Shown piece by piece: positions 1 through 64,000 of a stretch of DNA of 64,000 bases (the stretch's first letter is position 1; the number at the start of each line of letters is the position of its first letter). Below the pieces are notes generated by a model. It made no database searches. It was not told the origin of the DNA and was given only the letters and a program-made list of their open reading frames with translations. Made by a program: the position numbers and the translations under genes. The DNA comes from Ignavibacteria bacterium. Lineage in GTDB: Bacteria > Bacteroidota > Ignavibacteria > Ignavibacteriales > SURF-24. Where the stretch lies: positions 62,001-126,000 of the forward strand of contig JAAXKQ010000001.1 of NCBI GenBank assembly GCA_025612245.1, written 5' to 3'.

Positions 1-50
1 AAAATATCAGATCGCTGATTTCCTTATAAATAACTCAGAATCATTCGAAA

Positions 51-338
51 ATGGCAGAAGATCCTACATACGGCCAGTATAAACCAGAACAGGAAGAGGA
101 AACGCTCGTTGGCCTCCCTTTTAAGGTTATCCTTTTTAATGACGACTGGCATACATTCGATGAGGTTATAGCCCAGCTCGTTAAGGCGGTTAAATGCTCA
201 TTTGAAACCGCACGCGATTTTGCATTTGAAGTGCACGTAAAAGGGCAGGCCGTTGTTTTTGACGGCATGCTTCAGGAATGCCTCAAAGTCACCTCAGTAC
301 TCGAGGAAATTGCGCTCAATACGCAGATAGTTTCTTGA
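51..338 (+). CDS. clpS: ATP-dependent Clp protease adaptor ClpS
   Basis: A 95-residue protein that matches ClpS in length and core. After a charged, disordered N-terminus (about residues 1-22) comes the family signature KVILFNDDWHTFDEVI, with the NDD motif that contacts the N-degron. A second helix follows, ending with the conserved hydrophobic C-terminal part. ClpS binds the N-domain of ClpA/ClpC and delivers N-end-rule substrates in the cytoplasm. No clpA or clpC lies in the window, so the partner is not visible. No clear Shine-Dalgarno precedes the ATG, and only 50 bases of upstream sequence are available, so the start is the first in-frame ATG rather than one supported by a ribosome site. 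Confidence 0.9.
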   Translation: MAEDPTYGQYKPEQEEETLVGLPFKVILFNDDWHTFDEVIAQLVKAVKCSFETARDFAFEVHVKGQAVVFDGMLQECLKVTSVLEEIALNTQIVS

Positions 339-495
339 GCTTTATTCCCCGGATTATCCCATCCCTTTGCTTTCCGGTATGCATTTAACCGTAAAAATCG
401 TATATTTATATGATAAATTCTTAAGGCTGATGCCGTCCGGTTTCCCGGGACGGTTTTTAATTGAATAAAAAGCGGGCATTAAATAAGGAATATAA

Positions 496-1578
496 ATGCA
501 AATAGGCTTAGTTGGCTTACAATACTCCGGAAAAACAACACTATTTAACACTTTAACAAAAACACAGCAATCCGAAGCAGGCACCCAGGCTGATAAGGCA
601 AATCTTGCCGTGGTGAAGGTGCCGGACGAAAGGCTGGACAAGTCGGCCGCGGTTTTCAACCCTCCAAAGAAAGTATATGCTACAATTGAGGTATATGACA
701 TCCCGGGCTTAAGGGTATCCGAGGACGGAAAGGTAAAGATTACATCAGAATTTCTGAACAACGTAAAGAACAATGACTCACTTTTTTATGTGGTAAGGCA
801 GTTTAACAACGATGCCGTTCCTCACCCTGAAGGAAGCGTTAACCCTTTACGCGACTTAGAGTTCCTGGAGACGGAGTTTTTACTGGCCGATATGGCGCTG
901 CTTGAAACACGAAAGGAAAGGCTGACAAAGGAACTTCAGAAATCGAAGAATGAACAGGCAAAAAGGGAACTTCCTTTAATTGAAAAATGTCTTGAACATA
1001 TAGAGAAGGAACTTCCTTTGAGGCTTCTGGCTTTTGATGAAACGGAAAAAAAGCTTTTGGCTGCATATCAGTTCTTGACTTTAAAGCCCCTGGTTGTAGC
1101 AGTAAATTTTGACGAGGATTCAATTGACAAGGTTGAAAGCGTTGTCTCTGAAATCGAAAAGGCATTCGACAAATATACACTGACTGTAATTCCTTTCTTC
1201 GCTAAATTTGAATATGAGCTTTCGCAGATGAGTGATGAGGAAGCGGAAGCCTTTATGCAGGAATTCGGTATCTCGGAATCGGCTCTAAACAAGATACTGA
1301 AGACTTCTTACCAGGTACTGGGGCTTCAGTCGTTTCTTACGGTGGGTGAGGACGAATGCCGCGCATGGACGATAAAGAAGAATACAACTGCACAGGAAGC
1401 AGCCGGTGTTATTCATACGGATTTTTATAATAAATTTATCAGAGCCGAAGTTGTCCACTACGATGATTTCATGCACTACGGTTCTTTTCAGAAATGTAAG
1501 GAAGCCGGCGTATGGAGGCTCGAAGGGAAAGATTATATAGTTAAGGATGGAGACATTTTATCCATCCGGCATAGTTAA
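496..1578 (+). CDS. YchF/OLA1-type ATPase, divergent (DUF933)
   Basis: A 360-residue P-loop protein with YchF architecture: an N-terminal G domain, a helical insert and a C-terminal TGS/DUF933 domain (AGVIHTDFYNKFIRAEVV, near residue 305). The G4 position reads NFDE, the NxxE form linked to ATP rather than GTP preference in YchF/OLA1. G3 is YDIPGL. The P-loop is GLQYSGKT instead of the family's usual GLPNVGKS. YchF proteins bind ribosomes and are involved in redox stress responses. The P-loop change suggests either a paralogue or a lineage variant; a canonical ychF could exist elsewhere in the genome. An AAGGA site lies about 5 bases before the ATG. typA follows after a 26-base gap. Confidence 0.8.
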   Translation: MQIGLVGLQYSGKTTLFNTLTKTQQSEAGTQADKANLAVVKVPDERLDKSAAVFNPPKKVYATIEVYDIPGLRVSEDGKVKITSEFLNNVKNNDSLFYVVRQFNNDAVPHPEGSVNPLRDLEFLETEFLLADMALLETRKERLTKELQKSKNEQAKRELPLIEKCLEHIEKELPLRLLAFDETEKKLLAAYQFLTLKPLVVAVNFDEDSIDKVESVVSEIEKAFDKYTLTVIPFFAKFEYELSQMSDEEAEAFMQEFGISESALNKILKTSYQVLGLQSFLTVGEDECRAWTIKKNTTAQEAAGVIHTDFYNKFIRAEVVHYDDFMHYGSFQKCKEAGVWRLEGKDYIVKDGDILSIRHS

Positions 1579-1604
1579 TTTTGTAAAGTAATTAAAGGAA
1601 AATT

Positions 1605-3446
1605 GTGAAGGATATTAAAGATAGTATTAGAAATATTGCTATAGTTGCACACGTTGATCATGGAAAGACCACGCTGGTCGATTATATGCTCAGGCAAACG
1701 GGAGTTTTCAGGGCAAATCAGAATGTTGAAAAGCGCGTAATGGATTCCAACCCGCTTGAAAAAGAGCGCGGCATTACCATACTTGCCAAAAATACAAGCA
1801 TCAGATACAATGGGATTAAGATAAACATCGTTGATACTCCGGGCCACGCCGACTTTGGCGGCGAGGTCGAAAGAACTCTTAAGATGGTTGACGGTGTGCT
1901 GCTTCTGGTCGATGCGGCAGAAGGACCTCTTCCGCAGACAAAATTCGTACTTAAAAAATCACTCGACCTGGGACTGAAACCCATTGTTGTAATCAACAAA
2001 ATCGACAGGAAAGACGCACGTGCCGATGAAGTCCTTGATGAAGTCTTTGAACTATTCCTTTCACTTGGCGCCAGCGACGAGCAGCTGGATTTTCCATTCG
2101 TCTATGCGATTGCAAAACAGGGAATTGCAAAACTAAGGCTCGAGGATGAGTCGACAGACCTTCTCCCCCTGTTTGACCTTATAATAAACAAGGTGCCGGC
2201 TCCAAGGGTAACACCTGAAGAACCGTTCCGCATGCTCATCAGCGCAATTGACTATAACGATTATCTCGGAAGAATCGGCATCGGCCTTGTAAGCAGCGGC
2301 TCGCTGAGAGTTGGCGACAACGTCGTTCTGATTGAAAAAGATAACAAGCAGGAAAACGGCAAGATCTCAAAGCTTTATACCTTCGATAACCTTAAAAGAA
2401 CTGAGGCCGAAGAGGTCTTTGCAGGCGATATTGCGTGCATTGCAGGTTTTGAGGACGTTAACATAGGCGCAACCATTGCGAGTCCTTTAAGGCCTGAGGC
2501 GCTTCCTTTTGTTGACATCGACGAACCCACAATTACAATGAATTTCATGGTCAACAATTCTCCTTTCGCCGGACAGGAAGGCAAGTACATAACGACAAGA
2601 AATATCAGCGACCGCCTGAGCCGTGAGCTGAGGTCCAACGTAAGCTTACGCGTGGAGATGACCGAGTACCCGGATATATTCAAAGTAAGTGGACGCGGTG
2701 AGCTTCACCTTGGAATACTCATTGAAAATATGCGCCGCGAGGACTATGAGCTTCAGGTCAGCCGCCCGCAGGTAATATTAAAGAAAATTGATGACGTCAT
2801 TGCCGAACCGGTTGAACAGGTGGTAATTGACGTTCCGGAAGAACACGTAGGCGTTGTTATTGAAAAGCTCGGAAAAAGAAAAGCAGAACTTAAAAATATG
2901 ATCCCGTCGGGCTCTAATACAAGGCTTGAGTTCCATATCCCTACTCGCGGACTTATCGGTTACAGGACCGAATTCATGACCGACACGAAGGGAACGGGCA
3001 TTCTGCATTCAAATTTCTACAAGTACGAGCCCTTTAAGGGAGAGATCGTTCAAAGGCAGAGAGGTGCACTTATATCACTGGATGAGGGCGTCTCATCGGG
3101 CTATGCAATGTTCAAGCTTCAGGAACGTGCCGTATTCTTTATTGACCCGGGGACAAAGGTTTATGAGGGCATGGTCGTTGGCGAGAACTCAAGAAACATG
3201 GATATGCGCGTTAACGTTACAAAAACAAAGCAGCTTACGAACATGAGAGCTTCAGGCGCTGATGAGGCCATTAGGCTCGAACCGGCAAGAATACTGACTC
3301 TTGAGCAGGCAATTGAATGGATTACAGACGACGAGTATGTTGAAATTACCCCAAAGAACATCAGGATCAGGAAAAAATTCCTGACTGAAATGGATAAAAA
3401 ACATGCCCGCCTGGCTCAGAAAAAAAGTGAATCGGAGGCTTTGTAA
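1605..3446 (+). CDS. typA: Translational GTPase TypA/BipA
   Basis: A 613-residue ribosome-associated GTPase of normal family length. All G motifs are present: AHVDHGKTT (G1), RGITI (G2), DTPGHADFG (G3) and NKID (G4). They are followed by the beta-barrel domain II, EF-G-like domains III and V, and the BipA-specific C-terminal domain. TypA binds the 70S ribosome and assists large-subunit assembly under stress and at low temperature. The start is GTG, preceded by AAAGGAAAA at a good distance. The gene follows the YchF-like ATPase by 26 bases and is probably co-transcribed with it. Confidence 0.95.
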   Translation: MKDIKDSIRNIAIVAHVDHGKTTLVDYMLRQTGVFRANQNVEKRVMDSNPLEKERGITILAKNTSIRYNGIKINIVDTPGHADFGGEVERTLKMVDGVLLLVDAAEGPLPQTKFVLKKSLDLGLKPIVVINKIDRKDARADEVLDEVFELFLSLGASDEQLDFPFVYAIAKQGIAKLRLEDESTDLLPLFDLIINKVPAPRVTPEEPFRMLISAIDYNDYLGRIGIGLVSSGSLRVGDNVVLIEKDNKQENGKISKLYTFDNLKRTEAEEVFAGDIACIAGFEDVNIGATIASPLRPEALPFVDIDEPTITMNFMVNNSPFAGQEGKYITTRNISDRLSRELRSNVSLRVEMTEYPDIFKVSGRGELHLGILIENMRREDYELQVSRPQVILKKIDDVIAEPVEQVVIDVPEEHVGVVIEKLGKRKAELKNMIPSGSNTRLEFHIPTRGLIGYRTEFMTDTKGTGILHSNFYKYEPFKGEIVQRQRGALISLDEGVSSGYAMFKLQERAVFFIDPGTKVYEGMVVGENSRNMDMRVNVTKTKQLTNMRASGADEAIRLEPARILTLEQAIEWITDDEYVEITPKNIRIRKKFLTEMDKKHARLAQKKSESEAL

Positions 3447-3554
3447 TTTTACGGCTCTCGTGCTGTAATTTTAGATGCCCGGTATTTAGTAAATTTTCAT
3501 CCCCTTCTTTGGGAGGGGACATATCAAATAATATAGCTTAATTATGGAGGAGAT

Positions 3555-5027
3555 ATGTCAAAAGAAGCAGTTGAAGGGCTGAAACCGGAAACCCTTTGGC
3601 AGAGGTTTTATGAAATTACTCAGGTCCCTCGCCCCTCAAAAAGCGAAGGCAAGATCAGGGAATACTTAAAGGATTTCGCAAAAAAGAACAACCTTCAGGT
3701 TAAAGAAGATGAAGTGGGCAATATTGTCATATCTGCGCCTGCAGCACCGGGTTATGAAAAGGCAGGGACTGTTGTTCTTCAGGGTCACGTGGACATGGTT
3801 TGCGAAAAGAACAAGGGAACACAGCATGACTTTGATAACGAAGGCCTGAAACTGGAAAAAGACGGCGAATGGATAAAAGCCCGCGGAACAACGCTTGGCG
3901 CCGATAACGGCATTGGAGTTGCCGCAGCGCTTGCAGTGTTGACCGACAAGGAAATCAAGCGCGGACCGGTTGAATGTCTTTTTACAATTGACGAGGAAAC
4001 CGGCCTTACAGGCGCAAACAACATACAGCCTGGCTTTATAACTGGAAAGGCACTGCTCAACCTGGATTCCGAGGAAGACGGCGCTTTTTATGTCGGCTGT
4101 GCCGGAGGCCTGGATACACAGGGAATCTTTTCAGCTGATTACATTGATAAAACACAGGGCTATTCGGCCTACAATCTTCTGGTCTCGGGACTTAAGGGCG
4201 GGCATTCAGGTATGGAAATAAATACCGGAAGGGCAAACGCAATAAAAGTTATGGGACGCGTTCTGAAGGCTCTGAATTCCACTGGTCTTCTCCTTGTACG
4301 CCTCGAGGGCGGGAGCAAAAGAAACGCAATTCCAAGGGAAGCTGAGGCAGTTGTATTGTTGCAGCCAGCCCAGGAAAAAGCCGCACTTGAAATTATCCGC
4401 CAGATGGAAGAACAGCTTAAAAATGAGTTTAAGGTTACGGATAACGGACTTAAAATTGACTTAACTGCTGCAGACGGGGAGTATAAGAAAGCATTCAGCA
4501 CAGAATTCCAGAAAAGGCTTGTTAATGCCATTCTGGGACTTCCGCACGGAGTCCTTTCCATGAGTGCCGACATTCCGGGACTCGTTGAAACCTCGACAAA
4601 CCTGGCAACAATTTCCATGGAAGGCGATAAGCTGGTAATTGGTACAAGTCAGAGAAGTTCAATTGAAAGCGCAAAATGGTATGCAGCCCACATAGTGGAA
4701 TCTGTGCTTGAACTTGCGGGGGCAGAAATCAGGCAGGGCGATGGTTACCCGGGCTGGAAGCCGGATATGAATTCTGAAGCCTTGCGCGTTTCAAAGAAAA
4801 TATTTGAGGCCCTCTTTAACGGTGAGCCAGAAGTAAAAGCAATTCATGCAGGGCTTGAATGCGGAATACTTGGCGACAAGTACCCGGGGCTCGACATGAT
4901 ATCCTTCGGCCCAACGATCATTGGCGCACATTCGCCGGACGAAAGGGTGAACATCCCGACTGTAGAACGTTTCTACAGGCTCCTTTCCGGTATTCTGAAT
5001 GAATACGCCTCCATAAAAGTGAACTAA
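3555..5027 (+). CDS. pepD: Aminoacyl-histidine dipeptidase (PepD, M20 family)
   Basis: A 490-residue cytosolic dipeptidase of the M20C group. Metal-site motifs are visible: QGHVDMVCEKN (first His/Asp, near residue 77), GADNGIG (bridging Asp) and TIDEETGLTG (catalytic and metal Glu). A lid/dimerisation domain with GLKGGHSGMEI follows, and near the C-terminus HAGLECGILGDKYPGLD. PepD cleaves Xaa-His and other dipeptides with zinc. The ATG is preceded by a strong GGAGGAG site. The gene stands between typA and a clear rho-independent terminator, so it is probably a single-gene unit. Confidence 0.93.
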   Translation: MSKEAVEGLKPETLWQRFYEITQVPRPSKSEGKIREYLKDFAKKNNLQVKEDEVGNIVISAPAAPGYEKAGTVVLQGHVDMVCEKNKGTQHDFDNEGLKLEKDGEWIKARGTTLGADNGIGVAAALAVLTDKEIKRGPVECLFTIDEETGLTGANNIQPGFITGKALLNLDSEEDGAFYVGCAGGLDTQGIFSADYIDKTQGYSAYNLLVSGLKGGHSGMEINTGRANAIKVMGRVLKALNSTGLLLVRLEGGSKRNAIPREAEAVVLLQPAQEKAALEIIRQMEEQLKNEFKVTDNGLKIDLTAADGEYKKAFSTEFQKRLVNAILGLPHGVLSMSADIPGLVETSTNLATISMEGDKLVIGTSQRSSIESAKWYAAHIVESVLELAGAEIRQGDGYPGWKPDMNSEALRVSKKIFEALFNGEPEVKAIHAGLECGILGDKYPGLDMISFGPTIIGAHSPDERVNIPTVERFYRLLSGILNEYASIKVN

Positions 5028-5044
5028 ATTGGTCTTTTTCATCT

Positions 5045-5077
5045 CAGCCGCATATTTTTTATGCGGCTTTTTTATTT
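5045..5077 (+). terminator. Rho-independent terminator after pepD
   Basis: The stem GCCGCAT / ATGCGGC encloses a short T-rich loop and is followed directly by a run of T residues. It sits 20 bases after the pepD stop codon and 57 bases before the next start. Confidence 0.85.
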
Positions 5078-5133
5078 CTTTATTAAAAGAATTATATTTA
5101 CGGGTATTTTTCTGTAAATAATCAAAATAAAAT

Positions 5134-6846
5134 ATGAAAAAAGAACTTAAACTCTACAATGTACCGCACATTGATTCAATTCAGGAAATGATCCTTCAGA
5201 GCGCCAGGAAGTACGAGAATAAACTGGCCGTTGAGGATATAAGCAACACGCCGATTTCAAGGTTAAACTACGGAGAATTGCTCGAAAAGATACTGAAGTT
5301 CGGCGCCGCACTGAAAAAAATGGGCATTAAGGAACGCACCCACATTGCTGTGATCTCTGAGAACCGCGTCCAGTGGGGAATTACATACCTTACGGCTGCA
5401 TGCTTTAACTATATAATTGTGCCCATAGACAGGAATCTAAAGACAAACGAAGTCCTGAACATCATTCACGAGTCGGATACAGAAGTCATAGTTTTTTCAG
5501 ACAGCTTTTCTCAAATGCTTGCCGAAAAAAAATCCATGCTGAAAAAGCTCAGGACCTTTATTTCCATGGATTCAGCTTCTGAGGAAAACGGGTTTTTGTT
5601 CATGAAGGATCTGATAGAAAAGGAAAGTCCTGCAAAGCTTCAGGAGCTGCCCAAAATCAATTCGGAAGAACTCTTTGAAATTATTTTCACTTCAGGCTCC
5701 TTAGGACGTGCAAAGGGCGTTATGCTGAGCCAGAGGAATCTGGCGGCAAACCTGATCGATATGGTAAGCATGCTTTTCATGTATCCCGAGGACCGCTTCC
5801 TTTCTGTACTTCCCATGCATCACACCTATGAATGCACATGCGGCTTTTTATGCCCCCTCTACAGCGGATCTTCCGTGCACTATGCAAGGAGCCTAAAGAC
5901 CATACTGGACGACGTTCAGAAAGTCCAGGCTACAATGTTCCTTGGCGTTCCGCTGCTTTTCGACAAAATTTTTAAGAAGATCTATAAATCGATAAATGAA
6001 AAGAAGCTTACTTCGGTAATAATAAAGCCGATGATACTGGCTTCGGACATACTGACAAAAGTAGGCTGGAAGAATTCCAAGAAAAAAATATTTGCAGAGA
6101 TCCACGGGAAATTTGGCGGCAGGATCAGGTTTTTTATTGCCGGAGGAGCAGCCCCGGATCCCGAGGTCGCAAAGGGCTTGAGAGAATTCGGATTTGGCTT
6201 CCTTCAGGGTTACGGTCTTACGGAGACTTCACCTATTGTTGCACTGAACCAGGAGCATAGTTTTAAGGATGATGCTGCGGGACTGATACTTCCAAATATT
6301 GAGGCCAGAATATGTGATCCAGATGCTGAGGGTAACGGCGAGATCTGGGTTAAGGGTCCTAACGTCATGCTGGGTTATTATAACAACGAGAAGGCCACAA
6401 ACGACACGTTTGAGGACGGGTGGTTTAAGACGGGTGACATAGGGCGTTTTGATGAAGACGGCTTTCTTCATATCAGCGGGCGGAAGAAGAACGTAATAAT
6501 TTCCAAGAGCGGCAAAAATGTTTTTCCCGAAGAAATTGAAGACATATTAAACCGCAGCCCGTTTGTTTCGGAATGCTTTGTTTATGGCGAGGATGACCTC
6601 AAGCAGACCGAAATTATTGCGGCACAGATTGTAGTTGATGCCGAAGCTTTCATTGAACTTTCTGAATCGAAGAACGTAAAAATTACAAGCGAAATGATGA
6701 ACGAAGTAATGTCACAGGAAATTGAAAAGGTCAATAAGCAGCTTCCTTCATTCAAGCAGATAAAGAAGTTTTACATCAGGGAGCAGGAATTTGAAAAGAC
6801 CACGACGCAGAAGATTAAAAGATATCTTGTAAACAGCAAAGACTAG
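5134..6846 (+). CDS. AMP-binding long-chain fatty acid-CoA ligase
   Basis: A 570-residue member of the ANL adenylating superfamily. It has the phosphate-binding loop TSGSLGRAKGVMLS (near residue 186), GYGLTETSP, the adenine/ribose motif WFKTGDIGRFDEDGFLHI and the hinge GRKKNVIISKSGKNVFPEEIE with the C-terminal lysine region. This pattern is closest to FadD/FAA-type long-chain acyl-CoA synthetases, which activate fatty acids in an ATP-dependent reaction at the inner membrane face. The A3 loop has SL in place of the usual TT. Substrate length cannot be read from the sequence. The gene lies alone between two terminators. Confidence 0.87.
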   Translation: MKKELKLYNVPHIDSIQEMILQSARKYENKLAVEDISNTPISRLNYGELLEKILKFGAALKKMGIKERTHIAVISENRVQWGITYLTAACFNYIIVPIDRNLKTNEVLNIIHESDTEVIVFSDSFSQMLAEKKSMLKKLRTFISMDSASEENGFLFMKDLIEKESPAKLQELPKINSEELFEIIFTSGSLGRAKGVMLSQRNLAANLIDMVSMLFMYPEDRFLSVLPMHHTYECTCGFLCPLYSGSSVHYARSLKTILDDVQKVQATMFLGVPLLFDKIFKKIYKSINEKKLTSVIIKPMILASDILTKVGWKNSKKKIFAEIHGKFGGRIRFFIAGGAAPDPEVAKGLREFGFGFLQGYGLTETSPIVALNQEHSFKDDAAGLILPNIEARICDPDAEGNGEIWVKGPNVMLGYYNNEKATNDTFEDGWFKTGDIGRFDEDGFLHISGRKKNVIISKSGKNVFPEEIEDILNRSPFVSECFVYGEDDLKQTEIIAAQIVVDAEAFIELSESKNVKITSEMMNEVMSQEIEKVNKQLPSFKQIKKFYIREQEFEKTTTQKIKRYLVNSKD

Positions 6847-6870
6847 AAATTTAATTTGAGAATGTGAGAA

Positions 6871-6907
6871 AAGAGGGGCTGCATCTTCTTCAGGAGCAGC
6901 CCCTAAA
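6871..6907. terminator. Convergent terminator between acyl-CoA ligase and SET gene
   Basis: GGGGCTGC / GCAGCCCC form an 8-bp GC-rich stem with a 13-base loop. On the minus strand it is followed by CTCTTTTCT, so it best fits the end of the minus-strand SET-domain gene. Its position between convergent genes suggests it serves both. Confidence 0.7.
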
Positions 6908-6910
6908 TTA

Positions 6911-7318
6911 CTATAAAGCGCTTTTCCTTTTACTGCACACATTGCAGTTGCACTCCTGGTAGATCTCCTCGTAACCGTAATCAATTGTCAGCTCTTCACC
7001 CTTTCGTATCGGCTTAATTGCAACTAGCTTAAGCGAGAAAACGTCTCCGTCCATGACTTCACAGTTCGGTTCACATGAGTGGTTAATGTACTTTATTTTG
7101 TCCGTCTTGATTGTGTCTATGAAAGAATCCCCGTTATAAAAAATATAGACATTCTGTTCTTCCACCTCGCGCCTCAGGGCTTCTGACTCGTCAATAATTT
7201 CGCCCCTTATGATAAAAAGCAGTTCCTCCGGTTCAATGTTTTCAACGGCAAAAAGGCCATTGCCGTGTATCCCGGAATTTTGCACTTCAATTAAATGCGA
7301 CTTCTCAGTTTTTTTCAA
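6911..7318 (-). CDS. SET-domain protein (putative protein-lysine methyltransferase)
   Basis: A 135-residue stand-alone SET domain. It has the N-terminal GIHGNGLFAVENI (S-adenosylmethionine-binding GxG region), the pseudoknot motif INHSCEPNCEV, and GEELTIDYGY. A post-SET-like cysteine cluster CNCNVC at the C-terminus probably binds zinc with an upstream cysteine. Known SET proteins transfer methyl groups to lysines; bacterial examples are scattered and their targets mostly unknown. The start is TTG with AAGGA about nine bases upstream, and it overlaps the stop of the preceding minus-strand gene by 14 bases, implying translational coupling. Substrate is unknown; it could be a ribosomal or DNA-binding protein. 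Confidence 0.85.
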   Translation of the reverse strand: MKKTEKSHLIEVQNSGIHGNGLFAVENIEPEELLFIIRGEIIDESEALRREVEEQNVYIFYNGDSFIDTIKTDKIKYINHSCEPNCEVMDGDVFSLKLVAIKPIRKGEELTIDYGYEEIYQECNCNVCSKRKSAL

Positions 7319-7757
7319 TAATTGATTCCTTGAGATATTTTACTGTTCCTTTATAAATTGCCTCTGCCTCAGAGCCGGGTAATATCGGGTAATTATACCT
7401 TGCTCCCTGTTTCTTCAGCTCATCAGCATAGTTGAACTCCCTGATTACACGGTTACTACTGCCATAGTATATAACCTTCAGTATGCTGTACTTATTGAGC
7501 TCCGGGTTGATGAGATAGTAGGTCTTTATTTTGTAAATATCCTCTCTAATCCCTTCGATTTTAAGCGGCTGCCTCACGGACTGAAGACCCCAGACGTAAA
7601 TATCAGACTTTTCTTTTACTTTCACCGTGCTGAAGTCTGCCTGAATGATGTTGTCACCTGTGTTTTTAACAATTACCCATGTTGCTGTCTTCTCTTGCGA
7701 AGATAATATTCCGGGTAAGGTTTCAAGAATAAAAAGCACGCAGAAGAGGTATTTCAT
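7305..7757 (-). CDS. Secreted hypothetical protein, adhesin-E-like fold
   Basis: A 150-residue protein with a signal peptide (about residues 1-20, MKYLFCVLFILETLPGILSS) and no further membrane segment. The mature part starts with ATWVIVKNTGDN and ends with LPGSEAEAIYKGTVKYL. This general pattern recalls the small 'surface-adhesin protein E-like' family, whose members have W-x-x-V near the start and P-G-S-x-x-E near the end. That likeness is from memory and weak. No catalytic motif is visible. It overlaps the SET gene downstream, so the two are likely one transcript although one product is exported and the other cytosolic. Confidence 0.6.
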   Translation of the reverse strand: MKYLFCVLFILETLPGILSSQEKTATWVIVKNTGDNIIQADFSTVKVKEKSDIYVWGLQSVRQPLKIEGIREDIYKIKTYYLINPELNKYSILKVIYYGSSNRVIREFNYADELKKQGARYNYPILPGSEAEAIYKGTVKYLKESIIEKN

Positions 7758-7919
7758 GACATCTCATTTTTATTGCTAAAAATAGCTAATAATTGCATAA
7801 AGTAAAAACGCAGCATAATGCTCTTTTACGAAAATTCACTCAATTTCTGAAAGTAAAATCCGATAATAATAAAAAATCTGCTTTTTTGAGAAAAGAGGTA
7901 ACTGTACCAGATCCTGAAC

Positions 7920-8837
7920 ATGAAGACGCCAATGGAATTTGAAATAGAAAATGGGCTGAAAAACGGCCTTTTCAGGACATACTATACAAGCGGAGCCGTC
8001 CGTACTGAAAAATATTATGTCGGCGGCAAACTTGAAGGCGACGTAAAGCTCTTTAACGAGAGCGGGGCGCTTCAGGAGCTGATCCCATATAAGAACGGGA
8101 AAAAAAACGGCCTGGCAAGGATGTTTTATGAAAACGGCCTCCCGAAAATTGAAATTGAGTTTAAGGATGACCTGCAGCACGGCACTACAAGCTATTACTA
8201 TGAGGATGGGCAGCTGAAGTCAGAGATCAGCTATAAAAACGGAGTCAGAGAAGGTTCAACAAAGGTCTATTTCCATTCCGGCTCAATTAAAAGAGACGAA
8301 AACCTCATTGGCGGGAAAAAGGAAGGCCTGAGCAGGACTTTTTATAAAAGCGGAGCCTTGAAGGGTGAGTGGAACTACAGGAACGGAGTTACTGACGGCA
8401 CTTCCAGGTTTTACTATGAAAACGGGGCACTGCTTGCCGTAAAGAACTTTTCTGATGGAAGAGATGACGGCCTGACGCAGATTTATTACGAGGATGGAAA
8501 ATTAAAAGAAGAGATTAATTTCAGAGACGGAATTAAAGACGGTACGAACCTGATTTTTAACAGGGACGGATCTCTAAAAGAAAAGGTTTACTACGACAAC
8601 GGTACGCGCGTTAACCCGAACGGGAATTCTGAGATCGTGCTGCCGTCCTGCCTGGAGCCTGAGCCCGCAGTGCGGGAGCTGAACGCCGGAAGTGATAAAG
8701 AAACCCTGAAAAAAAACAAAGGTCTTCCGGCTAAAGAAAGAAAGGTCAGTACGCCTGCCGTAATAGGAATTGTTGCCTTAACATTTGCCCTTATTTTTGG
8801 CATATACGTGCTTTTAATAAGTGTATTCAGGATCTGA
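7920..8837 (+). CDS. MORN-type repeat protein with C-terminal membrane anchor
   Basis: A 305-residue protein with about nine tandem repeats of roughly 23 residues (residues 5-235). The repeats follow the MORN_2 pattern, for example YYEDGQLKSEISYKNG and YYENGALLAVKNFSDG. A charged linker (about 236-275) precedes one transmembrane helix near residues 278-300. There is no N-terminal signal peptide, so the repeats probably face the cytoplasm as a tail-anchored protein, though outward orientation cannot be excluded. MORN_2 repeats form extended beta-hairpin ladders, and in bacteria they often occur in toxin-antitoxin or scaffold proteins. AGAGGT lies about 20 bases before the ATG, which is far; the Met at 7932 is an alternative start. 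Confidence 0.75.
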   Translation: MKTPMEFEIENGLKNGLFRTYYTSGAVRTEKYYVGGKLEGDVKLFNESGALQELIPYKNGKKNGLARMFYENGLPKIEIEFKDDLQHGTTSYYYEDGQLKSEISYKNGVREGSTKVYFHSGSIKRDENLIGGKKEGLSRTFYKSGALKGEWNYRNGVTDGTSRFYYENGALLAVKNFSDGRDDGLTQIYYEDGKLKEEINFRDGIKDGTNLIFNRDGSLKEKVYYDNGTRVNPNGNSEIVLPSCLEPEPAVRELNAGSDKETLKKNKGLPAKERKVSTPAVIGIVALTFALIFGIYVLLISVFRI

Positions 8838-8924
8838 CCACGCGGCAAAGGCGAGCCTGTAACAGGAAAAATAAGAATTCAGGCTAAAAAACACCCATTT
8901 ATTGCATTTTTTTAGTATATTAAA

Positions 8925-8952
8925 GCCTGATGGCGCTTTTTGCGCCTTTATA
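8925..8952 (+). terminator. Possible terminator after MORN-repeat gene
   Basis: A short GGCGC / GCGCC stem with a TTTTT loop, followed by TTTATA. The stem is only 5 bp and lies about 95 bases after the stop, so the call is tentative. Confidence 0.4.
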
Positions 8953-8995
8953 ATGGACTGAAATTTGGTTAAATTTAGGCACTAAAAATTAAATA

Positions 8996-9760
8996 ATGAT
9001 GAAAATTGGCTTAGTACAATACGATCCTGTCTGGGAAAACAAGCAGGAGAACATGATAAAGCTGGACAACCTGATCGGAAAAATCCAGGAAAACTATTCT
9101 CTTTTGATATTTCCTGAGATGACGCTGACGGCTTTTACAATGAATTCAGGGGAATTTGCCGAGGAAGAAGGTGGTCCGTCATGCCAGTATTTTGCAGGTA
9201 TTGCAAGAAAACTGAATACTGAAGTTATCGCGGGGTTCATTGAAAAATCCGGCTCAAAGATTTTTAACAGCCTGGTCCATTTTGACACGGGCGGAACTAT
9301 AAAAAGCAAGTACAGGAAGATCCATCCTTTTTCCTTTTCGGGTGAAAATGTGCACTATGAGAGGGGAGAAAAAACCATAATCTCTTCCTCAGGCGAGTGG
9401 AAGATCGGCCTGGCGATATGCTACGACCTGCGTTTTCCGGAACTCTTCCGTACATATGCAAAAGAGCGTGCCGAATTGATGGTTGTAATTGCAAACTGGC
9501 CCGTAAAGAGGATCGAGCACTGGAAAGCTCTCATTAAGGCAAGGGCAATTGAAAACCAGTGCTATATTGCCGCGGTTAACCGCGTGGGAAACGATCCAGG
9601 CAATGAATACAACGGCTTTAGCAGCATAATTTCCCCGCTTGGAGAGGAACTGGTAAGGCTGGTGGACAGTGAGGTTATTTCAGGAACGGAAATAAGTTTT
9701 GATGGACTTTTGGAAGTAAGGAAAAGGATGCCTTTTCTTAACGATATGCATTTGTTTTAA
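8996..9760 (+). CDS. Carbon-nitrogen hydrolase, omega-amidase-like (nitrilase superfamily)
   Basis: A 254-residue cytosolic amidase with the Glu-Lys-Cys catalytic triad: FPEMTLTAF (Glu, near residue 40), KYRKIHPF (Lys, near 107) and AICYDLRFPE (Cys, near 142). Later motifs ANWPVKRIEHW and ARAIENQCYIAAVNRVG match the YafV/NIT2 branch. These enzymes hydrolyse alpha-ketoglutaramate or alpha-ketosuccinamate, repairing products of glutamine transamination. Two adjacent ATG codons (8996 and 8999) are possible starts. The gene appears to be monocistronic. Confidence 0.85.
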   Translation: MMKIGLVQYDPVWENKQENMIKLDNLIGKIQENYSLLIFPEMTLTAFTMNSGEFAEEEGGPSCQYFAGIARKLNTEVIAGFIEKSGSKIFNSLVHFDTGGTIKSKYRKIHPFSFSGENVHYERGEKTIISSSGEWKIGLAICYDLRFPELFRTYAKERAELMVVIANWPVKRIEHWKALIKARAIENQCYIAAVNRVGNDPGNEYNGFSSIISPLGEELVRLVDSEVISGTEISFDGLLEVRKRMPFLNDMHLF

Positions 9761-9878
9761 GCAAAGTTTCACGTGCGGCTTGTCCGGGTGATTTATTTTT
9801 TAAAGTTATTTTTTCAACACAACAGGCTGATATTTTATTTAGTGTGGTTTATCAGCTGTTAAATAAAAGTATCAGGGA

Positions 9879-10076
9879 ATGGAAATGTCTTCAAAGAATT
9901 CAGCTTATGAGGGGTGGTCAATAAAAAAAGGGGATTACGTAAGAAAAGATCTTTCAAAACAGGATATGCTTTACAGAAGCAGGATGAGTAAGCTTACAAA
10001 GATAATTATCTCAGGGCTTGTACTCCTGGCAATCGTTCTTAGTATAGTTCTCAAAGAAAAAATGTCTCACTTCTAG
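9879..10076 (+). CDS. Small single-pass membrane protein, unknown function
   Basis: A 65-residue open frame with a basic, hydrophilic N-terminal half and one clear transmembrane helix (about residues 41-58, KIIISGLVLLAIVLSIVL) before a short charged tail. I do not recognise a family. A GGGA site precedes the ATG at 9879; the internal ATG at 9885 is equally plausible. It sits alone between the amidase gene and the convergent nucleoside operon. The sharp division into polar head and helix argues that it is a real gene rather than a chance frame. Confidence 0.5.
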   Translation: MEMSSKNSAYEGWSIKKGDYVRKDLSKQDMLYRSRMSKLTKIIISGLVLLAIVLSIVLKEKMSHF

Positions 10077-10104
10077 AGAAAATAAACATTTCTTAAGTTT
10101 ACGT

Positions 10105-10129
10105 CTGGTTGATTGACTCAATCAACCAG
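10105..10129. repeat. Perfect 12-bp inverted repeat at the punA stop codon
   Basis: CTGGTTGATTGA and TCAATCAACCAG are separated by one base. The right arm contains the punA stop codon (TGA on the minus strand). No T-run follows on the minus strand, so it is not a standard terminator. It may be an mRNA 3' end stabiliser or a dyad for a protein. Confidence 0.6.
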
Positions 10130-10942
10130 CGTAATAATCTTTTTTATCAGGCTTTCAAATGTGTGTTTTACCCTGTTTGCTGTTTCGGTTACCTCGGCAT
10201 GCGAAAGTTTTACGGGTGAAATTCCTGCCGCATAGTTGGTAATGCAGGTAATTGCAGCTACCTCCATGCCCAAATAAGATGCGTAGAGTGCTTCATGAAC
10301 CGTTGACATTCCGACAGCATCGCCGCCGAACCTGCCTATCATTTTGATTTCCGAAGGCGTTTCATAGCTGGGCCCTTTGACATACCAGTAGACACCTTCC
10401 CTGAGGCAGATGCCTTCGGACATGGCCGCCCTGCGGATCTTATCATTCAGTCCCGGCGAGGGGAATGAAAGGATTCTGTCCTTGGATTCGCGGGAAATTA
10501 TTCCTATCAGGTGGCTTAGCTCCTTTTTAATGTTGTATGCATTAAAAGATGCATTAAGCATCAGGTCGCCCGGGACAAATACCGGGTTAATTCCTCCCGC
10601 GGCATTTGTAAGGATAACTTTTCTGCAATTCGTCTTGTGAGCCAGGAAAACCGGAAGAACGCACTGGCTTAGTTTGTAGCCTTCGTAAAAGTGAATCCTC
10701 CCCTGAAAGAGCATGAGGTTTTTACCGGCATAATGAGCAAAATGAATTTTCCCCTCGTGGCCCTGCACCGTAGAAGGGGGATAGCCCGGCAGGGAAACAG
10801 TGCTGATTGTCTTTAATGTGTCGACACTGCCTGCAAATTCTCCCAGTCCGCTTCCCAGTATCAAAGCCACGTCAGGCGTAAATGGAGCCTGGTCTTTTAG
10901 AGCGGCAACAAGGTCGTGATATTTGTTGTTTAGGTTTATCAT
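10118..10942 (-). CDS. punA: Purine nucleoside phosphorylase
   Basis: A 274-residue trimeric-type PNP. Visible motifs are LILGSGLGEFA (phosphate loop), VQGHEGKIHFA, LTNAAGGINP, the active-site region VYWYVKGPSYETPSEI, and GGDAVGMSTVHEA with the Met and His of the nucleoside site. It cleaves inosine and guanosine to base and ribose-1-phosphate. I chose the ATG at 10942, 13 bases after the nupC stop; a GTG at 10972 would add ten residues and overlap nupC. It is the last gene of a cdd-tdk-nupC-punA operon, giving uptake and breakdown or salvage of nucleosides in one unit. Confidence 0.92.
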   Translation of the reverse strand: MINLNNKYHDLVAALKDQAPFTPDVALILGSGLGEFAGSVDTLKTISTVSLPGYPPSTVQGHEGKIHFAHYAGKNLMLFQGRIHFYEGYKLSQCVLPVFLAHKTNCRKVILTNAAGGINPVFVPGDLMLNASFNAYNIKKELSHLIGIISRESKDRILSFPSPGLNDKIRRAAMSEGICLREGVYWYVKGPSYETPSEIKMIGRFGGDAVGMSTVHEALYASYLGMEVAAITCITNYAAGISPVKLSHAEVTETANRVKHTFESLIKKIITLVD

Positions 10943-10955
10943 ACTAAAAAAATAA

Positions 10956-12311
10956 TTATTGAAAGAATACACCGCCTAAGGTAGCCGTCATAAGTGTAGC
11001 AAGAGCTCCCCCGATAACGGCTTTTATTCCAAGCCTTGCAATGTCGCTTCTCCTGTTTGGAGCCAGCGGGCTGATGCCGCCGATCTGAATTGCAATTGAG
11101 CTGAAGTTTGCAAAACCGCAGAGTGCATATGTTGCCATTAAAATTGCTTTTGGATCTGTCAGCTGCCCTAATTCAATCATTTTTGTCATATCGAGGTAAG
11201 CTACAAACTCGTTAAGTACAAGCTTAGTACCTATTAGGCTTCCGAACTGCAGGGCGGAATTATACGGAACGCCAATTGCCATTGCCAGATACTGCAGCGC
11301 TAGTCCAAGTATAAGCTGCAGATTCAGGGGCTGGTGGAAGTTTGCCATGAGTATCTTGTTAAGCCCTGTTACATCTCCCAGGGCCTGGAAGAGGTAGTTG
11401 ACAAGCGCAATTAAAGCTATAAAAGCGATCAGCATGCCTCCGACGTTCAATGCAAGCATTAGGCCGTCGGAGGCACCTGCGGCAGCGGCCTCAACGAAAT
11501 TTGACGCATTTTTTTCAACCGGGACTTTAACCGACCCTTTGGTTTCAGATTCCTCTGTCTCGGGATAGATTATTTTTGACAAGAGCAAGCCCGCCGGGGC
11601 AGCCATGGTGCTTGCGCCCAGAAGGTGTGTTGCAAAAAGGATCTGTGCCTGCTGCAGCGGTACGTGCATAACCTGCGAATAGGTCTGACCCAGAATCTGC
11701 ACGTACGCAGCCATTACACCGCCAGCAATTGTTGCCATGCCTCCCACCATTATTGTCAGGAGTTCGCTTTGAGTCATTCCCTTTATGTAAGGCTTTATCA
11801 TGAGAGGCGCTTCGGTTTGGCCCACAAAAATGTTGGCCGTATTGGAAAGGGATTCAGCTCCGCTGGTTCCCATTACCTTTGCCATGACCCAGGCCATTAC
11901 CTGTACGATTTTCTGCATTACCCCAAGGTAGTAAAGAAGCGACATCAGGCTCGCAAAAAATATGATTGTCGGCAGCACCTGAAAAGCAAATACCATTCCT
12001 ATGCTTCCCTGGTTGCCGGGGCTCAAGGCCAAAGGACCGAAAACGAATTTTGCACCTTCGGAGGTAAAACCCAGTATCAGTACAAAGCCGTAGCCTACAC
12101 CTTCCAGGAATCTTTTGGGCCAGGCAAACGGGGCAAAATAGCTTCCCAACAGGTCCCCTTTGAGCACAAAGATTGCAAACAGTATCTGAAGTATTAAGCC
12201 GCTGATTACAAGCCGCCAGTTTATTTTGCGCTTGTTATTCGAAAAAAGAAATGCTATTCCAATTATTGCTAAAAGGCCAAGTATTCCTTGAAGTATTGAA
12301 ACTATAAACAT
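10956..12311 (-). CDS. Concentrative nucleoside transporter (NupC/CNT family)
   Basis: A 451-residue inner-membrane protein with about ten to twelve hydrophobic segments. It carries CNT signatures: FVGQTEAPLMIKPYI (near residue 165), SAGAESLSNTANIF-like GAESLSNTANIFVG, and in the second half LTYALCGFANFSSIAIQIGG-like segments where the family has the nucleoside-binding GFAN. CNT transporters import nucleosides with sodium or protons. A conserved insert of about 40 residues in the middle (ETEESETKGS) is charged and probably cytoplasmic. It lies 18 bases downstream of tdk and 13 bases upstream of punA in the same operon. Confidence 0.93.
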   Translation of the reverse strand: MFIVSILQGILGLLAIIGIAFLFSNNKRKINWRLVISGLILQILFAIFVLKGDLLGSYFAPFAWPKRFLEGVGYGFVLILGFTSEGAKFVFGPLALSPGNQGSIGMVFAFQVLPTIIFFASLMSLLYYLGVMQKIVQVMAWVMAKVMGTSGAESLSNTANIFVGQTEAPLMIKPYIKGMTQSELLTIMVGGMATIAGGVMAAYVQILGQTYSQVMHVPLQQAQILFATHLLGASTMAAPAGLLLSKIIYPETEESETKGSVKVPVEKNASNFVEAAAAGASDGLMLALNVGGMLIAFIALIALVNYLFQALGDVTGLNKILMANFHQPLNLQLILGLALQYLAMAIGVPYNSALQFGSLIGTKLVLNEFVAYLDMTKMIELGQLTDPKAILMATYALCGFANFSSIAIQIGGISPLAPNRRSDIARLGIKAVIGGALATLMTATLGGVFFQ

Positions 12312-12329
12312 CTTATACCTGCTTAATGA

Positions 12330-12902
12330 TCAATCGGGAATATAATGACATTTTCGGCAGCGGGCCTCGTATGAGTCTGCAGCCCCAACTATAACTCTCT
12401 CATCTGAATGGATTGTTCGCTGTGTCCTGTCGGCAGGATTACCGCAGACAACGCAGATGGCGAGGGTTTTTGTTATATATTCAGCTATTGCCAGGAGCTG
12501 GGGCATAGGTTCGAACGGTTTACTCCTGTAATCCAGATCCAGTCCTGCCACAACTACACGTTTACCCTGGTCGGCCAGTGTATTGCATACGTCCACAAGA
12601 TCATTTGAGAAAAACTGGGCTTCGTCTATTCCAATTACCTGTGCGTCTTCTGAGAGCTTCAGTATTTCCTGCGGATTATCGATCAGCAAGGATGGAAGCG
12701 ACTGCTCGCTGTGCGAAACAATATCGGTTTCTGAATATCTTGTATCTATACGTGGTTTGAATATCTTTACATTTTGTTTTGCTATTTTAGCTCTTCTCAG
12801 GCGCCTTATGAGTTCCTCGGTTTTCCCGCTGAACATGCAGCCCGCAATAACTTCAATCCAGCCCGTTCCTTTGGGTGTAGAATGCGGAGTAAATTCCATC
12901 AT
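12330..12902 (-). CDS. tdk: Thymidine kinase (type II)
   Basis: A 190-residue enzyme with the P-loop [14 protein letters not shown], the catalytic-site motif IGIDEAQFF (near residue 92), the lasso-domain cysteines in [13 protein letters not shown], and a final CRKCHYIPD. The four cysteines form the structural zinc site. It phosphorylates thymidine with ATP. The start could be either of two adjacent ATG codons. In the operon it works with the nucleoside transporter and cytidine deaminase to route imported pyrimidine nucleosides to dTMP. Confidence 0.96.
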
Positions 12903-12934
12903 GTATTTAACAGCCTCTGACTTTTTTAGAATTT

Positions 12935-13339
12935 TTACTTATTTGCGCTTGAAAGGTCATCATCCTTAAAAGCATACGGAAGAAGTTCATCCAGCTTTTT
13001 TACGTCAATTTCATTCTTATGGTTAATCATAATAACGTCTATATTTCCGCAAAGGTCTGAAAGCACCTGCCTGCATGCGCCGCATGGAGGGCAGAAGCCA
13101 GGGGCATCGCTTGCAATTGCAATGGCCTTAAAGGACCTTTCACCTTCAGAGATTGCCTTAAAGACTGCCGTCCTCTCGGCACAGATGGTCAGCCCATATG
13201 AAGAGGTTTCAATGTTTCCGCCCAGGTAGACATTGCCATTTTCGCAAAGCAAAGCTGCTCCTACGTGGAACTTTGAATAAGTGGGCAGAGCCCTGCTTTT
13301 TGCCTCTACCGCTTTTTCTGCTAATAATTTAGGATCCAT
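12935..13339 (-). CDS. cdd: Cytidine deaminase
   Basis: A 134-residue homotetrameric-type cytidine deaminase. The zinc/catalytic motif [10 protein letters not shown] supplies Cys and Glu (near residues 52-54), and [10 protein letters not shown] supplies the two further zinc cysteines. The substrate site [10 protein letters not shown] precedes them. It converts cytidine and deoxycytidine to uridine and deoxyuridine. It is the first gene of the minus-strand nucleoside operon, 32 bases ahead of tdk, so a promoter should lie in the 180-base AT-rich spacer to its right. Confidence 0.95.
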
Positions 13340-13520
13340 TAACTTCTCTAATTATTTATCCAAAAATAAGGCATTATTATAATAAATCCACGCGTTAACT
13401 GCAAAATCAGTATAAAATAATTTCATCTGGTTTTATCGCTGAAAAATGCCCGTCGGGGGGAAATCGGCTTCTCCAGGGGGCATTTTTCACTGAAGTGCAA
13501 ATTCTGAGGAGAAAAAGGTA

Positions 13521-16256
13521 TTACCTTACGAGGTTCATTTTTCTTGTCTGCCTGTATTGCCCCGCGTTCAGTTCATAAATATAAATTCCGCTCGGCAGGT
13601 TCTGGGCATCAAAGTTTACTTCAAAGCTGCCGGCAGGTTTTTCTTCATTTACCAACGAGGCAATCCTGCGGCCTAAAATGTCGTATACATTTAGCTTTAC
13701 AAACGATCTTTCTGCCAGGCTGAACTTTATTTTTGTGGCCGGATTGAAAGGATTTGGATAGTTTTGCTCCAGGTGAAATTTTATACTTTTCTCATTTTGG
13801 TCTGCAACATCTGTTCCAAGGCTTAGGTTGTCGGCTGTAATTTTGTAAGAGCTGTCGGGATAAGCCTTCAGCTGCACAAAGAGCCTGCTGCCTGTAGCGT
13901 CGAAAAAGAAGCCTTCAGTGCTGCTGCTGCGCAAATCAGCGAGCGATTTATTACTCTGAAGTGCTCTTGCGTTAAGATGGACAGATTCTGGTCCCGAGGA
14001 AACCAGGTGTATTTCAGCTATAAAAGTCCTGAACGGGGGCTTACCGGAATAGGTGCCTGAAGAGGGGCCGATTGAAACCTCAATGTTGTTGGCTTCATGA
14101 TTTGAGTAAGCCTTCTGTGAGAAAACCGTTTCAGAGAACTCACCTTTCTGGTATTTAAGCGTCTTTCCGTCATCTTCATAGAGCCTGAACTCACCCCCGG
14201 TTAATGAAGGGTATACGTTAAAGAACAAAGTATCGCCGGGGGCGAATTCCGTATTCCTGCGCAGGGGCTGCATTGGAATTATGCTTCCGCTTTTTACAAA
14301 TACTGGCATTTTCTCCAGTGGCGTTGCTATTATGACTTCCTGATTTCCCGTATAGACACGATCGTCCCAGAAATCGACCCAGGATCCCTCGGGAAGATAG
14401 ACCTTTTGGGATGCCATTCCTGAAACTGTCACGGGGGAGACCAGTATGGAACTTCCGAACATGTAAGATGAAACCAGGTTATACAGCCTTGGGTCGTTGG
14501 GATAATCCAGTAAAAGCGGGCGAGCAATGGGCATGCCGGTTTTGAAGTTTTCATGCGCCATGGTATAGATATAAGGGATGAGGCGGAACCTGATCTGAAT
14601 GAATTTTCTGCTGATTGATTCGGTTTCTGCTCCAAAGACCCAGGGCTCAGTGTCCTGTCCGGTTCCGTGCGCCCTGCAGACGGGGGAGAATGCTCCAAAC
14701 TGCATCCACCTGGCATAAAGTTCAGGCGTCGTAAAGCCCGCCGTAAAGCCTCCGATATCGGAGTTGTGGTAGCCAAAGCCCGAAAGTCCCATGTTGAGCA
14801 TCAAGGGAATCTGCACCTGAAGGCCACCGAAGCTTCTGCCCACGTCACCCGACCATGTGATGACCGAATACCTTTGAATTCCGGCGTAACCCGAGCGTGT
14901 CAGGTTTACCAGGCGTTCACCGGGGCGGAAGCTGCTGAAGCCCTCGAAGATTGTCTTTGCCCAGAGGAGGTTATAAATATTATGCACCTTGTTCGCACCG
15001 CCAAGGTAATACTGCATTGCCGTGTTATCCCTTTCGGGCTCTCCAAGGTCCGTCCAGATTCCTGCCATCTGGCTTCCCATGAACGGGGGATGCAGGTTCC
15101 ACCACCACTTCTGAACCTGAGGGCTGGTAAGGTCGAGCAGGGCAGCATTGCAGCCGCAAGACCACCAACCGGAGAAAACGTAAGGGGCTCCCTGGCTGTT
15201 TTTGGCAAAGTACCCTTGCGATGCGGCAACACTGAAATTCGGAGAGCTTTCGGTAACGTATGGCTCAGTAATTACAATGGTCTTGACGCCCTGCGAAAGA
15301 AAATCGCTCATCATACCGAAGGGATCCTTCCACTGCGATAAGTTCCAGCTGAGGTCTCCCATGTTCTTAAACCAGTAAAGATCTAGCACTATGGCCTCCA
15401 GCGGCAGATTTTTCTGCTGCATGGTTTGTACCATAGCCCGGGCTTCATCTTCGTTCCTGTAGCCAAATTTCGACTGTATGAAGCCAAATGCCCACCTGGG
15501 AGGAAGGGGCTGGCGCCCTGTAAGCCAGGTGTATTCCTCCAGGTGCCCTGCAATTCCCTCATTGGAAATGATGTAATAGGAGAGTTCGCCGTCTGAAGCC
15601 CTGTAGGAAAGCGTCCTGGAATTATTCTGCCCGAAATTCCAGTATCCCGGGTAGGTGTTTTCAAAGTATATTGAGTAGCCGCTGGATGAAATTACATAGG
15701 GCACGTTGATCATCATCTGGTCAACTGCTGAATTATAGCCTCCAACCTGCGTATTAAAGCTTGAAAATGCCTGCCCCTGCTTATCCAGACTTGAACCTCT
15801 TTCTCCCGTGCCGTAGAAATGCTCGTCCTGCTGCATCTGAAATTCGACGCTTCTCTGGCTGCCCGCTGCAGAAAAGCCGCCTCTATCCTTGAGGATTAGT
15901 TTACCCTGAGCGTTGTAGTAAGAGAGCCTTAAGGGATATTTTGAGCAGACGACCTTTAGCCGGGCCGATGAAATTTCCAGAGAGGAGTCGGTTTCTTTTA
16001 CATTTAGCGGTACAGTTTCCGACGTATCCTGCACAACGGTCAAAGAAGAATCGAATTTTGTGCCGTAAGACGGAATGAAATCTACTTTTACTATTTCCGG
16101 ACGGAAGAATGTAAGACGGATCGAGGTTACTCCGGCATTAAGGACTATTGCCTTTCCGTTTATTGAATAAGAGGTGAAATTCCCGGTATACACCTGTGCG
16201 CAGAGCACAATCGGGAAGAACATTACGGCAAGGGAAATTCTTTTTAGTATTTTCAT
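13521..16256 (-). CDS. Secreted glycoside hydrolase family 31 enzyme with T9SS sorting domain
   Basis: A 911-residue exported enzyme. A signal peptide (1-20) is followed by a beta-sandwich N-domain, then a GH31 (beta/alpha)8 barrel (about 245-590) with nucleophile motif GIWTDLGEPE (Asp near 403) and acid/base motif WSGD (Asp near 471). C-terminal beta domains follow, and residues about 825-911 form a type IX sorting domain with QNYPNPFNP and a final KMNLVR. GH31 includes alpha-glucosidases, alpha-xylosidases and alpha-transglucosylases. The LGEP variant of the nucleophile loop, where classical alpha-glucosidases have MNEP, is one I associate with bacterial transglucosylases, so transfer activity is possible. 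It likely acts on alpha-glucans at the cell surface. Confidence 0.88.
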   Translation of the reverse strand: MKILKRISLAVMFFPIVLCAQVYTGNFTSYSINGKAIVLNAGVTSIRLTFFRPEIVKVDFIPSYGTKFDSSLTVVQDTSETVPLNVKETDSSLEISSARLKVVCSKYPLRLSYYNAQGKLILKDRGGFSAAGSQRSVEFQMQQDEHFYGTGERGSSLDKQGQAFSSFNTQVGGYNSAVDQMMINVPYVISSSGYSIYFENTYPGYWNFGQNNSRTLSYRASDGELSYYIISNEGIAGHLEEYTWLTGRQPLPPRWAFGFIQSKFGYRNEDEARAMVQTMQQKNLPLEAIVLDLYWFKNMGDLSWNLSQWKDPFGMMSDFLSQGVKTIVITEPYVTESSPNFSVAASQGYFAKNSQGAPYVFSGWWSCGCNAALLDLTSPQVQKWWWNLHPPFMGSQMAGIWTDLGEPERDNTAMQYYLGGANKVHNIYNLLWAKTIFEGFSSFRPGERLVNLTRSGYAGIQRYSVITWSGDVGRSFGGLQVQIPLMLNMGLSGFGYHNSDIGGFTAGFTTPELYARWMQFGAFSPVCRAHGTGQDTEPWVFGAETESISRKFIQIRFRLIPYIYTMAHENFKTGMPIARPLLLDYPNDPRLYNLVSSYMFGSSILVSPVTVSGMASQKVYLPEGSWVDFWDDRVYTGNQEVIIATPLEKMPVFVKSGSIIPMQPLRRNTEFAPGDTLFFNVYPSLTGGEFRLYEDDGKTLKYQKGEFSETVFSQKAYSNHEANNIEVSIGPSSGTYSGKPPFRTFIAEIHLVSSGPESVHLNARALQSNKSLADLRSSSTEGFFFDATGSRLFVQLKAYPDSSYKITADNLSLGTDVADQNEKSIKFHLEQNYPNPFNPATKIKFSLAERSFVKLNVYDILGRRIASLVNEEKPAGSFEVNFDAQNLPSGIYIYELNAGQYRQTRKMNLVR

Positions 16257-16570
16257 AATGAAAATAAAATAAAAAAAGATTAAAGAGCAATCGACTAAAA
16301 GAAATCCCTTATCTGTAATTCGGGACCTCTAAGCTAAGTTCAAATGCAGGAGAAAGATTTCATTCTCCCATGAGAGGAATGCCCGGAGGGCCTGAAGGAG
16401 GGGCAAATGGCGTGGAAAAAGATTCTGACGGGCCCTTTGTGGCCCCGGGTATATTTGACGATGATTTTTAATCCCTGACAGAAAGAAGAACAAAGAACGC
16501 TGAATTAAGCGGGACCCTTGGAAGCCCCCAAAAAAAGCTTCCAGGTGGTTCCGCTTTTTCAGTTTAATTA
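16257..16570. other. Intergenic spacer, 314 bases, with a hairpin
   Basis: No coding frame is convincing here. A long imperfect inverted repeat at about 16504-16556 pairs AGCGGGACC..TTGGAAGC with GCTTCCA..GGTTCCGCTT around an A-rich loop. It lies just after the amidase stop on the minus strand and may act as its terminator, although the T-run is on the plus-strand side. The part next to the GH31 start is AT-rich and probably holds its promoter. Confidence 0.5.
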
Positions 16571-17176
16571 TTATTTGCCGTACTTGTCTTTCAGTACTTC
16601 TTTAACCATTTTTATTAAAGAGCCGTCCTGAAGGTATTTATAAAGGTCCTTTCCCGGGCAGAGCGTTTCAGCGTAATCCTTGTGGCCTTTGATGGTCTCG
16701 GGTGAAATCTGATATTTGTTGCAGCAGTATGCAAGCAGGTTTACAAGCGAGTTTAACTGTTCTTTTGTTACTTTCTGTTCCTCAAAGTTGCCCAGCAGAG
16801 TAACCAGCAGGTGTCCAGTAGGGTCGTAAGTAGTATTTGTTTCTCCTGCAGTAAAGACGTTGCGCCCTTCGAAAATTACGCCGTGAGCATCAATCATGAA
16901 GTGGTACGGTATATCGGCCCAGTTCCTGTCTTTTCCCATTCCCCAGACCTGAGTTTTCTTTATCTTTTCAGCGCTGTTGCTGTCTGGGCTGAAGAATTCT
17001 CCTTCGTGGTGAATAGTAATCCTTTGAGGAACCTGCGGCTTAAATGGTTTAGGGTCAAGTGCTTTCCAGGAAGAGCGGGGGAGTATTGTCACATCCTCTC
17101 CGGCCGATTTTGCCGAAGAAGCACATCCGGCGATAAAAACGAAAAATAAAGGCAGTAATAAAAGTAATTTTTTCAT
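16571..17176 (-). CDS. N-acetylmuramoyl-L-alanine amidase, PGRP-type lipoprotein
   Basis: A 201-residue lipoprotein from the ATG at 17176; a TTG at 17209 would add eleven residues. The signal peptide ends in a lipobox FIAGC (Cys near residue 17). The mature part is an Amidase_2/PGRP domain: RSSWKA, ITIHHEG (first zinc His), YHFMIDAHGVIFEGR, and GHKDYAETLCPGKDLY with the second zinc His and the Cys ligand. Such enzymes cut the amide bond between muramic acid and the stem peptide. As a lipoprotein it probably sits in the outer membrane facing the periplasm and serves peptidoglycan turnover or recycling. Confidence 0.87.
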   Translation of the reverse strand: MKKLLLLLPLFFVFIAGCASSAKSAGEDVTILPRSSWKALDPKPFKPQVPQRITIHHEGEFFSPDSNSAEKIKKTQVWGMGKDRNWADIPYHFMIDAHGVIFEGRNVFTAGETNTTYDPTGHLLVTLLGNFEEQKVTKEQLNSLVNLLAYCCNKYQISPETIKGHKDYAETLCPGKDLYKYLQDGSLIKMVKEVLKDKYGK

Positions 17177-17307
17177 GAGGATAAGTCCATTTGTTATCTG
17201 TTTTTTCAAGGCCCTAACATATAAAAAAAACGAATCAGTTCAAAGGCCGCCAGGACGGTGTTGTTGAGGATTTCTTCGAGGCTTCCCGGTATTTCACTAT
17301 CCATCTA

Positions 17308-17799
17308 TCACCTGTGTTTACCCATCAGGCTTTGAACATTAAAACCCTTAACGGGCATCCTGAGGCTTAGGACCGGGCAGGGCGCTTTCCTTACCACCTT
17401 TTCTGCCGTACTGCCAAAGAGTATCTGCTCGACGCCCGAATGTCCGTGAGAAGCAATTATTATCAGGTCGGCGTCAATTTCAGAGGCCGTTTCGTTGATC
17501 TCGACAAAAGGTTTGCCGGTTTTGATTATGGTTTCAAAGCCGAGTCCTTCCGGGATCTCTTTTCTTGCCAGGTTCTCCAGCTCTTCTTTTGCCTTTGAAT
17601 TGACCTCAAGCTCAACGGATGGAAGGGCCACCTGTCCCATACTGAAATCTGCCGGATAGATAACGGGTTCAATTACATAAATCAGGTACAGTTTTCCGGC
17701 ATAACTTTGCCGGGCGAATTGAACTGCGTAGTGAAGTGCATTTTTGGAGAATTCCGAGAAATCAACGGGTACAAGAATCTTATCGATCAGTGTTCCCAT
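17308..17799 (-). CDS. Universal stress protein (UspA family)
   Basis: A 163-residue single Usp domain. It begins with KILVPVDFSEFSKNAL, which carries the ATP-contacting Asp. Near the C-terminus it has ASHGHSGVEQILFGSTAEKVVRKAPCPVL, the G-2x-G-9x-G(S/T) nucleotide-binding motif, so it should be an ATP-binding type. It is expressed from an ATG preceded by AGGAGG. It follows the cyclic-nucleotide-binding gene by 42 bases on the same strand, a pairing that fits a shared stress-response role. Confidence 0.92.
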   Translation of the reverse strand: MGTLIDKILVPVDFSEFSKNALHYAVQFARQSYAGKLYLIYVIEPVIYPADFSMGQVALPSVELEVNSKAKEELENLARKEIPEGLGFETIIKTGKPFVEINETASEIDADLIIIASHGHSGVEQILFGSTAEKVVRKAPCPVLSLRMPVKGFNVQSLMGKHR

Positions 17800-17841
17800 A
17801 ACGGCGCCTCCTCTTTCTCTTCTTTTGTTGGTAGAATCCTT

Positions 17842-18366
17842 CTATTTTTCCAGGAAAAAGCTGATATAATCCCGGTTTAGCTGCCTGAAGCGGTGAGCAA
17901 AAATCTGGGATATACCTCTTAAGACTTTTACGCCTTTTTTAGGGTACTTGTCAATGTACTCATCCAGGTCGGGCTTAAAGATCACGATCAATTTGGAATC
18001 TTTTACGGCAATTGCAGAAGCAAAGCGTCTTTCATTTTCAAGCATTGCAAGCTCGCCAAAAAAATCGCCCTTTTTGTAGTGCCCGAGCTGCAGCTTCTTT
18101 TCTTCCTTGAAGCTCATCTCAAGTGAAACCTCTCCTTCCTGTATGAAATAAAAGGCTGTGCCGGGGTCGTCCTGGAAGAAAATATACTCATTTGCCGCGT
18201 ATATCCTGTTATGCATAATCGGCATCAATAGGTCCACGTCCTTGGCCGTAAAGCTTCTGAAAGGGGGGGTGGATTTCAGGAGCTCCAGTATCTCATTTTT
18301 TTCAGCCGGAGTCTTAAACAGGTTTGAGAAAAAGCTGCTCTGCCGGTTTAGTTTATTTTCGGGCAT
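17842..18366 (-). CDS. Cyclic nucleotide-binding domain protein without DNA-binding domain
   Basis: A 174-residue protein from the ATG at 18366, which has a GAGG site nine bases upstream; an earlier in-frame start would overlap the HisA-like gene. The CNB beta-roll covers about residues 30-150 with GTAFYFIQEGEVSL and the phosphate-binding cassette-like segment KKGDFFGELAMLENERRFASAIAV. The cassette has FGELAMLENERR, close to the classical FGE(L/I)AL...PRxA, so cAMP or cGMP binding is possible but the final Arg-Ala is shifted. The C-terminal helix has no helix-turn-helix, so it is a sensor or inhibitor rather than a CRP-type regulator. Confidence 0.82.
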   Translation of the reverse strand: MPENKLNRQSSFFSNLFKTPAEKNEILELLKSTPPFRSFTAKDVDLLMPIMHNRIYAANEYIFFQDDPGTAFYFIQEGEVSLEMSFKEEKKLQLGHYKKGDFFGELAMLENERRFASAIAVKDSKLIVIFKPDLDEYIDKYPKKGVKVLRGISQIFAHRFRQLNRDYISFFLEK

Positions 18367-18376
18367 TGTTAAAACC

Positions 18377-19132
18377 TCATGTAAAAATACCAAATTCAGC
18401 CACACGCCACAGCCTCTGGCATGGAAAATTGTTTTCGTAGAGCGCTCGCCCAACAATTACCGAGTCAATGCCGCAGGCGATATGATCCTGGATTTTCATC
18501 AGGTCGTCCTTGTCCCTCACTCCTCCGGAGAGAGTGACTTTCTTGCCCGTTGCCTCGGCAATGCTTTCTGAAAGTTCAATGTTCGGACCTAAGAGCATGC
18601 CGTTTCTTTTAACGTCTGTAACGATAAAGCGTTCGACGCCGTATTCATTCAGCTTTTTTGCAAAATCCAGAGGGGCAACCTCAGTTTTAACCCTGCGTCC
18701 TTTAATTACAACCTCGTTATCCACCGAATCAATTGCGGCGGCAACGTGTTTGGGCCCGAATGTATCCATTATTTTTTTGAATTCAACGGGGTTTTCCATT
18801 GCCAGGCTGCCAATTGCCAGTCGGTAGACTCCGGCATCCATAGCTCTTTTCGCGGCCTCCAGGCTTCTGATGCCGCCTCCAAGCTGAACCGGAATTACAA
18901 CTGCAGAGCATATTTTTTCTATTACGCTCAGATTCTGTGCCGAATTATCCCAGGCGGCGTTAAAATCGACTACATGAATGCACTTTGCATTCTCTGCCCG
19001 CCAGATGAGGGCCATCTCTACGGGATCGCTGCCGTATTCGGGGCAGTCCAGCTCAGGTATACCCTGAACAACCCTGACGGTTTTACCGTCCTTAATGTCG
19101 ATAGAAGGAATTACCAGTAGCTTTGGTGTCAC
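18377..19132 (-). CDS. HisA-like phosphoribosyl isomerase, divergent
   Basis: A 251-residue (beta/alpha)8 protein of the HisA/HisF family. HisA features: the N-terminal catalytic Asp in IPSIDIKDG (Asp12), QLGGGIRSLE (first phosphate site), AAIDS (second catalytic Asp near 135), IVTDVKRNGML, and LSGGVRDKDDL with VIVGRAL (second phosphate site). The family's VDLDGA reads VDFNAA. The segment after the second catalytic Asp, where HisA normally has a Gly-Trp, reads KGRRVKT. No other his gene is nearby. It could be a true HisA placed outside the operon or a paralogue with another sugar-phosphate substrate. Start is GTG with GAGGT upstream. The CNB gene follows after ten bases. Confidence 0.75.
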   Translation of the reverse strand: MTPKLLVIPSIDIKDGKTVRVVQGIPELDCPEYGSDPVEMALIWRAENAKCIHVVDFNAAWDNSAQNLSVIEKICSAVVIPVQLGGGIRSLEAAKRAMDAGVYRLAIGSLAMENPVEFKKIMDTFGPKHVAAAIDSVDNEVVIKGRRVKTEVAPLDFAKKLNEYGVERFIVTDVKRNGMLLGPNIELSESIAEATGKKVTLSGGVRDKDDLMKIQDHIACGIDSVIVGRALYENNFPCQRLWRVAEFGIFT

Positions 19133-19410
19133 AATCGCAAGACCTCTTTATTTATTACGGTTCTATATATAATTTCAAATTCTTTATTACAAAAGTCACT
19201 TTTCAATCCTTTAGCCCGCCATGCCAAACCTGAAAACCTGTACCTCATGGAAACTTCTCGGCATACATGGCAAAAAAATAAGTATTTTCGGCTGAAAAGC
19301 CAACAGTCATTCTCTTAAATAAAATATACAATTTCTTTTTAGAATGATTAACAGATCTGTAATATTTATCACGGGGGACACAAACAAGACAGAATCAAAG
19401 GCTAAAGGTG

Positions 19411-20343
19411 CTAAACTTCCGGGTCCTTTTTCCCGGGGAAAACCAAAGAAAGAATTACCGAAACGGCAAGACAAAATACAATAAACAGCAATGAAGCCTC
19501 AGTTGGAATGGCATAAAGATCCGAAAGAACCATTTTTACTCCAACAAAGAAGAGTATAAAAGCCACTCCGTACTTCAGGTATGCAAACAAGTTAACGATG
19601 CCGGCAAGGGCGAAGTAGAGTGCCCTTAATCCCAGTATCGCAAAAATATTTGACGTAATTATTACAAAGACATCCTTTGTGATTGCAATTACGGCCGGAA
19701 TTGAATCAACTGCAAATATCAGGTCGGCCGATTCAATCAGCAGTAATGTAAGAAACAGGGGAGTAACGTATGTTTTCCCATTTTGCCTGAGGAAGAATTT
19801 CTTCCCCTGGTACTTTGCTATTAAATTAAACCTCTGGGACGCAAACCTGAAAACCGGATTATGTTCCAGATTGATCTGTTCATTCCCATGAAAGGCCAGC
19901 TTGTATGAGGCATAAAAAAGCAGTATGCCAAATATGTAAATAACAGGGTGGAATAAACTTACCAGTGCCACGCCGGCAAGAATGAAAAGTATGCGCATTA
20001 CGACGGCACTCAGGATTCCCCATTTAAGAACGTGCGGCTGATCGGCCTCATGAATTCCCATGAAGTTGAATATCATGATGAAAACAAAAAGGTTGTCAAC
20101 CGAAAGGGATTTTTCTATAATGTAGCCCGCCAGAAACTCGATTGCCTTGGCATGGCCGTTTTCCATAAAAAGATAAACTGAAAGATCAAAGAGCAAAGCG
20201 GCACCAATCCAGATGCCGCTCCACAAAAGGCTTGTTTTTATGCCCACTTTGCCTTTTCTGTGTTCTGTTGCCAACAGATCCACATAAAACATTACAGAAA
20301 CAACAACAGCAAAAACCACCCAGAAAGTAAAGTGATTTTCCAT
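19411..20343 (-). CDS. TerC family integral membrane protein (Alx-like)
   Basis: A 310-residue inner-membrane protein with eight to nine hydrophobic helices. The TerC signatures are present: AGYIIEKSLSVDNLFVF (near residue 70), and in the second half LLIESADLIFAVDSIPAVIAI, each with acidic residues inside helices. A final FFVGVKMVLSD is also typical. TerC/Alx proteins are linked to manganese export during metallation of exported enzymes and, in the Ter operon, to tellurite resistance. The gene is 23 bases downstream of the arginine decarboxylase and probably co-transcribed with it. I see no yybP-ykoY-like manganese riboswitch in the short spacer. Confidence 0.9.
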   Translation of the reverse strand: MENHFTFWVVFAVVVSVMFYVDLLATEHRKGKVGIKTSLLWSGIWIGAALLFDLSVYLFMENGHAKAIEFLAGYIIEKSLSVDNLFVFIMIFNFMGIHEADQPHVLKWGILSAVVMRILFILAGVALVSLFHPVIYIFGILLFYASYKLAFHGNEQINLEHNPVFRFASQRFNLIAKYQGKKFFLRQNGKTYVTPLFLTLLLIESADLIFAVDSIPAVIAITKDVFVIITSNIFAILGLRALYFALAGIVNLFAYLKYGVAFILFFVGVKMVLSDLYAIPTEASLLFIVFCLAVSVILSLVFPGKKDPEV

Positions 20344-20366
20344 CTATAAATTTATATAAATTATTT

Positions 20367-20912
20367 CTATGGAAGCAGAACTGCTGCGGCAATAACCGTG
20401 GTCCAAAGACCGGTTTTTTCGCCTTCGGCAGACTGAGTAACATTAAAAGTACGAACTATTTTACCAGACATCTTAAAAACCTGCTCTCTTTCATTCCAGT
20501 CCGAATCAATATTAAAATCAACCCCAAGCGTCGTTGCAAGCATCTGAGCAGCCAGGTCTTCGGCGTAATCGCCTGCATTCTTTTCGGTCTCGCCATAAGG
20601 ATGGTGCTCAGAAAGATATCCGTACTGTGAAGCGTCTGCCGGCAGGGCAACGCCCAGCGAGGCAGCAACCAGACGGTTAGGTTCATTTGTGGAGTTCCTG
20701 GCCATGACACAGAAAGTGATCTGCCCAGGATTAATTTCCTTGAGCCCCTCTTCTTTCGAAATGCGTTTGCATCCAACAGGATAAATGCTGCTTACGGTAA
20801 CCAGATTGCACTTTTCAATTCCCGCGCTTCTGAGAGCCATTTCAAATGAATGCAGATATTCCTTGTGCCTGCCTACCCCTTTGGTAAAAAATATTTTTGA
20901 TGGTACATACAA
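20367..20912 (-). CDS. Pyruvoyl-dependent arginine decarboxylase
   Basis: A 181-residue proenzyme of the PvlArgDC family. The self-cleavage region reads [14 protein letters not shown]: cleavage between Ser41 and Ser42 would give an N-terminal beta chain and a C-terminal alpha chain starting with a pyruvoyl group. Other conserved parts are [17 protein letters not shown] at the start and [21 protein letters not shown]. It makes agmatine, the first step of polyamine synthesis, without pyridoxal phosphate. A GGAGA site lies nine bases before the ATG. It is between tyrS and terC on the minus strand with short gaps. Confidence 0.93.
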
Positions 20913-20927
20913 ATTATCATCTCCTTT

Positions 20928-22157
20928 TTAACTGATTATTTTAATAAATTTTCTTTTTCCTACTTTAAGTATCTTTTCTTTGTCTAATTTAATCACTGAA
21001 GAAATATCATCCACTCTCTCTCCGTCAATCGTAACTCCTCCCTGTAAAACGAGTCTTCTGGCTTCCTGTTTAGAGGGAGCAAATTTAACGCTGAGAATCA
21101 AATCGAGAATCCCGATTTCCTTTACCTCGCCGTCAAACTTAAATTCTTCCAGTACATCAGGCAGCCCTTTGTCTACAAAAATCCTGTCAAATTCCTTTTC
21201 TGCATTTTCGGCCTCCTCCTGGCTGTGATACATCCTGACGAAGGTCTTGGCCAGTTTACGCTTTGCATCGCGCGGATTGTTGCCCGGGGTTTCGAGGAAT
21301 TTCTCCAAATCCTGCAGCTCTTTTTTGGGAACGTCCGTTGCAAGTTCATAATAAGTGTATATGAGGCTGTCGGGGATGGAAAGTGTCTTTCCAAATATAT
21401 CCTTAGCAGGCTCACTGATTCCGATGTAGTTGTCGTAGGACTTGCTCATCTTCTCGACGCCGTCGGTTCCCACCAGAAGGGGCATCGTAAGGATTACCTG
21501 CGGCTCCATGCCGAATTCCCTCTGTATGTCGCGCCCGACGAGGAGGTTAAACTTCTGGTCCGTTCCTCCAAGCTCCACGTCGCTTTCAATTGCAACCGAG
21601 TCCATGGCCTGAGCCAGGGGGTAGAGGAGTTCGTGAAGGCTGATAGGTTCGGAAGCCTTCATCCTTTTCGTGAAGTCGTCTCTTTCGAGCATTCTTGCAA
21701 CAGTGTATTTAGACGCCAGTTTTATGACATCCTCAAAAGTCATTTTTCCAAGCCACTGCGAATTGTATACAATTTTGGTCTTCTCTCTGTTGAGTATCCT
21801 GGAGGCCTGCTCCAGATACGACTGCCCGTTCGACCTGGACTGGTCGAGCGTAAGAGGGGGCCGCGTGGTATTTCGCCCCGTAGGATCGCCGATCATGCCG
21901 GTAAAATCCCCGATTATCAGTATTGCCTGATGGCCCAGTGACTGGAACTGGGCTAACTTTCTTAAGACAACCGAATGGCCAAGATGCAGGTCCGGTCTGG
22001 TTGGATCACAGCCGAGCTTTATGTTCAGAGGCTTATTTTTCTTAAATGAATTCTCTAGTTTTTTTACTAACTCATCTTCTGGAATGATTTCAGTGGCACC
22101 TCTTTTTATAAGGTCCATCTGCTCATTGATGGGGGGGAAATTTGTTTTTTCTATCAT
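20928..22157 (-). CDS. tyrS: Tyrosyl-tRNA synthetase
   Basis: A 409-residue class I synthetase with HLGHSVV (the HIGH motif, near residue 57), tyrosine-site residues around ELGGTDQKFNLLVGR, and KMSKSYDNYIG (KMSKS loop, near 240). The C-terminal S4-like RNA-binding domain (about 345-409) has APSKQEARRLVLQGGVTID. Length and order fit the TyrS/TyrZ bacterial type. It charges tRNA-Tyr in the cytoplasm. It is followed after 15 bases by the arginine decarboxylase, an unusual neighbour. No T-box is visible in the roughly 155-base upstream spacer. Confidence 0.96.
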   Translation of the reverse strand: MIEKTNFPPINEQMDLIKRGATEIIPEDELVKKLENSFKKNKPLNIKLGCDPTRPDLHLGHSVVLRKLAQFQSLGHQAILIIGDFTGMIGDPTGRNTTRPPLTLDQSRSNGQSYLEQASRILNREKTKIVYNSQWLGKMTFEDVIKLASKYTVARMLERDDFTKRMKASEPISLHELLYPLAQAMDSVAIESDVELGGTDQKFNLLVGRDIQREFGMEPQVILTMPLLVGTDGVEKMSKSYDNYIGISEPAKDIFGKTLSIPDSLIYTYYELATDVPKKELQDLEKFLETPGNNPRDAKRKLAKTFVRMYHSQEEAENAEKEFDRIFVDKGLPDVLEEFKFDGEVKEIGILDLILSVKFAPSKQEARRLVLQGGVTIDGERVDDISSVIKLDKEKILKVGKRKFIKIIS

Positions 22158-22313
22158 CTCTTATGATAATTTATTGCCTTTCAAAATTGAAAATTACATT
22201 CAAATGAATGGTTACTATTAAACTTCAAAATTCTGTTCTAAATTCCTAATCAAAAATGTGTCAGGCAGGAATAACTCAGGAAACTCTAAAATATATATTT
22301 GTGTAAGAAGCTC

Positions 22314-22772
22314 TCAATATTTAACTCTTCTTTCCATATCTCTCTGGAAATCGCGCTTTGCAATGTCTTCGCGCTTATCGTAGACTTTTTTCCCTTTCGC
22401 CAGCGCCAGCTCAAGTTTTACTTTCCCGTTCTTCAGGTAAAGCCTCAAGGGCACGAGTGTCAGGCCCTTTTCCTTTACTTTCCCGATCAGCTTGCGGATC
22501 TCACTTTTATTTAGCAGCAGCTTCCTTTGTCTTAAGGGGTCGTGATTGTTGATGCTGCCCTGATCGTAGGCGCTTATATGGGAATTGACCAGCCACAGTT
22601 CACCGTCTTTTAAAACCGCATAACTGTCGAGCAGGTTTGCCTTTCCCTGCCTGATGGATTTAACTTCCGTTCCCTGCAGAACAATGCCTGCCTCGTAAGT
22701 CTGCAGAATTGCATACTCATGCCGGGCTTTTCTGTTAACAGCTACGTCTTTTTCCTGTGGAGTGCCTGTCAT
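22314..22772 (-). CDS. smpB: SsrA-binding protein SmpB
   Basis: A 152-residue protein of normal SmpB length with the conserved opening [31 protein letters not shown], then [25 protein letters not shown] and the basic C-terminal tail [14 protein letters not shown], which becomes helical in the ribosomal mRNA channel. It binds tmRNA for trans-translation. I did not find the ssrA gene in the window. It is the first gene of the minus-strand run leading into tyrS, with a 156-base spacer between. Confidence 0.96.
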
Positions 22773-22785
22773 CCTAAAATAAACC

Positions 22786-22820
22786 TACAAAATTATTTTT
22801 ATTGATAAATAAATGCAAGA
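22786..22820 (-). promoter_or_regulatory. Possible Bacteroidota-type promoter for smpB
   Basis: On the minus strand TAATTTTG (22788-22795) matches the TAnnTTTG -7 element, and a TTG lies 20 bases upstream at 22816-22818, in the right place for the -33 element. The predicted start point would leave a leader of only about ten bases before the smpB ATG. Whether this organism's main sigma factor uses this consensus is an assumption. Confidence 0.3.
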
Positions 22821-23103
22821 AAATAATCTCTTGCAAAAGACTAGTATTTTAAAATAATAAATGTAAAAAATATTCACGAATAAATGAAGGATTTTATACC
22901 TGCATCTTTAATTTAATTGTGGTTTTCAATAGGGGGTAAATTAATCCTTAAAGGCTTTTAATTGTAGAATTTAACTTTGAATAATTAAATTCATTCTCTA
23001 TCTTACAATCCATAATTTTGCAGACTTTGGAAGCCCTGTGGGGCAGAGTCCCCGGGAGATATGTGTTTTCGGATTAAACAGCACGTTAAACAAGGAATAC
23101 AAT
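22821..23103. other. Divergent intergenic region between smpB and an MFS gene
   Basis: Very AT-rich up to about 23020, then a short GC-rich patch (23030-23060) with GGGG / CCCC complementarity. No RNA gene or convincing frame is seen. A TAATTTTG at 23013-23020 could be a -7 element for the rightward MFS gene, but no -33 TTG is found at the expected distance. Confidence 0.4.
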
Positions 23104-24393
23104 ATGTTAGGGATTCAAAAACGCTTTACAAATTCTTTCTACGCAATCCTCAGCCTTCCGGCTACGGCTATGGGATTTGCGCTCTCAATTCAGATATCCG
23201 CTCTTAGCTGGATATTATCCACAAAATACAACCTCAGGATTGACGAGGTGGGTTTCGTATGGGCAGCAGGACCTCTGGCAGGCATACTGGGACAGGTAAT
23301 AATTGGCATTATAAGCGACAAGGTATGGCTCTGGGGCGGAAGGCGCAGGCCATTTATTTTAATCGGGGGACTTCTTGCCTCCGTAATGCTCCTGGCTTTG
23401 CCGAACATCCACATCATAGGTGCCATGCTTGGGGCAAAAAGCCTCCTTCTGATTGCAACGGTTGTAGCCCTGACGCTTGATCTGGCAATTAACATAAGCT
23501 TTAACCCGACGCGTTCTGTAATTGCAGACGTCACTCCCGAAGGAAATGCAAGAACAAAAGGCTACACCTGGATGCAGACAATCTCCGGCTTCTTCGGCGT
23601 TCTTGCGTATGTAGTGGGTGCAATATTCGGAAATTATGCACTGATTTATGCCGGTATCGGCGTTGTTCTTCTTTTCTCGATACTTCCGATACTTTTTATA
23701 ACAGAACCAAAGAACGTGGCCGAAGAAAAGAAAACCGAAGAAACTGCAAAAGCTGAAACTTCTTCAAAGCCTGCAGCCGGTACAGGACAGCTCTTTAAGA
23801 TTTACTTTGCGCACGGCTTTACGTGGCTCGGCGTGCAGACAATGTTTATTTATATTATCGCCTACATACAGCAGAAGCTGGCTCCTGCAAGCGAGAATGA
23901 AACAGGGCAGATCATTGCCATTTCTTTTGCAATTCTTAATACAGTAGGCTTCATTCTGCCGGCTTTTGTGCTTGAGCCGTTATCTGAGAAGATGGGGCGC
24001 ATAAGGACTCACATTTCGTGCGTCGCCATCATGGCTCTTGGCTATTTCGGCATTGTTGCCTTCGGAAAAAGCGTCGTAATGCTCTATGTCCTCATGGCAA
24101 TTCTCGGCATTGGATGGTCTGCGGTTGTAAGCCTGCCTTTTGCAATTTATTCCGAAAAGGTGAACAAGAACAGGATGGGATTTTACATGGGAATATTCAA
24201 CCTTTCGGTTGTAATTCCACAGCTCTTTGCAAGCTACGGCTCGGGTTATGTAATACAGAATTCACCCGATAAAAACGTAATATTTATCATCAGCGGCGTC
24301 TCTCTGACCGTTTCGGCACTCCTCTGGTTCTTCGTAAAGGAAGAGGAAAAATCCGAGAAAAAGGCAGAGGAATTAGCAGCTGAAAGCAGGTAA
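23104..24393 (+). CDS. MFS sugar transporter (SLC45/GPH-like)
   Basis: A 429-residue carrier with 12 predicted helices, starting at the ATG at 23104 (AAGGAAT upstream); an in-frame GTG 66 bases earlier gives a non-conserved extension. After helix 2 it has GIISDKVWLWGGRRRPFILIGG, the RW-x-GRR-P-[FY] pattern of the SLC45/sucrose-carrier-like group. Helix 5 has NISFNPTRSVIADVTPEGNARTKGYTWMQ. These carriers move disaccharides or related sugars with protons. A charged central loop (about 215-245) separates the halves. It faces a homologous carrier on the opposite strand about 600 bases away, so the two may be ancient duplicates for different sugars. Confidence 0.87.
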   Translation: MLGIQKRFTNSFYAILSLPATAMGFALSIQISALSWILSTKYNLRIDEVGFVWAAGPLAGILGQVIIGIISDKVWLWGGRRRPFILIGGLLASVMLLALPNIHIIGAMLGAKSLLLIATVVALTLDLAINISFNPTRSVIADVTPEGNARTKGYTWMQTISGFFGVLAYVVGAIFGNYALIYAGIGVVLLFSILPILFITEPKNVAEEKKTEETAKAETSSKPAAGTGQLFKIYFAHGFTWLGVQTMFIYIIAYIQQKLAPASENETGQIIAISFAILNTVGFILPAFVLEPLSEKMGRIRTHISCVAIMALGYFGIVAFGKSVVMLYVLMAILGIGWSAVVSLPFAIYSEKVNKNRMGFYMGIFNLSVVIPQLFASYGSGYVIQNSPDKNVIFIISGVSLTVSALLWFFVKEEEKSEKKAEELAAESR

Positions 24394-24646
24394 ATTTAGG
24401 GCCATTGCACTTACATTCAACAGAACCCTTCCCGTCAGTAACAGACAGGGGAGGGTTCAATGATCACTCCACTTCTTTTTGGGCTTATCAATAAAAGTAA
24501 CGCTAAGAACGCCTTTTTTCAGGGCGATTATCGCTTTTGTCCGGGGTTTGGCAGTCTCCATGTATATTAAATAAACTTGACATCAGGTATTAAAATCATA
24601 AATTAAGAATAGATATTAACGATTAATGGGACAGGCAAGCATAAGC

Positions 24647-24835
24647 ATGAAAATCATAAAAATATCAAGTTCGGATGGCAGTTACTGCAGTACAAGTTTC
24701 AGTTCGGTTTCAAAGGAATTACAGAAAAAAATTCAGCAAAGCATAAAGAACAGGACAAAAGAAAAGTTCATTATTGAAGTATTTGACATGAATGACGGCA
24801 GCTTAAGTCCTGGCTCCGGATCTGCCGGAAGGTAG
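24647..24835 (+). CDS. Small hypothetical protein
   Basis: A 62-residue frame from the ATG at 24647 (or 69 residues from 24626). It is polar with two short hydrophobic strands (MKIIKISSSDG and KFIIEVFDM) separated by a lysine-rich helix (SVSKELQKKIQQSIKNRTKEK). That beta-helix-beta order looks like a small folded protein rather than noise, but I recognise no family and the ribosome site is weak. Confidence 0.35.
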   Translation: MKIIKISSSDGSYCSTSFSSVSKELQKKIQQSIKNRTKEKFIIEVFDMNDGSLSPGSGSAGR

Positions 24836-24904
24836 CAAAATGAAAATTCCCCTTTAAGGTAGAAGAAAATTAACCTTTAGCATTACAGAAAGCCGCTTTT
24901 TTGA

Positions 24905-24956
24905 ACAAAGAAAAAGCAGCGGGATAGCTTTTTTTAATTTTGCCCAACCCGCTGCC
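24905..24956 (-). terminator. Terminator of the leftward MFS gene
   Basis: On the minus strand GCAGCGGG / CCCGCTGC form an 8-bp stem with a 24-base loop and are followed by TTTTTCTTTG. It lies about 35 bases after the stop of the MFS gene. Confidence 0.8.
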
Positions 24957-24989
24957 CGAAATATATAAAAGTTACTACATACTTAAGAC

Positions 24990-26294
24990 TTACTTCTCGT
25001 CCACATCCTTAACAAACAATACCAGAATTCCGGCCAGTATCATTGAGGCTCCGCCAAGCAGAAGAGCGTAGATGGCTTCGTTCTGCAGGAAAGTCTTCAT
25101 AAAATAACCCAGTATGGCTGAGGCTATGATCTGTGGAATAACGATAAAGAAGTTGAAAATGCCCATATAAACGCCCATTTTGTTTGCCGGGAGTGAGCCG
25201 GCAAGTATTGCATAAGGCATTGAAAGAATGCTTGCCCAGGCAAGGCCGATTCCGAGCATTGAGACCAGGAGAATTGTGGGGTCGCCGATGACATAAAATG
25301 ATGCAAGGCCAAGTCCCCCGATTACAAGGCTGATCATGTGAACAACCTTGCGGCTGGTTTTCTTTGCAATTACGGGGAGCAGGAAAGCGCACAAGGCGGC
25401 AAATCCGTTATAAGCTGCAAAGAGTATGCCTACCCAGTTTGCCCCTTCGTTATAAGCGGCACTTGCCGTGTCAACAGTGTGATAAATGTGTTTAGTTACG
25501 GCGGGAGTCGTATAGATCCACATTGCAAACAGGGAAAACCAGGTAAAGAACTGTACTACGGCAAGCTGTGCCATAGTCTTGGGTATATGCACAAAACTCT
25601 TAAAAATGTCTTTAGCCCCGGCCAAGAGGCCCGCGCTTTCGTTTTTCTGCTTCTGAAAGGCCTCTATGTCTGCAGGAGGGTACTCTTTTGTTTTTGCAAC
25701 CGTCCAGATGACGGCGCTAATAAATGCAACTGCCCCGGCATAGAAAGAAAACCTTACAGAGGCGGGAATTTCGCCTTCTGCGGCAACATTGCTGACGTGA
25801 AACCAGTGGTCGAAGATGTACGGCAGTGCGGAGGCCACAACGGCGCCAATGCCGATAAAAAAGCTCTGAATTGCAAAGCCCATCGTGCGCTGTTCCGAAG
25901 GCAGGAGGTCTGCCACGAGAGCCCTGAAAGGTTCCATAGAAACATTAATGGATGCATCCATAATCCACAGCATGCCTGCAGCCACCCAGAGGTAGGGGGA
26001 ATTAGGCATAAGAAGGAGGGCCAGTGAGGCCAGAATGGCTCCGGTCAAAAAGTAAGGCTTTCTTCTTCCCAGGCGTCCCCAGGTGCGGTCGCTCATATAG
26101 CCTATGATCGGCTGGATGATCAGGCCCGTAGTCGGAGCGGCAATCCACAGTATGGGAATATTGTCTACGCTGGCGCCCAGAGTCTGAAAAATCCTGCTCG
26201 TATTTGCATTCTGAAGCGCAAAGCCGAACTGTATTCCCAGAAAGCCGAAACTCATATTCCAAATCTGCCAGAAATTTAGTCGTTTTTTTTCCAT
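24990..26294 (-). CDS. MFS sugar transporter (SLC45/GPH-like), second copy
   Basis: A 434-residue carrier with 12 predicted helices and the same signature set as the gene to its left: GYMSDRTWGRLGRRKPYFLTGA after helix 2 and NVSMEPFRALVADLLPSEQRTMGFAIQSFF in helices 4-5. This places it in the SLC45/sucrose-proton symporter-like branch, commonly importing maltose, sucrose or trehalose-like sugars. A central loop of about 45 residues is cytoplasmic. An AAGGA site precedes the ATG. A possible link to the surface GH31 enzyme at 13.5 kb, which could supply oligosaccharides, is an inference from content, not from gene adjacency. Confidence 0.87.
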   Translation of the reverse strand: MEKKRLNFWQIWNMSFGFLGIQFGFALQNANTSRIFQTLGASVDNIPILWIAAPTTGLIIQPIIGYMSDRTWGRLGRRKPYFLTGAILASLALLLMPNSPYLWVAAGMLWIMDASINVSMEPFRALVADLLPSEQRTMGFAIQSFFIGIGAVVASALPYIFDHWFHVSNVAAEGEIPASVRFSFYAGAVAFISAVIWTVAKTKEYPPADIEAFQKQKNESAGLLAGAKDIFKSFVHIPKTMAQLAVVQFFTWFSLFAMWIYTTPAVTKHIYHTVDTASAAYNEGANWVGILFAAYNGFAALCAFLLPVIAKKTSRKVVHMISLVIGGLGLASFYVIGDPTILLVSMLGIGLAWASILSMPYAILAGSLPANKMGVYMGIFNFFIVIPQIIASAILGYFMKTFLQNEAIYALLLGGASMILAGILVLFVKDVDEK

Positions 26295-26556
26295 TTTTTA
26301 TCGGTCCTTATTGTGAGAGTTGAACCCTTAAGAACATGTTTATTAGTGGCAGAAAATTTAGCGGATTTAAATGTGCAAATCAAATGCTCTTTTGTGGTTT
26401 TCTTAAAAAAAAAGTTCCTCTTATTGGGAGACACTAAAGTTACAGGGGAAAGCCCCGGTACTTAAAACACAAAAAAATCACGGTAAATAAGGATTTTATC
26501 GGATAATTTTTATATTTTCCAATCAATTAAATTATTACTAACAATATTATTGCAAG

Positions 26557-27606
26557 ATGGATAATGCTTCTTCGGGGAATACCCCAAAAAGGAAAAAAGA
26601 GCACCTGGAACTCTGCCTTACGGAGAAAGTTGCCTTTAAGAATAAAAGTAACGGACTGGAAAGGTATGAGTTTATCCATAATGCAATTACCGCGCTTGAT
26701 CCGGAAAAAATTGACCTGAGCCGGGAGTTTTTCGGCCACAGGATCAGCTACCCGTTTCTGATTTCCTGCATGACGGGTGGAACATCGGAAGCTGAGAACA
26801 TAAATCAACAGCTTGCCGTTGCAGCAAATGAGTTAAATATTCCGCTTGGTGTCGGCAGCCAGCGCCAGGCGCTTGAAAACAGCCATTTTGCCGAATCCTA
26901 CAGGGTTGTAAGGAAAAATGCACCCGGTATACCCATACTGGGAAATATCGGAGCAGCACAGCTCGTTCAGATGAGCTCGCTCAGGGAAATTGAGTACCTG
27001 GTTGAACTCATAGAAGCGCAGGCAATGGTAATCCACCTTAATCCGCTCCAGGAACTCTTGCAGAAAGGCGGAGATACGAATTTCAGCGGGCTCCTGGAAA
27101 AAATCGAATGGCTGTCGAAAAATATATCTGTACCTGTGGTTGCAAAAGAAGTCGGTGCAGGCATCAGCAAGGCTGCAGCCAAAAGCCTTCTTGAGGCCGG
27201 GGTAAGGGCAATTGACGTAGCCGGGGCCGGCGGAACCAGCTGGGCCGGCGTGGAAATTCTCAGGAACAAGGAAGATGAGAATTCCGAATTCTGGGATTGG
27301 GGGCTTCCAACCTCATACTGCATAAGAGAAGTAAGACCATTAAAGGATGAATATGACTTCCTTCTTATAGCCTCAGGCGGAATAAGCTCAGGAATGGAAA
27401 TTGCAAAAGCAATTGCCCTGGGAGCAGACATGGCAGCTTCGGCCAGAATAGTGCTTCAGAAGCTGCACCATGAAGGGATTACAGGCGTAAAAGAACTTAT
27501 CGTTGGATGGTTTGACGTCGTAAAAAAAGTCATGTACCTGACCGGATCCGCGCGCCTTGAGGAGTTGCAGGAACAAAAACTGATTAAAAAAGAGGAGTTA
27601 TATTGA
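26557..27606 (+). CDS. fni: Type 2 isopentenyl-diphosphate delta-isomerase
   Basis: A 349-residue FMN-dependent (beta/alpha)8 isomerase. Motifs: FFGHRISYPFLISCMTGGTS (FMN-site start), GVGSQRQALE, VIHLNPLQELLQKGGDTNF with the catalytic Gln region, VVAKEVGAGIS, IDVAGAGGTSW, and IASGGISSGMEIAKAIALGADM for the phosphate. It interconverts IPP and DMAPP. Its last four bases overlap the TTG start of the polyprenyl synthase, so the two isoprenoid genes are translationally coupled. No other mevalonate or MEP pathway gene is in the window. Confidence 0.94.
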   Translation: MDNASSGNTPKRKKEHLELCLTEKVAFKNKSNGLERYEFIHNAITALDPEKIDLSREFFGHRISYPFLISCMTGGTSEAENINQQLAVAANELNIPLGVGSQRQALENSHFAESYRVVRKNAPGIPILGNIGAAQLVQMSSLREIEYLVELIEAQAMVIHLNPLQELLQKGGDTNFSGLLEKIEWLSKNISVPVVAKEVGAGISKAAAKSLLEAGVRAIDVAGAGGTSWAGVEILRNKEDENSEFWDWGLPTSYCIREVRPLKDEYDFLLIASGGISSGMEIAKAIALGADMAASARIVLQKLHHEGITGVKELIVGWFDVVKKVMYLTGSARLEELQEQKLIKKEELY

Positions 27607-28595
27607 AAGTACTTCAGAATGAATTTGCCGTATTGTATGAAAAACAGAGACTAAAAATTGAAGATAAAATTTCCAGGGTTCTTATAAACAGGAAACCGGA
27701 GTCGCTTTATGAGCCATGCTCTTATATTATGCAAAGCGGCGGCAAAAGACTGCGCCCGCTTCTGGTGCTTTTTTCAGCCAGGGCCTGCGGCGGGGAATTT
27801 AAGAATGCCTACAATGCCGCTGCTGCCGTGGAGCTGTTGCATAATTTTACGCTCGTGCACGACGACATAATGGATAACGCAGATAAAAGGCGCGGAAGGG
27901 TTACGACTCATAAAAAATACGACCTCAGTACGGCAATCCTGACCGGGGATAACCTGCTTGCCGTGGCATACCTTACTTTACTGAAGGACTGCAGGGAAAA
28001 CGACAAGTCCGTTCTTGCAACCTTTACGCAGGGCGTGATTGAGGTATGCGAGGGGCAGAGCCTGGATAAGGATTTTGAGGTGAGAAAAAACGTGTCTCTT
28101 GCTGAATACCTGGAGATGATAAATAAAAAGACAGCAGCGCTTCTTGAAGTCTGCTGTTCCGTGGGAGCACAGATAGGCGGGGGAAGCAAGGATAAGATTA
28201 AAGCCCTTTCGCTTTTCGGGCGCAACCTTGGAATTGCATTCCAGCTTCAGGACGACCTCCTGGATATAACCGCCAAAGAGGCCGAGTTTGGAAAAATCAT
28301 CGGGGGCGACCTGGTGGAAGGGAAAAAGACATTTTTATTCATCAGGGCGCTCGAGAAGGCCCGGGGTAAGGATAAGACAAAACTCCTTGAGGTAATTAAA
28401 AACAAGGGAATTCAAAAATCCCAGGTTGGTGAATACAGGGATATATACCATAGACTTGGGGTTCTCGAAGAAACTGAAGGCGAAATTGCCCGTTATACGC
28501 GCCTGGCGCTAAAGAGCCTGAAGGCCGTTGAGGATGAAAAGGCCCGCGGCGCGCTTGAATGGCTGGCAAACTCGCTTATAAACAGAAATAAATAA
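27603..28595 (+). CDS. Trans-polyprenyl diphosphate synthase (IspA/IspB-like)
   Basis: A 330-residue all-helical prenyltransferase. Both aspartate-rich motifs are visible: LVHDDIMDNADKRRGR (FARM, DDxxD form, near residue 86) and QLQDDLLDI (SARM, near 216). SGGKRLRPLLVLFSA gives the IPP site. The residues before the first motif (NFTLVHDD) are small-to-medium, so the product may be longer than C15, such as a quinone side-chain precursor; this cannot be settled by eye. Start is TTG with GAGGAG seven bases upstream, overlapping fni. Confidence 0.9.
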   Translation: MKVLQNEFAVLYEKQRLKIEDKISRVLINRKPESLYEPCSYIMQSGGKRLRPLLVLFSARACGGEFKNAYNAAAAVELLHNFTLVHDDIMDNADKRRGRVTTHKKYDLSTAILTGDNLLAVAYLTLLKDCRENDKSVLATFTQGVIEVCEGQSLDKDFEVRKNVSLAEYLEMINKKTAALLEVCCSVGAQIGGGSKDKIKALSLFGRNLGIAFQLQDDLLDITAKEAEFGKIIGGDLVEGKKTFLFIRALEKARGKDKTKLLEVIKNKGIQKSQVGEYRDIYHRLGVLEETEGEIARYTRLALKSLKAVEDEKARGALEWLANSLINRNK

Positions 28596-28684
28596 ATTGA
28601 TAGTTTGTGCGTATTGACTGAAATTATAGTGAACAGGATAATTCTTTTTAGAAATTAATAAAAATTAAAGGTTTCATTAGAAAA

Positions 28685-28951
28685 ATGCTTGAAAGGAAAG
28701 TTGTAATTGTAAACAATGCAGGGCTGCATACACGTCCTGCTGCTACTATTGTTAAACTGGCGGCAAAGTACAAATCTGAATTTTTTATCAATAAGGACGG
28801 CTTGAACATAAACGGGAAGAGCATTATCGGTGTCATGACGCTGGCTGCCGAAAAGGGTTCTGAGCTGATGCTGGTCTTTGACGGTGAGGATGAAAATGAG
28901 GCTGCCGAGGAAATAACGAACTACTTTAACAGGGGCTTTGACGAATTGTGA
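28685..28951 (+). CDS. ptsH: PTS phosphocarrier protein HPr
   Basis: An 88-residue HPr with the active-site histidine in NAGLHTRPAA (His15) and the regulatory serine in NGKSIIGVM (Ser46). The presence of Ser46 suggests control by HPr kinase, which is not in this window. Its stop overlaps the GTG start of ptsI by four bases. No EII permease gene is present here, so it could serve a distant PTS or act mainly in regulation. Confidence 0.95.
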   Translation: MLERKVVIVNNAGLHTRPAATIVKLAAKYKSEFFINKDGLNINGKSIIGVMTLAAEKGSELMLVFDGEDENEAAEEITNYFNRGFDEL

Positions 28952-30705
28952 AAAAGTTAAATGTTGCGGATTCTAACATACTAAACGGAATAGCTGCGGC
29001 TCCGGGAATTGCAATTGCTCATGCATATCTTTATGAGAAAGAAAAGCTTGAAATTAAGGATGGTGCAGTAACGGATACGAAAGAGGCGGTTGAGAACCTT
29101 AAAGAGGCAATTGAAAGGTCGAAATACGAGCTCAGGAAGGTATTTACCATTGCTACGGAAAAGATGGGGAAAAACAGGGCCGCCATTTTTGAGGCACAGC
29201 TGATGATTTTAGACGACCCCGTTTTAATTGAACAGATTATCAGGAGAATTGAAACAGAGAAGAGGCTCCCCGAATTCATCGTAAACGACGAGATCACACG
29301 CTACCAGGAACTGATGAACGCCTCGGATGAACTTTACATGAAGGAAAGATCGCAGGACATAGAGGACATTAAAAACAGGATCATCAGAAACCTCCAGAAA
29401 AAAAGACTGCAGTCGAAAATCACCAGCCAGGTCATTGTCGTAACTTCCTCACTGACTCCTGCAGACACGATACTTTTTTCAAAAAGCAACGTTAAAGGCT
29501 ATATAACGGATTTTGGCGGACTGACCTCGCATGCGGCCATCGTTTCGAGGTCGCTGAAGATCCCGGCTGTTGTAGGAACACACGACGCAACCTCAAGGAT
29601 AGAGAATGGTGACCTGGTAATTATGGACGGCTTTCACGGTATCGTGATCTTAAAGCCGGATGAAACACAGCTTAGTTTTTACAGGAATAAGATTGAAAAA
29701 CTCACACAGTTCGATAAAGAGCTTGCAGAGCTGAAGGATAAGCCCGCCGTTACGCTTGACGGCAAGGAAATCGTCATCCGCGGGAACATTGACATTACCG
29801 ACGAGGTGGACTTTCTCGTTCAGAACGGTGCAAAGGGGATCGGTCTGCTTAGAACCGAACAGGTCTTCGGCGGCCTTGATACATTCCCGGGCGAGGATGA
29901 GCAGTTTGTGGCCTACCACGAGCTCGCGGAGAAAATTTACCCCGAATACGTCATCATCAGGGCCTTTGACGTCGGGGGCGACAAGTTTTTGCCGCATGAC
30001 GTCAAGGAACCTAACCCGTTTTTAGGCTGGCGCGGAATAAGGTTCCTCCTCGATAACCCGGAAATATTCAAGACGCAGATTAGGGCCATATTAAGGGCAA
30101 GCATTCATAAGAATATTAAACTCATGCTCCCGATGGTGGTTTCACTGGAAGAGGTAAAAAGGTCGAAAGCCCTTCTTAAGGAGTGCAAGGATGAATTAAG
30201 AAAAGAGAAAATAAAGTTCGACCAGCACCTTAACCTTGGAATCATGATCGAAGTGCCTTCGGCTGCCGTGCTGGCAAAGGAATTCGCAAATGAAGTGGAC
30301 TTCTTAAGCATCGGGACCAACGACCTGATACAGTTTTTGCTGGCTGTAGACAGGGGCAATGAAATTGTCTCTATGCTTTACCAGGAATTCCACCCGGCTG
30401 TAATTAGGACGATAAACCAAATCATAAAGAACGGTCAAAGAGGGCATGCATTTGTCAGCATGTGCGGCGAAATGGCCGGAGACACCATTGCCATTCCTTT
30501 ACTGGTGGGAATGGGTCTGGATTCACTTAGCGTCTCGCCTTCTTCAATTCCGTACATTAAAAGAATTATCAGAAATCTGCATTTTTCCAAGGCGCAGGAA
30601 CTTGCCGGTGAATGCCTGGGCATGAGCTCTCTACAGGAAGTAACCGAGAGGATAGAAAAGTTCTTTTCTGAAAATTTAATTCAGCAGACAAATAACTTTA
30701 TGTAG
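28948..30705 (+). CDS. ptsI: PTS enzyme I (phosphoenolpyruvate-protein phosphotransferase)
   Basis: A 585-residue cytosolic kinase of standard EI length. Domains: HPr-binding helical domain (about 1-145), phosphohistidine domain with DFGGLTSHAAIVSRSLKIP (His near 190), and the C-terminal PEP-binding TIM barrel with GIGLLRTEQVF, RAFDVGGDK, FLSIGTNDLIQF and the proton-donating Cys in SMCGEMAGD (near 510). It transfers phosphate from PEP to HPr. Start is GTG, overlapping ptsH. A terminator-like hairpin follows 45 bases after the stop. Confidence 0.95.
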   Translation: MKKLNVADSNILNGIAAAPGIAIAHAYLYEKEKLEIKDGAVTDTKEAVENLKEAIERSKYELRKVFTIATEKMGKNRAAIFEAQLMILDDPVLIEQIIRRIETEKRLPEFIVNDEITRYQELMNASDELYMKERSQDIEDIKNRIIRNLQKKRLQSKITSQVIVVTSSLTPADTILFSKSNVKGYITDFGGLTSHAAIVSRSLKIPAVVGTHDATSRIENGDLVIMDGFHGIVILKPDETQLSFYRNKIEKLTQFDKELAELKDKPAVTLDGKEIVIRGNIDITDEVDFLVQNGAKGIGLLRTEQVFGGLDTFPGEDEQFVAYHELAEKIYPEYVIIRAFDVGGDKFLPHDVKEPNPFLGWRGIRFLLDNPEIFKTQIRAILRASIHKNIKLMLPMVVSLEEVKRSKALLKECKDELRKEKIKFDQHLNLGIMIEVPSAAVLAKEFANEVDFLSIGTNDLIQFLLAVDRGNEIVSMLYQEFHPAVIRTINQIIKNGQRGHAFVSMCGEMAGDTIAIPLLVGMGLDSLSVSPSSIPYIKRIIRNLHFSKAQELAGECLGMSSLQEVTERIEKFFSENLIQQTNNFM

Positions 30706-30748
30706 GCATATTGCAAAGTCTGCAGGAAATAAAGCAGGAATGTTCTCC

Positions 30749-30806
30749 AAAAAGTCCTTCAACATGATATAAAAATTCATTATACTGTATTGAAGGACCT
30801 TTTTAA
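30749..30806 (+). terminator. Terminator after ptsI
   Basis: AAAAAGTCCTTCAA and TTGAAGGACCTTTTT form a stem of at least nine pairs around an AT-rich loop of 27 bases, followed by T residues. The A-run on the left side may let it work in both directions. Confidence 0.7.
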
Positions 30807-31130
30807 TGCCGGCATTTGCAAAAGAAAATTATGCCTCAAATTAGACGCAGGGGTGGGAAACATTTTTGGATAAGCAGTTCAACTTAAAACTGATTAATAT
30901 TATAGATAAGGACCATCTGCCTGGCAAAAGAAAAAAAAAATCCATTTGCTTCGAAACCGGATACAAAAATGCGCCTCCAAGGGGACCGGGTTAATTGGCT
31001 CAGGGAATATATATAAAGATAGAGTACAGGTTATTTCGGCACTGCTGACCCGATCAGCTGTTGGCTTTCCATCTTAAAGGAAGCAACAATCCATCATCGG
31101 TAAGTAATATTAATATTGTGAAAGAATAAC
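30807..31130. other. Intergenic region upstream of the envelope operon
   Basis: About 320 bases without a coding frame. No tRNA-like cloverleaf or known riboswitch core is seen. It contains an A-rich tract near 30930-30942 and presumably the promoter for the rightward envelope genes. Confidence 0.4.
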
Positions 31131-33953
31131 TTGCTTATAAGTAGAATTAAATATCTGTTATTTTTTCTGCTGCTCTTAAATAGCGCAGTAGCTGCTCAGT
31201 TTTATTTCTTTGGAAGAAATAAAGTACAGTATGATAATTTTAACTGGAAAGTACTTAAAACCGAGCACTTCGATATTTATTTTTATGACGACTTTGAGGA
31301 AATGGCCGAAATCGGGGCTTCATTTGCAGAAGAAGCCTTTTCCGACCTCAAGGTCAAGTTCAATAACGTCGTTACGGGTAGAATTCCCCTAATTTTCTAT
31401 AACACGCACATTCACTTCCAGCAGACAAACACCACGCCGGGCTTTATACCAGAAGGCGTCGGGGGCTTCTTTGAGTTCCTGAAAGGGAGGGTTGTAATTC
31501 CATACCTCGGGTCCATAGACGGCTTCAGGCACGTCATCAGGCACGAACTGGTGCACGTCTTTATGACAAACAAGATTTACCGGGTCCTTACGGACCACAG
31601 GGTAACAACCGAAAGGTATCCGCCACTGTGGTTTACAGAAGGCCTTGCCGAATTCTGGTCCACCACGTGGGATGAACAGGCGGAAATGGTAATGAGGGAT
31701 GCCGTAATAAACGACCAGTTTGTTGGGCTAAAGGATATCTATGCCATATTCGGCACATTCCAGATGTACAAGGAAGGGCAGAACCTGCTGGAGTTTATTT
31801 CTGAAAAATACGGCAAGGAGAAGATAGGACTTTTGCTGGAAAACTTCTGGCAGTTTGAAAGCTTCAACGACCTCATGGAATATGTGATCGGAAAGTCCAT
31901 TGATGAGATTGACAAGGACTGGAACTTCTACCTGAAACAGAGGTACTTCCCGCTGATGAAGACAAAAATCCCTCCTGATAACGGCGCACAGAAGCTTACG
32001 GACTTCGGTTTTAATTTTTCGCCCTCATTCTACAGGAAAGATAACGAGCCCTACGTGTACTTCGTTGCCAACAGGGACGGATATTCCTCGATCTATGAAC
32101 TGCCGTTAAATAATTTTGAGAAAGAAAAAGACCGCCCGAAGCCTGAGATTCTCGTGCGCGGCGAAAAAGAAGAGGTCTTTGAGGCGTTCCACCTTCTGGA
32201 TGCATCCCTGAGCGTCTCAAAAGACGGCATAATTGCCTTTATTACAAAGACCGGGGGAACAGACGCACTTCACTTCTATTCAATCCGTGAAGGGAAAGTC
32301 CTGAAGGATTACCAGAACAATGAACTGATCAGTATGTCGTCTCCAAGATGGTCCTCGGACGCAAAAAAAGTCGTCTTCCAGTCAATAGACAGAAGGGGCT
32401 ATTCCGACGTTTTTGTCTATAATTATACAGATGGAAGCCTCTTAAGAATTACAAACGACTACTACAGCGACATTAATCCGGTTTTTGGGAAAAACGACAC
32501 GACGGTGGTATTTGCCTCCGACAGGACTGAAGGGCTCTACAAGAAAAAGTACAACCTTTTTGAGTTCAGCCTGAATGACCATTCGATGCGCTACCTGACC
32601 TATTCAGACGCGAACAATAAAAGCCCTGAATTCAGCCCCGACTATTCCTCGCTTTACTTTACCTCAGATTACGACGGGATACAGAATATCTGGAAGCTGG
32701 AAGAAAGCCAGGGCAAGCCTTCCGGAATGACGCAAATGACGAATTTCATTACGAGTGTCTTCGACTACACATTTACAAATAATAACGAAATTGTGGCCTC
32801 GGCATTTGAAAAATTTTCATTTCAGCTCTACAGGATAAAGCTAAGGGAGCCCGCCGACTCGCTCTACAGGTACGTGCCCTTTGATTTTACGCTTACCGAC
32901 GGCAAATGGGTGGCCGCGAAATTAAAAGGCACTTCAATAAAGGAAAAGCTGAAATACGAGAACAAATATACGCTCGATTATGCGCAAAGTCAGGTGACGA
33001 CAGACCCCGTCTATGGCACACAGGGAGGGGCACTTTTTTCGTTAAGCGACCTTTTGAGCAACGACAACTACTATTTCCTCATCTATAATACTGCTGAGGT
33101 TCAAAGCGATATACTGAAAAGCTTTAACGTGGCAATCTCCAGGATAAACGTGGGCAACAGGGCTAACTACGCTTACGGGCTTTTCCACTATAGCGGTAGG
33201 CGCTATGACATAATGGATTCGGATGAGTACTATTTTGAAAGGAGCTTTGGAGGTTATTTTACGCTTTTCTACCCGTTTTCCAAGTTCTCAAGGATTGAAA
33301 CCAGCGTCTCCCTGGCCAACTCCGACAAAGAGGTAATTGAAAACGTTGTTGAAAGGAAAGCCCTGCTTGCTACAAATTCCATTTCCTACGTGCTGGATAA
33401 TTCGCTCTGGGGACCGACAGGGCCGCTCGACGGGACGCGTTTCAGGGTGCTTTTGAGCTTTACAAATGACGTTAAATACAGCAACGTCAACTACTATACT
33501 TTTATATTTGACTTCAGGAACTACTTCCGCCTGGGCTATAAAAGCGCCTTAGCCCTCAGGACGACACTTTTATACAACGACGGAAGGGAAGCCAGGCGCT
33601 ACTTTATGGGCGGAAGCTGGGATTTGCGCGGCTGGCCACGCTGGTCCATCAGAGGACAGAAGCTTTGGATATCTTCGATGGAACTGAGATTTCCCCTGAT
33701 TGATCTTTTTGCAGTCAGGTTTCCTTTTATTGATATCGTCTTCCCGAACATCAGGGGCGCTCTTTTCTTCGACAGCGGCGGTGCCTGGGATAAAAACTAC
33801 GAGGAAACTCTGGGAAGCGTGGGCGGCGGAATCAGGATCAACCTCTTTGACATAATTACGCTGCGCTACGACATTGGCAAAAAAATTCAAAATAACTTTA
33901 AGGAATTTCAGCCTAACCTGTTTTACCAGTTTTTTATCGGATGGGACTTCTAA
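31131..33953 (+). CDS. Outer-membrane fusion: metallopeptidase (MA-like), TolB-type propeller, Omp85-like barrel
   Basis: A 940-residue exported protein starting at TTG (31131), with a hydrophobic signal (about residues 4-23). Residues 40-280 look like a gluzincin peptidase of the MA-like group: FRHVIRHELVHVFM gives HELVH at 138-142 and WFTEGLAEFW provides the downstream Glu near 168. Residues about 285-600 hold TolB/PD40 propeller blades such as SPRWSSDAKKVVFQS and FSPDYSSLYFTSDYDG. Residues about 640-940 form a beta-barrel resembling the Omp85 C-terminus: MGGSWDLRGWPRW corresponds to the lid-lock (V/I)RG(F/Y) motif, then FFDSGGAWD, and a terminal aromatic. Role unknown; an outer-membrane assembly or quality-control factor is an inference. 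Confidence 0.75.
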   Translation: MLISRIKYLLFFLLLLNSAVAAQFYFFGRNKVQYDNFNWKVLKTEHFDIYFYDDFEEMAEIGASFAEEAFSDLKVKFNNVVTGRIPLIFYNTHIHFQQTNTTPGFIPEGVGGFFEFLKGRVVIPYLGSIDGFRHVIRHELVHVFMTNKIYRVLTDHRVTTERYPPLWFTEGLAEFWSTTWDEQAEMVMRDAVINDQFVGLKDIYAIFGTFQMYKEGQNLLEFISEKYGKEKIGLLLENFWQFESFNDLMEYVIGKSIDEIDKDWNFYLKQRYFPLMKTKIPPDNGAQKLTDFGFNFSPSFYRKDNEPYVYFVANRDGYSSIYELPLNNFEKEKDRPKPEILVRGEKEEVFEAFHLLDASLSVSKDGIIAFITKTGGTDALHFYSIREGKVLKDYQNNELISMSSPRWSSDAKKVVFQSIDRRGYSDVFVYNYTDGSLLRITNDYYSDINPVFGKNDTTVVFASDRTEGLYKKKYNLFEFSLNDHSMRYLTYSDANNKSPEFSPDYSSLYFTSDYDGIQNIWKLEESQGKPSGMTQMTNFITSVFDYTFTNNNEIVASAFEKFSFQLYRIKLREPADSLYRYVPFDFTLTDGKWVAAKLKGTSIKEKLKYENKYTLDYAQSQVTTDPVYGTQGGALFSLSDLLSNDNYYFLIYNTAEVQSDILKSFNVAISRINVGNRANYAYGLFHYSGRRYDIMDSDEYYFERSFGGYFTLFYPFSKFSRIETSVSLANSDKEVIENVVERKALLATNSISYVLDNSLWGPTGPLDGTRFRVLLSFTNDVKYSNVNYYTFIFDFRNYFRLGYKSALALRTTLLYNDGREARRYFMGGSWDLRGWPRWSIRGQKLWISSMELRFPLIDLFAVRFPFIDIVFPNIRGALFFDSGGAWDKNYEETLGSVGGGIRINLFDIITLRYDIGKKIQNNFKEFQPNLFYQFFIGWDF

Positions 33954-35122
33954 TGAAAAAAGCAGACTGGAAGATAAATAAATTATACCTGAACACGATT
34001 TTAATGGCTTTTGTATCCATTATTCTATGGGGCTGCTCCAGTACAATTCACATTCCGGAGGCAAAGCCCGGGGCAGAGACATACGCCATGTTCGGTTCGG
34101 GGCCTGAACGTGCTTTTTTTGTCCCGGTTAACATCGGCGATACACTGAAGCTCAGGTGGGAAGGGGATATAAACGGAGGGTTTGCTCCTACTTCTATTAC
34201 TGCATACGGAAATTATGTTTTTGTGCCCGACCTCTCGGGAAGAATTTACGCATTTGACGCCATAAAAGGAAAGGAATTAGGTTTTATTAAGTTTAAGGGA
34301 TCCATTATTCCGGCTCCTATTGTAGAGCAGTTTGTGCTCACATTCCCGCTTACGGGATACAAGGAAGACAATTCGGTGATCTATAATTACAACTTTCATT
34401 CCGGGCAGGAGACAGCCAAATTTGAGGTCCAGGGGAAGGTGGAAACTGAGCCGGTCAGGATGCAAGACGGCATTGTTTTTCTTACAGAGCAGGGAAAGGC
34501 TATAAAATACAGTTCTTCAAATGAAAAACTATGGGAATTCGACTCCAAGGGTTTTATACACTCTTCCGCCGCTTCCTCGGGAGATAACATAGTCTTTGGA
34601 AACGACAAGGGAATAATTTTTAACATCGACGCAAAGACCGGTTCCTTAAAATACCAGAAAAACATTGGAAATGGCTTTGAAGGCGGTTTTGCAATCTCAG
34701 GGGATACGGTCTTTACTGCCGACAACTCCGGCACCGTCTATTGCTTCAGGCTTTCTTCGGGGGATGTGTTGTGGAAATATGCAACGGGGTATAAGATAAA
34801 CGTATTTCCGGTTTCTGACGGTAAGTACGTCTACATTGGCAACCTGAGAGGGGATATATATAAACTTCAGAAGAATTCGGGCAAGCTTCTGTGGAAAGTT
34901 TCCACGGATGGAGTCATTAATACTACTCCCCTGCTTTTCAAGGATTACCTGGTGCAGCCGGATCTGAACAAGAAACTTCACCTCATAAATGTAGATACCG
35001 GACATATAAAGAGAACAATGAACTTTGAGGGGAGGAACAGGCTTTCACCGGTTTATTACGGAGGAACTCTTTTTCTGGGTATAGACAATGGAAAGGTTAT
35101 GGCTTATGAAAGCGCCAGGTAA
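33953..35122 (+). CDS. PQQ-type beta-propeller lipoprotein (BamB-like)
   Basis: A 389-residue protein whose ATG overlaps the preceding stop (TAATG). An N-terminal hydrophobic stretch ends in the lipobox ILWGC (Cys near 28). The rest is repeated four-stranded blades with PQQ_2 features, for example YGNYVFVPDLSGRIYAFDAIKGKELG, and VYCFRLSSGDVLWKYATG with the typical tryptophan-docking W. BamB, the closest well-known lipoprotein propeller, is a scaffold in the Bam complex. Its coupling to the Omp85-like fusion upstream supports a similar partner role, but direct homology to BamB cannot be asserted by eye. Confidence 0.78.
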   Translation: MKKADWKINKLYLNTILMAFVSIILWGCSSTIHIPEAKPGAETYAMFGSGPERAFFVPVNIGDTLKLRWEGDINGGFAPTSITAYGNYVFVPDLSGRIYAFDAIKGKELGFIKFKGSIIPAPIVEQFVLTFPLTGYKEDNSVIYNYNFHSGQETAKFEVQGKVETEPVRMQDGIVFLTEQGKAIKYSSSNEKLWEFDSKGFIHSSAASSGDNIVFGNDKGIIFNIDAKTGSLKYQKNIGNGFEGGFAISGDTVFTADNSGTVYCFRLSSGDVLWKYATGYKINVFPVSDGKYVYIGNLRGDIYKLQKNSGKLLWKVSTDGVINTTPLLFKDYLVQPDLNKKLHLINVDTGHIKRTMNFEGRNRLSPVYYGGTLFLGIDNGKVMAYESAR

Positions 35123-35126
35123 TAAA

Positions 35127-35852
35127 ATGTTAATAAGGGCAATGCTGACTATTTTTCTTGCTGTGCCTTTTTTTACGCTGCAAGCCCAGGATTGCACCTC
35201 GCTGCTGAATATTTCAACAGGGGATTCCTCATCCGTAATATATCTGAATGACTCCTATCTTGGCAGCGGACGGATTTCAAGGGAGGTAAAGAAGGGCAAA
35301 TATAAGATACTGATTAAAGATGAAGCCAGGAAGTGGGGAGCTCAGGAGATAGTGGATTCCATAAGCATAAATGAATGCGGAAAAACAGAAAACCTGGAAT
35401 ACAGCTTTAAGAAAACCGTTTACTTAAGGACAATACCGGACAACGCGGAGGTTTACTTCAGGGATTCTCTTCTGGGCAGTACGCCCCTGTCCATTTATAG
35501 AACAGTCCCGCAGGTGGAAATCAGGAAGACAAATTACAAGCCCGTATTCCTGACGGCAGAGGATCTGGCCCAAAACCCCTTAATTGACCTGGATTTTATG
35601 GGAAAAAGAGCCCCCGAAAGCTTCTTTAAGACAAACCTTTTCAAAATTCTTGTTGGCTCAGCCATTGCACTTGGAACTACCGCGGTTTATTACAAGCTGA
35701 AGGCAAACAAAACCTACGACCAGTACAATGAAACCAAGGAAAGTACGCTTATGGACAAGACTAACAGGTATGACCTATACAGCGGCATAGCCTTTGGAGC
35801 ACTGCAGGTCAATTTTGGTGCCCTGATATACTTCTTTTTTGTAAATGAATAG
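35127..35852 (+). CDS. PEGA-domain membrane protein
   Basis: A 241-residue protein from the ATG at 35127 (AGGT upstream), which gives a clean signal peptide (MLIRAMLTIFLAVPFFTLQAQ). Earlier in-frame ATG codons lie inside the previous gene. Two PEGA-like modules follow: one around SSVIYLNDSYLGSG, the second around LRTIPDNAEVYFRDSLLGSTPLSI, the classical PxxAxVxxxxxxxGxTP pattern. Two hydrophobic helices near residues 170-190 and 215-238 anchor it. PEGA modules are carbohydrate- or protein-binding beta-folds common on surface proteins. It is the last gene of a three-gene unit; a new unit seems to start 140 bases on. Confidence 0.75.
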   Translation: MLIRAMLTIFLAVPFFTLQAQDCTSLLNISTGDSSSVIYLNDSYLGSGRISREVKKGKYKILIKDEARKWGAQEIVDSISINECGKTENLEYSFKKTVYLRTIPDNAEVYFRDSLLGSTPLSIYRTVPQVEIRKTNYKPVFLTAEDLAQNPLIDLDFMGKRAPESFFKTNLFKILVGSAIALGTTAVYYKLKANKTYDQYNETKESTLMDKTNRYDLYSGIAFGALQVNFGALIYFFFVNE

Positions 35853-35990
35853 CTTTTAATGACTTACGAGCATTGAGCCTTCTTTTTTTACCCCTTTATA
35901 TTTTCTAAAAGCAAAAAGAATTTTGTTGCTATAGACATTGAGAATGGTTATTTTTTTGTGCCCAAAAATATACCATTAATGAATAGCTTA

Positions 35991-38081
35991 ATGAAAACAA
36001 AATTTTTACTATTCCTATCAATATTATTCTTTTCTGCCTTCTCGGTCTATGCCCAGGATGGACAAAAAAGAATTAATAAAATAACTGATGACGATAATTC
36101 AAAGTATACCAACATCGGAAATATAGGCCTTACGCTTACAAATTTCGGCATGTATGGAAACGGATTCAGCGGAACCTGGCCAAAGCAGCCCTCGTGCGAA
36201 TACCCTCTGGGAAGCGGCATTGAACACATATTTGCCGGGGGACTCTGGGTCGGAGGCTATATTAGCAAAGATCCCTCAATTAACGGCAGCAAGACCGGAC
36301 CTTTTGTAACAACAGGGGCAGTTGACAAATCCTCAGTCTCCTCCCGCGGCGGCGGTTTTGAGTACACGAACCTTCCCGGCAGCCGTATTGTTGAAAGATC
36401 CAGCCTCCTTACTTCCAAGAATTTTAACCCGCAGGCCGTATCGCATCAGGATTTCGTCATGGATTTCGTGGACACAAACCGTGTCCTGGTCGGTTCAAGC
36501 AACGAACCAATTCCCGACCATACGCCCCTTGGCATTGCAGTTCACCAGGAAGCTTATGCCTGGAACTATACCTTCGCCAATTTCTTCGTCATAATGAACT
36601 ACTGGATCAAAAACGTCACCGATAAGTATCTCGACAGCGTTTTTGTAGGCCTCTGGACGGACACGGTAATCAGAAACACGATAGTTTCACCTCCCGGAAC
36701 GAGCAACTTTTTTACGCATGGCGGGAACGGCTATTCCGATTCCTTGAGGATCGGCTACGAATTCGACTCCAACGGAGACGTCGGCTTTACGGACAGCTAC
36801 GTCGGTGTACAGTACCTGGGCTCAACACCAGAGAAAAACGGAGCAAATTTTGTCAGCTGGACGCACTCAAACACAAGTGATGTAATTTATTTTACGCCAA
36901 TGGACGACATGCAGAGATATGCCAAGATGAACGGCTTTTTTGCCGATGGCATCAGGCTTCAGAACATTAATCCCGCAAACCTGCAGGCTCCAAGCAACCG
37001 CTCAATTTTAATGACCGCAGGGCCGTTTTCTCAGATTGCCCCGGGAGACTCCATAAATGTTTCATTTGCCATTGTATGCGCAAAGAAGTACGGCACTGAC
37101 CTGGCTTCACTCGATACAAAAGAAGAGAAGAAAAACCTCTTCTCAAATGCCGGCTGGGCACTCAGGGCTTATAACGGCGAGGACAGAAACGGCAACGGCG
37201 TTCTGGATCCGGGTGAGGACCTGGACGGGGACGGCAAAATTAAAAGGTTTATCCTGCCTGCGCCGCCTGCTTCTCCGGAGATCAAGGTGGTTCCCGAGGA
37301 CAGGAAAGTTGCAATTTACTGGGATAAGCATGCCGAGGAATCTATTGACCCCATCTCTTCAAAAAAGGATTTCGAAGGCTACAGGCTTTACAGGACAAAT
37401 GCCGGTTATGACCTTACTGCAACGCAGGACGTACTGGGATCTTTAGTCCTTCTCTCGGAATTTGACAGCCTTAATAATTCGGTTGGCTACAACACCGGTT
37501 TTTCAAAGGTAAGGCTGAATGAGCCCGTGACGTTCCCGGGAGATACGAACAAGTACTACTATAAATTTGAAATTGACAACCTCTTAAACGGCTGGCAATA
37601 TACATACTCTGTAACAGCTTTTGACAAAGGGGACCCGGGCAATGACCTCGAAAGCCTTGAATCAAGCGTGCTTGCTTCCTCAAGGCGCGTAATACCGGGA
37701 ACACCTGCAACCTCAGATAAAAACGTTCAGATAGGAGTATATCCGAACCCATATTACGGGAGCGCATACTGGGATGGCTCTTCTGAAAGGTTGAGGAAAA
37801 TATATTTTTATAATCTTCCGGCAAAATGTGAAATTACGATTTACACACTTGCCGGCGACATTGTAAAAAGAATACAACACGATTCCAATAGCAATGGAAG
37901 CGATTTAAGATGGTTTGAAACTTATGCTAAGGATGGTAAGCAGATAATGTCGGGCGGCGAACACGCCTGGGATATAATCAGCGATAATGATCAGGCCATT
38001 GCAAGCGGGTTGTACTTGTTTACTGTAAAGGATTCCAATACCGGCGAAATTAAAACCGGCAAATTCCTGATCATTAAATAA
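35991..38081 (+). CDS. Large secreted protein with FN3-like and C-terminal sorting-like domain
   Basis: A 696-residue protein starting at ATG 35991, with signal peptide [22 protein letters not shown]. The first about 400 residues are a conserved-looking beta-rich domain of unknown function ([32 protein letters not shown]). Next is a calcium-loop segment [18 protein letters not shown], an FN3-like domain ([19 protein letters not shown]), and a C-terminal beta domain with VYPNPYYGS and a final GKFLIIK, which matches T9SS type A sorting in outline. It is probably displayed on the surface. It heads the second envelope block, but its product is unrelated to known SusD proteins. Confidence 0.7.
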
Positions 38082-38161
38082 AAAGCCCGGTTCTCTTTAA
38101 GCCTTGTTTAATTGCAGGGTACTCCGGATTTATTTTGTTATTAACATATTATGAGGTAATT

Positions 38162-40312
38162 ATGAAACTAAAATATTTACTGATTTTTTCACTGCTTTTG
38201 AGCGCTTCCTCCTTTGCTCAGAGGGTTTATCCCTTAAAGACCATCAGGGAGATTCAGTTCCATTCTGATGAGGATCTTTTGGCAGGTAAACAGGCAGCAG
38301 CTATAACCGATACGGTGAGGATCCGTGCAATTGCAATGCACAGCACACTGAGGGATCCGAATAGCTCAACCTCGCAGCCTTTTATTTTCCCTACCAGTAC
38401 TTCAGGCCTGGTGTTGTACGTCCAGGATTCAACAAAGGAATGGGGGGGAATGCAGGTATATCAGGGCGGCCAGTCAATCTCTACTTCACTCTGGACAGCA
38501 GATTCCGCACAGTATATCGAGTTTACTGGCTATGCCAAGGAATATAATGCTGTAACAGAGTTTATGCTGGTTACCACTCCTGTTCCAATTCCGATCAACA
38601 CACTCGACCAGGCAAAAAACAGGCCTGCTCCGGTTGAACTGAAGCTGAGTGATTTAGTGGAAAACGGACAGATGAACCCACTTGCTGAAAAATATGAGAA
38701 CATGTATGTCATCCTAAGAAATGTCACCGTTATCAACAGGAATACGGCAGACGGTTCCTTCATGATACAGGATGAGAAGGGTAATTCAATGTATATGTAC
38801 GCCCAGTCGGGATACAATGCAATAAAGAAATATCCTTTTACCGGCTACACCGGTTACGTCCTGCCGCAGAACGGCGCAAAACTCGACTATATAAAGGGTA
38901 TAATTACGGACAGGTGGACCGAATCTTCAACATCACACAAAGGGTACTACATCTCACCATTGTATCCTGAAGATATTAAGATCGGGGCACAGCCGCCTAT
39001 TATTTCCAACATCAAGAGAAATACGGATTTAGTTACCCCAAATCAGGCAGTTGACGTTACCGCTTCCATTATGCCCCAGGCAGGCGGCAGCATCAGTGAA
39101 GCCAAGGTTTTCTACAGGGTAAACGGCAGCGCATACAGTTCGCTTGCAATGACAAAGACTGCAGATACAACAGTCTTCAAAGCAACAATTCCTGCCGGAG
39201 CAAAAGATTCGGCTCTGGTTGACTTTTATGTATGGGCAAAAGACAACATTAACCAGGAAGCTTCCAACCCGGCTGTTTTAGATACAGGAAAAAGCAACTA
39301 CCTTTACATGGTTCTAAACAGGCCTCTTACTATAAAGGACGTTCAGTACAGTCCCTTTGGCGGCGGCTACGGTCCTTATTCAGGTTACAAGGTTACACTT
39401 ACCGGTGTAGTTACTGCCGATACATCAGACATACCGGGTAACGGCGGAACATACCTTGAACAGCAGAGAATATTTATGCAGGATGGCTCGACCCCGTGGA
39501 GCGGAATATGGGTCAAAGGAGCAAAAGTCCTTGGCGTAAAAAGAGGCGACAAGATTACTGTAAGCGGAATGGTTATTGAAGACTACAATCTTACCAAGCT
39601 CGATTCCATTACGGCATTTACAACGGTCTCGTCAAATAACCCGCTTCCAGCACCGGTTGAGCTTTCAACGAGTGACATTGCAACAAAGACAAACGGTACG
39701 GTTGATGCAGAAAAGTACGAAGGCATGCTCGTAAAATACAATAATGTTACAATTGACAAGCAAAATGCCGATGACAATACAAAGTATAACGACGGCGAAA
39801 TTCTGGTATCTGACCAGTCCGGAACCGGTACAAGAATTGAACTTAATGACGGAGCTGCTACCTACCATAACAGCTGGGATACACTGATTGTCAAGAACAC
39901 CAACTGGACGGCATTGTACAAAGGCAACAAGTTCAGCAGCATAACCGGCGTTCTTATCTTCAGCGACAGCAATTACAAGCTCGTCCCAAGGAAAAACGAC
40001 GACTTCCAGGGCTATGTAAGCGGAGTTGAATCCGTAAATGTTACCCCTGCAGCATACGGCCTGAGCCAGAATTACCCGAATCCGTTTAACCCTTCAACTG
40101 TAATTGAATATACAATTCCAAGGGGTTCAATGGTTTCATTGAAGGTCTTTAACCTGCTTGGGCAGGAAGTAAAGACACTGGTAAACCAGTTCCAGAACGG
40201 CGGAACCTACAAGGCAACTTTTGATGCAAGCAGACTGCCTTCAGGAATTTATTTCTACCAGCTGAATGCAGGCAGCTTTAACTCTGTAAAGAAAATGCTT
40301 CTTGTGAAGTAA
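38162..40312 (+). CDS. Secreted OB-fold-like repeat protein with T9SS sorting domain
   Basis: A 716-residue protein from ATG 38162 (GAGGT upstream), signal peptide [20 protein letters not shown]. Two similar modules (about residues 30-280 and 390-625) each have strands of the type [25 protein letters not shown] and [20 protein letters not shown], which look like the OB-fold domains found beside secreted nucleases. An Ig-like region lies between them. The C-terminus is a clear type IX sorting domain: [18 protein letters not shown] to KKMLLVK. No nuclease active site is visible. It may bind a ligand at the cell surface. Confidence 0.78.
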
Positions 40313-40361
40313 TTTTTGGGCAATAGAGTTTTAGTGTGCTCTTATTTTTAGGCTTTGTTTT

Positions 40362-40406
40362 CTCCCGCTTCCTCTAGAAAAAAAAGGAAGCGGGAGAATG
40401 TTTTTG
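40362..40406 (+). terminator. Terminator after the OB-fold-like T9SS gene
   Basis: CTCCCGCTTCCT and AGGAAGCGGGAG form a perfect 12-bp stem around an A-rich loop, followed after three bases by TTTTT. It divides the two T9SS genes from the lipoprotein/TonB unit, so these are at least two transcripts. Confidence 0.82.
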
Positions 40407-40507
40407 ATCATCATTTCGTCTTTTGTGTTATCGCAAGCTCTATTAGTTTAGAAATAATTGAAGTTGTATCTAAAGGATAATTTCTCAATACCATTTAACT
40501 TAATAAA

Positions 40508-42088
40508 ATGAAGAAGCTTTTACGTTTTGTACCTTTTATACTTCTGGCTCTTTTTATTTCGGCGTGCAACGAAGGTATTACGGATCTACTCTCGCCGAAT
40601 GAAGCCCCGCATACTTACATGTCCCTGATGCCAGATGGCGACATATCAAAGCAGCCCAGCAAGCTGAAGGTCAGCTGGTGGGGTGACGACCCGGACGGCC
40701 TGGTTGTAGGATATTATTTTACCTGGGACGACGTGCACTGGTCGTTTACGACAAGAAACGACAGCACATTTGCCTTAAAGATCGGAGCCTCAGATGTAAA
40801 TTATAATTTCAAAGTTGCTGCCGTAGATAACGGCGGAAACGGCGTCTACGACAACTCGGTTGTCCAGAATGGTATTGATTTCGGGCCTGAGCCCTTTATT
40901 GACCAGAACGGGGACGGCAAGTATAACCCCGGTGAAAAGTTTTTTGATATAGGTCTTATAGATCCCAAGCCAGCAAGCCAGAGGTACCCAATAAAAAATT
41001 CGGCCCCGAGCCTGCAGTTTAACAAGCTGACTGAACTGCCCGCAGTTTCTTATCCCGTAATGACTTTAGGCTGGGACGCAGGGGATATTGACGGGGATGA
41101 GACAATTGTAAAGATTAACATTGCCCTTAACGATACGACAAATTTTGTAAGTCTGCCCGGCAACACAAGGCTCGTCATGCTGCGCATGAGGGACTTCAAT
41201 ACACCGGGAGCACAGACAGAGATATTGCTCAACGCTTCGGAAGGAAGCGTATTTCCACAGAAGCTAAGCGGCCTGAAGCTGAATGACTACAACAGGGTTT
41301 ACATTCAGGCTGAGGACGTTTCGGGCGCAAAAAGCAGCTTTACGGCACTGCCGTCGGCTACAAAGAAGTGGTACGTCAAGAAACCCGTAAGCAATCTGCT
41401 TATCATTGACGATAATAAGAGTGATGATGCTGCAACGGATTTCTACAAGACTGCCTTTAACGGCATGCGCGGCGGAGCTCTATCGGGTAAATATGAACTC
41501 TGGGATATAATCAATAACAAAGTCCCATATGAAAACCTGACTTTTTATGAAACGCTTAAATTCTTTAAGTACATATTCTGGTTCTCGGATGACGCGCCGA
41601 ACCTTTCGCTTGCAAGCATATCATCCAGGAAGTTTGTTGATAATGGCGGGAAGATAACATTCTCTATGTCCTTGCCTGCAAAGCTGGACAACAATGCCAC
41701 GCAGACTGAAAACAACGTGATGCTGAATAATTTATTGAGGTCTTTCCTCCCGGTTGATTCCGTAGGCGGCACGTTTAAGAAAGATTTCATTACTACACTG
41801 TTTACCAGCAATGGTAATATTTCCAGTCCTAATTCGGAGTATCCGGCTTTGAAGTCAATTTCATCGCTTTACTCCGTAAGAACTGTATATCCTAAAGAAT
41901 CGTATGCTTATCCAATTTATAACCTTGAGACCTCGCTCATATCCGGCAACAAGACAATTGGCATAAGGGATTCCGGGAAGAAATTGTTTTTTATTGCACT
42001 GCCTCTTTCTAAAGTTGACGGCAACCAGGGGAATGTGAAACTGTTACTGGAAAAGATCTTTTTTGAGGACTTTGGTTTAACATTATGA
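40508..42088 (+). CDS. Outer-membrane lipoprotein with FN3-like and GATase-like domains
   Basis: A 526-residue lipoprotein with lipobox FISAC (Cys20). The first half contains FN3/Ig-like strands (KLKVSWWGDDPDGLVVGYYFTWDD) and a calcium-loop segment DQNGDGKYNPGEKFFD. From about residue 295 a Rossmann-like domain begins with SNLLIIDDNKSDDAATDFYKTAF and continues through FFKYIFWFSDDAPNLSL; this resembles the amidotransferase-like (GATase-1 fold) domains of secreted proteins, but no catalytic Cys-His pair is seen. It occupies the position where a SusD lipoprotein would stand next to a SusC receptor, without SusD features. Its stop overlaps the receptor's ATG (ATGA). Confidence 0.72.
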   Translation: MKKLLRFVPFILLALFISACNEGITDLLSPNEAPHTYMSLMPDGDISKQPSKLKVSWWGDDPDGLVVGYYFTWDDVHWSFTTRNDSTFALKIGASDVNYNFKVAAVDNGGNGVYDNSVVQNGIDFGPEPFIDQNGDGKYNPGEKFFDIGLIDPKPASQRYPIKNSAPSLQFNKLTELPAVSYPVMTLGWDAGDIDGDETIVKINIALNDTTNFVSLPGNTRLVMLRMRDFNTPGAQTEILLNASEGSVFPQKLSGLKLNDYNRVYIQAEDVSGAKSSFTALPSATKKWYVKKPVSNLLIIDDNKSDDAATDFYKTAFNGMRGGALSGKYELWDIINNKVPYENLTFYETLKFFKYIFWFSDDAPNLSLASISSRKFVDNGGKITFSMSLPAKLDNNATQTENNVMLNNLLRSFLPVDSVGGTFKKDFITTLFTSNGNISSPNSEYPALKSISSLYSVRTVYPKESYAYPIYNLETSLISGNKTIGIRDSGKKLFFIALPLSKVDGNQGNVKLLLEKIFFEDFGLTL

Positions 42089-44898
42089 AAAAAATTATAC
42101 TAATTACTTTCTTTTCAATTTTGATGTCTGTTCAGCTATTTTCCCAGGAAAAGGGGAGAATTGAGGGAAAGATTTCCGATGCCAAATCAAAGGAAACGCT
42201 TCCCGGGGTAAATGTTGTCGTTAAGGGAACTTACTACGGGGCGCAGTCGGATGCCTCGGGTAAATTTGTCATAAACAACGTTTCAACCGGAACCTATACA
42301 ATTGAAGTCTCCTTCATCGGTTATAAAACCGTTCAGTTTACCGGCATCAAAATAGAAGCCAATAAAACAAAATCTCTCGACGTAAAGCTTGAGGAGTCGG
42401 CTCTCACACTTGATAAAGACGTGGTCATAATCGGTGAAAAGCCGCTGGTTGACGTGGAGGAAACACAGAGCAAAAAGACGCTCTCAAGAGACGACATTGA
42501 AATGGCCTCGGTTGAAAATGTGAGCGACCTGGTAACGCAGCAGGCGGGCGTAATCAAGACAGATAATGAAATACATATCCGCGGCGGGCGCTCTTATGAA
42601 AATGCACTTCTTTTAGACGGCGTTTCCGTGCAGGATCCGCTTTCGGGCACCGGCTTCGGCCTGCAGCTTTCTTCGAACGCACTCGAGGAAGTGGAGGTTA
42701 TAACGGGAGGCTATAATGCCGAATTCGGGCAGGCTACCTCGGGTGTTGTTAACGTTAAGACCAGAGAAGGCGGCGACAAGTTCCACGGGTATCTTTCATA
42801 CAAGAAAGACAACTTTGGAGACAAAACCTCGCCGCATGTATTTAATATAGATATAATGGAAGCCAACCTGAGCGGTCCCGAACCGGTGACGCAGTTCCTG
42901 CTCCCGGCACTTGGACTGAAAATTCCCGGGGAAGTATCTTTCTTTGGAAGCGCCTATGTGGGGCTCAGCGATGGAATTACTCAGGGATATAAAAAGACAA
43001 ATTCCGGGAGGCTTAATTCTTCCATTTTCTACGGAACGAGGTTTTCTCCAAGGCAGGAAAACAGCCTTTCGGTTCTAGGCAAACTGACCTACAAGATTAC
43101 CCCTACAATGAAGCTGGTTTATTCATATAACCACTCTGTAGACATTAACCAGAATTCACAGTCGCTGCAGTCGAACCTGGAATATGTGGAACCGAGCCCC
43201 GGCTACCAGTATGAATTCCAGAATATACTCGAGAACGCAAACGTCTATACGCATGACAATATATACAATACAGTTACGTGGACGCATACATTAAATTCAA
43301 AAACATTTTATGAACTGAAGCTGAGCAATTACTTTACGCACCTGCGCTCGGATGCAAACGGACTGAACTGGAAGGATTACACTGAACCAAAAGACATTAC
43401 AAACTTTCCTTTTCAGTATTATAACACCGGGCGCGATACGATCGGCGTGATTCCGGGCGACGGCTTCTGGGACCTGGGTAACCCTTACACGTGGCACGAC
43501 CACTACTTTGAAGAGTATTCCATTAAAGGCGACCTTACGAGCTTTTTTGACGAAAAGAATAAGTTTAAGGCCGGCTTTAACTTATCATTGACCGAAATGC
43601 AGCTGTTGGATATTTACATGCCGTGGATCGGGACAATGGGCCTTAATAACGATTACTACAAGGTTTATCCTGCAACAGGTGCATTCTATGCTCAGGATAA
43701 CATTAACTTCTCCGGTATGATCCTTAATTTCGGTTTGCGTATGGATTACTGGTTCCCGGGTAAATACGTGGATGACGCCGTTGCAAACCCGGATGTAGTT
43801 ACGATACCGGATCAGATAAGAAAAGAATATTACGACGATACGTACAAGTTTTTCGGCAACAGGCGTTTCAAGGCACGCCTGAGCCCGAGGCTCGGTATTT
43901 CGCACCCGATTTCGGATAATCAGACTTTGTTCTTCTCATACGGACACTTCAGCAAATGGCCAAAGCCGCAGTTTGTTTATGCAAAGCTGAGCCCGTTGGG
44001 TGCGAAGTCCTCTTTCCAGAAATTCGGCAACCCGAACCTGAATCCCGAGACCACGGTAGCATACGAGCTTGGCCTCAAGACGCAGTTTTCGGAAAACGAC
44101 GTAATGACGGTTACGGCATACTATAAGGATATTTTCGACTACATATCGACACGGTCTGCCGTAATTACATCGGCAAGGTTTGCCTCGCAGAGCTTTATTA
44201 CGTATACAAACCAGGATTATGCGCGCTCCAGGGGTCTTGAGTTTGAGTACAAGAAAAGGATCGGCCGCTCCTTCAATGCCGAGGCCTCACTGGCTTATGC
44301 AATTGTTACCGGTAAAAGCTCTTCTGCAGATGAAGGCGCACTGGTTGTAAGAGGAAATCTCAACGAGTCGATTAAGGAGATTTACACAGGCTGGGACAGG
44401 CCTTTTACGGGCTCCCTGGTTATGAATTACACGGTGTTAAAAGATGAGCCTCTCTTCGGGTTTGCTCCCGGAATCCTGGACGACTATAATGTCTATCTCA
44501 AATTTTTCTATGAGTCGGGAAAAAGATATACTGCCGAAGTCTTCACGGGCAACTATGCAACCGACGGAAAGCCGGAGTACAGGACAGATATTGATAACCG
44601 TTACGGAATGATTGCAAAGGACTGGTACTGGGTTGACCTGAACGTTGAAAAGTATTTCAAATTAGCCGGACTTAGAATGTCCGTCTTTATGGAAATTAAC
44701 AACCTCCTGGATACAAAGAATTCGGCTATAATTGACCCTGTAACCGGGCGCGCCTACGAATACGGCGATCCGGTGCCGAACTCATGGAACGATCCCAAAT
44801 ACCCGGACCTTCAGGCTCCGATTAATCCTTACCCGGACAATCCGGCAAGATATCTAACTAGACGAAACATTAAATTTGGTTTAAGCGTAAAATTCTGA
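42085..44898 (+). CDS. TonB-dependent outer-membrane receptor (SusC-like, with carboxypeptidase-like domain)
   Basis: A 937-residue receptor. Signal peptide 1-20, then a carboxypeptidase-regulatory-like domain (EGKISDAKSKETLPGVNVVVKGT, about 24-110), a plug domain (VSDLVTQQAGVIKTDNEIHIRGGRS, GYNAEFGQATSGVVNV, about 130-240), and a 22-strand-type barrel with a final KFGLSVKF whose C-terminal Phe is typical of outer-membrane insertion. Such receptors import oligosaccharides, peptides or chelates with energy from TonB. The substrate cannot be read. It is coupled by four-base overlap to the lipoprotein upstream and lies one base ahead of the PorV-like gene. Confidence 0.9.
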   Translation: MKKIILITFFSILMSVQLFSQEKGRIEGKISDAKSKETLPGVNVVVKGTYYGAQSDASGKFVINNVSTGTYTIEVSFIGYKTVQFTGIKIEANKTKSLDVKLEESALTLDKDVVIIGEKPLVDVEETQSKKTLSRDDIEMASVENVSDLVTQQAGVIKTDNEIHIRGGRSYENALLLDGVSVQDPLSGTGFGLQLSSNALEEVEVITGGYNAEFGQATSGVVNVKTREGGDKFHGYLSYKKDNFGDKTSPHVFNIDIMEANLSGPEPVTQFLLPALGLKIPGEVSFFGSAYVGLSDGITQGYKKTNSGRLNSSIFYGTRFSPRQENSLSVLGKLTYKITPTMKLVYSYNHSVDINQNSQSLQSNLEYVEPSPGYQYEFQNILENANVYTHDNIYNTVTWTHTLNSKTFYELKLSNYFTHLRSDANGLNWKDYTEPKDITNFPFQYYNTGRDTIGVIPGDGFWDLGNPYTWHDHYFEEYSIKGDLTSFFDEKNKFKAGFNLSLTEMQLLDIYMPWIGTMGLNNDYYKVYPATGAFYAQDNINFSGMILNFGLRMDYWFPGKYVDDAVANPDVVTIPDQIRKEYYDDTYKFFGNRRFKARLSPRLGISHPISDNQTLFFSYGHFSKWPKPQFVYAKLSPLGAKSSFQKFGNPNLNPETTVAYELGLKTQFSENDVMTVTAYYKDIFDYISTRSAVITSARFASQSFITYTNQDYARSRGLEFEYKKRIGRSFNAEASLAYAIVTGKSSSADEGALVVRGNLNESIKEIYTGWDRPFTGSLVMNYTVLKDEPLFGFAPGILDDYNVYLKFFYESGKRYTAEVFTGNYATDGKPEYRTDIDNRYGMIAKDWYWVDLNVEKYFKLAGLRMSVFMEINNLLDTKNSAIIDPVTGRAYEYGDPVPNSWNDPKYPDLQAPINPYPDNPARYLTRRNIKFGLSVKF

Positions 44899-44899
44899 T

Positions 44900-45877
44900 A
44901 TGAAGAAATTATTAATAATATTTTTTGTTTGCATTCTGAGCTTTGAGGCAAAAGCTCAGCTCTTTCCGACCCTGGGCGGACAGAGGGCTGGTATTTCGGC
45001 GCTTCAGTTCCTTAAGGTTGGTGTGGGCGGAAGAGCCGCTTCAATGGGCGACGCCTTTGTGGCTGTGGCAAATGACGTTTCCGCACTATACTGGAACCCC
45101 GCGGGACTGATTCAGGCACCTTCGGACCAGGTGATGTTTTCACATAATGAATGGCTCGTGGACATAAAGCACGACTTTGTTGGAGGGCTTTACCACCTGA
45201 ACTCAAACGATGCCGTGGGCTTCGCACTTACGTCACTTCACATGAAAGACATGCCTGTTACAACCGAAACTCAGCCTTTCGGAACGGGTGAGTACTTTAC
45301 ATTCGGCGACGTTGCCTTTGCTGTTTCATATTCAAGAAAGATGACTGAGCAGTTCAGCTTCGGCGGCAGCATCAGGTACGTCGAGGAAACGATGGACAAG
45401 CTAAAGATGCGCGGCGTGATGATAGACCTGGGAACATACTACTGGACCGGGCTGGGTACCTCGAGGTTTGCCGTTACGGTAAGCAACTTCGGCAACAATA
45501 TGGCCCCCGATGGCGACGTCGTTTTGTTTGGCGGCAGAAAACAGTCGCAGTGGCAGTCTTTTTCACCCCCTACAATATTCAGGATCGGCTTTGCTTTTGA
45601 ACCTTACCAGTCGGAAGACCAGATGGTAACTACTTCAATTCAGCTGAACCATCCTAACGACAACAGCGAAAATGTTTCAACTGGTGTTGAATATAAGTGG
45701 AAGAATATTTTTTTCATACGCGGCGGCTATAAGTTTAATGTTGAAGAACAGAACTATTCGCTTGGTGCAGGTGTAAGAATGCCGCTTCGCGTGGCCGACG
45801 TAACTTTTGACTATGCCTTCTCGAACTTTACACGTCTCGGGTCGGCTCACAGATTATCATTAATCCTGGGTTTTTAA
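44900..45877 (+). CDS. PorV/PorQ-family outer-membrane barrel protein
   Basis: A 325-residue protein with signal peptide MKKLLIIFFVCILSFEAKAQ and a FadL/PorV-like barrel. It has the family opening LKVGVGGRAASMGDAFVAVANDVSALYWNPAGL, later YSRKMTEQFSFGGSIRYVEE and a terminal LSLILGF. PorV is the T9SS outer-membrane shuttle that delivers cargo to the attachment complex; PorQ-like relatives are common in Ignavibacteria. It lies directly between the TonB receptor and the NHL lipoprotein with no gaps, which suggests a dedicated partner rather than the general secretion shuttle. Confidence 0.83.
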   Translation: MKKLLIIFFVCILSFEAKAQLFPTLGGQRAGISALQFLKVGVGGRAASMGDAFVAVANDVSALYWNPAGLIQAPSDQVMFSHNEWLVDIKHDFVGGLYHLNSNDAVGFALTSLHMKDMPVTTETQPFGTGEYFTFGDVAFAVSYSRKMTEQFSFGGSIRYVEETMDKLKMRGVMIDLGTYYWTGLGTSRFAVTVSNFGNNMAPDGDVVLFGGRKQSQWQSFSPPTIFRIGFAFEPYQSEDQMVTTSIQLNHPNDNSENVSTGVEYKWKNIFFIRGGYKFNVEEQNYSLGAGVRMPLRVADVTFDYAFSNFTRLGSAHRLSLILGF

Positions 45878-46984
45878 ATGAACTATAGAAAAATAATAAT
45901 GCCATTATTCCTGGCAATATTTGCATTTATTGCGCTTGACTGCGACAAGAATAAACTTGATTTAGAGGGAATCATTGCCTCGCAATCCGGTTCGGATGCC
46001 GGGAAAATCGGCGATACGGTGTATGTAAAGATGAAAGATGACTGGACCGGCTTTGACCATCCCATGGACATAATAGTAGGGACGGAAGATAACACCATTT
46101 ATGTTGCAGATACCTACAATGACAGGATTGTAATGATGAATGTTGCAGGTCAGATTGAAAGCATAAGGAGTGTTAAACATCCGACCGCTCTTGGCATTGA
46201 TCACCTGCAAAACCTGATTGTCTGCGCTCAGATGGAGACTATAATCCAGGGCAAGACCGAGACTGTAAGTGCAGTGTACAAATTTGACATCAGGGCAGCC
46301 GGAGGCCAAATTGCCAACGCCCCGATGTCCAGGATACTGCCCACAAATAACGACCTCAGGTTTATTGATGAAGTAAGGCGCCGTGAATATACGGGAGTCT
46401 GTGTCTTTGCAGACAATTCATTTTATATCAGCAGAAAGGGCTCGGTTAACCAGGGAACATATGACCCTGACAATTCAATACTCATTTTTCAGAAAACCGT
46501 GTCAAAAGAAGATACGCTTATCGGTCCCGTGCCAAATATAACTGCCGATGGAACGGGTTTACTTTCTGCCAACAATATCAGCTCGCTTACCTCCTTCAAG
46601 GGGCAGGGCATGGATATTCTGGTGACGCTCATCGGGCAGAACAGCTTTAAGACACAGTGGCTGCAGTTTGTCTCCACGAACACATACACAGGCTACATCA
46701 ATAAGCTTGAGCCCTCAAATGCCCGCATGATGGCGGTCAACCGCTTTCAGCAGCCCGAGGACGCTGCAGTTGATGAGAGCGGGAATATATTCATTGCCGA
46801 TGCGGCAAAAGACAGCATTTTCAAGTTCAGCCGTTATGGCGAGGAGTTGGAATCCTTTGGCGGAAGCTCCGTCTTCAAGCATCCTTACGCAGTTGCCGTT
46901 TATAATAAGGTCGTCTACGTGGCCGATACGGACAATAACCGCATCTTAAGGTTCCAGCTTTCAACTGACGCCGAGTCGAAGTAA
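45878..46984 (+). CDS. NHL-repeat beta-propeller lipoprotein
   Basis: A 368-residue protein whose ATG follows the previous stop without a gap. A hydrophobic N-terminus ends at IALDC (Cys near 23), an acceptable but imperfect lipobox. The rest is a propeller with NHL motifs: PMDIIVGTEDNTIYVADTYNDRIVMMN near residue 65, PEDAAVDESGNIFIADAAKDSIFKFS near 290, and PYAVAVYNKVVYVADTDNNRILRF near the end. NHL propellers bind proteins or ligands. It ends the lipoprotein-receptor-PorV-NHL unit. Confidence 0.82.
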   Translation: MNYRKIIMPLFLAIFAFIALDCDKNKLDLEGIIASQSGSDAGKIGDTVYVKMKDDWTGFDHPMDIIVGTEDNTIYVADTYNDRIVMMNVAGQIESIRSVKHPTALGIDHLQNLIVCAQMETIIQGKTETVSAVYKFDIRAAGGQIANAPMSRILPTNNDLRFIDEVRRREYTGVCVFADNSFYISRKGSVNQGTYDPDNSILIFQKTVSKEDTLIGPVPNITADGTGLLSANNISSLTSFKGQGMDILVTLIGQNSFKTQWLQFVSTNTYTGYINKLEPSNARMMAVNRFQQPEDAAVDESGNIFIADAAKDSIFKFSRYGEELESFGGSSVFKHPYAVAVYNKVVYVADTDNNRILRFQLSTDAESK

Positions 46985-46991
46985 TAAAATA

Positions 46992-47040
46992 TTTCTCCCT
47001 GTGAAAAGGCAGCAGTGAATTTTCACGGGCAGGGGAGAAG
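46992..47040 (+). terminator. Hairpin after the NHL lipoprotein gene
   Basis: TTCTCCCTGTGAAAA pairs with TTTTCAC..GGGGAGAA with a five-base bulge. It lies just after the last gene of the envelope unit. There is no strong T-run, so termination is likely but not certain. Confidence 0.5.
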
Positions 47041-47219
47041 AGTTCTTTAGCTAAAAATCTCTTTTACCGGGTTCAGCTGCAATAACTCCTGTGAACTGAT
47101 TTTCTGCATGTTATGTTTAGGAATAAATCGGGAAATTACTTCAATTCGAATTAATTTTACTGCTTTATTGAAAAGAAATGGATATTTAGTTAATTTAAAT
47201 TTTATTTATTGAACTTTAA

Positions 47220-48638
<1,419 letters not shown>

Positions 48639-48641
48639 AAT

Positions 48642-49061
48642 ATGAAAGAATTATTCTTAGAAGTCGTAACACCTTCAAAGGTTGCTTATGCCGGTAATAT
48701 TAAATCTGTAACTATTCCGGGTACAATGGGGAGCTTTCAGGTTTTATACAACCATGCTCCTCTTATCAGCTCCATTGAAATAGGCCCCGTTAAGATTGTC
48801 GAGGAAAACGGATCGGTCCGTTTCTTTGCAATCAGCGGAGGGACGGTGGAAGTAAAGGACAATAAAATCCTCGTCCTGGCCGAAAGCATTGAAGAAGCTC
48901 CTGAAATAGACGTTGAAAGGGCAAAAAAAGCGGTGGAAAGGGCAAAAGAAAGGCTGAAAGAAGGAAGCCTGAATTTTGACGTCGACCGTGCCCAGGCCTC
49001 GTTATCAAGGGCTATGAACAGAATTAGTATTTCCACTAAATACAGGCCGGTTTCTTATTAG
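48642..49061 (+). CDS. atpC: F-type ATP synthase subunit epsilon
   Basis: A 139-residue epsilon subunit: an N-terminal beta-sandwich (LFLEVVTPSKVAYAGNIKSVTIPGTMGSFQVL) followed by the C-terminal helical hairpin (VERAKKAVERAKERLKE ... RAQASLSRAMNRISI). It links gamma to the F1 head and its C-terminal helices can inhibit ATP hydrolysis. It lies three bases after atpD and is followed by a strong terminator, confirming a two-gene transcript. Confidence 0.94.
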   Translation: MKELFLEVVTPSKVAYAGNIKSVTIPGTMGSFQVLYNHAPLISSIEIGPVKIVEENGSVRFFAISGGTVEVKDNKILVLAESIEEAPEIDVERAKKAVERAKERLKEGSLNFDVDRAQASLSRAMNRISISTKYRPVSY

Positions 49062-49084
49062 AAACTTCCCGGGGTAAATTATTT

Positions 49085-49130
49085 AAGGATTGGGACCACA
49101 ACAGCTCTGGAAGTCCCAATCCTTTTTTTT
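49085..49130 (+). terminator. Rho-independent terminator after atpC
   Basis: GGATTGGGAC and GTCCCAATCC form a perfect 10-bp stem with a 16-base loop, followed by eight T residues. Confidence 0.92.
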
Positions 49131-49153
49131 ATGAATGCAAGTAGCCAGAAAGA

Positions 49154-49190
49154 ATAAAAAAGGGCAGGAAAGACGAACCTCCCTGCCCTT
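49154..49190 (-). terminator. Terminator of the YtxH-like gene
   Basis: On the minus strand AGGGCAGG / CCTGCCCT form a stem followed by TTTTTTATTC. It lies about 25 bases after the stop of the leftward gene. Confidence 0.8.
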
Positions 49191-49215
49191 TATAATAAAT
49201 GAAGGCGGGACTTAC

Positions 49216-49704
49216 TCAGCGCTCATTATCCATGCGTCTTCCCATGCTTTCGCGCTTCGGGAGGGTTTCATCCTCATATTCAGCCGTAAGCTGGTCTTTT
49301 ACCTCAACTGAAGATGGCCTTGTTTCGCCCCGGGGTGGGGCAGTTTCTTCGGTTTCTTTTTCATAGCTTTTATAGGCCTCAACGGCAGCAGCAAGAGCAT
49401 TTCTGAGTTTTGTAATTTCATTTTCAATTGTATCTCTGGGGACGTCAATTCTACCCGAGGCATATTTTTTTGCCTGTGTAAAGACGTCCTGAGCCCGGTC
49501 GATCCAGCTTGAGGTAACGGTTTTGGTATCGTCAATGATCCTCTGGCTCTGAGATTTGGCCTTATTTATGTAGGTTTTCATGCCTCTTTTAATTTCTCTG
49601 CGGACTCTTCTACCCGAGACGGGGGTTAATATCTGAGCCAGAACACCACCGGCAATGCTTCCTAAAATCACTCCCACAATCAGACTTTCCTTATTCCTTT
49701 TCAT
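49216..49704 (-). CDS. YtxH-domain protein
   Basis: A 162-residue protein that starts with a short basic tail and one glycine-rich hydrophobic segment (SLIVGVILGSIAGGVLAQILTP), followed by RRVRREI, the hallmark arrangement of YtxH-like (gas vesicle GvpP-like) proteins. The rest is a long amphipathic helical region with a proline/acid-rich tail. It is probably a membrane-anchored stress protein with the helical part in the cytoplasm. A GGAGAAGC site precedes the ATG. Confidence 0.75.
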   Translation of the reverse strand: MKRNKESLIVGVILGSIAGGVLAQILTPVSGRRVRREIKRGMKTYINKAKSQSQRIIDDTKTVTSSWIDRAQDVFTQAKKYASGRIDVPRDTIENEITKLRNALAAAVEAYKSYEKETEETAPPRGETRPSSVEVKDQLTAEYEDETLPKRESMGRRMDNER

Positions 49705-50039
49705 ATCGGCTTCTCCTTTTCTAATTTTATTATTTAAGCGGTGCCCAGAGAGGCTAGGGTAACTATAATTAGGATATAAAATATAATTGATAAGTGCAAG
49801 GTTCGAGGTGTAGGGTGCAAAGTTACGGGTTTCATAACCTCCAATCTTGCATCCCGACTCCCGAACCTTGGACTAATTTCCTCCCCCCAATAATCCATCC
49901 ACTGATGAAATAGATGAGCGTTTTTCGTAAATTTACAGATTACATATCTTTTATTCCGGAATGGGTTGGTATACAGGATTTTCATTATTATATTTTATGA
50001 AGACACCTGAATAAAAGGGCATCCGATCCGATGTAATTC
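49705..50039. other. Divergent intergenic region between the YtxH gene and isocitrate dehydrogenase
   Basis: A 335-base spacer. Its left and right parts are AT-rich and should hold the two divergent promoters. The centre carries an imperfect inverted repeat, listed separately. I see no convincing coding frame. Confidence 0.5.
49797..49870. repeat. Imperfect 74-base inverted repeat
   Basis: The outer arms CAAGGTTCG and CGAACCTTG are perfect, the next segments (TGCAA / TTGCA) pair further in, and the centre (GTTACGGGTTTCATAACC) is unpaired or forms its own fold. It is much more GC-rich than its surroundings. A related string (GAACCTTGAAC) occurs near 63840. It looks like a dispersed intergenic repeat or a MITE remnant. 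Confidence 0.5.
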
Positions 50040-50066
50040 TTGAAAATTATAATGAATGGAGGGAAA

Positions 50067-51083
50067 GTGAGCTACGAATTTACACTGATTCCGGGCGACG
50101 GGATCGGTCCGGATATTACCGAGGCCGCAGTAAAGGTAATTGAGCATGCGGGCATTAAGATTTACTGGGACGTGCAGTCTGCCGGGCTGTCGGCAATTGA
50201 AAAATACAAGGATCCCCTGCCGGAAAGTACACTCGATTCAATTGCTAAGAACAAAATTGCACTGAAAGGCCCGCTGACCACACCCGTCGGCAAGGGGTTC
50301 AGGAGCGTAAATGTAGCTTTGCGCAAGGAATTTGACCTTTATGTCAATGAACGCCCAGCTAAGACATATAAGGGAATAAAGACTCTTTACGATCACATTG
50401 ATATGGTTATCTTCAGGGAAAACCTCGAAGAATTCTACAGCGGAATTGAACATTATATCGACAGTTCGCGTTCTGCTGCTGAGACAATTGGAATTGTTAC
50501 AAAGCGCGGGTGCGAGAGAATACTGAGATATGCTTTTGATTATGCAAAAAAACACGACAGGAAGAAAGTTACCGCGGTCCACAAGGCCAATATCCTAAAA
50601 TATACGAGCGGGCTTTTTCTTGATACCGCAAGGGAAATTGCAAAAGAGTACCCCGACGTTCAGTTTAACGACAAGATTATAGACAATATGGCCATGCAGA
50701 TGGTATTAAACCCGTACCAGTTCGACGTAATTGTAACTACAAACCTTTTTGGCGACATACTCTCTGACCTTGCAAGCGGGCTTGTTGGCGGTCTCGGCAT
50801 GGCGCCCGGGGCAAACCGGGGCCCGGAGATATCGCTTTTTGAGGCAGTTCACGGATCTGCACCCGACATAGCAGGGATGAACCTTGCCAACCCGTGCGCA
50901 ATTATACTTGCAGCTGTGATGATGCTGGATTCTATTGGGGAGACCGATGCCGCGGTGCGAATTGAAAAAGCCGTGGCCGCGGTAATTGCCGAAGGGAAAA
51001 ACGTGACACGGGACATTAATCCCGATAATTATGTGGGAACAAAAGAAATAACAAACTCAATATTAAGGGAATTGGATAAGTAA
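50067..51083 (+). CDS. NAD-type isocitrate dehydrogenase family enzyme
   Basis: A 338-residue beta-decarboxylating dehydrogenase. Substrate motif TTPVGKGFRSVNVALRKEFDLYVNERP has the Ser-x-Asn (RSVNV) of isocitrate rather than isopropylmalate enzymes. REN..EFYSGIEHY, with the catalytic Tyr, NDKIIDNMAMQMV, and LFGDILSDLASGLVGGLGMAPGAN follow. The cofactor region HGSAPDIAGMNLANP lacks the Lys/Tyr pair of NADP enzymes, favouring NAD. It oxidises isocitrate to 2-oxoglutarate. I placed the start at GTG 50067 because GGAGGG lies four bases upstream; ATG 50052 and TTG 50040 are in frame but have no such site. Confidence 0.85.
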   Translation: MSYEFTLIPGDGIGPDITEAAVKVIEHAGIKIYWDVQSAGLSAIEKYKDPLPESTLDSIAKNKIALKGPLTTPVGKGFRSVNVALRKEFDLYVNERPAKTYKGIKTLYDHIDMVIFRENLEEFYSGIEHYIDSSRSAAETIGIVTKRGCERILRYAFDYAKKHDRKKVTAVHKANILKYTSGLFLDTAREIAKEYPDVQFNDKIIDNMAMQMVLNPYQFDVIVTTNLFGDILSDLASGLVGGLGMAPGANRGPEISLFEAVHGSAPDIAGMNLANPCAIILAAVMMLDSIGETDAAVRIEKAVAAVIAEGKNVTRDINPDNYVGTKEITNSILRELDK

Positions 51084-51086
51084 TAT

Positions 51087-52316
51087 ATGAAGAAGACCTC
51101 ACTTTCTGTCATTTTTATGACCGTGTTCATAGACTTGATGGGCTTTGGAATACTTATACCGATACTTCCTACTTTTGCCTCCAAGGACCTCGGAATAAGT
51201 GATTTTGGAATTGGAATTTTGTTTTCCAGCTTTTCGTTTGTACAGTTTATATTTAACCCGATTCTCGGAAGAGTTTCCGACAAGTACGGCAGGCGCCCGG
51301 TTATACTCTTGTCGCTTATGTCAACGGCGAGCTCATACATAATTTTCAGCTTTTCACATTCATTCCTGCTGCTACTTTTGTCCAGGATACTTGGAGGCCT
51401 CGGGGGCAGCAACATTGCAGTTGCACAGGCCTACATTGCCGACATAACGGCAAAGGAAGAGCGCTCCAAGGGAATGGGAATGATCGGTATGGCCTTCGGA
51501 CTGGGCTTTGTATTCGGGCCCATGATTGGCGGAATACTCTCCCGTTATGGTTATGCTTTTACCGGCTTTGCAAGCGCTTCATTCTCCGCCATGGCACTTT
51601 TATTTGCTTTCCTGTTCTTAAAGGAAACAGTGGACGTAGAGAATACCAGGAGACTGAAAATTGCAAATACAAAGATACTGGACGTAAAAGGTCTCTACCA
51701 GACGCTGAAGCATCCGGATGTGGGGATACTGATATTCCTGTTTTTTATACTGACCTTCTCGGGTGCAACAATTTACGGTACATTTGCGCTTCTTGGATAT
51801 AAGGTCTACCAGCTTTCCAACCAGCAGATCGGGTATCTCTTTGGAATTATGGGTGTTGTGGGTGCCATAATTCAGGGCGGATTTATAAAAATGCTTACTG
51901 AAAAGTTTACCGAAAAAACTCTCATCCTCATAGGCACGTTTCTGATGATCTTTGGGCTGGGACTTCTTCCTTACGGGGAAAATTTCCTCGGAGTGGCAGT
52001 TGTAATATCGGTCTTGTCCATTGGAACAGGCATCATTCAGCCCGTGGTTTTAAGCATGATAAGCAAGTATTCATCCGAACATGAGCAGGGGGCGATTCTG
52101 GGCATAAACCAGTCGCTTTCAGCCCTAGGAAGAGTATTAGGCCCTTTATGGGGAGGGTTTGCCTTTGAGTTTTTGGGCTATCCCTTTCCGTTTTTAACGG
52201 GTGCGGCATTTATGGTACTGACATTTTTCTTCAGCCTTAAATTCATCAGCGCGGAGAAATATGCCAGGATGGCCAAAGAAAAAGTAATTTATAATAACAT
52301 TGAAAGTGGAATGTAA
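51087..52316 (+). CDS. MFS drug/metabolite exporter (TetA-like, DHA1)
   Basis: A 409-residue carrier with 12 predicted helices. It begins with VFIDLMGFGILIPILPTFA (DHA1 motif D1-like), then GRVSDKYGRRPVILLSL (motif A), RILGGLGGSNIAVAQAYIADIT (motif B) and GLGFVFGPMIGGILS (motif C, the antiporter motif). Motif C and the TetA-like opening suggest proton-coupled efflux. The substrate is unknown. It lies three bases after the isocitrate dehydrogenase gene and three bases before dus, so the three form one transcript although functions differ. Confidence 0.87.
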   Translation: MKKTSLSVIFMTVFIDLMGFGILIPILPTFASKDLGISDFGIGILFSSFSFVQFIFNPILGRVSDKYGRRPVILLSLMSTASSYIIFSFSHSFLLLLLSRILGGLGGSNIAVAQAYIADITAKEERSKGMGMIGMAFGLGFVFGPMIGGILSRYGYAFTGFASASFSAMALLFAFLFLKETVDVENTRRLKIANTKILDVKGLYQTLKHPDVGILIFLFFILTFSGATIYGTFALLGYKVYQLSNQQIGYLFGIMGVVGAIIQGGFIKMLTEKFTEKTLILIGTFLMIFGLGLLPYGENFLGVAVVISVLSIGTGIIQPVVLSMISKYSSEHEQGAILGINQSLSALGRVLGPLWGGFAFEFLGYPFPFLTGAAFMVLTFFFSLKFISAEKYARMAKEKVIYNNIESGM

Positions 52317-52319
52317 AGT

Positions 52320-53351
52320 ATGTTTAAGGTTGGTAACATTGAAATAGAAAAGGCTCTTTTGCTGGCTCCAATGGAAGACGTGACGGATCTGTCGTTCAGG
52401 AATATATGCAAGGGGTTCGGTGCTGATGTGGTCTATACGGAATTTGTGAACTCAGAGGGTTTAATCCGTTCGGTTCAGAAGACTCAGAAAAAGCTTAAGA
52501 TTACAGAAGAGGAAAGGCCGGTTGGAATACAGATATACGGCGAAAACATAGACTCCATGGTCTCGGCGGCAAGAATTGCCGAAAAGGAGAACCCGGATTT
52601 AATTGACATTAATGCCGGCTGCTGGGTTAAGAAGGTTGCAAACCGTGGCGCGGGGGCGGGTCTACTGAAAGATCCACCGTACATGCAGAAAATGGTAAAG
52701 GCCATTGTTGAGGCGGTAAGCCTTCCTGTTACGGTAAAGACCCGCATTGGCTGGGACAGCGACAACATACTCATACTAGACATAGCCAGGATGGTTGAAG
52801 ATGTCGGCGCAAAGGCACTTACGGTTCACTGCCGCACCAGGCAGCAGGGGCATTCGGGAGATCCCGACTGGGAGTGGATAGACAGGATTAAAGAGTGTAT
52901 TGACATTCCCGTCGTCCTAAACGGCGGGGTTTTTACGGCGCAGGATGTGGAATATGTCTTCAAAAATACGAAAGCCGACGGCGTTATGATTGCGCGCGGT
53001 GCAATTGCAAACCCGTGGATTTTTAAGGAAAGCAAGGAATTACTTACCCAGGGGTATGTTTCTACCGTACTGAGGCCCGAAGACAGGATTTCAACGGCGC
53101 TCCGGCATCTGAAAGATTCAATTGAGGTAAAAGAAGAAAGGCGCGCCATTCTGGAGTTCAGGAAATATTATTCATCGTATCTTAAGGGGCTCCACGGGGT
53201 CTCGGCCGTAAGGCAGGATCTGATGAAGTTGCTGGATTACGAGAGTGTGGAATTGAGGCTCGTGCAATACCTGGATTACCTGAATTCCGCCCCAGGCCTT
53301 CAGGATGAAGGAATTATAGAAAATGACCGCAATGGGATCTCGGAATTTTAA
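52320..53351 (+). CDS. dus: tRNA-dihydrouridine synthase (DusB-like)
   Basis: A 343-residue FMN enzyme with the N-terminal TIM barrel: LLLAPMEDVTDLSFR (FMN), DINAGCWVKKVANRGAGAGLLKDP with the catalytic Cys, VKTRIGWD, LTVHCRTRQQGHSG, VVLNGGVFTAQDVEYVF and VMIARGAIANPW. The helical C-terminal domain binds tRNA. It reduces uridines in the D-loop with NADPH. NAGCWVKKV is NMGCP-like in most Dus proteins; the Cys is kept but the Pro is replaced by Trp. The start is three bases after the MFS gene. Confidence 0.9.
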   Translation: MFKVGNIEIEKALLLAPMEDVTDLSFRNICKGFGADVVYTEFVNSEGLIRSVQKTQKKLKITEEERPVGIQIYGENIDSMVSAARIAEKENPDLIDINAGCWVKKVANRGAGAGLLKDPPYMQKMVKAIVEAVSLPVTVKTRIGWDSDNILILDIARMVEDVGAKALTVHCRTRQQGHSGDPDWEWIDRIKECIDIPVVLNGGVFTAQDVEYVFKNTKADGVMIARGAIANPWIFKESKELLTQGYVSTVLRPEDRISTALRHLKDSIEVKEERRAILEFRKYYSSYLKGLHGVSAVRQDLMKLLDYESVELRLVQYLDYLNSAPGLQDEGIIENDRNGISEF

Positions 53352-53362
53352 ACATTACATGT

Positions 53363-53417
53363 TGTTGTAGGGGCGAGCCGTGTTGTATTGTAGGGGCGAG
53401 CTGCGGCTCGCCCCAAC
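53363..53417. repeat. GC-rich palindromic intergenic repeat
   Basis: Two direct copies of TGTTGTA..GGGGCGAG (53363-53378 and 53381-53400) are followed by a reverse copy CTCGCCCCAACA, giving a perfect 9-bp stem GGGGCGAGC / GCTCGCCCC. This is the form of the short REP-like GGGGCGA..TCGCCCC elements seen between genes in many bacteria. It may also act as a 3' hairpin for dus. Confidence 0.65.
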
Positions 53418-53453
53418 AAAAAACAACGATCAACATTTGGAGGATTCTTTACA

Positions 53454-54074
53454 TTGACAGACAAACCCTTTTCTTACAGAACTGCAAGATTTATTTCAAC
53501 ATTATTTGTTCCTCCAAGCTTTACTATCATCATATTTACTTGGCTGGCCCTTAGGCTTGAATATGAGCTCTGGCAGAGGATTCTTGTTATTGGCGTGGCC
53601 CTTACCTTCGGCTTTGCTTTCCAGATTTTGATGTTTTTCCATTTTAAGAACAAGGGCATGATTGCAGATATGGATGCCTCTGTAAAGGAAGAAAGGACAG
53701 TCCCGTTTTTTGTGGCGATCCTGATATATGCCATGGGACTTTTAGTCCTGTTACTTACAAAAATGGATCCGGTTATTATTTCATTTTGGTTCTGCTATAT
53801 TTCCAATACATTAATAGTAATATGGATAAACAAATACTGGAAAATCAGCGCGCACGCGCTGGGTGCTTCAGGGCCATTTGGCGTGTTGGTGTATATGGCC
53901 GGAACAGGCAGCCTTCTTTTCCTGGTAGTCATTGTTCTTATTGGCTGGGCAAGAATTAAGCTTAAGATGCACACATTTGCCCAGGTTGCAGCAGGCACAA
54001 TTGCAGGCTTTGCGCTTACATACTTCCAAATAATTTTCATTGTTAAGATGCTGAAAGAGCAAGGCTGGTTTTAG
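53454..54074 (+). CDS. PAP2-like membrane phosphatase
   Basis: A 206-residue inner-membrane protein with about six helices. The PAP2 motifs are recognisable but reduced: KEERTVPF (motif 1, K-x6-RP form), ISAHALGASGPFG (motif 2, (P)SGH reads SAH) and WARIKLKMHTFAQVAAG (motif 3, SR-x5-H form, here AR). The catalytic His residues and the Arg of motif 3 are kept. Such enzymes dephosphorylate lipid phosphates such as undecaprenyl or phosphatidylglycerol phosphate. Start is TTG with GGAGG ten bases upstream. Confidence 0.75.
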   Translation: MTDKPFSYRTARFISTLFVPPSFTIIIFTWLALRLEYELWQRILVIGVALTFGFAFQILMFFHFKNKGMIADMDASVKEERTVPFFVAILIYAMGLLVLLLTKMDPVIISFWFCYISNTLIVIWINKYWKISAHALGASGPFGVLVYMAGTGSLLFLVVIVLIGWARIKLKMHTFAQVAAGTIAGFALTYFQIIFIVKMLKEQGWF

Positions 54075-54121
54075 TGCAGTAAATCCGTTCTTATTTTGTC
54101 AACTATACCGGGTATAATACT

Positions 54122-55849
54122 ATGTCATTAAAGGAAAAAGTAGCTGAAACGTTTGACAGCTTTGCCGACATACTTGAGTTTAAGGGCGATAATCCCTTCA
54201 AAATAAACGCATTTAGGAATGGGGCGGCCATTATAAGGGACCTGGAAGGTGACCTTGAGGAGATGGTTGGCGAAGGCAGCATTAAAAATGTTAAAGGAAT
54301 CGGCAAGGGGCTCCTTGCCGTAATCTACGACATACAGGACAAGGGTTATTCCGCAGATTATGAGAACCTCATTGCCGAAATTCCCCCGGGCATACTGGAC
54401 TTCATGAACATTAACGGGCTCGGGGTAAAAAAGGTTAAGATTATCCATGACAGCCTGGGCATCAGCTCTATGGAAGAGCTGGAACTGGCCTGCAAAAGCA
54501 ACCGGCTTGCCGCGGTAAAAGGCTTCGGTGAAAAGACACAGAAAGCCATCCTGGATGAAATTGAAAGAATTAAATCCGCAAAGAACTTCACGCTCCTGGA
54601 CGACGCGAAGAAGAAAAACGACCTCATTTTAACCGCGCTTGAGGAGTTCAATAGCATAAAAAAAGTTCAGCCTTCAGCCGAATACAGAAGATCTTTGGAA
54701 GTGATTTCAAAGCTGGAATTTGTAATTTTTGTGACATCTATTGAGGAATTTACAAAAGAGCTTAAGAGCCACTACTTTTTTGACGATTCCCCGATTGCAG
54801 AAGACTGCCTCGTTGAAACAGGCGGCCTGAGCAAGACAATAAGCTATAAGTGCTTCATGCTGAAAGATGAGTACTATATACCGGTTTATTTTATCTGTAC
54901 TGAAAGCCTGAGGGATTATGAAAACCTTTTGTTCTTTACCACCGGAAGCCCCGAATTTATAAAGATGGCTGAAGCCTCGGGAAAAGTATTCAATACGGAG
55001 CATGAAAGCGGCATATTTACGGCGCTTAATATGAGCGTGGTAATTCCCGAGATGAGGGAAAAGGAGTATTTTTCAGCGCCTGAAAACCTGAGGAAAAATT
55101 CAGAGCTCGGGATACTGGATTTCAGGGGACTTCTACATTTTCACACCGGGTACTCCGACGGCAAGAATACCTTGGGTGAAATGGCTCAGGCGGCAAAGGA
55201 CGGCGTTTTTACTTACCTTGCCGTATGCGACCACAGCAAGTCGGCTTTCTATGCAAACGGGCTTAGCGAGGCAAGGGTGCTTGAACAGAAAAAGGAAATT
55301 GAAAGGGTAAGCCGTGAACTGGACATCCCCGTTTTCCACGGGGTAGAAAGCGACATACTTAAGGATGGTGAACTGGACTATGATGAAGGCTTTATGAAGA
55401 ATTTTCAGTTTGTTGTTGCCTCAGTCCACAGCCGCTTTAAGCTGAGCGAAGCCGAAATGACTTCAAGAATAATTAAGGCGGTCGAAAACCCAAATACCGA
55501 TCTACTGGGGCATCCAACGGGAAGGCTCCTTTTACAAAGGTCGCCTTATCATCTGGACATTAAAAAAGTAATAGACGCCTGTGCCGGGAACAGTGTGGCA
55601 ATTGAGATAAACGCTAGCCCAAACAGGCTGGACCTGGACTGGCGCATGATTTACTATGCGCGTGAAAAAGGCTGCCTGTTCTCGATTAACCCGGATGCGC
55701 ATTCAATCCTGGGGATTGATGAGATCAACTATGGAATTAGTGTTGCAAGAAAGGGCGGGCTCCAGCCTGAAGAGGTGATAAACTGCATGGACCTGGAAGA
55801 CTTCAGGAAGTTTCTTACGAGGAAGGTGAAGCGGGAGATTTCTTATTGA
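54122..55849 (+). CDS. PolX-like protein: degenerate family X polymerase domain plus PHP domain
   Basis: A 575-residue protein with bacterial PolX order. Residues 1-150 are the 8-kDa/helix-hairpin-helix part (FADILEFKGDNPFKINAFRNGA, VKGIGKGLLAVI, VKGFGEKTQKAIL). Residues 180-330 occupy the palm/thumb position, but the GS-x-RR and DxD of family X read SAEYRRS and KLEFVIF, and the third Asp (VDLR) reads PVYFI, so the metal-binding triad seems lost. Residues 336-575 are an intact PHP domain: HFHTGYSDGKN, VCDHSKSA, HGVESDI, VVASVHSRF, LGHPTGRLL, INPDAHS. PHP domains of PolX are Mn-dependent 3'-5' exonucleases. It may be a nuclease or AP-site enzyme without polymerase activity. Confidence 0.85.
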   Translation: MSLKEKVAETFDSFADILEFKGDNPFKINAFRNGAAIIRDLEGDLEEMVGEGSIKNVKGIGKGLLAVIYDIQDKGYSADYENLIAEIPPGILDFMNINGLGVKKVKIIHDSLGISSMEELELACKSNRLAAVKGFGEKTQKAILDEIERIKSAKNFTLLDDAKKKNDLILTALEEFNSIKKVQPSAEYRRSLEVISKLEFVIFVTSIEEFTKELKSHYFFDDSPIAEDCLVETGGLSKTISYKCFMLKDEYYIPVYFICTESLRDYENLLFFTTGSPEFIKMAEASGKVFNTEHESGIFTALNMSVVIPEMREKEYFSAPENLRKNSELGILDFRGLLHFHTGYSDGKNTLGEMAQAAKDGVFTYLAVCDHSKSAFYANGLSEARVLEQKKEIERVSRELDIPVFHGVESDILKDGELDYDEGFMKNFQFVVASVHSRFKLSEAEMTSRIIKAVENPNTDLLGHPTGRLLLQRSPYHLDIKKVIDACAGNSVAIEINASPNRLDLDWRMIYYAREKGCLFSINPDAHSILGIDEINYGISVARKGGLQPEEVINCMDLEDFRKFLTRKVKREISY

Positions 55850-55950
55850 TTATAAAATTAATTAGCTTTATGTTTTAGGAAAACAAAAAGAACAATTAAT
55901 ATTCTATAAATCTTTCTTGCTATTTTAAGAGAAAAAGAAGAGGACAAAAA

Positions 55951-56481
55951 TTGGTGACAACAGATCTATCGCAACTGATCAGAAGCATTCCCGATTTCCC
56001 GAAGAAGGGGATCGTGTTCAAAGACATAACCACACTTTGGAAAGACAAAGACGGACTAAAGGGTGCCTTTAACGAACTCTATGGATTTATTGAAGGGAAG
56101 CACATCGACAAGGTTGTAGGGGTCGAGTCGAGGGGATTTGTATTCGGAGCCATGCTTGCCGACAGGCTTAACGCAGGATTTGTGCCCGTAAGGAAGCCTG
56201 GGAAGCTGCCCGCAATGACCTTGAAGGAAAATTACGTGCTTGAGTATGGAGTTGATGCTGTTGAGATGCACGAAGACGCAATTGAGAAAGGGGACAAGGT
56301 TTTAATTCACGATGACCTTCTTGCAACCGGGGGCACCATGGAAGCCGCCTGCAAGCTAGTGGAAAAAGCCGGCGGCGAGATAGTGCAGATATCATTTCTG
56401 ATAGAACTGGCATTTCTGAAAGGCCGCGACAAGCTATCCAAATATGACGTAAGATCACTTATAAGCTACGACAGTGAGTAA
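55951..56481 (+). CDS. apt: Adenine phosphoribosyltransferase
   Basis: A 176-residue type I PRTase. It starts with LSQLIRSIPDFPKKGIVFKDITTLWKD, has GVESRGFVFGAMLADRL and the PRPP motif VLIHDDLLATGGTMEAA (near residue 115), and ends in ISYDSE. It converts adenine and PRPP to AMP. Either TTG 55951 or GTG 55954 may start it; AGAGGA lies just upstream of both. It complements the nucleoside salvage genes at 10-13 kb. A strong terminator follows. Confidence 0.93.
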   Translation: MVTTDLSQLIRSIPDFPKKGIVFKDITTLWKDKDGLKGAFNELYGFIEGKHIDKVVGVESRGFVFGAMLADRLNAGFVPVRKPGKLPAMTLKENYVLEYGVDAVEMHEDAIEKGDKVLIHDDLLATGGTMEAACKLVEKAGGEIVQISFLIELAFLKGRDKLSKYDVRSLISYDSE

Positions 56482-56487
56482 AAAAAG

Positions 56488-56512
56488 AAACCGCCTTTTG
56501 GGCGGTTTTTTT
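56488..56512 (+). terminator. Rho-independent terminator after apt
   Basis: AAACCGCC and GGCGGTTT form an 8-bp stem with a TTTTG loop, followed by TTTTT, seven bases after the apt stop. Confidence 0.92.
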
Positions 56513-56713
56513 CTGACCAACCCCTAAATTAAAAAATCCTTATCCTCTCTGCTGGCAGTTCCTTAGCCACGTCCCTCCAAAATCCTTTGCAGCCAGGAAA
56601 TTCTTACTCCGTGGGAAGCCGTAATAATTTTATGATAATGACCTAAACTATTGGCTTGAAGGTTAGGGCCCATTTATTTAGTAATAAATAATTATCATTA
56701 TTAAGGCTTTTGT

Positions 56714-57682
56714 ATGAAAGAGGATAAAATAACGGGAATTCATCATGTGACTGCAATTGCAAGCGATCCGCAAAAGAATTTAGATTTTTACGCCGGCATT
56801 CTCGGACTGAGGCTGGTTAAAAAAACGGTGAACTTTGATGCCCCGGACGTATATCATTTCTACTATGGAAATGAAACCGGTGAACCCGGGACAATTCTGA
56901 CATTCTTTCCCTTCGGCGACATTCAAAGAGGGCGCAGTGGAAAGGGAATGATCAATACTATAGCTTTTTCTGTTCCTATTTCCTCAATGGATTACTGGGA
57001 AGAAAGGCTCAGGAAGTTCAGCGTGGATTACCATCCCGCGCAAGAGCGCTTCGGCAGTGAGGCTGTAATATCATTCAAAGACACGGATGGATTAGCGCTG
57101 GAACTGGTTTTTACGGATAAGGATGCAAGAAACGGGTTTACATACGGTCATATCCCGCAGGAGCATTCAATAAAAGGCTTTTACAACATAGAGATCTGGG
57201 AAGAAGGCTATGAAAGGACCGCAGGATTACTGACCGGACATCTTGGGCACGAGCTCATTATGGAGAAAGGCAACCGTTTCCGTTTTGCGGCAGACGATTC
57301 GCCGGGAAACTATGTCGACATACTGTGTTCGCCCGACAGCCTGAGGGGAATTGGCGGGAACGGCACGGTTCACCATATGGCTTTCTGCACGCCGGACAAA
57401 GAATCGCAGCTGGAACTAAGAAACCTGCTGATTGAAAGGATGCTGAATCCCACGCCCGTAATCGACAGGCAGTATTTTGAATCCGTATATTTCAGGGAGC
57501 CGGGGGGAGTTCTTTTTGAAATTGCAACTAGGCCTCCGGGCTTTACGGTTGACGAGAGCAAAGAGCATCTGGGTGAGGGCTTCATGCTTCCGGGGCAGTA
57601 TGAGCCGCGCCGAAGGGAAATTGAAAAGATAACAAAACCCGTTAGGCTGAACCTTGAAAAATTCCGCAGGGTATTTGCATAA
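56714..57682 (+). CDS. Ring-cleaving dioxygenase of the VOC/glyoxalase fold (MhqO-like)
   Basis: A 322-residue protein with two vicinal-oxygen-chelate modules. The metal ligands fit the MhqO/MhqA type: TGIHHVTAIASDPQKNLDFY (first His), TVHHMAFCTPD (second His) and LFEIATRPPGF (Glu). The C-terminal MLPGQYEPRR is also typical of this branch. In Bacillus the mhqO and mhqD genes respond to hydroquinones and help remove them. The esterase-like gene 19 bases downstream matches the mhqD position, which supports this function for the pair. No MhqR-type regulator is in the window. Confidence 0.85.
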   Translation: MKEDKITGIHHVTAIASDPQKNLDFYAGILGLRLVKKTVNFDAPDVYHFYYGNETGEPGTILTFFPFGDIQRGRSGKGMINTIAFSVPISSMDYWEERLRKFSVDYHPAQERFGSEAVISFKDTDGLALELVFTDKDARNGFTYGHIPQEHSIKGFYNIEIWEEGYERTAGLLTGHLGHELIMEKGNRFRFAADDSPGNYVDILCSPDSLRGIGGNGTVHHMAFCTPDKESQLELRNLLIERMLNPTPVIDRQYFESVYFREPGGVLFEIATRPPGFTVDESKEHLGEGFMLPGQYEPRRREIEKITKPVRLNLEKFRRVFA

Positions 57683-57700
57683 CATAGGTTTTTTAAGGCA

Positions 57701-58336
57701 ATGCATTCAAAAAGGATATACTCAGCCGGTAAATTGCCCGCCGAGGCAGAAAGGGTGCTCCTGATGCTTCACGGGCGGGGTGCCGGGGCAAGGGACATTC
57801 TTTCATTTTCAGAATATCTGGACGTGAAGGACTTTGCGCTCATTGCGCCTCAGGCGGAGAACAACAGCTGGTATCCGCATTCCTTTCTTGCTCCTCAGGA
57901 GCAAAATGAGCCCTGGCTTACTTCAGCATTAAAGCTGGTTAAAGAGGTTATTCAGGACCTGAATGAGCAGGGAATTAAAAGCGAGTCGGTTTATATGCTG
58001 GGATTTTCGCAGGGTGCATGTCTTACGCTTGAATTTGCGGCGCGTAATGCAAAAAGATACGGCGGAATCATTGCTTTTACAGGCGGTCTGATTGGGGAGA
58101 GGATACAAGGGGAAAATTACAGCGGCGATTTTAACGGTACTCCTGTATTCATTGGCAGCAGCGACCCTGATCCGCACGTACCGGTTGAAAGGGTTAACGC
58201 CACGGCAGAGCTATTCCGCAGGATGAATGCAAGTGTAGAGCTTAAGATTTATAAAAACCTTGGACACACAATTTCGCAGGATGAGATCAGCAAGGCAAAT
58301 GCCCTGATACTCTCCGGGCATAAAGAGCAAAGTTAA
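57701..58336 (+). CDS. Phospholipase/carboxylesterase family hydrolase (MhqD-like)
   Basis: A 211-residue alpha/beta hydrolase. Oxyanion-side motif MLHGRGAGARD, nucleophile GFSQGACLTLEFA (Ser near 109), Asp in SSDPDPHVP (near 160) and His in LGHTISQDE complete the triad. The family holds esterases of the carboxylesterase 2/thioesterase type. In Bacillus, MhqD is co-regulated with the ring-cleaving dioxygenase MhqO, as the arrangement here suggests. It may hydrolyse products of quinone cleavage or glutathione-like adducts; the substrate is unknown. Confidence 0.83.
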   Translation: MHSKRIYSAGKLPAEAERVLLMLHGRGAGARDILSFSEYLDVKDFALIAPQAENNSWYPHSFLAPQEQNEPWLTSALKLVKEVIQDLNEQGIKSESVYMLGFSQGACLTLEFAARNAKRYGGIIAFTGGLIGERIQGENYSGDFNGTPVFIGSSDPDPHVPVERVNATAELFRRMNASVELKIYKNLGHTISQDEISKANALILSGHKEQS

Positions 58337-58614
58337 AAAGCAAAACTCTTTGAACTACATACCTCCAAACATTCGCTATACCACCACAAAAAAAATAATA
58401 ATTTTCCGAAAACGCCTCACGTCACCATATTATATATATATGAAACATAAAGTCTTGCATTGAACCCGGTTATTAAGATGTAAACTATAATAACTAACAT
58501 GGAATTTTTCCCCAATACAGGAAAAATAAATAATCCATAATAAAACTGGAGGTAAAAAACATTAAACTGTTCTAACTAACGAATTTATAATTAATTCTTA
58601 TTAAAGGAGAAAAG

Positions 58615-61600
58615 ATGTTCCAAAAAAGTATACTGATAATATTTATTGTCTTTAGTTTGGCATTGCCGCTTTTTAGCCAAAGCGGAGTCGGATATAAGTA
58701 TGACCCAGATACCAATCCGAATAATATTCAGTCCCCACTACTTAAGCCTAATACAAATGAAACTGAATGGTCCGTTGCAAATTCAATACTAACTGATAGA
58801 TATTGGTATAGCTCTAATGAATATTACAAAAGCTATTATGACTCGATTGCGTTAGGACCATATTCGAATACTGAATATTTGAAAATTCAAAATGATTCAT
58901 TTATTGAAATTTATTCGGGAAAGCGATTGACCGTAATTACACATGGTTTTATATATTTAATTGATTTCACAACCAGTTATATGTTGGTGAATGTTGTACA
59001 AAAAAAGAATGGAAACTGCGAAGAACTAGCTGGTAACATCAGCATCAATGGGGATAGAAGCTTATATTCTTTTAAAATCTACCTAAATAATTTTGAATAT
59101 GACAAGGTTCACATTAAAGAATTCAATGGCGAATCTTCCGGCAGGGTCATGCTGGCGAAGACGGATGATTCAGAATTCAGGTTTATAATTACTGCTGATG
59201 ACATAATTATGATGAAAATAAATAGGGCGATCACTAATATTGTAAGTGACCTAAAATTTCATCCGGGTTATTTTGGCAAGAGTAAACCTATTAGCAATAC
59301 CAAAAGTGGATATAGCGCATTAATGCTCGACAATTATGGCGGCTATGGAGTTTACATCTTTCCTGATATTTCGTCTATTACAACAATTTCTGACAGTAGC
59401 ACTCTTCGAACATCAGACAGAAATTTACCTACATTAAGCATTACTAATGTTCAATCGAAGGATATAATTTGGCTTGCCTCATGCCCACCAAAAAAATATA
59501 ATTGGGACAATCTAAGTAAGAAAGCAGTTTGCCATATCGGGTGTTTTGAAATTGATTCCGATCGCCCGGCAGAAAGATGTGTATATCCTGTGAAGAAAAT
59601 TCCACCTGTTGGTACTGCAACGGAGCCTACGTATAAAATAGATCCTACATATATGAACTATCTGAAAAACTATGATATCGTTATTAATGGACATCATATG
59701 AGTACTTATAAGAATTGGCATTTTGGGTATACCCCAAGAAACATTCCATATGATTCATTAAATAAAGTGTTAGAAGCGCTGCAAAAAGAAAGTGCGAATA
59801 GGGTTCTTTTGTATACAAGTCCTGGTATGTATTTCAAGAACTCAAGGTTTAGTAATGAGGATTCGACTATTAAGAATCCTAAGAGCCCAATATATGGTCA
59901 TCAATATTATCTTGATAAACCGCTCATTAATTATATGGATGCTAACGGTGCTCTTATAGATACTTTCCCTTTGTTTACGACATATTGGGATTTCAACAAT
60001 AATTGGTTTTGGAAAGCAAGGGAGAGGGTGCCTATTGATAATCCCGGGAATCCTTTGGGGACTAATTATGATTCTTATATGTTGGAAATTGACACATTGC
60101 TATATAAAATGAATAATCTTACAGGAATATACATGGATTGGTATTATTACCTTAATATTCCACGTATGTACATGCTTGCTAAAGAGCTTAGATATATGGT
60201 AAATATCTGGCATCCTAAGCAGAACTTTTTGTATGCTCATAGCCATAATCTTCCCGGAGGAGATGCATATCTGCCTCAGATTGACATGTATTTTGATGCA
60301 ATCTTAAGAGGTGAATCGGGAACAGCAAACTATAAAGATTATCTATATTATAGGTATTATTGTTCAGGATACAACATAAGTAACACTCAGGCTTATTTTA
60401 TTGAGGATAAAGATGCTAGTAATACTGAATGGGTATTGCGGGATCAATTCCCGACTTCATATTTTAAGTATTCAAATTTAGGATATAGATATCAAGCGCC
60501 CCAAATGATGAATGAAAGTCTTTATAATCAGGGGGAAATAAGGACTAATTATAGTGATAAAAGATTTGGAGATGTTAATAGCCTATATGATTATTATTCA
60601 TCTACAAATCAAGCTATACTCAAGAAAAATCTCCAAAACTGGTATGCTGAAGAACAAGATAAATATAGAGCCCAAGACTCTTCTTTGGCACCTCGATATC
60701 TTAATGTAAATGATAAGTTTTTTACAGGCGACTTTAACGGAGATGGAGTCGGAGACATATTAAGGATTGATGAGGCGGGCAATATTTTTGTTAGGGCTAA
60801 ATATCCTAATCCGAATATATATTTGTTAAATCGTGAGGTTAATTGGGGGAGCATACCGGGATATAGCATAAATGATAAAATTGTATTGGGTGATTTTGAC
60901 GGTGATAAAATATCAGAATTCCTGCATCTAAAATATTGTGACTCTAAGAATAGCTCTTCTGCAGTTTGGAGCCTTTACAAAGCTGAGCATAAAGTTATTT
61001 CGGATGGTCTAACATCAATAGAAATGGTGTTTAACTACAAGGGGAACTGGCTCAAATTCCCTGGGGGTGGAATATACAGCTGGTGGCAACCTAACGATCT
61101 TATTTCCCCAGTCAAAAGAAATGCCGATAAAAATGATGTTGTTAAAGTATCCCCGGCTGCAGGAACTATAGAAGTAATTGGTAATGATGTATCGGGAAAC
61201 ACCAGTTATAAAGTCATTCAAAATTTCAATTATGAAAAAGGTTATCAAGGCGGAGCCAAGGATGTTTTTTTATGTGGAGATCTAAATAGAGATGGATATA
61301 CTGATGTTCTTGTACTTGCAGCAATTGCAGATAATGGAATTCTCGACAGGTATGTTCCATATGCATTTATTTATGATAAAGTGAATAAATTTGGAAAAGG
61401 TCCTAATACTGCTACGGATAATATGTATTCACCAAACAATGATCGTACTCCAGACTATATATACGCAAATTCAAGAAATGGAATAAAATTTGGTTTTGCA
61501 AAAGTACAGAGAACAAGCAACGACAACCTGATTTATATAAGTAAGTCAACAAATAATTCAAGTCTTTATTATGCATACACATATGATGGTTACTATTTCA

Positions 61601-62139
61601 ATGAAGTTAAGGCCAAAAGTCATGAATTTGGTTCAGCCGGAGGTGCCACGCCAACGGATATCGTAGTTGCTGACAACAATACTATCTTGTTTTCAGATAC
61701 TGATAAAGACTCTCTTGATGATATTTTTATAATGCAGCCTCAGGAAAACAGAGTTATTTTTGCACAAAGCCAATATGATAGTGGAAATTGGCTGTACGGC
61801 CTTTGCACAGATTTAAATTTTAGAGATCATCAAAGAATGCAGAAGGAGTTGAGCGGTATGACAGAGCAAGTCCCAAGAGATTATAATTTATCTCAAAATT
61901 ATCCTAATCCATTCAATCCCGTGACTCGCATAAATTATGAGATTCCTTCAAGGTGCAAAGTGGAATTAAAAATTTATGACATTATGGGCAGAGAAGTTAA
62001 AATCCTGGAAAATGATATTAAGGAACCTGGAAGGTATAGTATAACATTTGATGCAAGTAACCTGCCAAGCGGAATTTATATATATCATCTGAATGCTGGG
62101 AGCTATTCTACAACAAGCAAGATGGTATTACTTAAGTAA
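58615..62139 (+). CDS. Giant secreted protein: unknown catalytic-like region, FG-GAP-like repeats, T9SS sorting domain
   Basis: A 1174-residue exported protein. Signal peptide MFQKSILIIFIVFSLALPLFSQ; AAAGGAG lies before the ATG. Residues about 25-300 are beta-rich with no known family. Residues about 300-680 look like a barrel: NRVLLYTSPGMY, LTGIYMDWYYYLNI and QNFLYAHSHNLPGG recall retaining alpha-glycosidase strands with an Asp after 'GIYMDW', but no family can be named. Residues about 700-1070 hold FG-GAP/VCBS-like calcium repeats (FTGDFNGDGVGD, VLGDFDGDKIS, LCGDLNRDGYTD, FSDTDKDSLDD). Residues 1090-1174 are a clear T9SS type A domain ([18 protein letters not shown] to KMVLLK). Codon use is strongly AT-biased compared with its neighbours. 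Confidence 0.78.
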   Translation: MFQKSILIIFIVFSLALPLFSQSGVGYKYDPDTNPNNIQSPLLKPNTNETEWSVANSILTDRYWYSSNEYYKSYYDSIALGPYSNTEYLKIQNDSFIEIYSGKRLTVITHGFIYLIDFTTSYMLVNVVQKKNGNCEELAGNISINGDRSLYSFKIYLNNFEYDKVHIKEFNGESSGRVMLAKTDDSEFRFIITADDIIMMKINRAITNIVSDLKFHPGYFGKSKPISNTKSGYSALMLDNYGGYGVYIFPDISSITTISDSSTLRTSDRNLPTLSITNVQSKDIIWLASCPPKKYNWDNLSKKAVCHIGCFEIDSDRPAERCVYPVKKIPPVGTATEPTYKIDPTYMNYLKNYDIVINGHHMSTYKNWHFGYTPRNIPYDSLNKVLEALQKESANRVLLYTSPGMYFKNSRFSNEDSTIKNPKSPIYGHQYYLDKPLINYMDANGALIDTFPLFTTYWDFNNNWFWKARERVPIDNPGNPLGTNYDSYMLEIDTLLYKMNNLTGIYMDWYYYLNIPRMYMLAKELRYMVNIWHPKQNFLYAHSHNLPGGDAYLPQIDMYFDAILRGESGTANYKDYLYYRYYCSGYNISNTQAYFIEDKDASNTEWVLRDQFPTSYFKYSNLGYRYQAPQMMNESLYNQGEIRTNYSDKRFGDVNSLYDYYSSTNQAILKKNLQNWYAEEQDKYRAQDSSLAPRYLNVNDKFFTGDFNGDGVGDILRIDEAGNIFVRAKYPNPNIYLLNREVNWGSIPGYSINDKIVLGDFDGDKISEFLHLKYCDSKNSSSAVWSLYKAEHKVISDGLTSIEMVFNYKGNWLKFPGGGIYSWWQPNDLISPVKRNADKNDVVKVSPAAGTIEVIGNDVSGNTSYKVIQNFNYEKGYQGGAKDVFLCGDLNRDGYTDVLVLAAIADNGILDRYVPYAFIYDKVNKFGKGPNTATDNMYSPNNDRTPDYIYANSRNGIKFGFAKVQRTSNDNLIYISKSTNNSSLYYAYTYDGYYFNEVKAKSHEFGSAGGATPTDIVVADNNTILFSDTDKDSLDDIFIMQPQENRVIFAQSQYDSGNWLYGLCTDLNFRDHQRMQKELSGMTEQVPRDYNLSQNYPNPFNPVTRINYEIPSRCKVELKIYDIMGREVKILENDIKEPGRYSITFDASNLPSGIYIYHLNAGSYSTTSKMVLLK

Positions 62140-62818
62140 GAATGGATTATTAGTGTTAAATATCGACATTTATCGCCTCAGAATCCGGGAACTAAGGAAT
62201 ACTGAGGTGAAAGCTGAAAATGAAAAAGTATCTGATCAGTAGACAGATAAAAATTACTTAGGGGAGACTCACTTGAATTTCCAAGTTCATTTGAGCTCTC
62301 CTATAAGTTAATGGAGCTTTATATTTTTTAATGGACTGAATTTATTTTATCTCATAATATTGAGAAAATAGAAGTAATGTCGATTAAAAGTATATGTGGC
62401 AGAGTATCGGTAGGTTCATAAGTGCATTATGAAATTTCTTTCGTATGTTGTTCAGGCGCAGAATCCCTGCATGTTCACCAGCCTATTTTACTTTCTATGC
62501 TATTATCTTTGTGATTATTATCACATGTATTGCAATCATCTACTTTTGGCAAGTCATCTTTCAGTTTATTTTTCAATTGAGCAGAAAGGATTGAAGTGGA
62601 ATTTTAAATTTTAATGAAATTAGTATATTTTACAAGGCGAGAAAAATGTCTTATGAATAAAGAGCATGGAGTAAGTGCATAAAATCAATGGAAAACAAGC
62701 TTAGCATGACTAGGCAGTGTTTTCCTGCTTCCCAGAAATAAAGAATCCGATAATAATAAAGTTACTGATGAAAACAGAAATTAGAATTGATTCCAGTTCC
62801 GATGCCATGAGGCATAGA
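62140..62818. other. AT-rich intergenic region
   Basis: About 680 bases without a credible gene. A 61-codon frame at 62429 has no ribosome site, a cysteine-rich unstructured product and no family. The region has the same low GC as the large gene before it and probably belongs to the same acquired segment. Confidence 0.5.
62257..62305 (+). terminator. Possible terminator hairpin after the giant secreted gene
   Basis: TAGGGGAGACTCA pairs with TGAGCTCTCCTA with one bulge, enclosing an inner ACTTG / CAAGT stem. A T-rich stretch (TATTTTTT) follows about 20 bases on. It lies 118 bases after the stop. Confidence 0.45.
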
Positions 62819-63781
62819 ATGAGCAAATATACTGTCATCAATAAAACTTTTTTGGCTGCAGCCATGGTGATTCTTATCGTAATTTTCTGCGGCTCAGCTA
62901 CCGGAATTCAATTTCAAAAAAAGAATCTACAGTCTCCCGTCATCGCTTTCATCAGCGATACACAGGAGCCGATGAGTATCGAAAAGCTGTGGCTCAAAAG
63001 TGACAACAACGAACTGGCAACAAATGCCATTTTCTATGCCCTGAGAAAAGAACGGAATATCTCTGCAGTATTTCACCTTGGGGATATTACAGCAATCGGC
63101 TTTTGCCCGGGTGAATGGGATAATATTTCGGGCAAATTTTCGATGCTCAAAAAATCCGGCATTCCGGTTTATCCCACAATGGGTAACCACGAATACCTCC
63201 TCTGGCCTTCGGGCGGAAAGGAACAGTTCTTAAAGCATTTCCCGCAGGTAAAATCGTGGTGGTACGTTAAACAGGTGGGCGCAGTTGCCGTAATACTTCT
63301 TAATTCGAATTTCCCGGACCTCTCTTCACAGGAAATATCGGCACAGCAGAAGTGGTATTTGTCCCAGCTTAAGAACTTCGAGCAGAACGCGTCCATAAAG
63401 TATGTCATTGTAGGAACACATTATTCCCCGTATACGAACAGCAAGATAGTTGGGCCCTCTTACGACGTTCAGAAGTATTTTGTGCCGGCATTTCTGAAAA
63501 ACAGGAAATGCAAATTGTTCATCAGCGGGCACGCGCATACCTTTGAGCATTTTAAGAAGGGCGGAAAGGATTTTATTGTAACCGGGGGCGGGGGAGGACT
63601 CCTGCACCCGCTTCTTACCGGCAGGGAAGCACGCTATAAGGATCTGTATTCAAAACGAACCAGGACATTTAACTATGTCACGTGCGAGGAGAACGGGAAC
63701 TCGCTTCTTGTGAAGGTTAAGATGCTGAATAAGGATTACCGGAGTTTTAGCGAAGTTTATAATATCGGAATTGAAAGATAG
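62819..63781 (+). CDS. Secreted calcineurin-like metallophosphoesterase
   Basis: A 320-residue enzyme from ATG 62819, which has TGAGG six bases upstream and gives a normal signal peptide (TFLAAAMVILIVIFCGSATG). Earlier in-frame starts at 62717 and 62768 would add a charged tail. Metal motifs: AFISDTQEP (D-x-(H) reads DTQ), HLGDITAIG (GD), MGNHEYLLW (GNHE), IVGTHYSPY (H) and ISGHAHTFEHF (GHxH). The order matches purple acid phosphatase-like and 3',5'-phosphodiesterase-type proteins. Its periplasmic substrate is unknown. Confidence 0.87.
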   Translation: MSKYTVINKTFLAAAMVILIVIFCGSATGIQFQKKNLQSPVIAFISDTQEPMSIEKLWLKSDNNELATNAIFYALRKERNISAVFHLGDITAIGFCPGEWDNISGKFSMLKKSGIPVYPTMGNHEYLLWPSGGKEQFLKHFPQVKSWWYVKQVGAVAVILLNSNFPDLSSQEISAQQKWYLSQLKNFEQNASIKYVIVGTHYSPYTNSKIVGPSYDVQKYFVPAFLKNRKCKLFISGHAHTFEHFKKGGKDFIVTGGGGGLLHPLLTGREARYKDLYSKRTRTFNYVTCEENGNSLLVKVKMLNKDYRSFSEVYNIGIER

Positions 63782-63796
63782 AGATTTTAGGGGCGG

Positions 63797-63828
63797 AAAA
63801 GAAAAGCCCGCTTGAGGGCGGGCTTTCA
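63797..63828 (-). terminator. Terminator for the leftward gene at the window edge
   Basis: AAAGCCCGC / GCGGGCTTT form a 9-bp stem with a short loop. On the minus strand it is followed by TTTTCTTTTC. It lies between two convergent genes and probably also ends the metallophosphoesterase transcript. Confidence 0.78.
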
Positions 63829-63854
63829 ATAACAACTTTGAACCTTGAACTGTT

Positions 63855-64000
63855 TTAGTCAAGCAATGAATCCGGGTTCAGATGCGCGGCTTCAATGTCC
63901 TTGAAATAGTTTACCGTTCCTACTTTAAGTTCTGCCGTTGAAGCGTCGTCGCATACTATCATCCCTTTCGGATGAACCTGAAGGGCGCTTACAGTCCACA
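63855..64000 (-). CDS. 3' end of an unidentified gene
   Basis: The last 48 codons of a minus-strand frame run off the window. The visible part reads [20 protein letters not shown], followed by [20 protein letters not shown] and a final PDSLLD before TAA. The mix of short hydrophobic strands and a charged helix looks like a globular cytosolic protein. I cannot assign a family from this fragment. The matching terminator just beyond supports a real gene. Confidence 0.6.

What the first reader, a model, noticed from the sequence alone, without database searches (positions are those of the whole stretch)
31131..35852. Protease-propeller-barrel fusion coupled to a propeller lipoprotein and a PEGA protein
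One protein seems to join an HELVH metallopeptidase, a TolB-like propeller and an Omp85-like C-terminal barrel with an LRGW lid-lock equivalent. It is followed without a gap by a BamB-like lipoprotein and then a PEGA membrane protein. The set reads like a self-contained outer-membrane assembly, secretion or quality-control machine.
Basis: partly seen in the sequence, partly recalled or inferred. Interest (0 to 1): 0.65.

Follow-up and report, generated by a model that had tools for sequence, protein, structure and literature searches.

The report
Outer-membrane barrel carrying a metallopeptidase
Many bacteria of this group carry a protein that joins a probable zinc protease, a propeller-shaped docking domain and an outer-membrane barrel, and it is kept or lost together with one particular lipoprotein even when the two genes lie far apart, so the two very probably work as one envelope machine, most likely trimming or clearing proteins at the outer membrane.

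Summary
Window 31131-33953 encodes a 940-aa protein with a gluzincin-type metallopeptidase domain, a TolB-like propeller and a POTRA-less 16-strand Omp85 barrel (AlphaFold2 pLDDT 84, pTM 0.80). Zinc-site residues H138, E139, H142 and E170 are invariant in 163 homologues; Omp85 residues R833, E851 and D881 in every homologue that has the barrel. A BamB-like lipoprotein gene follows with a 1-base overlap, then a PEGA protein with a C-terminal hydrophobic hairpin. The BamB-like gene sits directly behind the fusion in 86 of 93 loci; PEGA is third in 64 of 71. Across 197 genomes of the class, 122 of 123 with the fusion carry the lipoprotein, against 1 of 74 without it; the link survives in 34 genomes where the genes are not neighbours. 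Fusion and lipoprotein are one functional unit; PEGA is looser. The architecture is partly known: 'WD40-Omp85' was described in 2014, but that text mentions neither a peptidase domain nor partner genes. Best reading: an outer-membrane-tethered periplasmic metallopeptidase for processing or quality control, a BepA-like job by different parts. Activity, substrate and topology are untested. Canonical BamA is present elsewhere, so this is an accessory system.

The parts
31131..33953 (+). 940-aa fusion protein: N-terminal signal segment, metallopeptidase, TolB-like propeller, Omp85 barrel (TTG start; exact start not proven)
31209..31982 (+). peptidase domain, residues 27-284; zinc site H138 E139 H142 E170, Y213 also invariant; poorly predicted but nearly invariant loop at about 97-117 just before edge strand 121-125
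   Evidence: PF13485 37.1 bits; invariance in 148 + 15 homologues; gluzincin fold, Z 15.7 to M9 collagenase and 15.5 to M30 lugdulysin
31986..32945 (+). TolB-like beta-propeller, about residues 286-605
   Evidence: PD40 38.1 bits; TolB Z 25.8, rmsd 2.4-2.5 over 246 residues
32967..33950 (+). 16-strand Omp85 barrel, residues 613-940, with LRGW loop motif (R833), E851, D881 and C-terminal F940
   Evidence: PF01103 49.4 bits; 16 strands; BamA Z about 21; R833, E851, D881 and F940 in 148 of 148 A-type proteins
33953..35122 (+). BamB-like PQQ-repeat propeller lipoprotein, lipobox Cys28
   Evidence: PF13360 84.6 bits; Cys28 in 67 of 67; no acidic surface-export motif after the Cys in 67 of 67
35106..35852 (+). 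PEGA protein with N-terminal hydrophobic segment and C-terminal hydrophobic hairpin (start may be the in-frame ATG at 35127)
   Evidence: PF08308 32.4 bits; hydrophobic segments at 178-196 and 226-247 of the 248-aa protein; invariant G190, K197, A200, D223

Best explanation
The fusion is an outer-membrane protein whose POTRA-less Omp85 barrel anchors an active-looking gluzincin zinc metallopeptidase and a TolB-like propeller on the periplasmic face of the outer membrane. The BamB-like lipoprotein, anchored in the inner leaflet, is its dedicated partner and probably helps capture or present substrate; the PEGA protein, probably held in the inner membrane by its hydrophobic hairpin, is a frequent third part that may link the unit to the inner membrane or wall. 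The most likely job is processing or proteolytic clearance of outer-membrane proteins or lipoproteins during or after insertion, comparable to what BepA does on the BAM complex. Shown here by sequence, predicted structure and comparative genomics: the domain architecture, invariance of the zinc site and of the Omp85 signature residues, gene order, and co-retention of fusion and lipoprotein. Inferred: peptidase activity, periplasmic topology, physical complex, quality-control role, PEGA's place and role.
For: Domains and folds. H138, E139, H142, W167, E170, G171 and Y213 are invariant in 148 A-type and 15 B-type or other proteins, so catalysis is under strong constraint; R833, E851 and D881 are invariant in all 148 A-type and the 14 B-type proteins with a barrel. 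BamB-like gene next to the fusion in 86 of 93 loci, mostly with overlapping starts; same order in other classes of the phylum. Presence in 197 genomes: 122 of 123 against 1 of 74; within one genus 7 of 7 against 0 of 6 with the genes on different contigs. Lipoprotein without surface-export motif. Precedents: the enzyme domain of the Omp85 protein PlpD is periplasmic (PMC11116518); BepA works on BAM-bound LptD (PMC8423444).
Against: No activity or substrate evidence. The peptidase could cut something other than outer-membrane proteins. The prediction alone does not fix which side of the membrane the soluble domains lie on. Physical contact between fusion and lipoprotein was not modelled. In some genomes the lipoprotein lies elsewhere, and PEGA is missing or too diverged in several. 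The fusion is dispensable at the level of species.
Confidence: 0.5

Rival explanations
1. It is an outer-membrane protein assembly factor: the barrel inserts other barrels as BamA or TamA do, the propeller and BamB-like lipoprotein replace POTRA and BamB, and the peptidase is a secondary editing part.
For: Omp85 barrel with the conserved loop motif R833 and its partners E851 and D881; Heinz and Lithgow 2014 read WD40-Omp85 proteins as a BamA-BamB-like fusion (PMC4104836); the partner lipoprotein is BamB-like.
Against: No POTRA domain in the model; canonical BamA present in the same genome; absent in 74 of 197 genomes of the class; the zinc site is as conserved as the barrel motif.
Confidence: 0.22
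2. The barrel is a secretion pore or anchor that puts the peptidase and propeller on the cell surface (type Vd-like).
For: Early model for PlpD; Omp85 relatives of the TpsB type secrete partners (PMC4104836).
Against: The archetype PlpD was shown to keep its enzyme domain in the periplasm (PMC11116518); about 570 residues of well-folded peptidase and propeller would have to pass a 16-strand barrel; the partner lipoprotein lacks the acidic surface-export motif in 67 of 67.
Confidence: 0.08
3. A maturation peptidase for a specific exported class (type IX cargo, lipoproteins or wall-bound proteins), not quality control.
For: Strict conservation of the active site; genes with type IX sorting tails and a PorV-like gene lie just downstream in the window; PEGA domains are often envelope-linked (general knowledge).
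Against: SprA of the type IX system is present in 195 of 197 genomes of the class, with and without the fusion, so type IX secretion does not need it; the downstream type IX-tailed genes are mostly not kept next to the trio.
Confidence: 0.2

Closest known systems
WD40-Omp85 subfamily (Heinz and Lithgow 2014, PMC4104836)
   Same: N-terminal TolB-like beta-propeller joined to an Omp85 barrel without POTRA
   Different: The main text describes no peptidase domain and no partner genes; here a gluzincin domain precedes the propeller and a BamB-like lipoprotein is co-retained. Whether this exact lineage is in their cluster could not be checked (supplements not available)
PlpD / FplA patatin-Omp85
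   Same: Enzyme domain fused N-terminally to an Omp85 barrel; enzyme domain shown periplasmic in PlpD
   Different: Lipase, not peptidase; has a POTRA; no propeller; no co-retained lipoprotein reported in the text read
BepA (with YcaL and LoiP)
   Same: Periplasmic zinc metallopeptidase acting at the outer membrane on barrel proteins
   Different: M48 family with TPR repeats (BepA) or lipid anchor, no barrel and no propeller
BAM complex (BamA plus BamB)
   Same: Omp85 barrel associated with a PQQ-propeller lipoprotein
   Different: BamA has POTRAs and no enzyme; the lipoprotein here is below the BamB equivalog cut-off; canonical BamA coexists
TolB
   Same: Propeller fold, Z 25.8
   Different: 73.8 bits against the TolB cut-off of 343; propeller is fused to a peptidase and a barrel
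Paralogue B in the same genomes (L034:5833-9069, 1078 aa)
   Same: Same peptidase, propeller and barrel order, same invariant zinc site
   Different: Sits after a large TamB-like ORF (TamB not confirmed by Pfam) and RNase R, not with the BamB-like and PEGA genes; found almost everywhere in the class

Membership tests
Omp85 superfamily | Barrel recognised by the Omp85 profile | tested here: met
   PF01103 49.4 bits, cut-off 24; 51.1 bits in the genome search
Omp85 superfamily | 16-strand barrel | tested here: met
   16 strands between 613 and 938 in the AlphaFold2 model
Omp85 superfamily | (V/L)RG(F/Y/W) loop motif with acidic partners | tested here: met
   R833, E851 and D881 invariant in 148 of 148 A-type proteins; equivalence to BamA R661, E717 and D740 is from general knowledge and by-eye comparison
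Omp85 superfamily | At least one POTRA domain (classical definition) | tested here: not met
   No POTRA in Pfam scans or model; Heinz and Lithgow include POTRA-less families by the barrel
WD40-Omp85 subfamily | TolB-like propeller N-terminal to an Omp85 barrel | tested here: met
WD40-Omp85 subfamily | Listed in the published cluster | not testable with these tools
Gluzincin metallopeptidases (clan MA(E)) | HEXXH plus downstream Glu zinc ligand | tested here: met
   H138, E139, H142, E170 invariant in 163 proteins
Gluzincin metallopeptidases (clan MA(E)) | Fold | tested here: met
   M9 collagenase Z 15.7 (rmsd 3.4, 223 aligned), M30 lugdulysin Z 15.5, M1 about 13-14
Gluzincin metallopeptidases (clan MA(E)) | Peptidase activity | not testable with these tools
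   Needs purified protein
BamB (second gene) | Equivalog model TIGR03300 above cut-off | tested here: not met
   109 bits against 285.2
BamB (second gene) | Lipoprotein with PQQ-type propeller repeats | tested here: met
   PF13360 84.6 bits; lipobox Cys in 67 of 67
TolB | Equivalog model TIGR02800 above cut-off | tested here: not met
   73.8 bits against 343
PlpD-type patatin-Omp85 | Patatin domain | tested here: not met
   Peptidase_MA_2 and gluzincin fold instead
BepA | M48 peptidase family membership | tested here: inconclusive
   No M48 profile hit; fold search ranked M9, M30 and M1 first

The most novel reading that the evidence does not exclude
A dedicated outer-membrane proteolytic machine unlike BAM, TAM or BepA: the Omp85 barrel works as a gate that engages stalled barrel proteins or lipoproteins and hands them directly to a covalently attached metallopeptidase, with the BamB-like lipoprotein as obligate co-factor, and an ancient second copy (type B) allied with a TamB-like protein.
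Probability: 0.2. Interest if true: 0.85.

Novelty: new variant of a known kind. Interest (0 to 1): 0.62.

Why it matters
How bacteria without the E. coli set of envelope proteases clear or process outer-membrane proteins is poorly known. A protease built onto an Omp85 barrel, with a partner lipoprotein identified by co-retention, gives a concrete and testable candidate across Ignavibacteria and neighbouring classes. It also adds an enzyme class to the list of Omp85 fusions and shows that an uncharacterised Omp85 subfamily noted in 2014 has relatives with a conserved active site and a conserved partner.

Tried and rejected
Direct Pfam scan of the whole 940-aa protein missed the barrel; scanning the C-terminal part alone found it. 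Plasmid search found only distant matches, among them a Salinibacter peptidase-propeller protein of 633 aa without a barrel; the next gene is a serine carboxypeptidase-like protein, so it is not a split form of the fusion. The idea that the trio belongs to type IX secretion was tested with SprA, which is present in 195 of 197 genomes whether or not the fusion is present, so the test does not tie the two together. The upstream block (isomerase, polyprenyl synthase, HPr-size ORF, PtsI, PGI/PMI) is conserved gene order but not part of the unit: it is gone in L052, L076, L110, L149 and L153 while the fusion and the BamB-like gene stay. First neighbour counts missed lipoproteins in high-GC loci hidden by antisense ORFs; repeated with profile search of all frames. 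Complex prediction of fusion plus lipoprotein was not possible with the tool. Literature searches for an earlier description of the peptidase-propeller-Omp85 arrangement found none; the library lacks most subscription journals.

Full report
What is there. The window (G000:C14:62001-126000) comes from a relative of Ignavibacteriales and Melioribacteraceae, judged by the named closest loci.

Domains of the large protein. Scanned in parts, it shows Peptidase_MA_2 (37.1 bits, cut-off 32.4), PD40 propeller repeats (38.1, cut-off 20.9) and Omp85 PF01103 (49.4, cut-off 24); the genome-wide search rings PF01103 at the same place with 51.1 bits. AlphaFold2 with 74 sequences gave pLDDT 84.4 and pTM 0.80, with a peptidase domain to about residue 284, a propeller at about 286-605 and exactly sixteen barrel strands between 613 and 938; there is no POTRA domain. 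Against solved structures the propeller matches TolB (Z 25.8) and the barrel matches BamA (Z about 21). The peptidase domain folded alone (pLDDT 81.8) matches gluzincins: M9 collagenase Z 15.7, M30 lugdulysin Z 15.5, M1 aminopeptidases 13-14.

Conservation. H138, E139, H142, W167, E170, G171 and Y213 are invariant in 148 A-type proteins and in 15 B-type or other relatives. R833 of the LRGW loop, E851, D881 and the C-terminal F940 are invariant in the A-type; R833, E851 and D881 are also kept in all 14 B-type proteins that have the barrel. Equating R833, E851 and D881 with the BamA residues R661, E717 and D740 rests on general knowledge and comparison by eye with the genome's own BamA. Residues 97-117 are poorly predicted yet largely invariant and lie just before the edge strand 121-125, which suggests a mobile lid or substrate loop; PlpD has a mobile lid at its active site too (PMC11116518).

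Partners. The second protein is a PQQ-repeat propeller lipoprotein (PF13360 84.6 bits), with the lipobox Cys in 67 of 67 homologues and no acidic surface-export motif in any of them, so it probably faces the periplasm. It is BamB-like but far below the BamB equivalog cut-off (109 against 285 bits). The third has a PEGA domain and two C-terminal hydrophobic segments; most homologues share these (47 of 55).

Neighbourhood. In 93 loci with room, 86 have the BamB-like gene directly after the fusion, mostly with overlapping starts; in 71 with more room, 64 have the PEGA gene third. These loci include some near-identical records of the same species. With profile searches the same order is seen in other classes of the phylum (L183-L202). 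An upstream block of FMN-dependent isomerase-like, polyprenyl synthase, HPr-size ORF, PtsI and PGI/PMI genes is often conserved too, but the fusion and the BamB-like gene stay together when it is gone.

Co-retention. A-type fusion is present in 123 of 197 genomes of the class (counted). The BamB-like gene at E below 1e-40 is present in 115 of these 123; seven more have a diverged copy, six next to the fusion and one at a contig edge, leaving one fragmentary genome. Of 74 genomes without the fusion, one (G142, 94% complete) has the full-length lipoprotein; hits in others are partial matches to longer PQQ-type proteins. Five of the 74 were not rechecked at the looser threshold. In families f8, f10 and f15 all 34 carriers have the two genes on different contigs or more than 20 kb apart, and still 34 of 34 carriers against 1 of 10 non-carriers have the lipoprotein. 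Within genus g34 it is 7 of 7 against 0 of 6. Fisher p-values ignore shared ancestry, so the separate families that hold both states (f2, f3, f5, f8, f10, f19) are the stronger argument. PEGA follows the lipoprotein in f8 and f15 but was not found beside it in f10 (G085).

Relation to known systems. Heinz and Lithgow (PMC4104836) defined a WD40-Omp85 subfamily with a TolB-like propeller and likened it to a BamA-BamB fusion; the text names no peptidase in it (their 'Metallo' subfamily is PF00149, another domain). PlpD shows that an enzyme domain on an Omp85 barrel can stay in the periplasm (PMC11116518). BepA shows that a periplasmic metallopeptidase can act on barrel proteins at the BAM complex (PMC8423444). 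The cryo-EM study of Bacteroidota BAM mentions no BamB, propeller or peptidase (PMC12611786). I found no earlier description of this arrangement.

How it probably works. Most likely an outer-membrane-tethered periplasmic protease whose substrates are brought by the propeller and the lipoprotein, doing processing or quality control of outer-membrane proteins. Steps shown: architecture, constraint on both active site and barrel motif, partnership by gene order and co-retention. Steps inferred: catalysis, topology, physical complex, substrates. Canonical BamA is present elsewhere, so general barrel insertion need not depend on this protein.

A second copy. Type B (about 1030-1120 aa) has the same domain order and zinc site and follows a large TamB-like ORF and RNase R in many genomes; it is found almost everywhere in the class and in relatives beyond. 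The TamB-like label is mine; the TamB Pfam model found nothing in this genome and the ORF has no significant Pfam match.

Noticed in passing
L034:5833-9069 (G000:C18) and L061-L071, L073, L074: Paralogue B, same peptidase-propeller-barrel order, follows a TamB-like ORF and RNase R in many genomes; may be a TamB partner.
   Followed up: partly
window 26557-30705 and L041-L202: Long-conserved gene order upstream: FMN-dependent isomerase-like, polyprenyl synthase, HPr-size ORF, PtsI, PGI/PMI; the PGI/PMI gene is missing between PtsI and the fusion in the window but present in most relatives.
   Followed up: partly
window 31419-31481 (fusion residues 97-117): Largely invariant but low-confidence loop (QTN..GFIPEGVGGFFE) next to the peptidase edge strand; candidate active-site lid.
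   Followed up: partly
L075:5923-7821 (Salinibacter ruber plasmid pSR116): Barrel-less peptidase-propeller relative, 633 aa, annotated 'basic secretory protein-like', followed by a serine carboxypeptidase-like gene.
   Followed up: partly
window 35958-46984: Downstream genes with type IX sorting tails, a TonB-dependent receptor, a PorV-family protein and an NHL-repeat protein; mostly not conserved next to the trio.
   Followed up: no
PMC4104836, section 10: The published 'Omp85-metalloprotease' subfamily is based on PF00149, which is the calcineurin-like phosphoesterase domain (general knowledge), so that name looks like a misreading.
   Followed up: no
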